NCBI GenBank assembly: GCA_003213955.1
Contig: QCMG01000014.1
Span: 1-37,733 of the forward strand
DNA: 37,733 nt
Direction: 5' to 3'
DNA from: Prochlorococcus sp. AG-418-M08
GTDB lineage: Bacteria; Cyanobacteriota; Cyanobacteriia; PCC-6307; Cyanobiaceae
The first letter of the stretch is position 1. Every line of letters starts with the position of its first letter. Below are positions 1 to 37,733 of the stretch, in pieces. Position numbers and translations under genes: made by a program. The notes beneath the pieces are model-generated. The model saw nothing but the letters and a program-made list of their open reading frames with translations, searched no databases and had not been told where the DNA came from.

Positions 1-25
1 CCACTCAACACTAAATTTAGGTGTC

Positions 26-66
26 TTTATGACACTAGGTCGCAGGTTCGATTCCTGTAGCCCCGA
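26..66 (+). repeat. tRNA-Pro 3' remnant, copy 1
   Basis: The segment matches the anticodon-loop-to-3'-end part of the tRNA-Pro(UGG)-like repeat found at 1194 and 3637. The variable region AGGTC, T-arm GCAGG-TTCGATT-CCTGT and acceptor end GCCCCGA are recognisable. The anticodon loop reads TTTATGA and one base of the following stem is missing. Bases 1-25 contain no D-arm, so this is not an intact tRNA cut by the window edge. Bases 67-188 downstream hold no gene that I can see. Confidence 0.7.
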
Positions 67-188
67 TCAGTTATTGCAGTAGGTTTGGGGTATTGATTAA
101 TCGTCTTAATATAAGATTCGCCCCTCCAGTAGCCCCTCCTGATCTATAGCTTGCTATTACTTGCACCTATTGGGCTCCTTTTGCCCTT

Positions 189-317
189 CTAGTCATATAC
201 TTTCTCCTGGTCTAATATCTCCCTCTTATAACTCTCAGCAAGCTCATCATTATATCTGCACTCTTCAATTATTTTTACTATCTCGGAGATAGCTATAGTT
301 TTTCGATCTTGCATCAT
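189..317 (-). CDS. Small hypothetical protein (42 aa), paralogue of its upstream neighbour
   Basis: This short ORF begins with ATG ATG and encodes an acidic, helical-looking 42-residue protein. It is probably real because residues 12-39 resemble the N-terminal part of the neighbouring 89-aa product. Both carry the pattern E-(I/M)-x-K-x-I-x-E-x-x-Y-x-x-E-L-x-x-x-Y-x-R-E-x-L. It lies 13 nt downstream of that gene on the same strand, so the two are probably co-transcribed. No domain is recognised and the function is unknown. No clear Shine-Dalgarno sequence is visible. Confidence 0.5.
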   Translation of the reverse strand: MMQDRKTIAISEIVKIIEECRYNDELAESYKREILDQEKVYD

Positions 318-330
318 TTAATAGTTTTTT

Positions 331-600
331 TTAAGCAGCATCATATTCATCACGATCTTCAAGCTCTCTCATAAATCTTTTATCTAGTAAGTAGTTATCT
401 ATAAGCTCTGCTGCCATTACTATCTCAGCAGCAGGTTCTTGAAGATCTTTGTCTAATAAGTAATTGTCTATAAGCTCTAGATTGTTATTTTCTTTAATTT
501 GTTTATCGCTGTTTAATAGTTCTCTTATGTAGTTATATACAAGCTCTTGATCGTATCCACTTTCTCTAATTTCTTTCAACATTTCTTCTGGAATTTCCAT
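331..600 (-). CDS. Small acidic repeat protein (89 aa), hypothetical
   Basis: The product is cytoplasmic, acidic and predicted helical, with no membrane segment. It contains three repeats of the form E-L-(I/V)-x-N-Y-(L/I)-x-(D/E)-(K/L), starting at residues 19, 42 and 65, an exact 23-residue period. The second and third repeats share the identical decapeptide ELIDNYLLDK. The ATG at 600 is preferred over an in-frame TTG at 609, because AAGGGA lies about 9 nt before the ATG but directly abuts the TTG. The downstream 42-aa gene is a paralogue. The function is unknown; a helical-repeat binding protein is a guess. Confidence 0.6.
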   Translation of the reverse strand: MEIPEEMLKEIRESGYDQELVYNYIRELLNSDKQIKENNNLELIDNYLLDKDLQEPAAEIVMAAELIDNYLLDKRFMRELEDRDEYDAA

Positions 601-708
601 AATCGTCAATCCCTTAAAAACTTATCTATATCTATAAAAACGTATTTCAAATAAAAATCAAATATTATTTATAGAATTAATTAGAAGAAAAATAATCTTT
701 GATATTTA

Positions 709-1026
709 ATGTTGCGACTTCTTCCGTTACCAATTTTTATTTGCTTTTATCTATTCTCTTGGTGGAGATGTAAAAAAAATATTATCGCTAGTGATAAGCA
801 ACTAAAACCTTGCATTGATTGGGCAAATATAAAAAATTTATCTCTCCCACCAAAACCTTCATTTGTCGAGTTTTATTTTGTTTATGTTTCTTCTTTTTTT
901 AAATTTCCTTTTGGGTTAATTATTCAACAACTACCTTTCGCAAAGAAAGTAAGATATTACGAAAGAGAAATGAAATTAATATTTGATAAATGGAATTTAG
1001 AAAAAATTAAAAAAATAATTAACTAA
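709..1026 (+). CDS. Small hypothetical membrane protein (105 aa)
   Basis: The ORF starts with ATG and encodes a hydrophobic N-terminus (about residues 3-19, ending in SWWRCKK) followed by a basic and aromatic-rich region. A second hydrophobic stretch lies at about residues 52-75. The C-terminus is strongly basic. No conserved domain is recognised. It is divergent from the repeat-protein pair at 189-600 and lies in the same interval between two tRNA-Pro remnants. It could be a spurious A+T-rich ORF, but its length and the lack of a competing ORF favour a gene. The following 1027-1452 holds only the remnant at 1194 and a tandem repeat at 1321. Confidence 0.45.
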   Translation: MLRLLPLPIFICFYLFSWWRCKKNIIASDKQLKPCIDWANIKNLSLPPKPSFVEFYFVYVSSFFKFPFGLIIQQLPFAKKVRYYEREMKLIFDKWNLEKIKKIIN

Positions 1027-1193
1027 ATATCTATCAAATCAAAAGAGCCCCTCAGAGAGCCACTCCCGACTGATATCATGCTATTTCAAACAAAATCAGT
1101 GCTAATTTTTCTGTCTCAAAAATGATTAACTATTAGATATTTTATCAGTAATATCAATAGTTCTTAGAAATCTCTTAAAAACATCTCTAGTAT

Positions 1194-1237
1194 TTTGGGA
1201 GCACTAGGTCGCAGGTTCGAATCCTGTCGCCCCGACT
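1194..1237 (+). repeat. tRNA-Pro(UGG) 3' remnant, copy 2 (best preserved)
   Basis: The copy runs from the anticodon loop TTTGGGA (anticodon TGG) through the 3' anticodon stem GCACT, variable AGGTC, T-arm GCAGG-TTCGAAT-CCTGT and acceptor CGCCCCG with discriminator A. All these parts are unmutated. The 5' half (acceptor, D-arm, 5' anticodon stem) is absent upstream, so it cannot make a tRNA. A T-rich motif ending in TTTATTGC follows about 53 nt downstream and recurs after other copies. Loss of the 5' half with a clean 3' half is typical of tRNA-targeted integration scars. Confidence 0.9.
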
Positions 1238-1320
1238 TTTTCAAAACCAAGTTATGCTGGCGAGTTTACCAAATCACTTTTTTATTGCTGATACTCTCAA
1301 ATTGAGGAAGTGGCACTCGT

Positions 1321-1360
1321 TTGATCTACTTCGATCTACTTCGATCTACTTCGATCTATT
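1321..1360 (+). repeat. Four tandem 10-bp repeats (TCGATCTACT)
   Basis: Four head-to-tail copies of T(C/T)GATCTA(C/T)T fill exactly 40 bp. The two central copies are identical and the outer two differ at single positions. The array lies about 85 nt after remnant copy 2 and 93 nt downstream of the end of the minus-strand OGT-like gene. A weaker version (TTGATCTTCATTGATCTG) follows remnant copy 6 near 6674, suggesting it belongs to the repeated boundary unit. Confidence 0.8.
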
Positions 1361-1452
1361 TTATACTTATAAACCGATATGGATATATAAATAATACTTA
1401 CAGATATTTTTAAATCTAATATGGGTTACATCATTATCAAATGGATTTAGAA

Positions 1453-3336
1453 CTATAAATTCCTGACCAATTTAATATATATATTTTCAAGATTTTCTGT
1501 AAATTCTTTTGTATCAAATAAGGAGGACTTGGTTCTACTTTGTTTTAAACGATATTTCAAATCCTTTAAATATTTGCTGTTGGTTGCAATACTGTATGCC
1601 TTCTCTTCATATTCAACATCATCTTTAACTATAAGTTCTTCCAAGCTTAAGGAAGTCAAAAGACTAGAACAGACTCTTGCCGAAAAACTTTTTCCTTGTT
1701 TAGTTATTATAGGTACTCCTGACCAAAGAGCATCTGAAGCTGTGGTGTGCGCATTATAGTTAAAAGTATCAAGAAAAAGATCAGCACATTTTATTCTTGA
1801 TAAATGATCTTCATTGCTAACTCTGTCCGCAAAAATAATTCTTGAACTTTCTACACCCCTCTTTTCTGATTCTTTTTTTAGATTAATCGCAGAATAATTA
1901 TTAGATTTATATAGCCATAAGACACTATTTTTAATTTTCTTTAATAAGCTCATCCAAATATCAAACTCGTTTGACGTAATTTTATTATTTGCATTGAAAC
2001 AGGCAAAAACAAACGCATTTTCTGGCAACCCAAGCTGAGTTTTCCTAATTTCTTTCTTAGACGTTTTCCTATTAGTATCATTACATTGATAACAATTAGG
2101 CATATGAATCACTTTTTCGCTATAAAATTTTTTGAATTTATCAGGGATAATAACTTTGTCAGCAATTAAATAATCTATACAGTCAGCTCCTGTAGATCCC
2201 GGATACCCCAAGTATGAAATTTGAATAGGAGCAACTCTCAAAGAAAAAATTGAAAGCCTCATATTTTTTGTATATCCCATAAGATCAACTGCAATATCTA
2301 AAGTATCTTGTCGTGCGATGCGAGCTGCATTTTCGTCAGAAAGGTCTGATATATTTCTAAAAACATTTACATTCTTTTTTAATTCATCTGTTAATTCATC
2401 TTCTTTTGAGTTTATTGAATAAATATAAATATCAAATTGTTCTTTATTATGTAACTCGAATAATCCTTTTATGAGATACATCACTGCATGTTTTCGGAAA
2501 TCTGCAGAAAAATAACCTACTCTAATTTTCTTTTTTGGGGTGTATGAAATACTTTGTGAAGCCCTTTTATATTTTCTTTCAAAAAACTGTTTAGCTCTTT
2601 TTAAATGATTACTAGGGTTATCCTCCAAAGGCAAAAGCTCAAAAGGACAAATCTCTTGATCCAAAGTGTCAACTTTATTTAAAGTATCTTGGATATACTT
2701 AGGTTCAGACCAATCACAAGCAAATGATTTACATGTCAAAAGACTTATTTTTAAATGAGCAATTTGGGGCTGTAATTTAATTGCCTTTTTATAGACCTCA
2801 ATTGCATCTAAGTATCTGTTTGTTTTTTGATACAGTCCACCCAAATTTGATAATGCTTTGTAGTTTTTAGTATTTAATTTTATTCCTTTTTCATAGAGCT
2901 CAATAGCCCTAATAAAATTGAATAAATCTTCTTCAAACTTCGCATAATTAAAAATTAGTAACTCTGATTTAGGATTATTATTTATAGCCTCATCAAGTAT
3001 TAACCTTGCTTCTTTTATATCCCTCAATGAAAGATAAGAATTTACCATTCCAAAAAGCAATTTAAGATTATTTTCTTTACTCAGTGATTTTGCCTTAGTA
3101 AGATATTTAATTGCCTCTTTATGATTCTTTTCACTTATTTCAATAAATCCTAAATTGAAAAAAATTTCATAACTTTGATAACCACTTTTTAAAAGCTTTA
3201 AGTATAAATTTTTAGCTTCTTGGGTTTTTTTATTTTTTAAAAGATCTTGAGCATGTTTTTCATCATTAAAGAATTTTAAATATCTGGTATCTTTTAAAAT
3301 CTTTTTTTTAGGTGCACTACCAAAACCCTTCTGCAT
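1453..3336 (-). CDS. TPR-containing O-GlcNAc transferase / SPINDLY-like glycosyltransferase (GT41)
   Basis: This is probably a cytoplasmic glycosyltransferase that adds a sugar from a nucleotide sugar to protein Ser/Thr. Residues about 50-195 are TPR helices (for example NLGGLYQKTNRYLDAIEVYKK). The catalytic GT41 region follows: GYFSADFRKH at 274-283, with the His expected as an active-site residue; QISYLGYPGSTG at 372-383; FNANNKIT at 447-454, whose Lys matches the UDP-binding Lys of OGT; and NAHTTASDALWSG at 528-540. At 627 aa it is a compact but complete bacterial member. The ATG start is clear. It is the only gene between remnants at 1194 and 3481/3637, so it looks like a single-gene cargo. 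Acceptor and sugar donor cannot be read from sequence; GDP-fucose, as in plant SPINDLY, is possible. Confidence 0.9.
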   Translation of the reverse strand: MQKGFGSAPKKKILKDTRYLKFFNDEKHAQDLLKNKKTQEAKNLYLKLLKSGYQSYEIFFNLGFIEISEKNHKEAIKYLTKAKSLSKENNLKLLFGMVNSYLSLRDIKEARLILDEAINNNPKSELLIFNYAKFEEDLFNFIRAIELYEKGIKLNTKNYKALSNLGGLYQKTNRYLDAIEVYKKAIKLQPQIAHLKISLLTCKSFACDWSEPKYIQDTLNKVDTLDQEICPFELLPLEDNPSNHLKRAKQFFERKYKRASQSISYTPKKKIRVGYFSADFRKHAVMYLIKGLFELHNKEQFDIYIYSINSKEDELTDELKKNVNVFRNISDLSDENAARIARQDTLDIAVDLMGYTKNMRLSIFSLRVAPIQISYLGYPGSTGADCIDYLIADKVIIPDKFKKFYSEKVIHMPNCYQCNDTNRKTSKKEIRKTQLGLPENAFVFACFNANNKITSNEFDIWMSLLKKIKNSVLWLYKSNNYSAINLKKESEKRGVESSRIIFADRVSNEDHLSRIKCADLFLDTFNYNAHTTASDALWSGVPIITKQGKSFSARVCSSLLTSLSLEELIVKDDVEYEEKAYSIATNSKYLKDLKYRLKQSRTKSSLFDTKEFTENLENIYIKLVRNL

Positions 3337-3480
3337 TATTTTTATTTATACAATAATCTTTAATTATTAGATGTATTTTCCATTAAGTCGATACCAATCA
3401 AAAGTTTTTTAAAGTAACTTATATATTTTTAAAAATATTAAATTTTTGGATCATATTTTTAGCGATCTCCTTGGCATTAG

Positions 3481-3491
3481 GCACTAGGTCG
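3481..3491 (+). repeat. Truncated tRNA-Pro remnant, copy 3
   Basis: Only GCACTAGGTCG, the anticodon-stem to variable-loop segment, is preserved, and the match ends abruptly. It lies 156 nt before copy 4 in the same orientation. At 11 nt it would be weak alone; its position in the series supports it. The rest of 3337-3894 holds copy 4 and no gene that I can support. Confidence 0.5.
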
Positions 3492-3636
3492 TTAATAGAG
3501 GCTCTTAGCTAATGTACATAGTATATAGTGATATATGCTTTGTGCTAGTTTGAGACTCAATCCCATTAGCTACATTTACCTCTAACCTAATTATAGTAAG
3601 GAATAAATTAAATTTTTCATTTGATATATCGATTGT

Positions 3637-3680
3637 TTTAGGAGCACTAGGTCGCAGGTTCGAGTCCTGTCGCCCCGACT
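3637..3680 (+). repeat. tRNA-Pro 3' remnant, copy 4
   Basis: This copy is nearly identical to copy 2: loop TTTAGGA (one change), stem GCACT, variable AGGTC, T-arm GCAGG-TTCGAGT-CCTGT (one change), acceptor CGCCCCG and discriminator A. It is followed by CTCTAATAAT, which also follows copy 6, and by TTTTATTGC about 50 nt downstream. The 5' tRNA half is missing. Confidence 0.9.
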
Positions 3681-3894
3681 CTAATAATCTAAGTCATAGA
3701 GAAATGTCACAGTCTTTCATTTTTATTGCGAAAAACTAACACAGTAATTGCCGTCAAAATAATTTCAAAAATTAATTAGTAAAGTACTTTTTAACGACAC
3801 CGCAAAAAATAAAACTGCTATTTATGGTTTAATTCCTCATCAATGGCCTCAAGAATAATTGCTATCCTTATTAACAGATGGTAATAAAGTACTA

Positions 3895-4044
3895 ATGAAA
3901 GAACTAGAAGAAAATACGATTGAACAAATTAGAACTCTCCTTAATTATTTGGAGCAAACAGATCTATTAAAAAATAAGGAAATTCTTAGGTGTCTAGATG
4001 TAATAGCTAGGGAGTATGGAGGAGAAGTAGTAGATAAAAATTAA
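3895..4044 (+). CDS. Small conserved-looking protein (49 aa), paralogue of the gene at 7472-7624
   Basis: The product is 49 residues and helical. It aligns with the 50-aa product encoded at 7472-7624: both have a TxxQI core, an L-x-Y-x-(E/Q)-Q-T segment, a K-x-KE motif and a terminal A-R-(E/K)-Y-G-G-(E/K)-V-V. That similarity supports an ATG start at 3895 rather than an in-frame TTG at 3859. The stop codon directly abuts the next gene's ATG (TAA-ATG), suggesting translational coupling. The function is unknown. Confidence 0.65.
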   Translation: MKELEENTIEQIRTLLNYLEQTDLLKNKEILRCLDVIAREYGGEVVDKN

Positions 4045-4236
4045 ATGGCTAATCCAGACCAAAAAACAATATTTCTAGAGCAAGCTTATGACGAACTTAA
4101 ATCAATTTGCTCTAAATTCCAAGACGAATCTGGAGCTACAGATATGGAAGTAAAAACTCTACTAAGAGAACTTGCTAGGGTTTGGGGGGAAGATATTGAT
4201 AACGATAACGATTACGACATAGATTGGGAAGTTTAA
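4045..4236 (+). CDS. Small acidic protein (63 aa), NPDQ family
   Basis: The product begins MANPDQKTIFLEQA and ends in an acidic Asp/Asn tract (DNDNDYDIDWEV). It starts immediately after the stop of the 49-aa gene, so the two form a tight pair. A frameshifted relative with the same NPDQKTI(F/L)(L/I)EQA opening and an (L/I)xxELRxE(L/I)AxxW core lies at 20313-20487. This shows it is a multicopy family. There is no membrane segment and the function is unknown. A run of mixed A and T follows the stop. Confidence 0.7.
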   Translation: MANPDQKTIFLEQAYDELKSICSKFQDESGATDMEVKTLLRELARVWGEDIDNDNDYDIDWEV

Positions 4237-4485
4237 ACTTTTTTGCACAATTAGCTCTTTTCATTACTTTCTCAAAATATTATTTTTTATTGGTAAATCA
4301 GAAATAAAAAAAGAGCAAAAACAAACCTATTTTTGCAAAAAAAGAGATAATTTTTCTAAAAATTTTTTTATGGAAAAATAAAAAATTTATATTATTTGAT
4401 AGAGACAGATCAAGAATTAAAGTTTTTGAACCGTTCGAATATACTTCCAAGCCTTCCCTATCTAATGATCTAATGATGATTTCTT

Positions 4486-4593
4486 ATGGTTGCGTTTAAT
4501 AAGAGTTCAAGTAAACCAATAATAAAAGGTAGCAGAGTAGAGACTATAGAAAATGCGCGAAAAGAATATAAACAGCTTCTTGAAGAAGGTTGA
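4486..4593 (+). CDS. Small hypothetical protein (35 aa), possibly truncated by a stop codon
   Basis: This short basic ORF reads MVAFNKSSSKPIIKG, then a helix-like ENARKEYKQLLEEG, then TGA. The pattern A-R-x-x-x-x-x-L-x-x-x-G is often followed by Trp in small marine-picocyanobacterial proteins. Here TGA sits exactly where TGG would be, and the frame continues RRSNIF before the next stop. It may be intact, or the remnant of a slightly longer gene. The preceding 4237-4485 contains only A+T-rich sequence. Confidence 0.35.
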   Translation: MVAFNKSSSKPIIKGSRVETIENARKEYKQLLEEG

Positions 4594-4622
4594 AGGAGAT
4601 CCAATATTTTTAGGAGTTATTT

Positions 4623-4850
4623 TTAAGGATAAAAGTCCACTTTCCAACGCATTACACAATAATTCAAAGGATTATATCCATTGCAATTCCAGAATTTAAA
4701 TATTTTTATAGCGAAATGGTGGAAAGCAGAATCATTGAAAAATGCCCAGCTAAAATAAATAGCAAATGCAGTTACAACGAACGCAGCATATTGAAGCCAA
4801 TGCTTTCCAGACTTATCAACACCATTTTTATCAAAATTAGTATTACTCAT
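4623..4850 (-). CDS. Small single-TM protein (75 aa), HWLQYAAF family
   Basis: A short polar N-terminus (MSNTNFDKNGVDKSGK) precedes one membrane span at about residues 17-38, starting HWLQYAAF. A Cys-containing tail (NCNGYN) follows. The gene at 20108-20302 encodes a close paralogue with the same N-terminus, span and a DCSGFN tail. Its ATG sits directly after the stop of the upstream hli gene (TAA-ATG), which suggests coupled expression with that chlorophyll-binding protein in the thylakoid membrane. The C-terminal 15 or so residues have no counterpart in the paralogue. The function is unknown. Confidence 0.75.
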   Translation of the reverse strand: MSNTNFDKNGVDKSGKHWLQYAAFVVTAFAIYFSWAFFNDSAFHHFAIKIFKFWNCNGYNPLNYCVMRWKVDFYP

Positions 4851-5105
4851 TTAAAGGATTGGATATGCTATCCATCCAAATAAGGAGTAGTTAATAATGA
4901 CAGCCATGAAGCCTATCATTGCAAGCCTTCCATTTGTTCTTTCAGCAATATACCAATATGTATTTGGCCATTCAAATTTAGAAGTATTGGGTATTTGATC
5001 TTCTGAAACTGGTATCTCTTTAGAAATATTGTCCTGATCAAGATAATAATTACTATCTGGGAAATAGCTTTCGCTTCGAATATTGTCTTCTTTCTTTTCA
5101 ATCAT
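4851..5105 (-). CDS. High light-inducible chlorophyll a/b-binding-like protein (Hli)
   Basis: Hli proteins are single-helix LHC relatives in thylakoids that bind chlorophyll and carotenoid and protect photosystems under excess light. The signature AERTNGRLAMIGFMAVI lies in the last third, followed by LFGWIA at the C-terminus. The N-terminal half is long and acidic. Translation from the ATG at 5105 gives 84 aa. An in-frame ATG at 5189 would add 28 hydrophobic and basic residues unlike Hli proteins, so I reject it. It abuts the single-TM gene downstream. It lies between remnants at 3637 and 5320, so this hli is probably island cargo. Confidence 0.88.
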   Translation of the reverse strand: MIEKKEDNIRSESYFPDSNYYLDQDNISKEIPVSEDQIPNTSKFEWPNTYWYIAERTNGRLAMIGFMAVIINYSLFGWIAYPIL

Positions 5106-5319
5106 TTTTTTTAGGAATTTGAATATTACATGCATTTTAAAAAGTAAAAAGGCTAAATAGGTTAAAAAAAAATTTATTTCATCAATCATTAATTAGATAA
5201 TTATTTTTTATTGCCGTCAAAGCTCTCAAATCTATAATGGTTCAAACTGACAAATCAGGAAATACTTTTCAAAAGGATATTTTTTCTAGACATAGTGCCC
5301 TATGATATTTCTTAAGTGC

Positions 5320-5363
5320 TTTAGTAGCATTGGGTAGCGGGTTAAAATTTTGTCGCCCCGACT
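5320..5363 (+). repeat. tRNA-Pro 3' remnant, copy 5 (degraded)
   Basis: The segment aligns without gaps to copy 4 with about 35 of 44 matches. TGTCGCCCCGACT is perfect, while the T-loop reads TTAAAAT. AGTGC just upstream matches the 5' anticodon stem, so this copy extends slightly further into the tRNA. TTTTTATTGC follows about 50 nt downstream, as after copies 2 and 4. Most changes are toward A or T. No gene is seen in the rest of 5190-5466. Confidence 0.8.
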
Positions 5364-5466
5364 TAATTAATTAATTCATATAAAAAGTTTCCTGACTATC
5401 ATTTTTATTGCTTTTACTTATAAGCACAAAGACGCCAACAAATCACAACAAATATATACAAGTTTT

Positions 5467-5856
5467 TCATTTCTCATAACCAGTTAATTCAGATAGATTC
5501 TTTAAGGTTTTTACCCCAATAATTATTTCTCCATTAATTTCCCAAGAGGGAAACCCCTCTATTTTTTTATCTATACATAACTGTGTCTGACTATTTTTCC
5601 CATCCCTAGCACACTCAACTACATTAAGTTCTTTATAAGCCTCCTTACCAAAAAGCTCACTTTGATCACGGCAATTTGGGCACCAATAGGCTGAATATTT
5701 AACTACCCCTTTCTTTTTAAGGTGCTTTGCAATTGCAATAGATTCATTTGTACTCTCCGAAGTAACTACAATTTCTTTAGGACCTTTTAAATGCCCACCA
5801 TTCACTGCACTAGAAAAAGTAAGACCAATTAATATTGGGAGAAGTAACCGTTTCAT
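5467..5856 (-). CDS. Secreted thioredoxin-fold protein related to the VKOR C-terminal domain
   Basis: The product has an N-terminal signal peptide (about residues 1-20, MKRLLLPILIGLTFSSAVNG) and a thioredoxin-like domain with WCPNC at 58-62. Two further Cys lie at about 82 and 93, and a FPSWEINGE segment carries the conserved cis-Pro region. The order KYSAYWCPNCRDQ, LFGKEA, ECARDG, GFPSWEING and LSELTGY closely matches the Trx domain fused to vitamin K epoxide reductase in cyanobacteria. Here the VKOR membrane domain is absent. A lumenal or periplasmic disulfide role is likely (inference). The ATG start is clear. It sits between remnant copies 5 and 6. Confidence 0.85.
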   Translation of the reverse strand: MKRLLLPILIGLTFSSAVNGGHLKGPKEIVVTSESTNESIAIAKHLKKKGVVKYSAYWCPNCRDQSELFGKEAYKELNVVECARDGKNSQTQLCIDKKIEGFPSWEINGEIIIGVKTLKNLSELTGYEK

Positions 5857-5926
5857 TTATTTACCAAGTAAACACTTAAATAATTTCCTTCTATTATATA
5901 GCTTTTCTCTTTTGGTTATCTAACTA

Positions 5927-6113
5927 TTAGTCTATTAATTCCCCATTGTTTGAAAGTTGATCAATTTCCTTCATTTCAATCTTTTCAACTGAGGTAGATA
6001 CTTTTTCAAAAGTGGCTAACAACCACCTTATCAAGTATTAAAGAAACAGATTAAGTATTAACAGCAGTTGGTAAAGCGATGACAGTTAATAGCGAGAGCT
6101 TTAACCCTATCAT
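5927..6113 (-). pseudogene. Decayed small secreted-protein gene
   Basis: An ATG at 6113 opens a signal-peptide-like sequence, MIGLKLSLLTVIALPTAVN. An in-frame TAA follows, then SVSLILDKVVVSHF, a TGA, and, after a frame change, EKIEMKEIDQ ending in TAA. Pieces in two frames that together resemble one small secreted protein indicate at least two stops and one frameshift. The intact family member is not in this window. It could also be two unrelated micro-ORFs. Confidence 0.5.
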
Positions 6114-6117
6114 TAAA

Positions 6118-6372
6118 CTATTTCATCTGAACTTTAGGTTCATAAACAGCACCATTGCATACTGCAACAGCAAGACTTTCTTTTGCTTCTTTATCCCAAC
6201 CTTTTAAATCAATTTCTTTTTCATTAATCCAACGTACTGTTTTATCAATACAACGATTCCAGTAACCAGCTTTTTTTGAAACTGGTATTAAAGAAATTGC
6301 AATTAAAACTATCGCAGCAGTTGATGTAATTACACAGTATTTGATGATTTTTGGACTTTTATTAGGTGACAT
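6118..6372 (-). CDS. Small membrane-anchored protein (84 aa), hypothetical
   Basis: The sequence starts MSPNKSPKIIKYC, followed by one membrane span at about residues 11-30. The soluble part carries GYWNRCIDKT and a second Cys near the C-terminus (AVCNGAV), possibly a disulfide pair on the far side of the membrane. An in-frame TTG at 6420 would add 16 residues, but the ATG at 6372 directly precedes the basic, membrane-inserting N-terminus. The 85-aa product at 19432 has the same plan (basic N-terminus, TM, then K-Y-x-N-x-C). No known domain. The adjoining 6373-6731 contains remnant copy 6 and no other gene. Confidence 0.7.
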   Translation of the reverse strand: MSPNKSPKIIKYCVITSTAAIVLIAISLIPVSKKAGYWNRCIDKTVRWINEKEIDLKGWDKEAKESLAVAVCNGAVYEPKVQMK

Positions 6373-6536
6373 ATAAAAAGAGAGGGCATACCCGTTAAGT
6401 TTAGATCGACTGTCAATCAAAAAAATTATGTAATTTATATTTCATCTAATAATTCTTTATTTGGACAAATTTGGCAACATCACCTAAGTGTTATCTATCA
6501 CTTGAAAAATATTGTCGCTTTATAGCTGTTAAGTGC

Positions 6537-6580
6537 TATTGGAGCACTAGGAGGCAGGTTCAAATTTTTATGCCCAGACT
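6537..6580 (+). repeat. tRNA-Pro 3' remnant, copy 6 (degraded)
   Basis: GGAGCACTAGG and GGCAGGTTC are preserved, and the 3' end is mutated to ATGCCCAGACT. About 33 of 44 positions match copy 4. The 5' anticodon stem AGTGC is present just upstream, preceded by TATAGCTGTTA, which may be a decayed D-arm. The same CTCTAATAAT as after copy 4 follows, then TTTATTAC at about the usual 50-nt offset. Confidence 0.8.
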
Positions 6581-6731
6581 CTAATAATTCAATATATATA
6601 GGTATCAAAACCTCCCTTCTTTATTACCTATTTGTCTCATTTTGCGTGAGGGTAACTGTAAGTCTAATTCATTTGATCTTCATTGATCTGGGTTTTGCCT
6701 ACTAGGTAGCTAACCAAGAGGAGATTTTTGA

Positions 6732-7454
6732 TTAGTCAAATGTTTTTGAAGAGTTTTCAAGTAATTCATTTAATTCTAAAATTTCTTCTTTAGTAAATTC
6801 GCGATATTTTCCTATTGGTATGTCTAACTTAATATTCATAATTCTCACACGCTTTAATGATTGTACTCTGTATCCTAAGGACTCACACATTCTCCTAATC
6901 TGGCGGTTAAGTCCTTGAGTAAGTATGATTTTAAATTTTTTTGGGCCCAATTTCTTTACGAAGCAATTCTTAGTTATTGTGTCTAATATTTCAACTCCAT
7001 TACTCATTGTTTGAATAAAGTCTCTATTAATCGAACGATTAACGCTTACAATATATTCTTTTTCATGATTGTTTCTTGCTCTGAGTATTTTATTTACAAT
7101 ATCCCCATCGTTAGTTAAAAAAATTAATCCTTCACTGGACTTATCCAATCTTCCAATAGGAAAGATTCTTTTATGGTATTTAATGTAATCTATGATATTG
7201 TCAGGTTCTACTTTCCTATCTGTTGTGCAAACAATTCCAACAGGTTTATTGAAAGCCAAATATATGTTCTTTTGTTTTGTTGATTCTCCTATTCTTTGAC
7301 CTTCAACTTCCACTTTATCTCCTTCCTCTACCTTGGTACCAATCTTTGGAGTTCTTCCATTAACAGTTACTTTCCCTTCTTCAATTAGTCTGTCTGCTGC
7401 TCTTCTAGAACAGTAACCCACCTCACTTAAATATTTATTTATTCTAGTAGCCAT
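6732..7454 (-). CDS. rluF: 23S rRNA pseudouridine synthase, RluF/RsuA family
   Basis: The enzyme isomerises a uridine in 23S rRNA to pseudouridine (U2604 in E. coli RluF). An S4 RNA-binding domain occupies residues 1-60 (INKYLSEVGYCSRRAADRLI). The synthase domain has FPIGRLDKSSEGLIFLTNDG at 98-117, with catalytic Asp104, then RARNNHEKEY and the motif GLNRQIRRMCESLGY. These motifs follow the RluF order closely and the 240-aa length is normal. The ATG at 7454 is preceded by AAAAGGGTAA. A 50-aa gene ends 17 nt upstream on the same strand. It lies between remnants 6 and 7, so this copy may be cargo. Confidence 0.9.
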   Translation of the reverse strand: MATRINKYLSEVGYCSRRAADRLIEEGKVTVNGRTPKIGTKVEEGDKVEVEGQRIGESTKQKNIYLAFNKPVGIVCTTDRKVEPDNIIDYIKYHKRIFPIGRLDKSSEGLIFLTNDGDIVNKILRARNNHEKEYIVSVNRSINRDFIQTMSNGVEILDTITKNCFVKKLGPKKFKIILTQGLNRQIRRMCESLGYRVQSLKRVRIMNIKLDIPIGKYREFTKEEILELNELLENSSKTFD

Positions 7455-7471
7455 TTTTCAAATTTACCCTT

Positions 7472-7624
7472 TTATCTATTTACTACTTTTCCTCCATACT
7501 TTCTAGCTTCTTTATATAATAGAAAAATCATTTCTTTATATTTAAGTTTCTCTGTTTGCTGCATATATTCTAAAACATCACATATTTGATCCTGTGTATC
7601 TTCATTAAATTCTGAAACTGCCAT
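7472..7624 (-). CDS. Small protein (50 aa), paralogue of the gene at 3895-4044
   Basis: A complete ATG-to-TAA ORF encodes a soluble helical protein. It aligns over its whole length with the 49-aa product at 3895. Shared positions include DxxQI, L-x-Y-x-Q-Q-T-E, LKYKE and the terminal ARKYGGKVV. It lies immediately upstream of rluF and probably shares its transcript, with rluF's ribosome-binding site in the 17-nt gap. The function is unknown. Paralogy across two island modules is the main evidence that it is real. Confidence 0.65.
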   Translation of the reverse strand: MAVSEFNEDTQDQICDVLEYMQQTEKLKYKEMIFLLYKEARKYGGKVVNR

Positions 7625-7731
7625 TTAAATTAGGAGTAATAGCCCCATCAAGTTTAGATCAAGCATATAGATTGCTAAATGAAAAATGTATGTTTGCATA
7701 ACTAAAATATTTTTTGATCGATCTATTTGAT

Positions 7732-7774
7732 GCCTTAGCACAAAGACGAAGATTCAAATCCTATCTCCTCGACT
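7732..7774 (+). repeat. tRNA-Pro 3' remnant, copy 7 (strongly degraded)
   Basis: Over the last 38 bases about 29 positions match copy 2 without gaps. AGCAC, TTC, AATCCT and CTCGACT are retained. Most differences are G-to-A or C-to-T, as expected of neutral decay in an A+T-biased genome. A T-rich CTTTTTATTTTC block follows at the usual offset of about 50 nt. No other gene is seen in 7625-7880. Confidence 0.7.
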
Positions 7775-7880
7775 CTTATTAATTATAGTTTTAGAGGATT
7801 TTCCTCGCCTGTCTTTTTATTTTCTAAAATTTAACAGAAAGTAAAATGGACAAAATTGACTCAATATTAAAGAAAAATAA

Positions 7881-8294
7881 TTAATTAAAAGGTGAAGTAT
7901 TATTGGTTGGAGCTATTAGTAAGATTTCGAAGACAATTCCAGTTAAAGCTATAGGTAATACCCAAATACCAATAAATCTATGATCAAAAAATCTTAAATG
8001 ATCTTTACCTTTAAAAACATTTTTTAAAGAAGTGTATAGAGTTTCTGGTTGTTTGTAAGACGGACCTGTTTTTGATGGTGAATAAGGCTTAATAAAAGCG
8101 GATGCTGCATAAAACTTTGAAATTTTATTTATCAAAAAAATAGGTAAAACCCAAATAGAAACAAATCTTGCCCCTAGCCACTGTCTTGCATTAGGGAGGG
8201 CATACTCTTTGATCGATTTATTTTCAGGAATTCCTGATTCCAAATCCTTATAAATATCTTCTAAAGTCTTTTCTTTGCTTGAGTTACTTGTCAT
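7881..8294 (-). CDS. Two-span membrane protein with internal duplication (137 aa)
   Basis: A polar N-terminal 35 residues precede a hydrophobic segment beginning ARFVSIWVLPIFL. A second segment, HRFIGIWVLPIAL, follows about 65 residues later. The shared R-F-(V/I)-x-I-W-V-L-P-I pattern shows a duplicated membrane unit. I do not recognise the family. Its place among very small PSII-like proteins (8772-9975) suggests a thylakoid or photosynthetic association, which is inference. ATG start, no overlap with neighbours. It is the first gene after remnant copy 7. Confidence 0.7.
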   Translation of the reverse strand: MTSNSSKEKTLEDIYKDLESGIPENKSIKEYALPNARQWLGARFVSIWVLPIFLINKISKFYAASAFIKPYSPSKTGPSYKQPETLYTSLKNVFKGKDHLRFFDHRFIGIWVLPIALTGIVFEILLIAPTNNTSPFN

Positions 8295-8582
8295 TTAAAT
8301 TTCTAATTGGTGTATATTTTATGAATTTAAAACTTTAATAAAAATATTCCTAACTACTAAAATAACTAAAAAGTAGTTAAGAATATTTTCTTTGGCTAGG
8401 TTCATAAAGACGGAATTTTCCGTTGCAGATTTGCCAAATATCTACAACTACTTTATAGATAAAAAACCAATTTATTAAAAGTAAATAATATACAAATAAA
8501 TGAATAAAATTTAATTTTAAAAGTTATTTATTAATACATTTTTTTTAAATATAATTTTTATTTCATTTGAAATTAATTTAAA

Positions 8583-8692
8583 CCTCATTTTCTAAGATTG
8601 CGAAAAAGAAAATGAGGTAAAAGAGAGGTTCTCATTACAAACCGAAGGTATCAAAGCTTACGGCTAGTAGATTTCTCTAGTTTCTACTAATA
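8583..8692. ncRNA. Candidate structured RNA or regulatory region in a 477-bp gap
   Basis: The gap 8295-8771 has no ORF I can support. It contains a perfect 11-bp inverted repeat CCTCATTTTCT / AGAAAATGAGG (8583-8593 and 8607-8617), a short GGTT/AACC pair nearby, and a 7-bp repeat TAGTAGA / TCTACTA (8665-8671 and 8683-8689). Three stems within 110 bp in locally less A+T-rich sequence could be a small RNA or a processed 3' region. No T-run directly follows the big stem on either strand, so it is not a simple terminator. The strand is undetermined. Confidence 0.35.
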
Positions 8693-8754
8693 TATTTATA
8701 CCTTGACTTACTTAATTTAGGAAGATTTATTTTATACAAATAAGTGTTTTATAT

Positions 8755-8790
8755 TATATTGATTATCTTTATTAAAAGCTAATCAATATA
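8755..8790 (-). terminator. Perfect 11-bp inverted repeat at the end of the small membrane-gene cluster
   Basis: TATATTGATTA (8755-8765) and TAATCAATATA (8780-8790) form a perfect stem with a 14-nt loop. It overlaps the last codons of the 31-aa minus-strand gene, where a transcript from 9396 would be expected to end. The tail beyond the stem in the minus direction is A+T-rich but not a clean T-run, so the terminator role is tentative. Confidence 0.4.
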
Positions 8791-8867
8791 TTTACAAGAC
8801 TAATTGAAAGCTGAAAAAAAGCATAAAGGGAAACTGCCAAAAATAAAAATTGTTCTAAAGGAATCAT
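8772..8867 (-). CDS. Single-TM microprotein (31 aa), photosystem-subunit-like
   Basis: A complete ATG-to-TAA ORF encodes MIPLEQFLFLAVSLYAFFQL and then a second hydrophobic half, about one membrane span with almost no soluble part. This is the size and plan of low-molecular-mass photosystem or cytochrome b6f subunits, though I cannot assign it to a known one. It lies 35 nt downstream of the PsbY-like gene on the same strand, so it is probably the last gene of that operon. No strong ribosome-binding site is visible. Confidence 0.5.
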   Translation of the reverse strand: MIPLEQFLFLAVSLYAFFQLSISLVNILISF

Positions 8868-8902
8868 AATAAATAAGAATTGTTTGAAATTTGTTTTGTA
8901 AA

Positions 8903-9088
8903 TTAATTTTTTGTAGTGAAGATGTTCTCTAGTATCAAATTTCCACTTAACCGAGTATTTTTTGTATTCTTTTTATTAGGTTGGTTAGTGGAGAATGAAT
9001 TAAAAGCCCCCCATCTTTTAAGAAAAAACAGAGTATAGAAAAAAGCAATAATAAAAGGAGCTCCTACAACTAGATATCTGATATCCAT
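8903..9088 (-). CDS. PsbY-like small membrane protein (61 aa)
   Basis: The N-terminus MDIRYLVVGAPFIIAFFYTL is one membrane span. It parallels that of the adjacent 97-aa protein ([20 protein letters not shown]) and the MD-x-R-x-L-x-V-x-x-P pattern typical of cyanobacterial PsbY. The remaining 30 or so residues are polar, rich in Asn, Lys and Thr. AGGA lies about 9 nt before the ATG. It starts 14 nt after the stop of the 97-aa gene, so the two are almost certainly co-transcribed. The PsbY relation is based on pattern and context only. Confidence 0.65.
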   Translation of the reverse strand: MDIRYLVVGAPFIIAFFYTLFFLKRWGAFNSFSTNQPNKKNTKNTRLSGNLILENIFTTKN

Positions 9089-9102
9089 TCAAATTTTCCT
9101 AA

Positions 9103-9396
9103 TTAATAAGATTTAAACTGCATTGCCAAAATTGCTCCAAGGAAGAAAACAGTTGGAATCCCTAAGGCATTTACAGCTGCAGTTCTAACAGTAAATACGG
9201 GGTAACCTTCCTCAGGTCTATTTGTATTTATAATCGATGAATCTTCCCATACTTGATAGTTTTTAAAAGGAGCTACACCCTTTTTAGGTAATCCGAAAGG
9301 GGTTAGTCTGAATACATCCCATTTTCCTAACCAAAACACAGTAAATATCCATGCGATAACAATTGGTGCAATTACAAGTAAAACTCTAAAGTCCAT
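9103..9396 (-). CDS. PsbY/PsbF-like fusion protein; cytochrome b559 beta-like domain without the haem histidine
   Basis: Residues 1-28 form a PsbY-like membrane span and residues 29-62 a polar linker. Residues 65-94, YPVFTV through [12 protein letters not shown], closely match PsbF, the cytochrome b559 beta subunit of photosystem II. In PsbF the haem-ligand His lies in the RWLAVHxLAxP segment. Here it reads [11 protein letters not shown], with Asn76 at the ligand position and Thr replacing the usual Trp. Haem binding in the normal way is therefore unlikely. The protein probably sits in the thylakoid membrane and might bind or replace parts of PSII (inference). ATG start; first gene of a three-gene minus-strand operon, divergent from 9607. 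Confidence 0.8.
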
Positions 9397-9606
9397 TTTT
9401 ATAAATAGTTAATTTGTTATTCATTTTGCCTTTATTTATAAAAATTAAAATTGAATCTTTAACTTTTATTTAATTAAAAACTCCTATTAACAGTAAGTTT
9501 GATCATTAGTCACCATAAGGAATGATTTATTGATTTGGTTAAAGTATATTTTTTAAACTTTGATATTTAAATTTAATGTAGATTTGAATTAATCTGAAAA
9601 ATTTTT

Positions 9607-9975
9607 ATGGAGACATTTAGATTCCTACTTTTTGGTATTGCAGGTTTTAGTTTAATCTTTTGGGTTGCTGTAATAGCTTTGTGGCATACCTATATGTTCC
9701 CAACTTTCTTTAATGAAGACAAAGTTTTTAAGTCTGTTATTACTAAGGAAAATTCTCTTAAATCAGAACCAATTCTTGGTAATTTAGTTAACAGCAATAA
9801 CTTCATAAGTAGGCAAAAATATTCAATGAAAAATCTTGTTATAGCTGACTTTTCATCTATTCAAGATAATTTTAAACTGAATAAACTTTACACTACTGTA
9901 ATGATTGGAGTTTCATTTGCCACTTTTATTTTTCTGACCTACGGATTAAGCAGTTCTATTACAACAGTAGGTTAA
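9607..9975 (+). CDS. Two-span membrane protein (122 aa), hypothetical
   Basis: A hydrophobic span lies at about residues 5-30 (FRFLLFGIAGFSLIFWVAVI), followed by a polar central region of about 65 residues. A second span lies near the C-terminus (TTVMIGVSFATFIFLTYGL). I do not recognise a family. The gene is divergent from the PsbY/PsbF-like operon across a 210-bp intergenic region. Its stop abuts the ATG of a 28-aa membrane ORF (TAA-ATG). Context suggests a thylakoid or photosystem-associated role; no motif confirms it. Confidence 0.7.
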   Translation: METFRFLLFGIAGFSLIFWVAVIALWHTYMFPTFFNEDKVFKSVITKENSLKSEPILGNLVNSNNFISRQKYSMKNLVIADFSSIQDNFKLNKLYTTVMIGVSFATFIFLTYGLSSSITTVG

Positions 9976-10062
9976 ATGGGATCAATATACACTTTAGTTT
10001 TTATAACTTCTTTCCTTTATTTAATCATTAATTCATTTAATGATTTCAAATTAAAAAAATAA
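9976..10062 (+). CDS. Single-TM microprotein (28 aa)
   Basis: ATG directly follows the stop of the 122-aa gene. The product MGSIYTLVFITSFLYLIINS plus a short basic tail (FKLKK) is one membrane span, comparable in size to the smallest photosystem subunits. Abutting stop and start suggest translational coupling. An A-run and then a T-run follow, where this transcript meets the convergent 41-aa gene. Confidence 0.5.
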   Translation: MGSIYTLVFITSFLYLIINSFNDFKLKK

Positions 10063-10068
10063 AAAAAA

Positions 10069-10194
10069 CTAATTTTTTTTACCATCTAGTAAGAATTTTC
10101 TTCTTATAAAAAAGAATACTAATGTAGTTATTATCATAATAGGCGGATGAAATGATATCGAATTCAAATAGTCGTAATAACTAAAGTTTTCCAA
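10069..10194 (-). CDS. Single-TM microprotein (41 aa), TTG start
   Basis: The ORF reads MENFSYYDYLNSISFHPPIM, then a hydrophobic IITTLVFFFI and a basic tail RRKFLLDGKK. The only usable start is TTG at 10194. The layout (amphipathic head, one span, positive-inside tail) is that of a real membrane microprotein, but no Shine-Dalgarno sequence is seen. It converges with the 28-aa gene, the two stops being 6 nt apart. Confidence 0.4.
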   Translation of the reverse strand: MENFSYYDYLNSISFHPPIMIITTLVFFFIRRKFLLDGKKN

Positions 10195-10644
10195 TGACTT
10201 GACCGATAATTTCCTAATGACTATATCTCAGGTTCTTATATTTAATTGATTTAAATAAATCAAATCAATGTATAAAATGAAAGAAAGAACTGTTTCTAAG
10301 AAATTCTTTTTCTAATTCAGATCAAATGTTGCTTTATATTCCCTAACAAGCTACGCAGAAAGAAGTACAACAATATTTATATTCTCAAAACCTTGTGGGA
10401 CACAATATCTATTCAGTGCTTTTAGAGAGAAATATAGTAAGTTCGAATCCACTCCCCCTTATCAGCAATGAAAAATTGATGGTAAAGCTTTTTTAAGATT
10501 AATATTTATAAAATCCAACATTTTTTTTTATCTCTCTATAAATTTAAATTATAATTTAAAGAGAATTTTTGTTTTAAAACGTATTTACTCTCAAAATTAT
10601 TACCCTTAATTTTTTCGCCCTTAGGGATAGTTTTAATACTCTTA
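10195..10644. other. Intergenic stretch with an inverted repeat and the last tRNA remnant
   Basis: There is no convincing gene here. TTGATTTA and TAAATCAA (10246-10253 and 10256-10263) form an 8-bp inverted repeat with a 2-nt centre, operator-like or fortuitous in A+T-rich DNA. Remnant copy 8 lies at 10415. From 10555 the sequence is open in the frame of the following DUF218 gene. Confidence 0.4.
10415..10461 (+). repeat. tRNA-Pro remnant, copy 8 (most degraded)
   Basis: The segment keeps tRNA spacing exactly: AGTGC (5' anticodon stem), a 7-nt loop TTTTAGA, 5 + 5 nt, GTAAG, a perfect T-loop TTCGAAT, CCACT, then CCCCC. About 31 of 47 positions match the tRNA-Pro sequence, but the T-stem no longer pairs. 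Alone it would be marginal; collinearity with seven other copies in the same orientation makes it credible. It could instead derive from another tRNA. Confidence 0.45.
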
Positions 10645-11337
10645 TTGATTTTCTTTAATAAAAGAAAAGTAAAATTTATTTATTCAGCATTTGTTTTATT
10701 AATTTTTTTTAGTAATGGTATTGTGGCTAGTAGTTTATGGAAATTATTAGAGTCTCCTTTGAAGAGATTAGATTATTCTGAGGTAAGTTATTCTGATGGA
10801 ATAGTTGTTTTAAGTAATGGAAGACATTTGCCTCCAGGTAATTCAAAAATAATAGAATGGGGCGATCCAGATAGGTTTCTTTCAGGAATAGATCTTTATA
10901 AAGCAAATAAATCAAAGAGATTGATATTTACGGGTGGATTAAATCCTTTGAATCCAGTTTTACCTCTAGAAGGTGATATTTACATTAATGAAGCTATTAC
11001 AATGGGAATACCCAAGAAAGATTTATTTACTACAAATGCAGTTACTAATACTCTTCAGGAAGCAAAGGCAGTAAAAAAAATTCTTAATAATGAAACAAGC
11101 TCAAGTAAAAAAGAGGTAATCTTAGTTACAAGTGCTTTCCATATGAAAAGGGCTAAAAAAGTTTTTGAGAAAGAAGGGATAGTAGTTCAACCATTTCCTG
11201 TTGATTTTAAAAGTAATAAAAAACTTTCCTCTACATTAAGGAATCCCTTAAATTGGTTGCCTAGTTCTTCATCTTTAAATTCAAACTCTCTTGCCATTAG
11301 AGAATTTATTGGGAGGATTATATATAGAGCATGGTAA
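10645..11337 (+). CDS. YdcF/SanA-like DUF218 membrane-associated protein
   Basis: DUF218 proteins (YdcF, SanA, ElyC) are membrane-anchored and linked to cell-envelope metabolism. Visible motifs are DGIVVLSNGRH, DRFLSGIDLYK, RLIFTGG, TNTLQEAKAV and LVTSAFHMKRA, in family order. The formal start is TTG at 10645. The same frame is open back to 10555 and encodes SKLLPLIFSPLGIVLILLLI, the hydrophobic N-terminus usual in this family, but with no ATG, GTG or TTG. Either initiation is at an unusual codon (for example ATT) or the start has mutated. The gene lies just beyond the last tRNA remnant and may mark the island boundary. Confidence 0.82.
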   Translation: MIFFNKRKVKFIYSAFVLLIFFSNGIVASSLWKLLESPLKRLDYSEVSYSDGIVVLSNGRHLPPGNSKIIEWGDPDRFLSGIDLYKANKSKRLIFTGGLNPLNPVLPLEGDIYINEAITMGIPKKDLFTTNAVTNTLQEAKAVKKILNNETSSSKKEVILVTSAFHMKRAKKVFEKEGIVVQPFPVDFKSNKKLSSTLRNPLNWLPSSSSLNSNSLAIREFIGRIIYRAW

Positions 11338-11623
11338 TAGCTAATTAACTTAACTCGTTCCTATTAATTATTTGGCGATGATTTGCTTACCTTTAAGTTT
11401 CATGCAAAATATAATTCAGACTTAGAGGTAAAGACTTTAAAATTTATTAATTTAAATGTACTTGTATTAATGATAAAGAATGGATTTTTTTTAATTGGAT
11501 TCTTCTAAAATCTAAAATACATATTTATAAAAAATGTAAACACCTTAACAAAAATATAGAACATAATTAAGCTTGGTATTATGTTATCGAATATCAAATT
11601 GAACTGAAAAATTAACTTTTAGG

Positions 11624-12604
11624 ATGGACTTAAATCTTTGCAAGAAATTTATCTTGAAATACATACCGTTAAAAGTTGTTGATAAATTTTTCTATTATCA
11701 GTTTTTACTTATAGCCCCATTTTTAAAACTTTACACGAAATATACTGGAGCGAGTTTACCAAAATCTAGAGAACATTTAAAAAAAGTAGGAGTTTATCCC
11801 ATTTTAGATCACTATTATCAGCCATTATTTAATGATGCGAGATTAAAAAAATCTTTAAGAGAACCAAGAAATCTGCCAGGAATTAATTTGAATCATAATG
11901 AACAAATTGTCTTAATGAAAGAACTAATTTATAGAGAAGAACTTTTAGATCTAAATCTAACTAAAATACCTGAAACATTATACGATTTTGATATAAGGGG
12001 GGCTTTCAAATTTGGTGATGCAGAGTTCCTTTATCAGATGATAAGACTATTAAAGCCAAAGAAATTTGTTGAAATAGGCTCAGGGAGTTCAACAAGAATT
12101 GCTTACCAAGCCTTGAAGAAAAATAAAGAAGAAAGTAATGTTAAATGTGAGCATATTTGTATAGAGCCATATGAGATGCCGTGGTTAGAAGATATTGGAG
12201 TAAAAGTAATCAGAAAACTTGCGGAGGATTGTGATGCAAGTATTTTTTCTAGTCTAGAAGAAAATGATATTCTTTTTATTGACTCTTCACATATAATAAG
12301 ACCTCAGGGTGATGTGTTAAAAGAATATCTTGAGATAATTCCCACCTTAAAAAAAGGAGTTTTTGTTCATGTTCATGATATTTTTACACCAAGAGATTAC
12401 TTAGACGAATGGATAAGAGATGAAGTTTATTTTTGGAATGAGCAATATCTTCTTGAAGCCTTATTGTCAGATACAAATAAATATGAAATAGTTGCAGCAC
12501 TAAATTACCTATACCATAATAATTTCAATGAACTAAAAATAGTTTGTCCATACATTTCAGAAGGATTAGAGCCAGGTTCTTTCTACTTTAAAATTAAAGC
12601 TTAA
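11624..12604 (+). CDS. SAM-dependent class I methyltransferase (Methyltransf_24 type)
   Basis: The Rossmann SAM-binding motif KFVEIGSGSSTRIAY lies at about residues 147-161. An acidic post-motif (CIEPYEMPW) and LFIDSSHIIRPQGDVLKEYL follow, then VFVHVHDIFTPRDY and FWNEQYLLEALL. This is the pattern of methyltransferases common in surface-polysaccharide clusters. Residues 1-140 are an additional N-terminal region. The ATG is at 11624. Its stop abuts the ATG of the glycosyltransferase-like gene (TAA-ATG), so the two are coupled and probably act on the same glycan. The substrate is unknown. Confidence 0.82.
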   Translation: MDLNLCKKFILKYIPLKVVDKFFYYQFLLIAPFLKLYTKYTGASLPKSREHLKKVGVYPILDHYYQPLFNDARLKKSLREPRNLPGINLNHNEQIVLMKELIYREELLDLNLTKIPETLYDFDIRGAFKFGDAEFLYQMIRLLKPKKFVEIGSGSSTRIAYQALKKNKEESNVKCEHICIEPYEMPWLEDIGVKVIRKLAEDCDASIFSSLEENDILFIDSSHIIRPQGDVLKEYLEIIPTLKKGVFVHVHDIFTPRDYLDEWIRDEVYFWNEQYLLEALLSDTNKYEIVAALNYLYHNNFNELKIVCPYISEGLEPGSFYFKIKA

Positions 12605-13777
12605 ATGTTTAAAATTGCATTTATTAAAGAAGCATGTTATCAAGATCTATGGGTCGGAGATAATAATGACACATCTTCAGATCTTATAAGGTCATCCTTA
12701 CTAAGAACTGGCCCAATAGGCTTATTAGAAACATTTGGAAGTGATTTTTTTATAGTAAAAAGTAATAATTCAAAGGCAGGTCAAAAGATTAGATTCTGTC
12801 AAATACCTAAAAATTTAATATCCAAAGAAGATTATAAATTAATTGAAAGAACTAAGATAAAAATCAACTCCTCTAGACACCCCTTTAGATGTCCAAATGA
12901 TTTTTCTTATGATGTAGAGAAAATAAATTGGTCAAAATACGATATTGTAATAAGCCTTAATTTTGCTGTTCCAATATCAATAAGAAAAGTACATCCTGAA
13001 ATTTTATGGGTATGCATGACTGGAGAAGGCAGATTTCCTGTTCAAAGTTCATGTTGGGATTACTTTATTTCTCATGATTATCCAAATACGCCTGTTGCAG
13101 AACTTAAAATAATTAATATGCCCTATACATTCATACCACCTAGATATATTTTTGACAATTTCAATACTTCTAAAGATAAAAAAGGGATTTATATAGAAAT
13201 CAACAGCAAAGGTAATCAATTAAAGAATCAAACTTTGTTTAAAAAATTTTACTCATTAAATTTAAATTCTGAATTTCATTCTGAAGATATTGAGAAAAAT
13301 TTAAAAAAGATTTCTTCATGCAAATACTTCATTAAATTAGGTGGACGGCCAGTTAGAGGAAATAGTTTCTTGGAGGCAATGTCAGCAAGATCTCTATGTT
13401 TGCTTAATTTCAAAGATTGTTATGGAAAAATTCCTTTTCACCAATATTGTTACTTTAAGGATGAAAAACATTTAATTGAAAAACTCCAATTTCTTGAAAA
13501 AAATAATGAATTTCTCAGTGAGCTATTGAATTATCAAGATTCAATACTTAAAAATATGATTGAAAATGTAAAAAATCAATTTGAAATTGCCCTCTCAAAT
13601 AAAAGAAAGTCTTTGGGTTCAAAAATGTCTAAAAAAAGTTTAAAAAAAACTGGTATCAAGTCAATATTCAAGAAATCATTACAACCCATAATTGGTAGAA
13701 CTTGTTATAACAGCCTTGTTAGAATAAATGATCCTACCCTCGATCTAAATAAATATCTTCCTTCCTTACTAGAGTGA
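12605..13777 (+). CDS. Putative glycosyltransferase (390 aa)
   Basis: The protein is soluble. Its C-terminal half contains KYFIKLGGRPVRGNSFLEAM and SARSLCLLNF at about residues 242-272. This resembles the nucleotide-sugar-binding half of GT-B or exostosin-like transferases, where a conserved Gly-rich loop and Glu precede A-M. No DXD motif is obvious. The last 60 residues are basic and resemble a membrane-peripheral tail. It is coupled to the preceding methyltransferase. A glycosyltransferase role fits motif and context, but the family is not certain. Confidence 0.6.
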   Translation: MFKIAFIKEACYQDLWVGDNNDTSSDLIRSSLLRTGPIGLLETFGSDFFIVKSNNSKAGQKIRFCQIPKNLISKEDYKLIERTKIKINSSRHPFRCPNDFSYDVEKINWSKYDIVISLNFAVPISIRKVHPEILWVCMTGEGRFPVQSSCWDYFISHDYPNTPVAELKIINMPYTFIPPRYIFDNFNTSKDKKGIYIEINSKGNQLKNQTLFKKFYSLNLNSEFHSEDIEKNLKKISSCKYFIKLGGRPVRGNSFLEAMSARSLCLLNFKDCYGKIPFHQYCYFKDEKHLIEKLQFLEKNNEFLSELLNYQDSILKNMIENVKNQFEIALSNKRKSLGSKMSKKSLKKTGIKSIFKKSLQPIIGRTCYNSLVRINDPTLDLNKYLPSLLE

Positions 13778-14151
13778 TTTGGTGATGCATTCCAAAAAAA
13801 TTTTCCATTATTGCGACTTAAATTCTCTGAGTATTCATGCATTAACCTTGAACCTCTTAAACTTTTGAATGCTACCTTTTGGGCTTAACGCATTAAGATA
13901 GATTTTTGACGATCTTAAATTCTGCCTCCTCAAAAAAAGAGGCATAACTTTAATTTAAGAATGTCTTTGATCTGCTTCAGCGCTTTTAAAAGCTGTTTAT
14001 TCATTTAAAGTTCTTTCATTCTTTAAGGCAAAAAACCGGTAAAAGAGTCTATATTTATTGTCTAGTGAAAGCTAATTAAAAATATTCCCCCAAAATTTAT
14101 TCCATTAAAAATAAGAGAAAATAATACAAACTATTTTGAAGGGAATTATTT
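13778..14151. other. Convergent intergenic region with a hairpin
   Basis: No gene is seen. It separates the + strand glycosyltransferase from the minus-strand HlpA-like gene. Besides the hairpin at 13923 it holds CAGCGCTTTTAAAAGCTG near 13979, an imperfect palindrome. Confidence 0.4.
13923..13944. terminator. Hairpin between convergent genes, probable terminator
   Basis: TGCCTC (13923-13928) and GAGGCA (13939-13944) form a 6-bp G+C-containing stem with a 10-nt A-rich loop, in otherwise A+T-rich DNA. It lies between two convergent genes. T-rich sequence follows weakly on the + strand (TAACTTTAATTT), so direction is uncertain. Confidence 0.45.
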
Positions 14152-15096
14152 TTATTGATTAAGATTATTTAATTGCAATAATCTCTTAATTTTATTCTTA
14201 ATTCGTGCAGGGATATCCCTTCTAGCACGTATAGCTGCACCTCCAAACTTGTAATCAAATTGATATTGATCTGCTAGAGCATGTCTAATCATAAAAGTAG
14301 GATGTACTATATCTCCAATACCTTCATCTATAGACATTGGTTCCTCTTCCCATTTTGTATGTGCAGCATCAGGGCCAAATCCAATATTACTGATTAAATT
14401 TTTATTTGGGGTTGCAATAAGAGCATTATTAATTACACATTTCAAACACCATTGATAGCACCATGTATCAGGTTCTCCTCTGGAAAATAAATTTTCCCAA
14501 ATATCGCTCCAATATTCTTTTTCAAGAGGATCATTAAATATAAAATCTAGCATTCCAGAATCTTTTAAAACAGGCCATTCTTTTAGTTCAAAATCATACT
14601 TTTCCCAAATATTTCTCCATCCTGCCCATCCCCACAACAAAGGAAATCTTCCAAAATAATAACTTCCATCTCCTCTCCAGTTGCCATTCTGAAAATTACT
14701 TCCGCTTATACACCAAACTCGATTATCTGTTCTATATTTCTCCAATAGCTCTTGGCAATAACGAAAAAAATCTGGGTGAGGCAAAGTATCATCTTCAAGA
14801 ACTATTCCCTCCTCTACATTTTTAAAGAACCAACTTATAGCAGTTGTGCATCCTAACTTGCATCCCAGATTAACCTCTTGTCGCAACCATTGGATATTAC
14901 ATTTCCAATTAATATTTCTTTCTATAGTTGATCTAGTTTCTAAAACTTTTTGACTCTCTACAGGATTACCAGGGATAGGGCCATCACAAGAAATAAAAAG
15001 ATTTTCTGGCTTAATCAAACTTAAAGCTTTAATAACTTTAGAAGTCTGTAAAGGCCTTCTCCAAGTCATTAAGAGTATTGGAACAGTAAATTTCAT
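14152..15096 (-). CDS. HlpA/GNT-I-like nucleotide-sugar glycosyltransferase
   Basis: The GT-A fold begins at the N-terminus (VPILLMTWRRPLQT) with LFISCDGP near residue 37. GIVLEDDTLPHPDFFRY contains the acidic D-D metal and sugar-binding signature at about residues 100-105. YYFGRFPLLWGWAGWRNIWE follows and is typical of family members annotated as hemolytic protein HlpA-like, related to N-acetylglucosaminyltransferase I. The ATG at 15096 is chosen over an in-frame TTG three codons upstream. Monocistronic on the minus strand. The inverted repeat TTCAACT-GT-AGTTGAA at 15126-15141 lies in its probable promoter region. Likely role: surface glycan assembly. Confidence 0.8.
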   Translation of the reverse strand: MKFTVPILLMTWRRPLQTSKVIKALSLIKPENLFISCDGPIPGNPVESQKVLETRSTIERNINWKCNIQWLRQEVNLGCKLGCTTAISWFFKNVEEGIVLEDDTLPHPDFFRYCQELLEKYRTDNRVWCISGSNFQNGNWRGDGSYYFGRFPLLWGWAGWRNIWEKYDFELKEWPVLKDSGMLDFIFNDPLEKEYWSDIWENLFSRGEPDTWCYQWCLKCVINNALIATPNKNLISNIGFGPDAAHTKWEEEPMSIDEGIGDIVHPTFMIRHALADQYQFDYKFGGAAIRARRDIPARIKNKIKRLLQLNNLNQ

Positions 15097-15637
15097 TCTA
15101 AACAATCATTTTTATAGTAATTTTTTTCAACTGTAGTTGAATTTAATCCCGATAAATAATTATAACAAGCCATACATATAACATTTGTTAACATCTTTCA
15201 AAAAAATTTAAATTTAGATGAATTCAATATTGACTTAAAAATAATTCTCTTTTTTTTAATTTCTGAATTGATCAAACTTAGTATTTTTTTTGAGATACCT
15301 TCTTGTCCATTGCTCAGAAATGCGTCTCACCAGTAAATAAATTTAGAACGGATTATTAATGTTCTAAATGCACTATTAAATTTTCAAATAAAACAAAATT
15401 TTTGCATTTGTAAAACCAGTAAAGGTTTAGAAACTCTCAGCTGGCTTTTTATTTTTGAGTTTTAAATCGAATAAATTTTTATATTAGGAATTTTCAATAC
15501 TTTGGTTTTTCTAATATCTCTTGATTTCTAAAGGCAACTCATTGACAAGAGATTTCCTTAACAAAAGATGTTCTTATAAATACTATTATTTGGGTAACCC
15601 TCTTATTAGATTAGGTTCTGAAACTATTTTAATTTTC
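15097..15637. other. Long intergenic region with two inverted repeats
   Basis: No supported ORF. TTCAACT/AGTTGAA (15126-15141, 2-nt centre) lies 30 nt before the minus-strand glycosyltransferase start and is operator-like. ATCTCTTG/CAAGAGAT (15516-15523 and 15546-15553) lies about 85 nt past the end of the SGNH gene and could form a loose terminator or processing hairpin. The rest is plain A+T-rich sequence. Confidence 0.4.
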
Positions 15638-16780
15638 TTATTTAAGAATGCCAAAAATCCTTTCTGCAATTACTAAATTTCCTTTTTGACTAACATGTAC
15701 AAAATCTGTAAATACTGGAAAATCAACATTTAACCACTTACTTCCATCTTTAATTGATGAGCAGAAGTCTTCATCTTCAATACAAACCTCTTTCATTTTT
15801 CTACGAATAGCCTTATAAACATTATTAAATTCATATTTATGAATTCTGTGTCGATCTTTTTCCATTAAATACTCTAATGGTGAAGAAGATGAAAATGTTG
15901 TGGGCTGCAAAATTGCTAAGAACTTTGCACCTTTAGACTGAGCTATTTGATAGCTTAAATACCAATTATTAACAAGATGAGTAGCAATCTCTTCATGCCT
16001 TACAGGATTGTTTAAACAATTACCCTTTTTTTTATTCCCATAAGAAGCTTCCTTATTTACTTCAGGTAATAATTTATTTATTAGTAGAACATATGGCCTT
16101 AAAAGTGTTTGAGTTATTTGGCTATATTTATTTTTTAAAAATTTAATAACATCCCTCTCTTTCGAAATTCTATCACTTATATACTTAGTCATGGAATGAG
16201 TCGGGATTGTATGGGCAAATTCTTTGCATCCATGCAAAACATCATTAACACCATCATAAAAAACTATTTGTTTTGGATTATTGCCATCACCAATAATACT
16301 TATTAAATGATTAAGTGATTGCCTTGAATTCCAGTCTACAACTCCAAAATTTTTAACACCTGAATTCGTTAATTTAGCAAATTTGCTAGGAATTGTATGA
16401 TTATCTTCTGCATCTAGTCCAAATATAGTTGATCCTCCAAAAAACCATGTAGAGTCTTCCAAAATATCATTATATGATTTTCTACTTGAATATTTGCCCT
16501 CTATATTCACATAGTTACCCTTAATAGATTTAGGTAAAAATGCTGTAAATGGATTATATTTGGACTTTATCAAACTTTGCTCTTCTCTAATTCTCTTCGC
16601 AACTATAGGGTCATTAAATGCAGGATAACTTGCTCTTTTTAATTCATATTTAGCTGCACTTTTTTTGATTTTACTGTAAGCACTTAGTATTAATGAAGGA
16701 GTCGATAAAAAAATAATCAGTAAAATTATATTTATTGATATTAGTTTTCTTCTTCTGTTTAAGGATTGCAATATTTTCAT
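15638..16780 (-). CDS. Membrane-anchored SGNH/GDSL-like hydrolase
   Basis: A signal anchor spans about residues 12-35. SGNH blocks follow: WFFGGSTIFG (Ser117 in block I), FYDGVNDVLHG (Gly and Asn179 in block III) and FTDFVHVSQKGN near the C-terminus (Asp359 and His362 in block V). The catalytic residues appear present. Such extracytoplasmic hydrolases often add or remove acyl groups on polysaccharides; the neighbouring glycosyltransferase genes fit that. ATG start. The upstream multi-pass membrane gene on the same strand ends 128 nt away. Confidence 0.75.
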   Translation of the reverse strand: MKILQSLNRRRKLISINIILLIIFLSTPSLILSAYSKIKKSAAKYELKRASYPAFNDPIVAKRIREEQSLIKSKYNPFTAFLPKSIKGNYVNIEGKYSSRKSYNDILEDSTWFFGGSTIFGLDAEDNHTIPSKFAKLTNSGVKNFGVVDWNSRQSLNHLISIIGDGNNPKQIVFYDGVNDVLHGCKEFAHTIPTHSMTKYISDRISKERDVIKFLKNKYSQITQTLLRPYVLLINKLLPEVNKEASYGNKKKGNCLNNPVRHEEIATHLVNNWYLSYQIAQSKGAKFLAILQPTTFSSSSPLEYLMEKDRHRIHKYEFNNVYKAIRRKMKEVCIEDEDFCSSIKDGSKWLNVDFPVFTDFVHVSQKGNLVIAERIFGILK

Positions 16781-16908
16781 TTTAAAATGGGTACAAATAG
16801 TTCAAAAATTGAAAAGTCATTTAGAGTTTTAGGATGAATTAAATAAATTTTTTCTTAGTCTTACTAATTTCTATTTTTCTTGCGTAATGGAGTAAACATT
16901 TGCTTCAT

Positions 16909-18399
16909 TTAGTTTTGGGGTAAGAATAAAATATAACCTTTGCCAAATGGATCCTCTGTAGATCTCCAGTTTGATTGCCTCAACAACTTAGACATTTTAA
17001 TATAACTGTCATTTTTTTTATCTAATACCGCAAAAGAAGCATTATTTATAAGAGTATCAAATCTCTTCTTTTGAGTCAAAGCAAATCCAACATTCAAATG
17101 TGAGCGTGACATGAAAGGCGACATCAAATTCATATCAGAAAGAAAATACTCATTATTCGATTTCTTATCGGGCACATATCTCTTAAAATCGCTAAGGATA
17201 TTATAATTTGAAGTTTGTAATGTCTTGGAAGAAATCATTTTAAGATCAAAATGTTTGAAAATAGTTCCAAAAATAAGAGTAAGCGTAAAAAAAATAAATG
17301 TTAGTTTAGTTATAGATTTGTGGAAAATAAAGCTATTGGAATTATAAGCAGAAGAAAATAAATATATAAATGTACAAATAAGTGCTGGTGAAAGGATTGA
17401 TAATGTAGACCAACTTGCCCCACTAGCATGTCCATAAACAATTGAGTTAACTAATAGTCTCAGTAAAATTAGGAATATTGCTAAAAATAAACTAACAATT
17501 AAGTTCTTCTTTTGATATTGCTTTGATATTGTTATTAACACTAATGATAAAAGTAACCATACAAACAAATAAGTGAAGGGATAAAATACATGTTTAAAAA
17601 TTGATGCATAATTAATATCTGTAATACTTATCATGCCTGACATTTCACGAGCGCCGTGAGCACCGTCATTCATAGATCGATAATAAATTAGTGTTAATAT
17701 TGAGACAATACTAGAGGCGAAATATACAAAACACATCTTAAAAAAATCCTTAACATTAAGCAGAATTTTTGAATTTGAAGATAGCAATGCGAGAGGGACA
17801 AGAAATAATGACCAAAGTATAAATTCCTCTTTTGTTAGTATTATCATGCATAAAGAAAGAAGAAAGTATTCACTGTTATTATTTTTAGCTGCTATGAAAA
17901 GGAATATTATTAAAGGGATGGCTAAAATGTCTGCTTGGAATAACCATTTTGAATCTATTCCATTAGATGAAAAAACCTGAATAAAGAATATGGAACCAAA
18001 AATATATGAGTAAAATCTTGGCAACCCATGATTTCTTGACAATATGGTTACTAGATAAGAACTTATTGAATAAATTAATATAACTACTATTCCCAGAATA
18101 TAAGGCGTTTTAAAGATGTAAATGATAGGTGAAAGTATTAACAGCGTGATAAAAGAATGAACACCCAACAAATATTGGGCATCTGGCCCCTCATATGTTC
18201 CATATCCATTTATGAAATTCCTAAGGAATGAATAAATGGTAAATCCATCATTGGTATAGTACAAGTCGTGCCATTGATAGTTAAATCGAGTGATCGATAA
18301 TATCAGAGCGAATAGGATGCCAAAAATTAGTATTCTTAAAAAAAAGATATTTTCCATACTCTTAATAAATTCAGTTTTACTAATTCCTAAAATTTTCAT
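16909..18399 (-). CDS. Multi-pass membrane protein, DUF2079-like (GT-C related?)
   Basis: About ten hydrophobic segments span residues 18-390, with a soluble C-terminal 100 residues outside. The early order (a loop with NDGFTIYSFLRNF, then YLLGVHSFITLLILSPIIYI, then LFQADILAIPLIIFLFIAA, then IILTKEEF) follows DUF2079 membrane proteins. Those have a conserved His in the first large loop and (K/S)-E-(E/D) after a later helix. Relation to GT-C glycosyltransferases is plausible given the sugar genes nearby but is not shown by a DXD. The ATG at 18399 is clear; same strand as the SGNH gene. Confidence 0.65.
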   Translation of the reverse strand: MKILGISKTEFIKSMENIFFLRILIFGILFALILSITRFNYQWHDLYYTNDGFTIYSFLRNFINGYGTYEGPDAQYLLGVHSFITLLILSPIIYIFKTPYILGIVVILIYSISSYLVTILSRNHGLPRFYSYIFGSIFFIQVFSSNGIDSKWLFQADILAIPLIIFLFIAAKNNNSEYFLLSLCMIILTKEEFILWSLFLVPLALLSSNSKILLNVKDFFKMCFVYFASSIVSILTLIYYRSMNDGAHGAREMSGMISITDINYASIFKHVFYPFTYLFVWLLLSLVLITISKQYQKKNLIVSLFLAIFLILLRLLVNSIVYGHASGASWSTLSILSPALICTFIYLFSSAYNSNSFIFHKSITKLTFIFFTLTLIFGTIFKHFDLKMISSKTLQTSNYNILSDFKRYVPDKKSNNEYFLSDMNLMSPFMSRSHLNVGFALTQKKRFDTLINNASFAVLDKKNDSYIKMSKLLRQSNWRSTEDPFGKGYILFLPQN

Positions 18400-18611
18400 A
18401 ATGAATTATTGAATTACTGCTATTATGGCTTGATTAAATGAATATTAATATTGATGATAGTTATTGTTAAAAGTTAAAATCTTTTTCTAGGTATTAAATT
18501 TTAACCTCTGCTTCAACTATAACCATGGTTCGACTTTAATATATTTACTAATTTTGTTACAAATCAGGAACCAAAGAATAAAAATTTATTTATCAATAAA
18601 TTTTAATTAAT

Positions 18612-19124
18612 TTAATTTAAATCAAAACATTCTAAAATTTTCCAAAGATTTATATCCTCATCAACTTCAACTAAAGCAATTTTTGACATTTCGATTGGTT
18701 TATTTAATTCAGGTAATTTTGAAATCAATATTTCTTTTTTGCTTATTTCATGATTTCCATAAGACAAACTAATATGAGGAGAATAATTATTTTCCAAATC
18801 AAATTTATTTAATTCGTAAATATCCTTTCTTAGTTTTTTAAGACTTCTTGAATTTTTGATTGAGATATAAAATGATTTAAATACTTCCTTTTTAAAATCG
18901 TATCCATTGACATTCAACATAATTACAGAATTACTCTCTCCAAAAGTTTTTAATTTGTTTAAAAAAGTTTTATCGATATTCAAATAAGGTCCTGTAAGAG
19001 TTATGTGAGTTTCAAAAACTGGGCTTTTTAAGTAATTTTGTACTTTAGCTTTTATTTCATTTAAAAGATTTGTCTCTTTAGAAGGAAACATTCCCCATAC
19101 CCAAAAACCTTTTTTTATTCTCAT
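18612..19124 (-). CDS. 2H phosphoesterase (2'-5' RNA ligase / cyclic phosphodiesterase-like)
   Basis: Two H-x-(T/S)-L motifs define the family: THITLTGP with His40 and PHISLSYG with His117. Both are intact and correctly spaced. The 170-aa length is normal. Family members hydrolyse 2',3'-cyclic phosphates or 2'-5' linkages in RNA or ADP-ribose derivatives; the substrate here cannot be read. The ATG at 19124 is clear. No operon partner is evident; the next gene upstream is on the opposite strand. Confidence 0.82.
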   Translation of the reverse strand: MRIKKGFWVWGMFPSKETNLLNEIKAKVQNYLKSPVFETHITLTGPYLNIDKTFLNKLKTFGESNSVIMLNVNGYDFKKEVFKSFYISIKNSRSLKKLRKDIYELNKFDLENNYSPHISLSYGNHEISKKEILISKLPELNKPIEMSKIALVEVDEDINLWKILECFDLN

Positions 19125-19431
19125 TTGATTAATTTATTGAATATACACTCATAAAATTTACAAGTATATTTTTTTTAAATAAGAACTAATTAGCAATCGT
19201 CTCACTTTTTTATTTAATTAGTAATTACACTTATATTAGGTGAAGAATTTTGGCACGAATCAAGATGCAGGGTCAAAGCTTATTGCATTTACATATATTA
19301 ATTCATAGAAATGTTTTCAAGTATCTCTTTTTCATAGATTAAGGTTATTCTCTTTTTATATGAACATATAATAGAGAAAAAATTCATTAAAAATACATCT
19401 ATAACTATAGTAATAGAAACTTCTTTTATTA
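19125..19431. other. Divergent intergenic region
   Basis: It separates the 2H phosphoesterase (minus) from the small membrane gene (+). No gene is supported; a 25-codon ORF at about 19265 has no features. The -10-like TATAAT at 19367 is the only clear signal. Confidence 0.4.
19367..19372 (+). promoter_or_regulatory. -10 promoter element TATAAT for the gene at 19432
   Basis: A perfect TATAAT in the context ACATATAATAGAG lies 59 nt before the ATG. No good -35 box is seen 17 nt upstream (T-rich TTCTCTT), which is common in cyanobacterial promoters. Confidence 0.4.
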
Positions 19432-19689
19432 ATGACTAATAAATTTTACGAATGGTGGAAAAATCATAGAAGAGTAATAACTTTTGGAGGCTTTTTAACC
19501 TTGCTAGGTTTGTTTGTTTATCCAGTTATAAAAGAAGCAAAATATAAAAATACATGTATAAAACTCTCAGAAAAAGGTGCTTTAAATAAATTTAATATCG
19601 ACAATATTGAAAAAACACTTTTGAAAGAGACTGGTTTAACTATTGAGGAACTAGCAAAAATAGAGGGTTTTAAAAATTGCGTAAAATGA
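19432..19689 (+). CDS. Small membrane-anchored protein (85 aa), hypothetical
   Basis: A basic N-terminus (MTNKFYEWWKNHRR) precedes one TM segment (ITFGGFLTLLGLFVYPV) at about residues 16-32. A soluble part with two Cys (YKNTCIKL and the penultimate region, KNCVK) follows. The design matches the 84-aa protein at 6118: basic head, one span, aromatic-x-N-x-C just after the membrane and a Cys near the end. They may be distant paralogues. The ATG and upstream TATAAT support expression. The function is unknown. Confidence 0.65.
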   Translation: MTNKFYEWWKNHRRVITFGGFLTLLGLFVYPVIKEAKYKNTCIKLSEKGALNKFNIDNIEKTLLKETGLTIEELAKIEGFKNCVK

Positions 19690-20107
19690 TACGGTAGTTA
19701 TCTTTTCCCATAAAAATGCCTAATTTCTCTAATAAAAGAATTATCTACACATCAGTATGATGCTCCAAAAATACTAAAGAACTATTTTTTTTATTAAGGA
19801 TAATTAAAAACCATTTAATATAAATTTTAAATTTAAAAAAATGTTAAAGATTTACCTTTTTAAGATTCAGTTAATTCTGGTCAAATAATATTTATATATC
19901 CTTTAAAATTGAAATAGTTTATCTTTCGTTCTCCCTTATTCTTTTTCATACATTCTATCCCTTATTTTTTGGAAAGGCTTTATCAATATAAATTAATAAT
20001 AAAAGCACATTAAAAGATATCCTTTGTAAATTACTCATCCAGTACAAATTCTCACTCAACATTAATTAAAAATATTTTTTAGAATAGAAAAATAAAATTT
20101 TAGAAAA
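19690..20107. other. A+T-rich intergenic region with nothing recognised
   Basis: Neither strand shows an ORF with protein-like features, and no hairpin with a T-run is evident. Confidence 0.4.
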
Positions 20108-20302
20108 TTGAGTAATTCTGATTTTGATGAAAATGGTCTTGATAGCACGGGGACTCACTGGCTTCAATACGCTGCTTTTGCATTTTCAGCTATTGCTATT
20201 TTCACTACTTGGGCTTTCTTTTTTGATTATGAATTTCATAAATTTGTATTAAATATCCTTAGAGTATTAGATTGCAGTGGCTTTAACTGTAACGGTGTTT
20301 AA
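20108..20302 (+). CDS. Small single-TM protein (64 aa), HWLQYAAF family, TTG start
   Basis: The product aligns along most of its length with the gene at 4623-4850: MSN-x-x-FD-x-NG at the start, HWLQYAAF leading into the membrane span, and a (D/N)C(S/N)G(F/Y)N tail. The start codon is TTG exactly where the paralogue has ATG, so it is either a weak natural start or a mutated one. A decayed NPDQ-family gene follows 10 nt later. The same two families occur near each other at 4045-4850. Confidence 0.6.
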   Translation: MSNSDFDENGLDSTGTHWLQYAAFAFSAIAIFTTWAFFFDYEFHKFVLNILRVLDCSGFNCNGV

Positions 20303-20312
20303 TAAAGTTGAA

Positions 20313-20487
20313 ATGTCTAATCCAGATCAAAAAACAATATTAATCGAACAAGCATCAAAATATATCCAAAATATTTGTATAAAATCAACATGAATCAGGC
20401 TCATCAAATTCTGAGATTAAAGAGCTTCGAACAGAAATAGCAAATTTATGGAAAACTGAAACAAAAAATAAATTTGGGTTTCATTAA
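20313..20487 (+). pseudogene. Frameshifted NPDQ-family gene
   Basis: ATG at 20313 opens MSNPDQKTILIEQASKYIQN, like the intact 63-aa protein at 4045, but the frame ends in TGA at 20391. In the next frame, starting at 20392, ESGSSNSEIKELRTEIANLW continues the alignment to the intact protein (ESGATD, then LRELARVW), ending in TAA at 20487. A net loss of two bases (or equivalent) at about 20388 explains it. The acidic tail of the paralogue is not conserved. Confidence 0.75.
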
Positions 20488-20594
20488 AACGAATTATTAA
20501 TTAAAATTTTGAACTAAAAATCATGAAAATATGAGTAATAAATAAAATACATGTATTTTGCAATTAAAAATTATTTGTTCCAACCTTTTTTAGA

Positions 20595-20929
20595 TTAATA
20601 GATTATCCATTGTGCAATAACTTTATCTTCTTCTCCTCTTAATTTATATTTGTAACCTTTCATAGATCCTATTCCATCATTAGCAATTCATTACTATTGA
20701 ATACAAATCTGCTATTCCTCTTAGTTCTAGATCTTAAAAATTTAACGTTTTTGCTCCTTTAGTGATAACTAACCCTCCTGTCACATAACGACCAGCACAA
20801 ACTTTTTTAAGATAGTTACACTATCTCTGGTATTTGAAACTAAGGAATACTTATAATTAAAAGAAGTTTAAAAAAGAATATCAAAATTACTCCCGCCATT
20901 AAAAATGATAATTTTAATATAGATTCCAT
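20595..20929 (-). pseudogene. Decayed gene for a membrane-anchored small protein
   Basis: ATG at 20929 begins MESILKLSFLMAGVILIFFF, a membrane anchor, which runs into a TAG. Fragments in shifted frames follow in order: VCAGRYVTGGLVITKGAKTL, a stop, DLELRGIADLYSI, a frame change, then NDGIGSMKGYKYKLRGEEDK and VIAQWIIY. Protein-like segments in consistent order across frames indicate one gene with several stops and at least two frameshifts. The family is not recognised. It lies directly downstream of the gene at 20951. Confidence 0.5.
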
Positions 20930-20950
20930 AGATTAACTAAATAATATTTC

Positions 20951-21340
20951 TTAATCCCATAAAGACAAATCGGAGTCCCCAGAAGATCTCTGCATCCAAT
21001 GTATTTTCCAATTAACTCCCTCTTTTTTAAAAATAGAAGTTACAGTTGGCAAATCATCATTAAGAGTTCCTTTGTAATAAAATTTAGCTCCAAGCGTAAA
21101 AACACACATTGCTACATCAACGCTAAGAAATTCAAACTTATGTATCTTTGTTATTTCAGCTTTTTCTTGAACTACATCACCAGAGTTCATCATTTCTTCA
21201 AATCCTTTTGCACTAATAGGATTTCCACTTGGTCTTATAAACAAGAAGTCTGAAGTTGCATTATTTACAAAAAATGAGCCCATCTTTTGTGGAGTAGCAA
21301 GTTCATAAAGTAAGGAAATAATTTGTTCTTTTTCAGACAT
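20951..21340 (-). CDS. NTF2/SnoaL-like protein (129 aa)
   Basis: Length and pattern fit the NTF2-like cone fold: helical N-terminus (MSEKEQIISLLYELATPQKM), ATSDFLFIRPSGNPISAKGFEEMM, then beta strands ending in TVTSIFKKEGVNWKIHWMQR. The penultimate strand with W-K-x-x-W-M-Q-(R/S) is typical of DUF4440/SnoaL-like proteins. There is no signal peptide or membrane span. Enzymatic activity cannot be inferred. The ATG at 21340 is clear. Confidence 0.65.
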   Translation of the reverse strand: MSEKEQIISLLYELATPQKMGSFFVNNATSDFLFIRPSGNPISAKGFEEMMNSGDVVQEKAEITKIHKFEFLSVDVAMCVFTLGAKFYYKGTLNDDLPTVTSIFKKEGVNWKIHWMQRSSGDSDLSLWD

Positions 21341-21430
21341 TGATTAAGGTTTTCATAAAGTGTTAAATCAATTATGAATAATCTCTTTAAGAAAAAACTT
21401 TATGTCAATGAAAAAGAACAATGCAATTAA

Positions 21431-21538
21431 CTATTTTTGTACTTTTAACTTTGAACCATATTTAATTTTTACTAGATAAGAAGCTATTAGAGATAGCACC
21501 AAAAAAAACAACAAACTTTCCAAAGTGGATTGAGGCAT
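21431..21538 (-). CDS. Single-TM microprotein (35 aa)
   Basis: The product is MPQSTLESLLFFLVLSLIAS followed by YLVKIKYGSKLKVQK: a short acidic head, one span and a basic tail. This is a well-formed membrane microprotein. An in-frame ATG two codons upstream (21544) is equally possible. It lies 62 nt after the TPR-like gene on the same strand. The function is unknown. Confidence 0.5.
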   Translation of the reverse strand: MPQSTLESLLFFLVLSLIASYLVKIKYGSKLKVQK

Positions 21539-21600
21539 GATCATAAAATTTACTATGGGGAAATAACTATATATACATGAAAACGAACTTTCTAGAAAAA

Positions 21601-21972
21601 TCAAACGGGTTTGTTTCTATTTGAGAAGTATTTCTCTGATCTCCTCAATGCTCTTATAGCTCCTTTGAAATCTCCTTTACGATATTTTTCATCACTTTTT
21701 TGTTCTAATAATTTTACTATCTTATTTATTTGTAGTTCATCAATTCTTAATTTATGATCATTTATTAAATCAAATTTGGAAGCATATATATTAGATAATT
21801 CTTCTTTGAATTTTTTAATAATATCTTCATCACAATATTTAGAGTTTAATAGTGACTTTACTTCTCTTTTATCTTCTATTGCGCCTTTATAATTTCCTTC
21901 CTTAAATTTTCTCTCACTAGACCTAGTCTGGTTAACAATATTCTCAATAAATAATTTATCTGAATTAATCAT
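21601..21972 (-). CDS. Small protein with two TPR-like repeats (123 aa)
   Basis: Two related helical units are visible: SERKFKEGNYKGAIEDKREV and DEKYRKGDFKGAIRALRRSE. Both have the TPR-like core (Y/F)-x-x-G-(N/D)-(Y/F)-x-G-A-I. The ATG at 21972 (MINSDKLFIEN) is preferred to 22011, which would add a short hydrophobic extension. It is soluble and probably a protein-protein interaction module; partner unknown. Confidence 0.65.
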   Translation of the reverse strand: MINSDKLFIENIVNQTRSSERKFKEGNYKGAIEDKREVKSLLNSKYCDEDIIKKFKEELSNIYASKFDLINDHKLRIDELQINKIVKLLEQKSDEKYRKGDFKGAIRALRRSEKYFSNRNKPV

Positions 21973-22048
21973 TATTAGACTTTTAAAATAGATTAAGAAT
22001 AAATTTACCAAATGATCTTATAAATATTTTTAACCATTAATATCATTC

Positions 22049-22426
22049 TCAGCCACAAACAAGTCCTTTTTCAAGAAGTAAATCATATACTTTGAAACTT
22101 TTTGTTTTGCCTATTTTTGTAGGTTTATGGATATCTAAAATTTCAGCAAGGCACATTATCCAAAGAGTTCCTTTTTTTAAATTAAGATTTTTGCAAATAT
22201 GAGTAGGGGCAGACTTGAAACAATCAAAATCTCTGGATATATTCATATTCATAACCTGAGTTTCAAGTTCTAAGCTCAAAAGTTCTATTTCTTGATTAGA
22301 AAGAGTTGAACCAAAAGAATAAGAATCTATTAACAATTGATAATTCATACAAAATAAAGCAAACTCAAAATTATTCAGACATATGATGGGTTTAACAGAT
22401 CCATCGGGTAATTTTTGTTCCTTCAT
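22049..22426 (-). CDS. Hypothetical protein (up to 125 aa), overlapping the DUF3764 gene
   Basis: No domain is recognised. The protein has several Cys (SAPTHICKNL, IMCLAEIL, a terminal LVCG) and a C-terminal segment that looks like a small helical domain. The start is ambiguous. ATG at 22426 gives 125 aa but overlaps the 3' end of the DUF3764 gene by 35 nt. ATG at 22348 (MNYQLLIDSYSF) gives 99 aa with no overlap. Same strand as both neighbours, so possibly one operon. Confidence 0.5.
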   Translation of the reverse strand: MKEQKLPDGSVKPIICLNNFEFALFCMNYQLLIDSYSFGSTLSNQEIELLSLELETQVMNMNISRDFDCFKSAPTHICKNLNLKKGTLWIMCLAEILDIHKPTKIGKTKSFKVYDLLLEKGLVCG

Positions 22427-22673
22427 AAATATGCCCAGAAGCTTCAACAATTGGAATTGTTTCGGGATTTATGAATATTTCGTATAAGACATTTTCAGAA
22501 CCTTGAAATATTACTATTGCTCTTTTTGGATCAGCTAAAGATTTTCCAATATAAAAAGTCTTCACACCCATCTCCTTAAACATTGCTTGTTGTTCGGGTG
22601 ATTTCATATAAGCTTCATATTCTTCAAATGTATTACTAATTTTAAAATCTAGAACTGTTGTTTCAATAGCCAT
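22392..22673 (-). CDS. DUF3764 family protein
   Basis: The 93-aa product follows the DUF3764 pattern: METTVLxFK-like opening (AIETTVLDFKISNTFEEYEA), SPEQQAMFKEMGVKTFYIGK, DPKRAIVIFQ and a terminal EASGHIYEGTKITRWI. This family of small ferredoxin-like-fold proteins is mainly seen in marine picocyanobacteria and has no known function. ATG start at 22673. It is the first gene of a likely three- or four-gene minus-strand run (22673 to 21431). Confidence 0.8.
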   Translation of the reverse strand: MAIETTVLDFKISNTFEEYEAYMKSPEQQAMFKEMGVKTFYIGKSLADPKRAIVIFQGSENVLYEIFINPETIPIVEASGHIYEGTKITRWIC

Positions 22674-22862
22674 AAAATTAATGAATTAGACTTTTACGAT
22701 TTTAAATCTATTGTCAACAAGATAACTTTAATATTTCATTTTTTAAAAGAGCTTAAATATTTTGGAAATACATAAATATTAAAAAGTGAGTTTTTATTCA
22801 AAATAACTATTAATTATTTTTGTATATGAGTTATAAATCAACTATAAAAATGGTTTTTTATT

Positions 22863-24206
22863 TTGGACTCGAAAATTTCTCAAAGAGAACAATGGACAAG
22901 TAAGCTTGGATTTGTTCTTGCCGCTGCTGGTAGTGCTGTTGGACTTGGCAATTTATGGGGCTTTGCTTACAGGGCATCTCAAGGTGGAGGAGCTGCTTTT
23001 GTTGTTTTATATGTATTAATTGTTTTAATCGTTTGTCTTCCCGTTTTTGTAGCTGAAATGGCTTTAGGAAGGAGCGCTATGGCAAGTTCATTACTTGCTC
23101 CAGTTAAGTTAGGAGGAAAGAATTGGTACCCTTTAGGGATACTTTTCTTCATAGCCCCTTTAGGTATAGCTTCATATTATTCAGTGATAATGGGGTGGAC
23201 TGCAGATACTTTATTTCACTCATTATTTTTTGGATTACCAAAAAATCTAGGGGAAGCTGAGAATTTCTTTGGTGCTATAAGTAGTGGAAGCAGCGTTTTA
23301 TTAGGACATTTATTAAGTCTTATACTTACTGCAATTATAGTTTCATCGGGAATAAAAAAAGGTATTGAAAAAGTTACTAGATTCTTTATGCCTGTACTTT
23401 TCATAATTCTAGTTTTTCTTGTAATTTGGGCCACCACCCTTTCAGGGGCATGGGAAGGATATAAGACATTCTTATTTAAGTTTGACTTTACAGAACTAAG
23501 AAACCCTCAAACAATAAGAAATGCATTTACTCAAGCATTCTTTTCTTTAAGTTTAGGTATTGGAATAATGGTCACTTACGCCTCCTATTTAAATAAAAAA
23601 AGTAATTTACCTAAATTAAGTATTGGTGTCGCTTCATTAGATACCTTAGTAGGATTAATGGCGGGCTTAATAACTTTTCCAATAGTTCTAACTTTTGGAT
23701 TAAGTGACGCCATTTCCGAATCAACTGTTGGAGCATTATTTATTTCCATACCAACAGGATTAGGTACTTATGGGACTGCAGGGAGATTAGTGGCTGTGGC
23801 CTTCTTTGCTTTAGCTTATATTGCTGCAATTACTTCTTCAGTCTCTCTATTGGAAGTTCCAGTTTCTTCATTAATGGATAAATTTGGATTTAAAAGAAGT
23901 AAATCTGTCTTGATCATCACTCTATTTCTGTTTTTAGCAGGAATTCCCTCAGCATTAAATTTAAATATACTTGGAACTGTTGATTCAATTTTTGGAGGGG
24001 TACTGCTTATCTTTGGAGGATTCCTCGTCGCATTCTTTATGGGATGGGTAGTACCTGGAAAGTTTGATGAAGAACTTTATACTTCAAAAGTAGGGATTAA
24101 AATGACAAGATATTTAAAATTCATGATGAAATGGGTTTCTCCTCCAATTATTGCTTTTGGATTAGTTATTAGTATTTTTGACTTACTAAAAGGCTGGGTA
24201 TCTTGA
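22863..24206 (+). CDS. Na+-dependent transporter, neurotransmitter:sodium symporter (NSS/SNF) family
   Basis: Plasma-membrane secondary transporter, probably Na+-coupled amino-acid uptake. About eleven or twelve spans are visible over 447 aa, normal for bacterial NSS. The TM1 signature GSAVGLGNLWGFAYRASQGG (residues 23-42) matches the family's substrate and Na+ site. The family's usual Arg in GN(I/L)WRFPY is Gly here, with an Arg three residues later. The start is TTG (MDSKISQREQW) and no in-frame ATG is close. The preceding genes are on the other strand. Substrate is not predictable from this sequence. Confidence 0.9.
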   Translation: MDSKISQREQWTSKLGFVLAAAGSAVGLGNLWGFAYRASQGGGAAFVVLYVLIVLIVCLPVFVAEMALGRSAMASSLLAPVKLGGKNWYPLGILFFIAPLGIASYYSVIMGWTADTLFHSLFFGLPKNLGEAENFFGAISSGSSVLLGHLLSLILTAIIVSSGIKKGIEKVTRFFMPVLFIILVFLVIWATTLSGAWEGYKTFLFKFDFTELRNPQTIRNAFTQAFFSLSLGIGIMVTYASYLNKKSNLPKLSIGVASLDTLVGLMAGLITFPIVLTFGLSDAISESTVGALFISIPTGLGTYGTAGRLVAVAFFALAYIAAITSSVSLLEVPVSSLMDKFGFKRSKSVLIITLFLFLAGIPSALNLNILGTVDSIFGGVLLIFGGFLVAFFMGWVVPGKFDEELYTSKVGIKMTRYLKFMMKWVSPPIIAFGLVISIFDLLKGWVS

Positions 24207-24578
24207 TAGCACCAACAATAAATATCATTTTATTTAAAAAATTAATTATTTAAATTCACCTCAGATGATAGATATTAGCTTTAAGAAATTGCATAATACA
24301 TCTAAGTATTCGTATTTGCTAAGGTTATTGGCTAAAAATATAGAAACCTAATCTTAAAAAATGTCATGAATTTTTATTAAAAAAATATGTAAAAAATTTT
24401 TTTACCGAAGATTTTTTCTTTGCCTAAAATTTTACCCTTGATTAAGTTTTTATTCAGCTAGTTTTTTATAGAAAAGTAAATCACATTAAATTTTAATTGA
24501 TAAAATTAGAAAAAAGTAATAATTATTCTTTATAAACAGGCAATTTAAATTCTATATAAAGAATAAGCAGCAAAATTA
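24207..24578. other. Intergenic region between the symporter and selO
   Basis: It contains one possible micro-ORF (24265-24351) and is otherwise A+T-rich, with no clear terminator or promoter. Confidence 0.35.
24265..24351 (+). CDS. Possible micro-ORF (28 aa)
   Basis: ATG to TAA encodes MIDISFKKLHNTSKYSYLLR and a short amphipathic tail (LLAKNIET). The composition looks protein-like and the ORF lies in an otherwise empty gap, but no ribosome-binding site or homologue in the window supports it. Confidence 0.3.
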   Translation: MIDISFKKLHNTSKYSYLLRLLAKNIET

Positions 24579-26282
24579 ATGTTACCAAAATCCGAACCAT
24601 CAACATATAAAGAAACTAAAAACTTTTCTGAGTTTTCACAATTAGCAGATTTTTCTTTAGTGAATTCTCTTAAAGCTGATCCTCAGTCAACAAATGATGG
24701 TAATGATCATAAGCCTAGACCAGTTTACTCAGGTCATTATGTTCCTGTAATTCCAATACCTATTCCAGAACCAAAATATGTAGCGCATAGCTCAATATTA
24801 TTTGAAGAATTAGGATTAAGTCCTGACCTGACAAAAGATAAAAAGTTTTCAAGTTTTTTTTCAGGCGATATAAAAGTCGCAGATTCCCCAATTAATCACT
24901 TTGGTTGGGCAACGGGGTATGCATTGTCTATATATGGTACTGAATATGTACAGCAATGTCCTTTTGGAACAGGTGATGGATATGGAGATGGTCGAGCAAT
25001 TTCTGTATTCGAAGGTTTATTTAATGGGAAAAGAATGGAGATGCAACTCAAGGGAGGAGGTCCTACACCATATTGTCGTGGTGCAGATGGTCGAGCTGTC
25101 CTAAGATCAAGTGTTCGTGAATTTCTTGCACAAGAGTTTATGCATGCCCTAGGAATTCCAACTTCAAGATCTTTAACACTCTATGTATCAGGAACAGAAA
25201 TAGTTAGAAGGCCTTGGTACACAAAAGGTTCTAAATATTTTGAGCCTGATATCATGGTTGATAATCATGCCGCAATTACTACACGTGTCGCACCATCATT
25301 TTTGCGTGTAGGTCATCTCGAACTCTTCGCTCGTAGAGTTCGAAGTAATTCACATGATGACGCTTTTAATGAGCTTACAATTATTGTCCAACATCTTATA
25401 GATAGAAACTATAAAGAAGAAATCGATCCTAGTATCTCATTTAATGAGAAGGTAATTAAACTAGCTTATATATATAGAAAAAGACTTATATCACTAATAG
25501 CTAACTGGATGCGGGTTGGTTATTGTCAAGGAAATTTTAATAGCGATAATTGTGCTGCAGGAGGATTTACTCTAGATTACGGTCCTTTTGGTTTTTGTGA
25601 ATTATTTGACCCAAGATTTCAGCCCTGGACTGGAGGTGGAAAACACTTTTCATTTTTCAATCAACCTTTTGCTGCCGAAATTAATTTTAAGATGTTTTGT
25701 AAATCTATCCAACCATTACTTTTAAAGAATAAAGAAGACATAGAAAAACTAGATCAAATCAAAAATGATTTTTCTAAATTAATGGAAAAAGAAATGCAAT
25801 TAATATGGGCAAAAAAACTTGGTTTAAAAAAATACAACGCAACTCTTACCAACGAACTTTTCAATCTTATGGTTATCTCTAAGGCTGACTTCACTATTTT
25901 CTTCAGAAAACTTTCTCATATACCTGACAATATATCTTTTTTAAAAGATAGTTTCTATTTACCTCTAACTGAAGAACTGCATGAAAAATGGAATAATTGG
26001 CTTAAAAAATGGCAAGGTTGTATAAACACATCTAGTAACCCTAAAAAAATATCTCAATTAATGAAAAAGGTAAACCCAAAATATACTTGGCGTGAATGGA
26101 TGATAGTTCCTGCATATGAGGAGGCTGACGAAGGGAATTACAACTTAATTAAAGAATTACAATCTATCTTAAGTAATCCATACGAAGAACAATCCTGGGA
26201 AATATCACAAAAATACGATCGTCTTAAACCAAAAGAATACTTCAATAATGGAGGAATATCTCACTACAGCTGCTCTTCTTAA
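24579..26282 (+). CDS. selO: Protein adenylyltransferase SelO (YdiU/UPF0061)
   Basis: SelO is a pseudokinase-fold enzyme that transfers AMP from ATP to protein Ser/Thr/Tyr and is linked to redox homeostasis. Visible motifs are GDGRAISVFE (136-145), QLKGGGPTPYCRGADGRAVL (156-175), RSSVREFLAQEFMHALGIPT, and GYCQGNFNSDN (314-324) followed by DYGPFGF (333-339). The Asn and Asp residues expected to bind metal are kept. The usual His before G-(V/N)-x-N is Gln here. The last residues are CSS, the Cys form of the C-terminal Sec-Ser-Ser of eukaryotic SelO. 567 aa and complete. ATG at 24579. A 53-aa gene converges 8 nt beyond the stop. Confidence 0.93.
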   Translation: MLPKSEPSTYKETKNFSEFSQLADFSLVNSLKADPQSTNDGNDHKPRPVYSGHYVPVIPIPIPEPKYVAHSSILFEELGLSPDLTKDKKFSSFFSGDIKVADSPINHFGWATGYALSIYGTEYVQQCPFGTGDGYGDGRAISVFEGLFNGKRMEMQLKGGGPTPYCRGADGRAVLRSSVREFLAQEFMHALGIPTSRSLTLYVSGTEIVRRPWYTKGSKYFEPDIMVDNHAAITTRVAPSFLRVGHLELFARRVRSNSHDDAFNELTIIVQHLIDRNYKEEIDPSISFNEKVIKLAYIYRKRLISLIANWMRVGYCQGNFNSDNCAAGGFTLDYGPFGFCELFDPRFQPWTGGGKHFSFFNQPFAAEINFKMFCKSIQPLLLKNKEDIEKLDQIKNDFSKLMEKEMQLIWAKKLGLKKYNATLTNELFNLMVISKADFTIFFRKLSHIPDNISFLKDSFYLPLTEELHEKWNNWLKKWQGCINTSSNPKKISQLMKKVNPKYTWREWMIVPAYEEADEGNYNLIKELQSILSNPYEEQSWEISQKYDRLKPKEYFNNGGISHYSCSS

Positions 26283-26290
26283 AGCTTATT

Positions 26291-26452
26291 TTATTTTTTG
26301 TATAGTTTTTCTAGATACTCAAATTTTTTTCTTAATTCTTTGTCACTTTCATTAATTTTGATATTATTTTTAATTAATGGAATGATCCACCAAACTTGTA
26401 GACCCAAAAAAACCAATATAAGAAGTAACAAATCTGTTGTTCCAGGGGACAT
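26291..26452 (-). CDS. Single-TM small protein (53 aa)
   Basis: The ATG ORF encodes MSPGTTDLLLLILVFLGLQV, one span continuing through WWIIPL, then a charged coiled-coil-like tail (ESDKELRKKFEYLEKLYKK). It is well formed and plausibly expressed. It converges with selO, the two stops being 8 nt apart. I do not recognise a family; the function is unknown. Confidence 0.6.
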   Translation of the reverse strand: MSPGTTDLLLLILVFLGLQVWWIIPLIKNNIKINESDKELRKKFEYLEKLYKK

Positions 26453-26829
26453 TAAATTTCATTGTTTTTTGAATTAGTTGATAATAGCAATCCTTTATAA
26501 CTTTTAAAAATTAACTAAATAACGCTGTACGGCAACCAATTCAATACTGAGTTCCCTTCCCTTTAAGATTATTGCTTTTTTGATAAAAGTTAATTTTTTA
26601 TTCTATCCTTCCTTATCAGACATGCAAACATCCTCAATAACTTCTTGTATTGCTAAAGTTACTTTCTGAAGCTTAAACTCTAAGCCCTCTCGGTGGTTAA
26701 TTGATCAAAATAATTATTTTAATAATTAAAGAAGAAATTTCTAGGCAGTAAATAAGTAATTAACCCAATAAAACTATTGACAAAACAGCTAGTAGAATAT
26801 ACAAATAGTACAGGTGTATTATCTATTCA
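26453..26829. other. Intergenic region with a headless ORF fragment and a promoter
   Basis: On the minus strand 26603-26704 is open and protein-like (EGLEFKLQKVTLAIQEVIED) but has no early start codon, so it is probably a remnant. The promoter at 26777 serves the following + strand gene. Confidence 0.35.
26777..26805 (+). promoter_or_regulatory. Sigma70-type promoter upstream of the gene at 26830
   Basis: A consensus -35 TTGACA (26777-26782) is followed after 17 bp by TACAAA (26800-26805) as the -10. Transcription would start near 26812, giving a leader of less than 20 nt before the ATG. Confidence 0.5.
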
Positions 26830-27120
26830 ATGACAGCTGGAGAGGTTAATGTTTGGTCTAATTTTTCTTATGGCAGTAGTATTGATACGCCCAACGGTTG
26901 CCTTCTTAATGCTGAGGGTAGCAGACTAATTTTCTTTGAAAGATCTACAAAATCACCAAAGAGCAATACTAGGATCTTCACACATCTATTTTATACAAAT
27001 CATTTGGGAGAGCCAGCAGGGTTAAAATCTACAAGCAAATTCCGGCTAGAAGAAGCCTGGGAAAAATGGAATGAACTACAAGAACAAGGATGGACAAAAG
27101 TATCACACAATTATGGCTAA
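26830..27120 (+). CDS. DUF1651-like small protein (96 aa)
   Basis: Visible pattern: a N-terminal GCLLNAEGSRLIFFE strand pair, a middle region with THLFYTNHLGEPAGLKS, and EEAWEKWNELQEQGWTKV at the C-terminus. The last element (A-x-x-x-W-x-x-L-x-x-x-G-W) is typical of DUF1651, a small family common in marine picocyanobacteria, of unknown function. The ATG has a good promoter just upstream. The gene is followed by a 22-codon ORF overlapping its stop. Confidence 0.65.
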   Translation: MTAGEVNVWSNFSYGSSIDTPNGCLLNAEGSRLIFFERSTKSPKSNTRIFTHLFYTNHLGEPAGLKSTSKFRLEEAWEKWNELQEQGWTKVSHNYG

Positions 27121-27181
27121 CCAGAATGAGTCTTATATATTAGAAGATTGGATCAATCCAGTAGATGAAAGCTTACCTTAA
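27113..27181 (+). CDS. Possible micro-ORF overlapping the DUF1651-like gene
   Basis: ATGGCTAA overlaps the upstream stop codon, a common coupling arrangement. It encodes 22 residues, MANQNESYILEDWINPVDES and two more. Acidic and protein-like, but too short to be sure. The gap 27182-27330 holds nothing recognised. Confidence 0.3.
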   Translation: MANQNESYILEDWINPVDESLP

Positions 27182-27330
27182 TAAGCTTGGAATACATTAA
27201 AACTAAATTTTTATCGACAAATAATTAATCATCAAGAAAAAAGACCATTCAAAATATCAAAATATTTCTTGAGGATCAAGACAAAAGCTATAAAAATAAC
27301 CATACTTTATGACATATATGTATTAAAAGT

Positions 27331-27400
27331 GTTACAAAATCTGCAGAAAACGGCCATTTAACGCTTTTAACTTTACATTGCTTAATATTCATGTTACATT
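27331..27400 (+). promoter_or_regulatory. HLR1-like (RpaB-type) half-sites upstream of the hli operon
   Basis: Cyanobacterial HLR1 is built from (G/T)TTACA(A/T)(A/T) repeats bound by the response regulator RpaB, and it controls hli and other high-light genes. Three such 8-mers occur here: GTTACAAA (27331), TTTACATT (27372) and GTTACATT (27393), the last 24 nt before the first hli ATG. They are 41 and 21 bp apart, close to whole helical turns. Canonical HLR1 has a 2-nt spacer, so this is a looser arrangement. Confidence 0.5.
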
Positions 27401-27423
27401 TATTAACAATTACATAACTAGCA

Positions 27424-27630
27424 ATGGCTAATTCACAAGTAACAACAGAATCAGGCGGAAGGCAGAATATGTTTCCTGCTGAAACCCGTCCATATATTGA
27501 TGAGTCTGTCTCATATGAAGGCTATCCTCAAAATGCTGAAAAGGTTAACGGTAGATGGGCAATGATCGGTTTTGTAGCATTACTTGGTGCATACATTACA
27601 ACAGGTCAAATCATTCCTGGAATCTTTTAA
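27424..27630 (+). CDS. High light-inducible protein (Hli), 68 aa
   Basis: Single-helix LHC-like thylakoid protein. The chlorophyll-binding signature NAEKVNGRWAMIGFVALLGA is at about residues 37-56, followed by TTGQIIPGIF. The N-terminus is polar, as in typical Prochlorococcus Hli proteins. ATG start. It heads a run that continues with a 22-codon ORF, two more hli genes and two small genes, ending at a terminator at 28403. HLR1-like boxes lie immediately upstream. Confidence 0.93.
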   Translation: MANSQVTTESGGRQNMFPAETRPYIDESVSYEGYPQNAEKVNGRWAMIGFVALLGAYITTGQIIPGIF

Positions 27631-27632
27631 GA

Positions 27633-27701
27633 ATGGAACCAATTTCTCCTGAACTTTATAAAAAGCTAATTAAAGCATATAAGTCTATCAGGCGAATTTA
27701 A
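27633..27701 (+). CDS. Possible micro-ORF (22 aa) inside the hli operon
   Basis: It begins 2 nt after the first hli stop and encodes MEPISPELYKKLIKAYKSIR plus RI, a basic amphipathic helix. Position suggests coupled translation. There is no other evidence. Confidence 0.35.
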   Translation: MEPISPELYKKLIKAYKSIRRI

Positions 27702-27791
27702 CTTCTAGTAATTTCTTTCACGGTAACATTGTTCTCTTAAACCAATAATTAATTACAAGAATTTAAAAACCTAATTTTATCAAACAAAAAA

Positions 27792-27938
27792 ATGACTGAA
27801 ACAAACATCAAAACAAAAAAAATCGAAAAAGAAAAAGTTGTTGCAGAAACACTTAATGGAAGATTTGCAATGATTGGGCTCATAGCTGCAATTGGAGCAT
27901 ATCTAACTACTGGACAAATAATTCCAGGCTTCGTATAA
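27792..27938 (+). CDS. High light-inducible protein (Hli), 48 aa
   Basis: A short Hli with a Lys-rich N-terminus (KTKKIEKEKVVAE) and the core ETLNGRFAMIGLIAAIGAYL, ending TTGQIIPGFV. The last 30 or so residues match the 68-aa Hli upstream, so the two arose by duplication. ATG at 27792 in an A-rich leader. The 90-nt gap from the preceding micro-ORF may contain its own promoter. Confidence 0.9.
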   Translation: MTETNIKTKKIEKEKVVAETLNGRFAMIGLIAAIGAYLTTGQIIPGFV

Positions 27939-27968
27939 GACTTACTTAAATCAATTACTACAAATTCA

Positions 27969-28097
27969 ATGGAAAACTCAAAACCTAACTACTGGCAAAA
28001 TGCTGAAAAAACTAACGGAAGAATGGCAATGATGGGCTTCTTCGCACTAGTTGTAAATTATGGTTTATTTGGCTGGATAATACCTGGAATTTTTTAA
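27969..28097 (+). CDS. High light-inducible protein (Hli), 42 aa
   Basis: A minimal Hli: ENSKPNYWQNAEKTNGRMAM, then MGFFALVVNYGLFGWIIPGIF. The (V/I)NY-x-LFGWI ending is shared with the island Hli at 4851 rather than with its operon neighbours, so this and the 4851 gene form one subtype. It starts 31 nt after the previous hli and is followed after 1 nt by a 29-aa membrane ORF. Confidence 0.9.
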   Translation: MENSKPNYWQNAEKTNGRMAMMGFFALVVNYGLFGWIIPGIF

Positions 28098-28098
28098 A

Positions 28099-28188
28099 AT
28101 GAATCTAGATATATTCCTCATTTCTTTCTTCGCATATTTACTAGTCCCAGTACTAATGATTGCGAAAGGTAAAAAAGCAGTTAACTAA
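28099..28188 (+). CDS. Single-TM microprotein (29 aa) in the hli operon
   Basis: ATG lies 1 nt after the third hli stop. The product MNLDIFLISFFAYLLVPVLM plus a basic tail IAKGKKAVN is a single membrane span. Its tight spacing with hli and the gene at 28193 makes it likely to be translated. A thylakoid accessory peptide is a reasonable guess; no family is recognised. Confidence 0.55.
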   Translation: MNLDIFLISFFAYLLVPVLMIAKGKKAVN

Positions 28189-28192
28189 AATA

Positions 28193-28372
28193 ATGAATTT
28201 AGGCTTACTCTTTCTCAAAATTAATACAATTGGAGTGATTACTCTAGCTGAATTAGATTGGATTGCTAACAATCAATCGGATTTCTCTAGATTAGACATG
28301 GCATTAGTTATTAAAATTGGTCGTTTAATGGATTCAGGAGTTGTAGAAATTGATAGTAGATTACCGGTCTAA
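28193..28372 (+). CDS. Small conserved-looking protein (59 aa) at the end of the hli operon
   Basis: From ATG at 28193 the product reads MNLGLLFLKINTIGVITLAE, then LDWIANNQSDFSRLDMALV and a Leu/Ile-rich C-terminus (GRLMDSGVVEIDSRL). An in-frame TTG at 28160 lies inside the preceding ORF and is rejected. It is a soluble helical protein. It is the last gene before the terminator at 28403. The function is unknown. Confidence 0.6.
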   Translation: MNLGLLFLKINTIGVITLAELDWIANNQSDFSRLDMALVIKIGRLMDSGVVEIDSRLPV

Positions 28373-28402
28373 TATTTTCTTATTTTAAATAAATACTTAT
28401 GT

Positions 28403-28440
28403 GTGCTTGCTAAAGGAACTTAGTAGGCACTTATTTATTT
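28403..28440 (+). terminator. Rho-independent terminator of the hli operon
   Basis: GTGCTTGCTAA (28403-28413) pairs with TTAGTAGGCAC (28420-28430) over 11 bp with two G-U pairs and a 6-nt loop. TTATTTATTT follows. Confidence 0.75.
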
Positions 28441-28464
28441 CATAAGAGGGTTATTAAGAAAAAA

Positions 28465-28495
28465 AGAGATCGTTTTTTAGCTGTAAACGACCTCT
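28465..28495 (-). terminator. Rho-independent terminator for the minus-strand small-gene operon
   Basis: AGAGATCGTTT (28465-28475) and AAACGACCTCT (28485-28495) form an 11-bp stem with one mismatch. Read on the minus strand the stem is followed by a run of Ts (TCTCTTTTTTTCTT), as for a terminator of the genes at 28590-29288. Confidence 0.75.
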
Positions 28496-28589
28496 CATTA
28501 CCTAATTCTCACAAGAAAAATTTCAAGTAAGCATACAAATCTTAATTTATTTTGATTAAGTGTAAATACGTAAATATGCCGATTTATTT

Positions 28590-28805
28590 CTATCTATTTA
28601 AACCACCTCTTTTAATCCATAGAAACCAAGTTATCCAAATTGGGGGAAGAAACTTTATTAAAGATCTAATTTTATATATATAAAAAGGAGCAGCGTCAAA
28701 AAGAATTAAATTCATGACTAATGATGATAATGATAGCCAAATGGCAATAATTAAAATATTTGCTCCCAATAAAGCGAACTTATTTTGCTTAAATATTTTG
28801 GGCAT
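28590..28805 (-). CDS. Small membrane protein (71 aa), hypothetical
   Basis: Two hydrophobic segments are visible: ALLGANILIIAIWLSLSSLV with its extension to about residue 35, and FLPPIWITWFLWIKRGG near the end. The N-terminus is basic (MPKIFKQNK). ATG start. It is the last of three small minus-strand genes (29288 to 28590) that end at the terminator at 28465. No family recognised. Confidence 0.55.
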   Translation of the reverse strand: MPKIFKQNKFALLGANILIIAIWLSLSSLVMNLILFDAAPFYIYKIRSLIKFLPPIWITWFLWIKRGGLNR

Positions 28806-28861
28806 AAAATGAAAAATATATTCTAAATTTTAAATCGGTATAATATATAAAGGTTATTTTT

Positions 28862-29113
28862 TCAAAAAAACTTCAAATTTAAAATCCATATCCAAAGAAA
28901 AAATATACTAAATCTTATTCCCTCTCCTAATAAAATTCCAAAAATAAAAGGTGGGAAAAAGTATATAAAGAAAATCGAAAGTAAACTAAAAAGAGCGAAA
29001 GAGCCTCTTAAAATAATATTTTTTCTTCGTTTTTTTCTTAGCTGTTTTAATAAATTCCACTCAAATTCAATAAAACTGTAAAACTTTTCAGAAAATACAA
29101 ATAAATATTTCAT
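28862..29113 (-). CDS. Small membrane protein (83 aa), hypothetical
   Basis: A soluble head with a very basic stretch (LLKQLRKKRRKNIILRG, about residues 21-37) precedes one or two membrane spans rich in Phe and Ile, including a PPFIFGILLGEG turn. ATG at 29113 lies 10 nt after the stop of the 54-aa basic gene. It is probably in an operon with its two neighbours. No family recognised. Confidence 0.5.
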   Translation of the reverse strand: MKYLFVFSEKFYSFIEFEWNLLKQLRKKRRKNIILRGSFALFSLLSIFFIYFFPPFIFGILLGEGIRFSIFFLWIWILNLKFF

Positions 29114-29123
29114 GACCGCTTAT

Positions 29124-29288
29124 TTATATTTTTAATAGAATCTTTCTGGTAAGTATATTAAAACCAGACCAAGTTGCAGATCTTTTTTGAGCTGCCTTTA
29201 TAGTTTCCTCTTTTGCTCTTAATTTTAATTTATATCTCTTTAATAGTTTCCTATAGGGTATTGAATTTCTAGAAACACAAGTTTTCAC
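29124..29288 (-). CDS. Small basic protein (54 aa), GTG start
   Basis: GTG at 29288 is preceded by GAGGAAAA, the strongest Shine-Dalgarno sequence noticed in this part of the window, at normal spacing. The product is highly basic (PYRKLLKRYKLKLRAKEETI) and has no membrane span, suggesting nucleic-acid or ribosome binding (inference). It heads the three-gene operon ending at 28590. Confidence 0.6.
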   Translation of the reverse strand: MKTCVSRNSIPYRKLLKRYKLKLRAKEETIKAAQKRSATWSGFNILTRKILLKI

Positions 29289-29333
29289 TATTTTTTCCTC
29301 TTTTTTTAATATTTATAAATTTAATTATCAATA

Positions 29334-29456
29334 TTAGCCATAAACTTCAGTTCCTTTCTCAGAAAGATAATAAATTCTATTCTCTGAGCTTACCAAAAAA
29401 GTTAACCCTTTATATTGGGATCTACCAAATTTAATTAATCTATTCTTATGTAAATA
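29334..29456 (-). pseudogene. Headless ORF fragment
   Basis: Forty codons encode a protein-like sequence (HKNRLIKFGRSQYKGLTFLV, then SSENRIYYLSEKGTEVYG) and end in TAA, but no ATG, GTG or TTG exists before the upstream stop. At its 5' edge sits a 19-bp palindrome (29453-29471). It is probably the 3' part of a truncated gene. No family recognised. Confidence 0.4.
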
Positions 29457-29471
29457 CTAATTATTAGTATT
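29453..29471. repeat. 19-bp near-perfect palindrome
   Basis: AATACTAAT-T-ATTAGTATT is a perfect 9-bp inverted repeat around one base. It coincides with the broken 5' end of the fragment at 29334. It could be an operator or a rearrangement scar. The stretch 29472-29792 beyond it shows no gene. Confidence 0.6.
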
Positions 29472-29792
29472 AAAATCAGGATTATTTTCTTGTTCTTTAT
29501 AAGTGGGTATTGAAAGTGAAAAACTTTTTCATCTTTTTAATCGATTATATTTTTTCTGATAAATCAATAGAAGATAAATAGCTTAAAAAATACAAAAATA
29601 GAAAAAGGATAAATAATAATTTTGACATTATCAACTTTTAAAGAATTTTCTAAATTAATAACTTTCAGAATATAGTAAAAACTTTTAAATACTAATTAAA
29701 TCTTATTTTTAGAAGAATTTTTCTTAGATACTTTAAGATTACAAAAATAAAAGATTTTAAATTCATCTTGAAACTCATTTAGTTATTAATAT

Positions 29793-30503
29793 TTAAATTT
29801 TTTCTGCAACTAATACGATATTTTTTCCAAATAGATATTTTATTCCTAATTTATCAAGAAAGTTTGAAACAGGAAAAATATATTTATCATAAAAAATCAG
29901 AGACTTTTTAGTAGCAAAATGATGGTTAGATTTTTTGTTAATAAATTTCCAAATAAGTGTTACAAAGAATCCTAAGCAATCTGCATAATATATTTCTAAA
30001 ATTTTAAATCCCAACAAATTACATTTATTTCTTAAGCTATTAATTTCATATCGCCTATAGTGACCAACTGCCTCATCTAAAGATGTCCACAAACACATTT
30101 TTGCTGGCAAGTAAAGAAAAACTCGTCCTCCAATTTTTAAATGATCTCTTATTGTAATTAAAGTACTTGTGTCATCTTTTATATGTTCTAAAACATTTGA
30201 AGAAAATATAAAATCATGTTTATATGAAACGGATTTCAAATCCTTAACACAATTAAATTTCCTATTTTTAAGAATATTATTATTTTCTTTATCAATTTCT
30301 ATACACAATGGGTTTAATCCAAATTTGTTTCTGAAAATTAAAGATAATGTACCTATACCTGCACCAAAATCAATAACTTCAGAAGAATTATTTCCTATTT
30401 TCCTAAAAGCATTTTTTACTATCGAATAATTATAATTTTTCATTACTTCCATATCTATGAGTTGTTGGTTACCAAAATATTCTGAATTATGTTCGTTTTG
30501 CAT
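29793..30503 (-). CDS. SAM-dependent methyltransferase (class I)
   Basis: Motif I is VIDFGAGIGTLSLIF at about residues 43-57, then PLCIEIDKEN (acidic motif II). IFSSNVLEHIKDDTSTL (motif IV region) and LKIGGRVFLYLPA (post-motif) follow in the normal order. WTSLDEAVGHYRRYE is typical of methyltransferases next to polyprenyl-phosphate sugar transferases. ATG at 30503. It is divergent from the GT2 gene at 30708, and they may share a promoter region. Substrate unknown; lipid or glycan is likely. Confidence 0.85.
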   Translation of the reverse strand: MQNEHNSEYFGNQQLIDMEVMKNYNYSIVKNAFRKIGNNSSEVIDFGAGIGTLSLIFRNKFGLNPLCIEIDKENNNILKNRKFNCVKDLKSVSYKHDFIFSSNVLEHIKDDTSTLITIRDHLKIGGRVFLYLPAKMCLWTSLDEAVGHYRRYEINSLRNKCNLLGFKILEIYYADCLGFFVTLIWKFINKKSNHHFATKKSLIFYDKYIFPVSNFLDKLGIKYLFGKNIVLVAEKI

Positions 30504-30707
30504 TTAATAATTTTTTTAATAGTTACTACAAATTGGCATTCTATTGAATTCTATTTAACATTATAAATTCATGAATAATATTTTTAGGTTATATAAATTA
30601 AAAATAGTTATTTTTTTGGAAATTAAATTCCCTTTTAAATATTTATATTATAAAGTAAATACAGACATAAATTTATATCGTATTCCTTAAAACTTTTAAC
30701 ATTTTAA

Positions 30708-31403
30708 ATGATAAAACTTTCGATAATTGTACCTGTTTATAATGAAGAAAACACCATAATAAAAATCTTAGAAAAAGTTTCTGAAGTTGAAATTGAGGGA
30801 GTAAATAAAGAGGTTATCGTAATAGATGATTGTTCAACTGATAAAACATTAAATTTATTAGAAAAAAATAAATATTTATTTGATGAACTTATTAAACTTT
30901 CAAAAAATAGTGGCAAAGGAGAAGCGGTAAAAAAAGGGCTTATGAAAGCATCTGGACAATATATATTATTTCAAGATGCAGACCTTGAATATGAACCTAA
31001 AGATTATAAAAAACTTCTTGAACCAGTTTTGCTTTTTGATGCTGATTTAGTAATAGGTAGTAGATTATTGGCATCTCAGTTGACTAGGGTTTATTATTTT
31101 TGGCACAAAGTAGGGAATAAATTTATAACTTTCTTATTTAATATTATGAATAATACTACTTTTACTGATATTTACAGTTGTTACATAATTTTTAAAGCTG
31201 ATTTAATAAATCCAAATAACTTATTAACAAGTGGATGGGAACAACACGCGGAAATACTTTCAACGATAGTATCAAAAAGTAGTTCTTTTTATGAAGTTCC
31301 AGTTAATTATTATGGAAGAACATATGAAGAAGGTAAAAAAATAAGACCTCATAATGCTATAACTGTTTTATTAACAATAATCTTAAAAAGAATTTTTCGT
31401 TAA
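30708..31403 (+). CDS. GT2 glycosyltransferase, dolichyl/polyprenyl-phosphate sugar synthase-like
   Basis: GT-A family 2 pattern: LSIIVPVYNEENTIIKIL at the N-terminus, VIVIDDCSTDKTLNLL, SGKGEAVKKGLMKASG, and FQDADLEYEPKDY with the DXD. The GSRLL segment and the YEVPVNYYGRTYEEGKKIRP ending are characteristic of DPM1-like enzymes, which load a sugar onto undecaprenyl or dolichyl phosphate. No C-terminal membrane spans, as in soluble DPM1. First gene of a compact five-gene operon; the GtrA-like flippase at 35421 would be its functional partner. Confidence 0.88.
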   Translation: MIKLSIIVPVYNEENTIIKILEKVSEVEIEGVNKEVIVIDDCSTDKTLNLLEKNKYLFDELIKLSKNSGKGEAVKKGLMKASGQYILFQDADLEYEPKDYKKLLEPVLLFDADLVIGSRLLASQLTRVYYFWHKVGNKFITFLFNIMNNTTFTDIYSCYIIFKADLINPNNLLTSGWEQHAEILSTIVSKSSSFYEVPVNYYGRTYEEGKKIRPHNAITVLLTIILKRIFR

Positions 31404-31417
31404 TTTTAAAATACTTT

Positions 31418-31882
31418 ATGGCTTCCTCAAAAATTACACCTTTAACAGATGAAGAGATGAAGGATTGGCCAAAAAATCCATTAGTCAATTTAGAAAAACC
31501 TTTTATTGATTTAAGAGGATCGATTCAGCCTTTGGTTGATTCAATAATGAAAAGTGCTGTTATGATTCATTCAAAAGCAGGTTCTTTAAGAGCTAATCAT
31601 TACCATAAAACAGACTGGCATTACTGTTATGTAATCTCTGGAAAAATAAAATATTACCATAAAGAATTAAATTCAAATAAAGCTCCAGAACTACTTATCG
31701 TAGAAAAAGGTAAAATGGTTTTTACTCCCCCTTTGGTTGAACATTGTATGAAATTTCCTGAGGATACTTTATTTTTAACCCTCTCAAGAAACCCTCGCGA
31801 TCAAGAAACATATGAATTAGACGTTATTAGAACAAACTTAATTGACCCTAGTAATTCAATTTCTTGGAATCCCGAAGATTAA
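31418..31882 (+). CDS. Cupin protein, sugar isomerase/epimerase-like
   Basis: A single beta-barrel cupin: SLRANHYHKTDWHYCYVISG carries the metal-type His residues, and VFTPPLVEHCMKFPEDT forms the second cupin motif. RDQETYELDVIR follows. Members of this type occur in surface-sugar operons, acting as dTDP-keto-sugar epimerases or isomerases or being uncharacterised. Here it sits 14 nt after the GT2 gene and 1 nt before a sugar C-methyltransferase. Which reaction it performs is not evident. Confidence 0.75.
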   Translation: MASSKITPLTDEEMKDWPKNPLVNLEKPFIDLRGSIQPLVDSIMKSAVMIHSKAGSLRANHYHKTDWHYCYVISGKIKYYHKELNSNKAPELLIVEKGKMVFTPPLVEHCMKFPEDTLFLTLSRNPRDQETYELDVIRTNLIDPSNSISWNPED

Positions 31883-31883
31883 A

Positions 31884-33122
31884 ATGAAAACAGAAAAAAA
31901 GGCAGTATGTAGATTATGTAGATCTTCACAAATTGTTTCCATACTTAAATTAGCTTCAACTCCTCCTGCTAATGCTTTCGTATCAAAAGAAAATACGAAA
32001 TATGAACAAACAAAATATCCATTAGAGTTGTTTTACTGCGAAAACTGTACTCATGTTCAACTTATAGAAGTTGTTAATCCAATTGAACTTTTTGAAAATT
32101 ATGTTTATGTATCAGGTACTTCCTCAGTTTTTGTTGAACATTTTTCAAATTATGCCAAAACCATAATAGAAACTTATAAGCCTTCACCAAAAAATTACAT
32201 ACTAGATATAGGTTCAAATGATGGGACTTTACTTAAATTTTTTCAAAAAATGGGTTATTCAACAATTGGAGTTGACCCAGCAATTGAAATTTCAAAAAAA
32301 GCACAAGAGGATGGAATTCATACGATAAATGAATTTTTTAACTTAGATACTTCGATCAAAATAAAGGAACAATATTCAACGGCTTCCTTAATTACTGCTA
32401 ATAATGTTTTTGCTCATTCTGATGATTTAATAGGCATCACAAAAGCAGTAAAAAATTTGTTATCAAAAGAAGGTTTATTTATTTTTGAAGTTTCATATTT
32501 GGTAGATGTTTATCAAAAAACTTTATTCGATACTATTTATCACGAGCATCTTTCATATCATTCTGTATTACCCTTAGTTAAATTTTTTCAAAGACATGAT
32601 ATGGAATTAATTGATGCTTCAAGAGTCAATACTCATGGAGGATCAATTAGATGCGTAGTAAAGAATATTGAAGATAAAAGACCAATTAATAATTCTGTTC
32701 AAAATCTTCTAGATTTAGAAAAATCTCTTTCATTAAATAAAAAAGAAACATTCATTAATTTTGCAAATAATATCAAAGAAAGAAAAAAAGAACTCAGAAA
32801 TTTTATCAATAAAATAAAAGCTCAAAATAAATCAATAGCTGGATTTGGAGCTCCGGCCAAGGCTACAACTCTTATGTATGAGTTTGAGCTTGAAAAAAAT
32901 GTTTTGGATTTTATAGTTGATGATAGTCCATTAAAACAGGGGCTTTTTAGTCCAGGACTGAATATTCCAATTCTTCCCTCCTCTGCAATAAATGAACTAA
33001 AGCCTGATTATTTATTAATTCTTGCTTGGAACTTTGCAGATTCTATTATCAAAAAAAATCGTGAATTTATTGATTCAGGAGGTAAATTTATTATTCCCCT
33101 TCCAAATTTACAAATAATTTAA
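31884..33122 (+). CDS. Nucleotide-sugar C-methyltransferase (NovU/TylC3-like)
   Basis: Three domains are visible. A N-terminal zinc-binding knuckle has CRLC at 9-12 and CENC at 52-55. The SAM-binding core is ILDIGSNDGTLLKF at about 97-110. The C-terminal C-methyltransferase domain has IAGFGAPAKATTLMY near 318 and FIVDDSPLKQGLFSPG. The substrate class is 4-keto-6-deoxy nucleotide sugars, giving branched sugars. ATG at 31884 gives 412 aa; an upstream in-frame TTG or ATG inside the cupin gene is rejected. It lies 1 nt after the cupin stop. Confidence 0.9.
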   Translation: MKTEKKAVCRLCRSSQIVSILKLASTPPANAFVSKENTKYEQTKYPLELFYCENCTHVQLIEVVNPIELFENYVYVSGTSSVFVEHFSNYAKTIIETYKPSPKNYILDIGSNDGTLLKFFQKMGYSTIGVDPAIEISKKAQEDGIHTINEFFNLDTSIKIKEQYSTASLITANNVFAHSDDLIGITKAVKNLLSKEGLFIFEVSYLVDVYQKTLFDTIYHEHLSYHSVLPLVKFFQRHDMELIDASRVNTHGGSIRCVVKNIEDKRPINNSVQNLLDLEKSLSLNKKETFINFANNIKERKKELRNFINKIKAQNKSIAGFGAPAKATTLMYEFELEKNVLDFIVDDSPLKQGLFSPGLNIPILPSSAINELKPDYLLILAWNFADSIIKKNREFIDSGGKFIIPLPNLQII

Positions 33123-33123
33123 A

Positions 33124-34185
33124 ATGAGTGAATTTTTATTATTAAATGACATTCAGCAAATAGTAGAGAATTTAAGCGATGTTTCAAATCAATTCTCAGG
33201 CAAAACTGTTTTGCTAACTGGTGGTAGAGGTTTCTTAGGAAGATATTTTATGGAAATTTTTAATTTTCTAAATGAAAAAGTTCTTAAAGATAAAGTTAAA
33301 GTAATAGTCTTAGATAATTTAATTACTTCAGGTAAAGAGGGTGCTGAAATACCTATTTATAAAAATATAGAATTTATAAACCATAATGTTATAAAAAAAA
33401 TCTCCTTAGATAAACCAGTTGATTTTATAATTCATGCTGCTGGAATTGCAAGTCCATACTATTATCGAGCCTATCCACTAGAAACATTAGAAGTTGCTAT
33501 AAAAGGGACTCAAAATATGCTCGAATTAGCTGAATCAAATTCTGCAAAGCTTACTTTTTTTTCATCTTCAGAAATTTATGGGGACCCTGATCAAAAAAAC
33601 ATTCCTACAAAAGAAAGCTATAGAGGTAACGTATCCTGTAGCGGGCCTAGAGCATGCTACGACGAGAGTAAAAGAGTGGGTGAAACCTTATGCAACATTT
33701 ATCACAATTTAAAAGGTATATGTACAAATACTATACGTCCATTTAACGTTTTTGGGCCCGGCATGCAAGAAACTGACTATAGAGTTTTGCCAAATTTCAC
33801 GAGTAGGATAAAAGGGAATATACCATTACAAATATACGGAACTGGAAATCAAACGAGAACCTTCTGTTATATCACTGATGCTATGGAGGGATTCATTCGT
33901 GTAATTTTAAATGGTGTCCCTGGAGAAGCATATAATATTGGAAATCCTGAACCAGAGCTTTCAGTAATTGAGCTAATTGAAAAAATAGAACTTATTTTGG
34001 GAAAGAAAGTTCAATATCATAAGGTTGATTACCCAGATAGCTATCCTGCAGATGAACCCAACAGAAGATGTCCAGATATACAAAAAGCAAAAATTCAAAT
34101 TAAATATAAGCCCAAGATTGATATTGATGAGGGCCTTAAAAGATATATCAATTGGTCTGACAGAGTATATACAGGTAAACAATAA
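33124..34185 (+). CDS. NAD-dependent nucleotide-sugar epimerase/dehydratase/decarboxylase (SDR)
   Basis: Extended SDR: TGGRGFLGRY nucleotide-binding loop at 32-41, IIHAAGIASPYYY (102-114), FFSSSEIYGDPDQ with the catalytic Ser region, and Tyr179-x-x-x-Lys183 in RACYDESKRVGE. The GPRACYDESKR context and the DYPADEPNRRCPD-like ending (PADEPNRRCPDIQKAK) resemble UDP-glucuronate decarboxylases. Residues 1-25 are an extra N-terminal segment. It starts 1 nt after the C-methyltransferase stop. The exact reaction is uncertain. Confidence 0.85.
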   Translation: MSEFLLLNDIQQIVENLSDVSNQFSGKTVLLTGGRGFLGRYFMEIFNFLNEKVLKDKVKVIVLDNLITSGKEGAEIPIYKNIEFINHNVIKKISLDKPVDFIIHAAGIASPYYYRAYPLETLEVAIKGTQNMLELAESNSAKLTFFSSSEIYGDPDQKNIPTKESYRGNVSCSGPRACYDESKRVGETLCNIYHNLKGICTNTIRPFNVFGPGMQETDYRVLPNFTSRIKGNIPLQIYGTGNQTRTFCYITDAMEGFIRVILNGVPGEAYNIGNPEPELSVIELIEKIELILGKKVQYHKVDYPDSYPADEPNRRCPDIQKAKIQIKYKPKIDIDEGLKRYINWSDRVYTGKQ

Positions 34186-35136
34186 GTGTCCGATGAGCTA
34201 ATAATTGGACTTATAGGAGCTGGGAAATGGGGCAAGAATTATATAAATACCCTAAAGAAATATAAGGAAGTTTCATTAAAAATAATTGCTTGCAGAAATT
34301 TAAAAGAAAAAAGGAATTTAGTAAAAGATTATAAAGTAACTGATAATTGGCATGATATAACTCTTTCATCTGAAATTGATGGAATAATTATCGCTACTCC
34401 TCCTAAAACGCATTTTGAAATTGCATCAGAAGCCATTAAAAATGGAAAACCTGTCATTATTGAAAAACCACTTACATTAAACCTAAGAGATGCCAAATCA
34501 CTTTTAGAGCTTTCAAAAAAAAATAAAGTAATTGTAAAGGTTAATCATGTATACCTTTATCATCCTTTATACAGATTATTAAAAAAACAAATCCATAAAG
34601 AAACCAACTTAAAGTCAATTTACTCTATAGGTGGAAATTATGGGCCGTTTAGGAAAGATGTATCTCCTCTTTGGGATTGGGGGCCACATGATTTATCGAT
34701 GTGTCTTGATATCCTGGGTGAATATCCAACAAAAATAAAAGCAAAAACTATTAAAAAGGATTTTATAAATGGCATAGAGTCCTCTAACCTCAAAATATTT
34801 CTTGATTTCAAAAATGAAAAATATGCAGAAATTAATATTGGTAATCTAATGGAGAAAAAAACAAGAATTTTTAGATTAAATTATGAAAATAATTCATATA
34901 TTTTTGATCCAATAAACTATAAAGATATAAAAGAAAAGAATTCTCTTAAAACAAATCATGTTAATCAAGATAAAAAAAATATTGATATAAATTCAGGAAA
35001 TAATCCATTAGAAATATTAATTGATGAATTTGTAAAGGACATATCGTCTAAAAGCTTTAATATGAAAGATTTAAATTTGGCTATAAATGTGATTAACTTA
35101 CTTGAAAAAATTGATAATCTTTTGAAAGATGAATAA
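34186..35136 (+). CDS. Gfo/Idh/MocA family NAD(P)-dependent oxidoreductase
   Basis: The Rossmann loop LIGAGKWGKNY at 9-19, DGIIIATPPKTHFEIA, PVIIEKPLTLN (EKP motif) and WDWGPHDLSM (catalytic His region) are all present. Family members oxidise or reduce sugar hydroxyls and are common in nucleotide-sugar pathways, for instance 3-keto-sugar formation. The start is GTG, placed directly after the stop of the SDR gene (TAA-GTG). It ends the five-gene sugar operon. Confidence 0.87.
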   Translation: MSDELIIGLIGAGKWGKNYINTLKKYKEVSLKIIACRNLKEKRNLVKDYKVTDNWHDITLSSEIDGIIIATPPKTHFEIASEAIKNGKPVIIEKPLTLNLRDAKSLLELSKKNKVIVKVNHVYLYHPLYRLLKKQIHKETNLKSIYSIGGNYGPFRKDVSPLWDWGPHDLSMCLDILGEYPTKIKAKTIKKDFINGIESSNLKIFLDFKNEKYAEINIGNLMEKKTRIFRLNYENNSYIFDPINYKDIKEKNSLKTNHVNQDKKNIDINSGNNPLEILIDEFVKDISSKSFNMKDLNLAINVINLLEKIDNLLKDE

Positions 35137-35241
35137 AAATTTTTTCATCATAATTTTTATAAAAAACTTTTAGAACATTATTTTAATGTAAGATTAATAA
35201 AGTTATAAATTCCATAAATTTAATATGTTGATTTTATAAAT

Positions 35242-35412
35242 ATGGAATGGGATCTATTTCTAAGAAACATAAAAAGGCCTTTATCGATTATTGTTATAGG
35301 ATCAATAATTAATGATAAATATGAAGAAAAAGCTTGTATTAAGATATGGCAAAAAGTAATTCGAAAAAAGTTAAATACAAAGTTAAATACAAATTTAAAT
35401 ATTATTAATTAA
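35242..35412 (+). CDS. Small hypothetical protein (56 aa)
   Basis: ATG ORF in the gap between the oxidoreductase and the GtrA-like gene, encoding MEWDLFLRNIKRPLSIIVIG and a basic helix (EEKACIKIWQKVIRKKLNTK). The end carries a small tandem repeat (KLNT-KLNT-NLN), with a matching near-repeat in the DNA. It ends 8 nt before the GtrA-like ATG. It could be real or a fortuitous A+T-rich ORF. Confidence 0.4.
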   Translation: MEWDLFLRNIKRPLSIIVIGSIINDKYEEKACIKIWQKVIRKKLNTKLNTNLNIIN

Positions 35413-35420
35413 TTAAAAAA

Positions 35421-35789
35421 ATGCAATTAAAAAATAAAAAAAAACTTTTTATACTCTACGGATTTATAAATTTTTTAATTACTAATATCATACTTCAATT
35501 ATTATTATTAATTTTATCTACTATTTATGCAACCTTAATAAGTCAAGTATTCAATCTTTTATTTGGATTTTATTTTTATGGTAAGAATGTTTTTAGAGTA
35601 AATATTTTAAAAAGCTCTCACTTAATAAAATATGTATTATTAAATATTTTACTATGGAACATAAATTGGTTATTGATTGATCTTATTAGTGCAGAAGATT
35701 TATCCAAAAATATCGCATCATTGATATTAATTACCCCTTTAGCTTTAATATCTTATTCATGCCAGAAACTAATCGTATTTAGAAAATAA
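35421..35789 (+). CDS. GtrA-like membrane protein (polyprenyl-phosphate sugar flippase)
   Basis: A 122-aa protein with four membrane spans: LYGFINFLITNIILQLLLLI, the pair around ATLISQVFNLLFGFYFYG, then KYVLLNILLWNINWLLIDLI and SLILITPLALISYSCQKLIV, ending VFRK. The FNLLFGFYFYGKNVFR turn and FRK end are typical of GtrA/DPMS-flippase proteins, which move lipid-linked sugar across the membrane. A functional link to the DPM1-like gene at 30708 is likely. ATG at 35421. It converges with the gene at 35794, whose stop is 4 nt away. Confidence 0.8.
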   Translation: MQLKNKKKLFILYGFINFLITNIILQLLLLILSTIYATLISQVFNLLFGFYFYGKNVFRVNILKSSHLIKYVLLNILLWNINWLLIDLISAEDLSKNIASLILITPLALISYSCQKLIVFRK

Positions 35790-35793
35790 AATT

Positions 35794-37733
35794 TCAACAA
35801 CCGTTTTTTATCAACTCTTGACTTGAGTCAAGAAAGAAGCATAATGATTTATTTATTTTTTTAATATGGGAGTTTGAACTATCCCTTATAATTAATCCCT
35901 TATTCATAAAGTAACTGAACTCTTTGGGTGCTATTAAAAAAAGATTTGTATTTGGATTATTTTCCTCTATTTGTTTCCAAGAATTTTCAAAATTGATGCT
36001 TGGGATTATTCTTTTAATTCCTAAAGTATTATTTTCTAATTTAATATAATCTCGAGTTAAAGATGTTCTACTATATTCTTTAGAACTTATCAAATTATTA
36101 ATTGGTAAATCATTTAAATTAGATACACTCCATATTGTAAATAAATAAATACATAATATACCGTAAAAATAAATAAAAATTTTCAAAAATCCAGCAAAAG
36201 ACTTAAAAGAATAATTACTAAAACTCATTGGACTTGAAAAAGCTATTACTACTAAAGACAAAGAACTAGCGATGGCAGTGCGCGAATATGGAATAGATAA
36301 AGTCCATATAATAATCCATAAAGTCGGCACTGCAAGAATAAATTTTTTGTAATTTTTTAGAGAATTTAGATGAAGAAAAGTTAGTAAGGAAAAAGGGCTA
36401 AATGCAAGAATTGAGACCATCATTCCTTTAGGTCCAAAATAATTAAGAGGTACTAATAGTTTTGAAAATAGATAATTTTGATTTTCAATTTTTGTTAAAA
36501 TAAGACGTATTGGTTCAAGTCCTAAAGTTGCATAAAGATAAGTAGCAATTGGCTTAAAAATTAAAGGTATGTTTCTTAATGATAAAATTTCCTTTATTTC
36601 AACATAATTTAATTCATAAATACTATTTTTAAAAAATGTTGATAAGAAACCAGGGGGAGACAGCCAAAAAAAAGGATTTGCGAAATATTTATAGTTAATT
36701 ATAAAAATTATATAAGATACGATCAAAGTAATTAAAAGAAAACTCAATTGAAAAACAGGTAGAAATGAAAAAAATTTAATTAATTTAAAACTAACTAAAT
36801 AATCCCTATATTTAAATAGATAATATATTAGTAATAAAAAACATATTAATAAAAACGATAAAGATGAAAGTCTAATACTTACACTAATAAATCCAATAAA
36901 AACAGAAAAAAATGATAGGCAAATTTTTAAAATCTTCCCTTTAGCAAGGATTGACAGAAAGACTATGTAAATTCCTATAAATTCAAAAAGAAAAACATAT
37001 CCATCATGTTTTCCAGAAATAAAAACACTCCATACATCAGGTAAAGTTAATATCACACAAATAAGAAGAAGGCTTTTTTTAAAATTGATAACCCCTAAAT
37101 TAAATGCCATTTCTATACTGGTAAAAATAACTAAAAATAAAGAAATTAATTTTGTAAGTCTTAATAAAGACCAATTATTTGTTAATTGAATAAATGTGGC
37201 GTCAAAAAATGAAGCCAATGAATCGCTTCTTAAAGCCATACCTATTTCATAAAATTCAATTAAATTAATATCCTGTAATCTTGAAATTTGTAATGAGTCG
37301 TAAAAATATTGTCCAAGAGCATCTCCATGAGTCAAAGGCAAAAAAGCTCGTATGATTAAACATATACTTTGGATAGTAACTACAAGTAAAAGTGAACTTA
37401 TAAGAATATCTCTTTCTTTTAGCGAGGTTCTCAATGATTTTCTTAATTGATTAAAGAACAAAAATAGTTCAAGGCTAAAGTCTTTTATATTTATGAAATT
37501 TATAAAAATAATAGTTATAAGTAAAGGGATAAGGATTTTGAAAGATAAAAAATTAAACCCAAAGAAATGACTTAATAAATTAAAATCTGCTATTACTAAA
37601 AACGAAAAAATAAATCCTAACGATAATGATAAAAATATTATTTTTTTTACATTTAGATTATTTTTAAAAATTTCATTAAAAACTTTGTTTATATATCCAG
37701 CAAAACTAGCCCACAAAGAAGTAAGAAAAAATA
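35794..37733 (-). CDS. Large multi-pass membrane protein, GT-C-like (5' end outside the window)
   Basis: At least 640 residues with about twelve hydrophobic segments and a soluble C-terminal part of about 115 residues. The first large loop after the third span contains FLPLTHGDALGQYFYD, an acidic GDA motif where GT-C glycosyltransferases carry their catalytic Asp. The only in-window start is TTG at 37716, and the frame is open upstream to the edge, so the true start is probably beyond 37733. It lies beside the GtrA-like flippase, whose lipid-linked sugar it could use (inference). No named family is recognised. Confidence 0.7.
   Translation of the reverse strand, partial: FFLTSLWASFAGYINKVFNEIFKNNLNVKKIIFLSLSLGFIFSFLVIADFNLLSHFFGFNFLSFKILIPLLITIIFINFINIKDFSLELFLFFNQLRKSLRTSLKERDILISSLLLVVTIQSICLIIRAFLPLTHGDALGQYFYDSLQISRLQDINLIEFYEIGMALRSDSLASFFDATFIQLTNNWSLLRLTKLISLFLVIFTSIEMAFNLGVINFKKSLLLICVILTLPDVWSVFISGKHDGYVFLFEFIGIYIVFLSILAKGKILKICLSFFSVFIGFISVSIRLSSLSFLLICFLLLIYYLFKYRDYLVSFKLIKFFSFLPVFQLSFLLITLIVSYIIFIINYKYFANPFFWLSPPGFLSTFFKNSIYELNYVEIKEILSLRNIPLIFKPIATYLYATLGLEPIRLILTKIENQNYLFSKLLVPLNYFGPKGMMVSILAFSPFSLLTFLHLNSLKNYKKFILAVPTLWIIIWTLSIPYSRTAIASSLSLVVIAFSSPMSFSNYSFKSFAGFLKIFIYFYGILCIYLFTIWSVSNLNDLPINNLISSKEYSRTSLTRDYIKLENNTLGIKRIIPSINFENSWKQIEENNPNTNLFLIAPKEFSYFMNKGLIIRDSSNSHIKKINKSLCFFLDSSQELIKNGC

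Follow-up and report, generated by a model that had tools for sequence, protein, structure and literature searches.

The tRNA-Pro(UGG) array and its cargo

The window, that is, the whole analysed stretch of 37,733 nucleotides, is one contig (C14) of a draft Prochlorococcus-type genome and carries, between positions 20 and 10463, an array of copies of the 3' part of tRNA-Pro(UGG); no complete tRNA was found in the window. The copies were matched without gaps over a core of 49 bases, from the anticodon stem to the tRNA 3' end plus 2 bases. Seven remnants, all on the plus strand, lie at 20..68 (an att copy with 37/49 identities and an nhmmer score of 36.0 bits), 1189..1237 (47/49; 58.8 bits), 3632..3680 (45/49; 51.6 bits), 5315..5363 (39/49; 32.1 bits), 6532..6580 (38/49; 30.0 bits), 7726..7774 (32/49; 12.4 bits) and 10415..10463 (31/49; 7.3 bits). 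The array is confirmed as real, the 31-47 identities in the window standing against a best value of 27 and a median of 23 in 200 Markov-shuffled 12-kb windows. An earlier, sequence-only reading had listed eight copies on one strand; the strand and the seven full-length copies hold, and the eighth, at 3481, falls away, as described below. Identities drop along the window, the distal copies being more decayed, with the exception of the first remnant, which is less well preserved than the second. Since the last copy scores 7.3 bits against a top score of 7.4 bits among 100 shuffled windows, it is not distinguished by the HMM alone; it is backed by its ungapped score and by orthology, in that copies also bound the cassette to its left in 7 of the 15 relatives, where the right-hand copy lies 128-203 bp past conserved DNA, the distance in the window being about 137 bp. 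The same genome carries four more copies on contig C17, at 495, 2332, 4480 and 13933, each with the top score of 63.0 bits.

The units between the copies of the window are 1.2-2.7 kb long, and their recognizable cargo is encoded on the minus strand. In particular, the second unit carries a TPR protein with a glycosyltransferase family 41 domain (1453..3336) and the fourth a thioredoxin-like protein (5467..5856; 23.3 bits, just below the Pfam cut-off of 23.5), followed by an RluF-type pseudouridine synthase (6732..7454), whose DNA in 10 of the 15 relatives is found past the final remnant scoring above 24 bits, and the long form of cytochrome b559 beta (9103..9396), which lies in a cassette common to relatives. 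On C17, a unit of 9.5 kb holds phosphate genes and an ArsJ-associated GAPDH between matched ends. A tyrosine recombinase was found neither on C14 nor on C17.

The supposed truncated copy at 3481 was rejected as an independent remnant: the match covers only 11-12 nt and scores 5.0 bits, within the shuffled range. It is better read as a motif, GGCACTAGGTCG (3480..3491, plus strand), that recurs near the right end of units; matches of at least 9/12 occur 161-167 bp before att copies in 30 of 140 cases, compared with 2 of 280 control windows. In the window the motif is exact, but its distance from the copy at 3632 is about 152 bp, some 10 bp less than elsewhere, and the scan therefore gave only 8/12 there.

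Arrays in related genomes

The intact tRNA-Pro(UGG) expected beside the array was not found in this draft genome, so that its position is inferred from relatives; all 15 relatives fetched have it, on the 5' side of any remnants, and one of them, G026, has no remnant in the 30 kb downstream of it. Ten of these relatives had been picked after the intact gene was already seen in them, and all five that were not so picked (G002, G022, G023, G026, G031) have it as well; a preceding survey had recorded the intact gene at 11 of 20 loci, four of the nine loci without it being known from search matches alone. Upstream of the intact tRNA, no remnant above 24 bits was found in the roughly 1.7-11 kb of DNA covered in the 15 relatives, and 118 of 125 copies (14 arrays, 15 relatives) lie on its strand, the other 7 all being in G006. 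The farther a copy lies from the tRNA, the lower its score tends to be (mean rho -0.67 for plus-strand copies above 24 bits in 14 arrays; none of 5000 permutations gave so low a value); two of the 14 arrays have no gradient (G008, +0.03; G020, +0.08), and three more have p >0.05. The content and the lengths of the units between copies vary across relatives, and shared units sit at different positions, as judged among the matches listed, at most 14 per segment. Serial integration at one tRNA 3' end, as proposed from the sequence, is thus supported by the intact tRNA 5' of the remnants and by the variable content, and the anticipated alternative or empty occupancy in related strains was found, respectively, in these differing contents and in G026.

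Within the genus, 234 of 266 genomes show the array pattern, and the reversed pattern is absent among the matches listed. A separate genome scan gave 6 loci, every one titled Prochlorococcus; a scan of viral contigs gave 33 pattern matches, none of which was confirmed. The family-wide search, with a match in 205 of 300 genomes, does not tell intact genes and remnants apart and is not used here.

By eye, in the 60 bases before each of 110 copies, the 5' half of the tRNA is seen only at intact genes. In G006, G009 and G016, ARAGORN also calls tRNA-Pro genes of 72 bases at later copies; these were counted as remnants because the preceding bases differ from the conserved 5' half of the tRNA. Many copies are seen by eye to be followed by a hairpin and a T-run. 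One could therefore envisage that the tRNA 3' copies with their hairpins have been kept as functional elements, for example, as terminators insulating the cassettes that lie between them, and are not scars of integration at all; however, the copies decay with distance from the tRNA, and some downstream classes, again by eye, have no such hairpin, so that we regard this explanation as highly improbable.

Matched words at the ends of units

To the picture of serial integration the present analysis adds that many units have matched, unit-specific ends: often, the same word of about 11 bp stands near both ends of a unit, usually as a tandem pair, and the words differ among units. This was evaluated on 124 units from 14 relatives and this genome, leaving out minus-strand copies, pairs less than 300 bases apart, and remnants that score 24 bits or less or span fewer than 31 of 46 positions. 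The summed matched-end score is 1696, as compared to a maximum of 1219 in 10,000 permutations and of 1323 when right ends were shuffled only within a genome. A score of at least 16 is reached by 43 of the 124 matched pairs versus 1.2% of mismatched pairs; by 29 of the 50 units in which both att copies score at least 61 bits, 21 falling short; and by 4 of the 47 units with an att copy below 50 bits. Two units with a long recombinase inside, G020 7276-22185 and G001 20361-25108, have non-matching ends, and the ends of the window units 1191-3634 and 5316-6533 do not match either.

In the window itself, the first unit has a word pair, GCCCCTCC, at its left end (120..139) and the pair AGAGCCCCTC / AGAGCCACTCC at its right end (1044..1067), both read from the sequence on the plus strand; AGCCCCTC occurs at both ends, but with a score of 8 and rank 55 of 124 this unit is undistinguished in the end-matching test. 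Its left-end word is also found beside the recombinase in L158, and its right-end pair resembles the right end of L158. The third unit has ATTGCCGTCAAA in single copy at its left (3747..3758) and right (5210..5221) ends, both on the plus strand, with a score of 12 and rank 4 in the end-matching test. At the left end of the fourth unit, GCCAACAAAT / CACAACAAAT (5434..5454, plus strand, read from the sequence) is the word of recombinase L200; no right end matching it was found.

The words stand at characteristic distances from att, about +30, +52 or +74 on the left and about -109 or -147 on the right, and they do so even in short units such as G009 2458-3109 (651 bp). In lambda-type integration, the integrase has an arm-binding domain, and arm-type sites lie beside the core. 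Here, matched words resembling arm-type sites flank the core beyond every permutation, a pattern in sequence alone, and we read them as putative arm-type sites.

Complete elements and their recombinases

Five units of 8.5-9.7 kb in relatives are complete elements that carry, by homology, two tyrosine recombinases, one compact and one long, as well as a primase/AAA protein and a small protein with weak similarity to an excisionase; the roles of these proteins are predicted from their sequences. All five have matched words (scores 14-20), and in all five the long, divergent recombinase is located at the right end of the element. In G008, G029, G077 and G087, the recombinase-bearing first unit lies between the intact tRNA and a copy.

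In the long recombinase, R, RH, GH and Y are invariant in six sequences. The best Foldseek matches of its model (pTM 0.50) are to Cre (best E 1.3e-3, TM 0.36), no match of the full model reaching E 0.001, and a PDB sequence search gave 5 weak matches with no recombinase among them. Its predicted N-terminus consists of three strands between helices; no arm-binding domain was among the best 50 fold-search matches of the isolated N-terminal model. The compact recombinase was set aside as a reader of the words because G029 and G069 have very similar compact recombinases but different words, namely, TGAGCGAG at both ends in G029 and GGGTAGCT in G069, the latter read at the left end only, as the contig end cuts the element.

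Two other explanations were weighed. The first is ordinary duplication of, or homologous recombination in, the tRNA-Pro region, with the remnants being only recombination tracts for cargo shuffling; the shared units at differing positions and the mismatched ends of some units would fit, and homologous exchange could make use of 46-bp copies that are nearly identical. Against it stand the confinement, by eye, of the tRNA 5' half to intact genes and the five full recombinase-bearing elements between copies at the same site, and matched unit-specific ends would not be expected from such exchange, which we accordingly consider quite unlikely. The second is that the words serve not as arm sites but as iterons for replication, as signals for packaging or as operators for a regulator that the element encodes. 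Iterons and packaging sites are likewise tandem repeats, and the G029 element encodes, besides the primase/AAA protein, a protein very weakly similar to a terminase small subunit (E 0.009); on the other hand, the words keep their distances from att at both ends, even in units that have no room for those genes, and they vary with the long recombinase, so that this explanation, too, appears unlikely.

Words and the N-terminal domain of the long recombinase

The similarity of words was compared with that of the recombinases. Recombinase loci were fetched at 60 places picked among the matches listed. The comparison covers 41 long recombinases, which are what is left of 87 after removal of those without a detected tandem of run at least 7, of near-duplicates and of cases with the GCAGTCT repeat only, as well as of L238, L249, L250 and L272 by hand; because of these exclusions, the groups with inverted words (TCCGTGG, CACACAAATGTGTG) are absent from the 41. 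Word similarity follows the N-terminal domain more than the catalytic half: the partial correlation of word and N-terminus given the catalytic half is 0.32 (0 of 2000 permutations, which disregard phylogeny), and the catalytic half retains a small partial correlation with the word (0.12; 23 of 2000). One pair of recombinases sharing a word is 81% alike in the N-terminus, against 45% in the catalytic half; there are also similar N-termini with different words (L109/L155a, 86%; L256/L229, 88%). When the word was predicted from the nearest neighbour, choosing this neighbour by its N-terminus gave no advantage over choosing it by its catalytic half (11 better, 7 worse, 7 ties; p = 0.30). Since the right-end word adjoins the region coding for the N-terminus, linkage could account for part of the correlation.

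In an exploratory comparison of six regions, with the truncated N-termini L247 and L273 left out, predicted strand 2 was rejected as the specificity determinant, being the weakest (0.146 over all pairs; 0.336 within groups); strand 1 was the strongest within groups (partial correlation 0.72, 131 pairs) and helix 81-91 over all pairs (0.377). In seven recombinases with GG..CT words, each word goes with a residue of its own at the position after WQI in predicted strand 1, with I for GAGCT, T for TAGCT and R for GCGCT (two proteins each) and V for GATCT (one), a pairing read after the fact. A recognition code is plausible and not proven. The more specific proposal, namely, that in Prochlorococcus a large set of parallel integration systems share one tRNA target and are kept apart by a fast-changing protein-DNA code, the N-terminal domain reading its own word of about 11 bp and recombinase-less cassettes travelling with the matching word at both ends, seems to us evenly balanced between being right and wrong.

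A possible mechanism and its meaning

We consider it probable that the array was built by repeated site-specific integration at the 3' half of tRNA-Pro(UGG), with the words as arm sites and with the cassettes of the window moved in trans. An incoming element would bring its own tRNA 3' half, often followed by the terminator-like hairpin seen by eye, and would push the older copies away from the tRNA; the displaced copies would then decay, the pattern itself being evident in the arrays, and distance from the tRNA would therefore roughly record age. The N-terminal domain of the recombinase would read the words as arm-type sites, and its other domains would act on the tRNA core that all units share, in the manner of lambda-type integration; cargo cassettes that are not autonomous could move in trans once a matching element enters the cell. 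As no tyrosine recombinase was found on the contig of the window and the words of several of its units are seen also beside recombinases in other genomes, these units are most likely non-autonomous cargo cassettes that were moved in trans.

Such a mechanism would offer a way for island genes to be reshuffled in one of the most abundant photosynthetic organisms. The cassettes would be ranked roughly by age behind the tRNA, and their barcodes would tell which recombinase moves which cassette. If so, short words would allow the mobility of nutrient cargo, such as the phosphate genes and the ArsJ-associated GAPDH of C17, to be predicted, and recombinases whose specificity code can be read would be available for study as a natural series.

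Comparison with known systems

Hackl et al. (2023) reportedly described tycheposons, mobile elements that occupy islands of the Prochlorococcus genome at tRNA genes and encode a divergent tyrosine recombinase along with cargo or satellite genes. PMC10872708 mentions seven tRNA genes as targets, besides a tyrosine recombinase and a bordering tRNA, and quotes a size of 4-200 kb; the units of the window, in contrast, are shorter and come without a detected recombinase. They lie between two partial copies, and the recombinase-bearing first units of four relatives between the intact tRNA and a copy. Same-site elements in relatives do carry the divergent tyrosine recombinase. In the accessible part of PMC10872708, unit-specific matched words and a link to the recombinase N-terminus were not found. 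PRE1, a repeat brought up in the sequence-only reading, was not found together with Prochlorococcus in the literature searched.

The ssrA islands of Dehalococcoides, as far as the accessible text of PMC3146451 goes, are similar in being multiple tandem islands downstream of one essential RNA gene, with a short stretch of the 3' end of that gene repeated at their borders and with an integration module in many, although this is not said for all; they differ in their serine recombinases (DsiA, DsiB), the tmRNA target and the 20-bp repeat, and matched end words were not found in that text. The Methylophilaceae fGI-2, an additive island whose content varies, likewise contains the final 20 bp of a tRNA (Lys) as repeats in varying number (PMC10872708, in part); end words and recombinase pairing were not found there. 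The MIT9313 tRNA-Met island, which its authors link to a possible phage attachment site, involves another tRNA and degraded transposases (PMC2784084, in part). As the repeats here are 3' halves of a tRNA, the integron reading was set aside. Lambda-type attP combines a core site with nearby accessory arm sites, and its recombinase has an extra N-terminal domain (PMC8138268, in part); unlike it, many words here share one core in one locus, and recombinase-less units bear words too. Integration in the array is supported as being of a known kind, that of tycheposon-like islands and Dehalococcoides ssrA arrays. Serial integration at a tRNA 3' end is already known; what plausibly goes beyond it are the unit-specific matched words and their link to the N-terminus of the recombinase.

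Remnants of tRNA-Pro in the window and its genome

Seven full-length copies of the 3' part of tRNA-Pro(UGG) lie on the + strand in the first 10.5 kb of the window, which is the whole of the 37,733-base contig C14, one of 29 in a draft genome totalling 1,664,652 bases. The copies start at 20, 1189, 3632, 5315, 6532, 7726 and 10415 and show, respectively, 37, 47, 45, 39, 38, 32 and 31 identities over the 49-base core, as compared to 27 of 49 for the best score over 200 shuffled windows. The copy at 10415 reaches only the level of the best shuffle in an HMM search (7.3 and 7.4 bits) but is accepted because the boundary of an orthologous cassette supports it: among the matches listed, the cassette at 7774-10415 is flanked by recognisable copies in seven relatives (G022, G019, G002, G005, G009, G004 and G016), where 128-203 bp separate the conserved cassette DNA from the copy on its right, against about 137 bp in the window. 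Of the eight + strand copies counted in the sequence-only reading, these seven stand; the eighth, at 3481, is a 12-base motif, about 152 bp ahead of the next copy. It was rejected as a separate tRNA remnant, since the same motif occurs 161-167 bp before 30 of 140 copies (att), versus 2 of 280 control windows.

Across the draft genome, strong matches to the 3'-half copy were confined to C14 and to contig C17, which carries four further copies, all at top score. No complete tRNA was found in the window. Scoring of 150 of the 181 candidates in the draft gave 33 tRNA genes over the cut-off, all typed by ARAGORN; tRNA-Pro(GGG) is present, and neither tRNA-Pro(UGG) nor tRNA-Lys is among the 33. As repeats break assemblies, the intact tRNA-Pro(UGG) gene of this draft probably lies in an assembly gap.

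The window has other features as well: a 31-base stretch in three direct copies at 69-base spacing (379-547, within the ORF 331-609), a short tandem repeat of the 10-base unit TTCGATCTAC directly past a left end (1320-1359), and a match to the cyanobacterial functional RNA Yfr19 on the - strand (28451-28532; Rfam, 90.1 bits).

The locus in related genomes

A 24-base core pattern (at most two mismatches) is found in 234 of 266 genomes of the genus, with a maximum of 17 occurrences each; the reversed pattern has no match among those listed for the same genomes. We compared the loci of 15 relatives, ten picked since an intact tRNA-Pro(UGG) had already been seen there and five not so picked. The expectation of an intact gene beside the array was borne out in all 15, including the latter five (ARAGORN), although in the draft itself the gene was not found. 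The upstream DNA examined contains no copy above 24 bits 5' of the intact tRNA; downstream there are 125, of which 118 are on its strand. The seven opposite-strand copies all come from one genome (G006:C2:22699-46517), where part of the array may have been inverted, or the assembly may be responsible. Copy scores drop with distance from the tRNA in 12 of 14 arrays (p <0.05 in 9; mean rho -0.67, with 0 of 5000 permutations as low), the arrays of G008 and G020 showing no gradient, and G026 has an intact tRNA and zero remnants in the 30 kb downstream.

The content between copies varies among strains, as had been anticipated. Among the matches listed, the cytochrome b559 cassette (window 7774-10415) lies within the array in seven genomes and past an RluF-type gene in G001, G006, G023 and G031, and DNA of the C17 phosphate unit sits in differently bounded units of G002, G008, G012 and G020. 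The one-sided, mostly same-strand copies, their decay with distance, the remnant-free G026 and the varying content form the pattern expected of repeated integration at one tRNA 3' end, as proposed from the sequence. The b559 gene itself (9103-9396, - strand), thus found in two different places among relatives, encodes a long-form beta subunit.

Matched words at the ends of units

Outward from the copies lie tandem words, repeated about every 11 bp and different from one unit to the next. When the left end was aligned to the right end of each of 124 units from 14 relatives and this genome, the matched-pair scores summed to 1696, versus a mean of 1139 (s.d. 20, maximum 1219) in 10,000 random pairings and a mean of 1202 (maximum 1323) when shuffling was restricted to within genomes. 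Scores of at least 16 were reached by 43 of 124 matched pairs as compared to 1.2% of mismatched ones, and 35 of the 124 left ends had their true partner as the highest-scoring right end. Units whose att copies are better preserved match more often: such scores occur in 29 of 50 when both copies reach at least 61 bits, in 10 of 27 at 50-61 and in 4 of 47 below 50. Certain well-kept units in other genomes also fail to match, including composite-looking long ones (G020 7276-22185) and G001 20361-25108. Word positions cluster, on the left near +30, +52 or +74 and on the right near -109 or -147.

All three C17 units are matched, with scores of 21, 21 and 17 (TGAGCGAG, GTGGTCAAAT and GGGGTAGCT); GGGGTAGCT flanks a 9.5-kb unit that holds pstS, phoB-like, phoR-like and ArsJ-associated GAPDH genes. 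The largest ORF of the TGAGCGAG unit (L020:924-2084, - strand) encodes a T5orf172/MUG113-domain protein. In the window, both ends of unit 3 share ATTGCCGTCAAA (score 12), unit 1 has a weak shared AGCCCCTC whose score of 8 is indistinguishable from mismatched pairs, and end alignment gave no match for units 2 and 4.

Complete elements and their recombinases

Among the units of relatives at tRNA-Pro, five (G008, G029, G077, G087 and G123) have a common gene set, namely, a compact tyrosine recombinase of 191-212 aa, a primase/AAA-type protein and three more small conserved proteins, the right end being taken by a long protein (416-475 aa); all five have matched words (scores 14-20). In domain searches of the G029 set, the compact recombinase matched PF00589 (E 1.7e-22) and the large protein PriCT_2, AAA_25 and Prim-Pol; of two small proteins, one weakly resembled an excisionase (E 0.005) and the other, very weakly, a terminase small subunit (E 0.009). 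The long protein, in three members examined, had no Pfam match over the cut-off. Its PHROG match to an integrase is weak (E 8.5e-4); R, RH, GH and Y are invariant across six aligned sequences, and the top PDB matches of its predicted fold (pTM 0.50) are Cre recombinases (best E 1.3e-3, TM 0.36; none at E 0.001). In most cases examined, the word at the right end sits in the stretch from the start codon of the long protein to att. There is also a second layout (L173:3758 and upstream, L165, L168, L193 and L194), in which the long recombinase lies 5' of the intact tRNA-Pro and the space between holds words, TAGTGACAAAA and TGTACGCAA being examples; in L173 the opposite end retains a disrupted 5' fragment of tRNA-Pro, which would fit an element that brings in a new promoter and tRNA.

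A profile search of this genome gave one full-length long-recombinase homologue, on C11 (7642-9176), beside tRNA-Thr(GGT) and with the word TTAGTGCA, which suggests an element at that site; C1 and C7 gave partial matches, and C14 and C17 none. Some array words equal those of recombinases elsewhere: TGAGCGAG (L154), GGGGTAGCT (L109, L167), AGCCCCTC (L158) and TGCCGTCAAA (L225); GTGGTCAAAT had no match among the words of 41 recombinases. Because C14 and C17 yield no long recombinase and array words match recombinases elsewhere, the cassettes of the window look non-autonomous and would be mobile only when a matching element enters, as judged from a profile search for the long recombinase in an assembly that is broken here.

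Of the 87 long recombinases in the loci analysed, the comparison used the 41 whose right-end word is clear. Similarity between words is more strongly correlated with identity of the N-terminus (rho 0.40) than with that of the catalytic half (0.27), the partial correlations being 0.32 (0 of 2000 permutations) and 0.12 (23 of 2000), respectively. L164 and L182 share a word and are 81% alike in the N-terminus and 45% in the catalytic half; L222, L225 and L224 have three different words, with catalytic halves 97-98% and N-termini 53-61% alike. Against a link between N-terminus and word counts the pair L109/L155a, with different words though the N-termini are 86% alike, and a nearest-neighbour test was non-significant (11 to 7, 7 ties, p = 0.30). 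The N-terminus is modelled as a helix, three strands and a helix; no known arm-binding domain is among the fold-search matches listed for it. In an exploratory comparison of six regions, predicted strand 1 was the best within-group correlate (0.74 over 131 pairs).

Relation to known systems

Arrays of this kind are already known in outline, tycheposons being one type. Matched end words particular to each unit were not encountered for such arrays in the open-access literature, as far as its accessible text goes, and we do not claim them as unpublished. Known arrays include the ssrA islands of Dehalococcoides (PMC3146451), the tRNA-Lys repeats of Methylophilaceae (PMC10872708) and the tRNA-Met copies of MIT9313 (PMC2784084), and a preprint reports another family of integrases in picocyanobacteria, with tRNA-Phe and tRNA-Cys as sites (PMC10187409).
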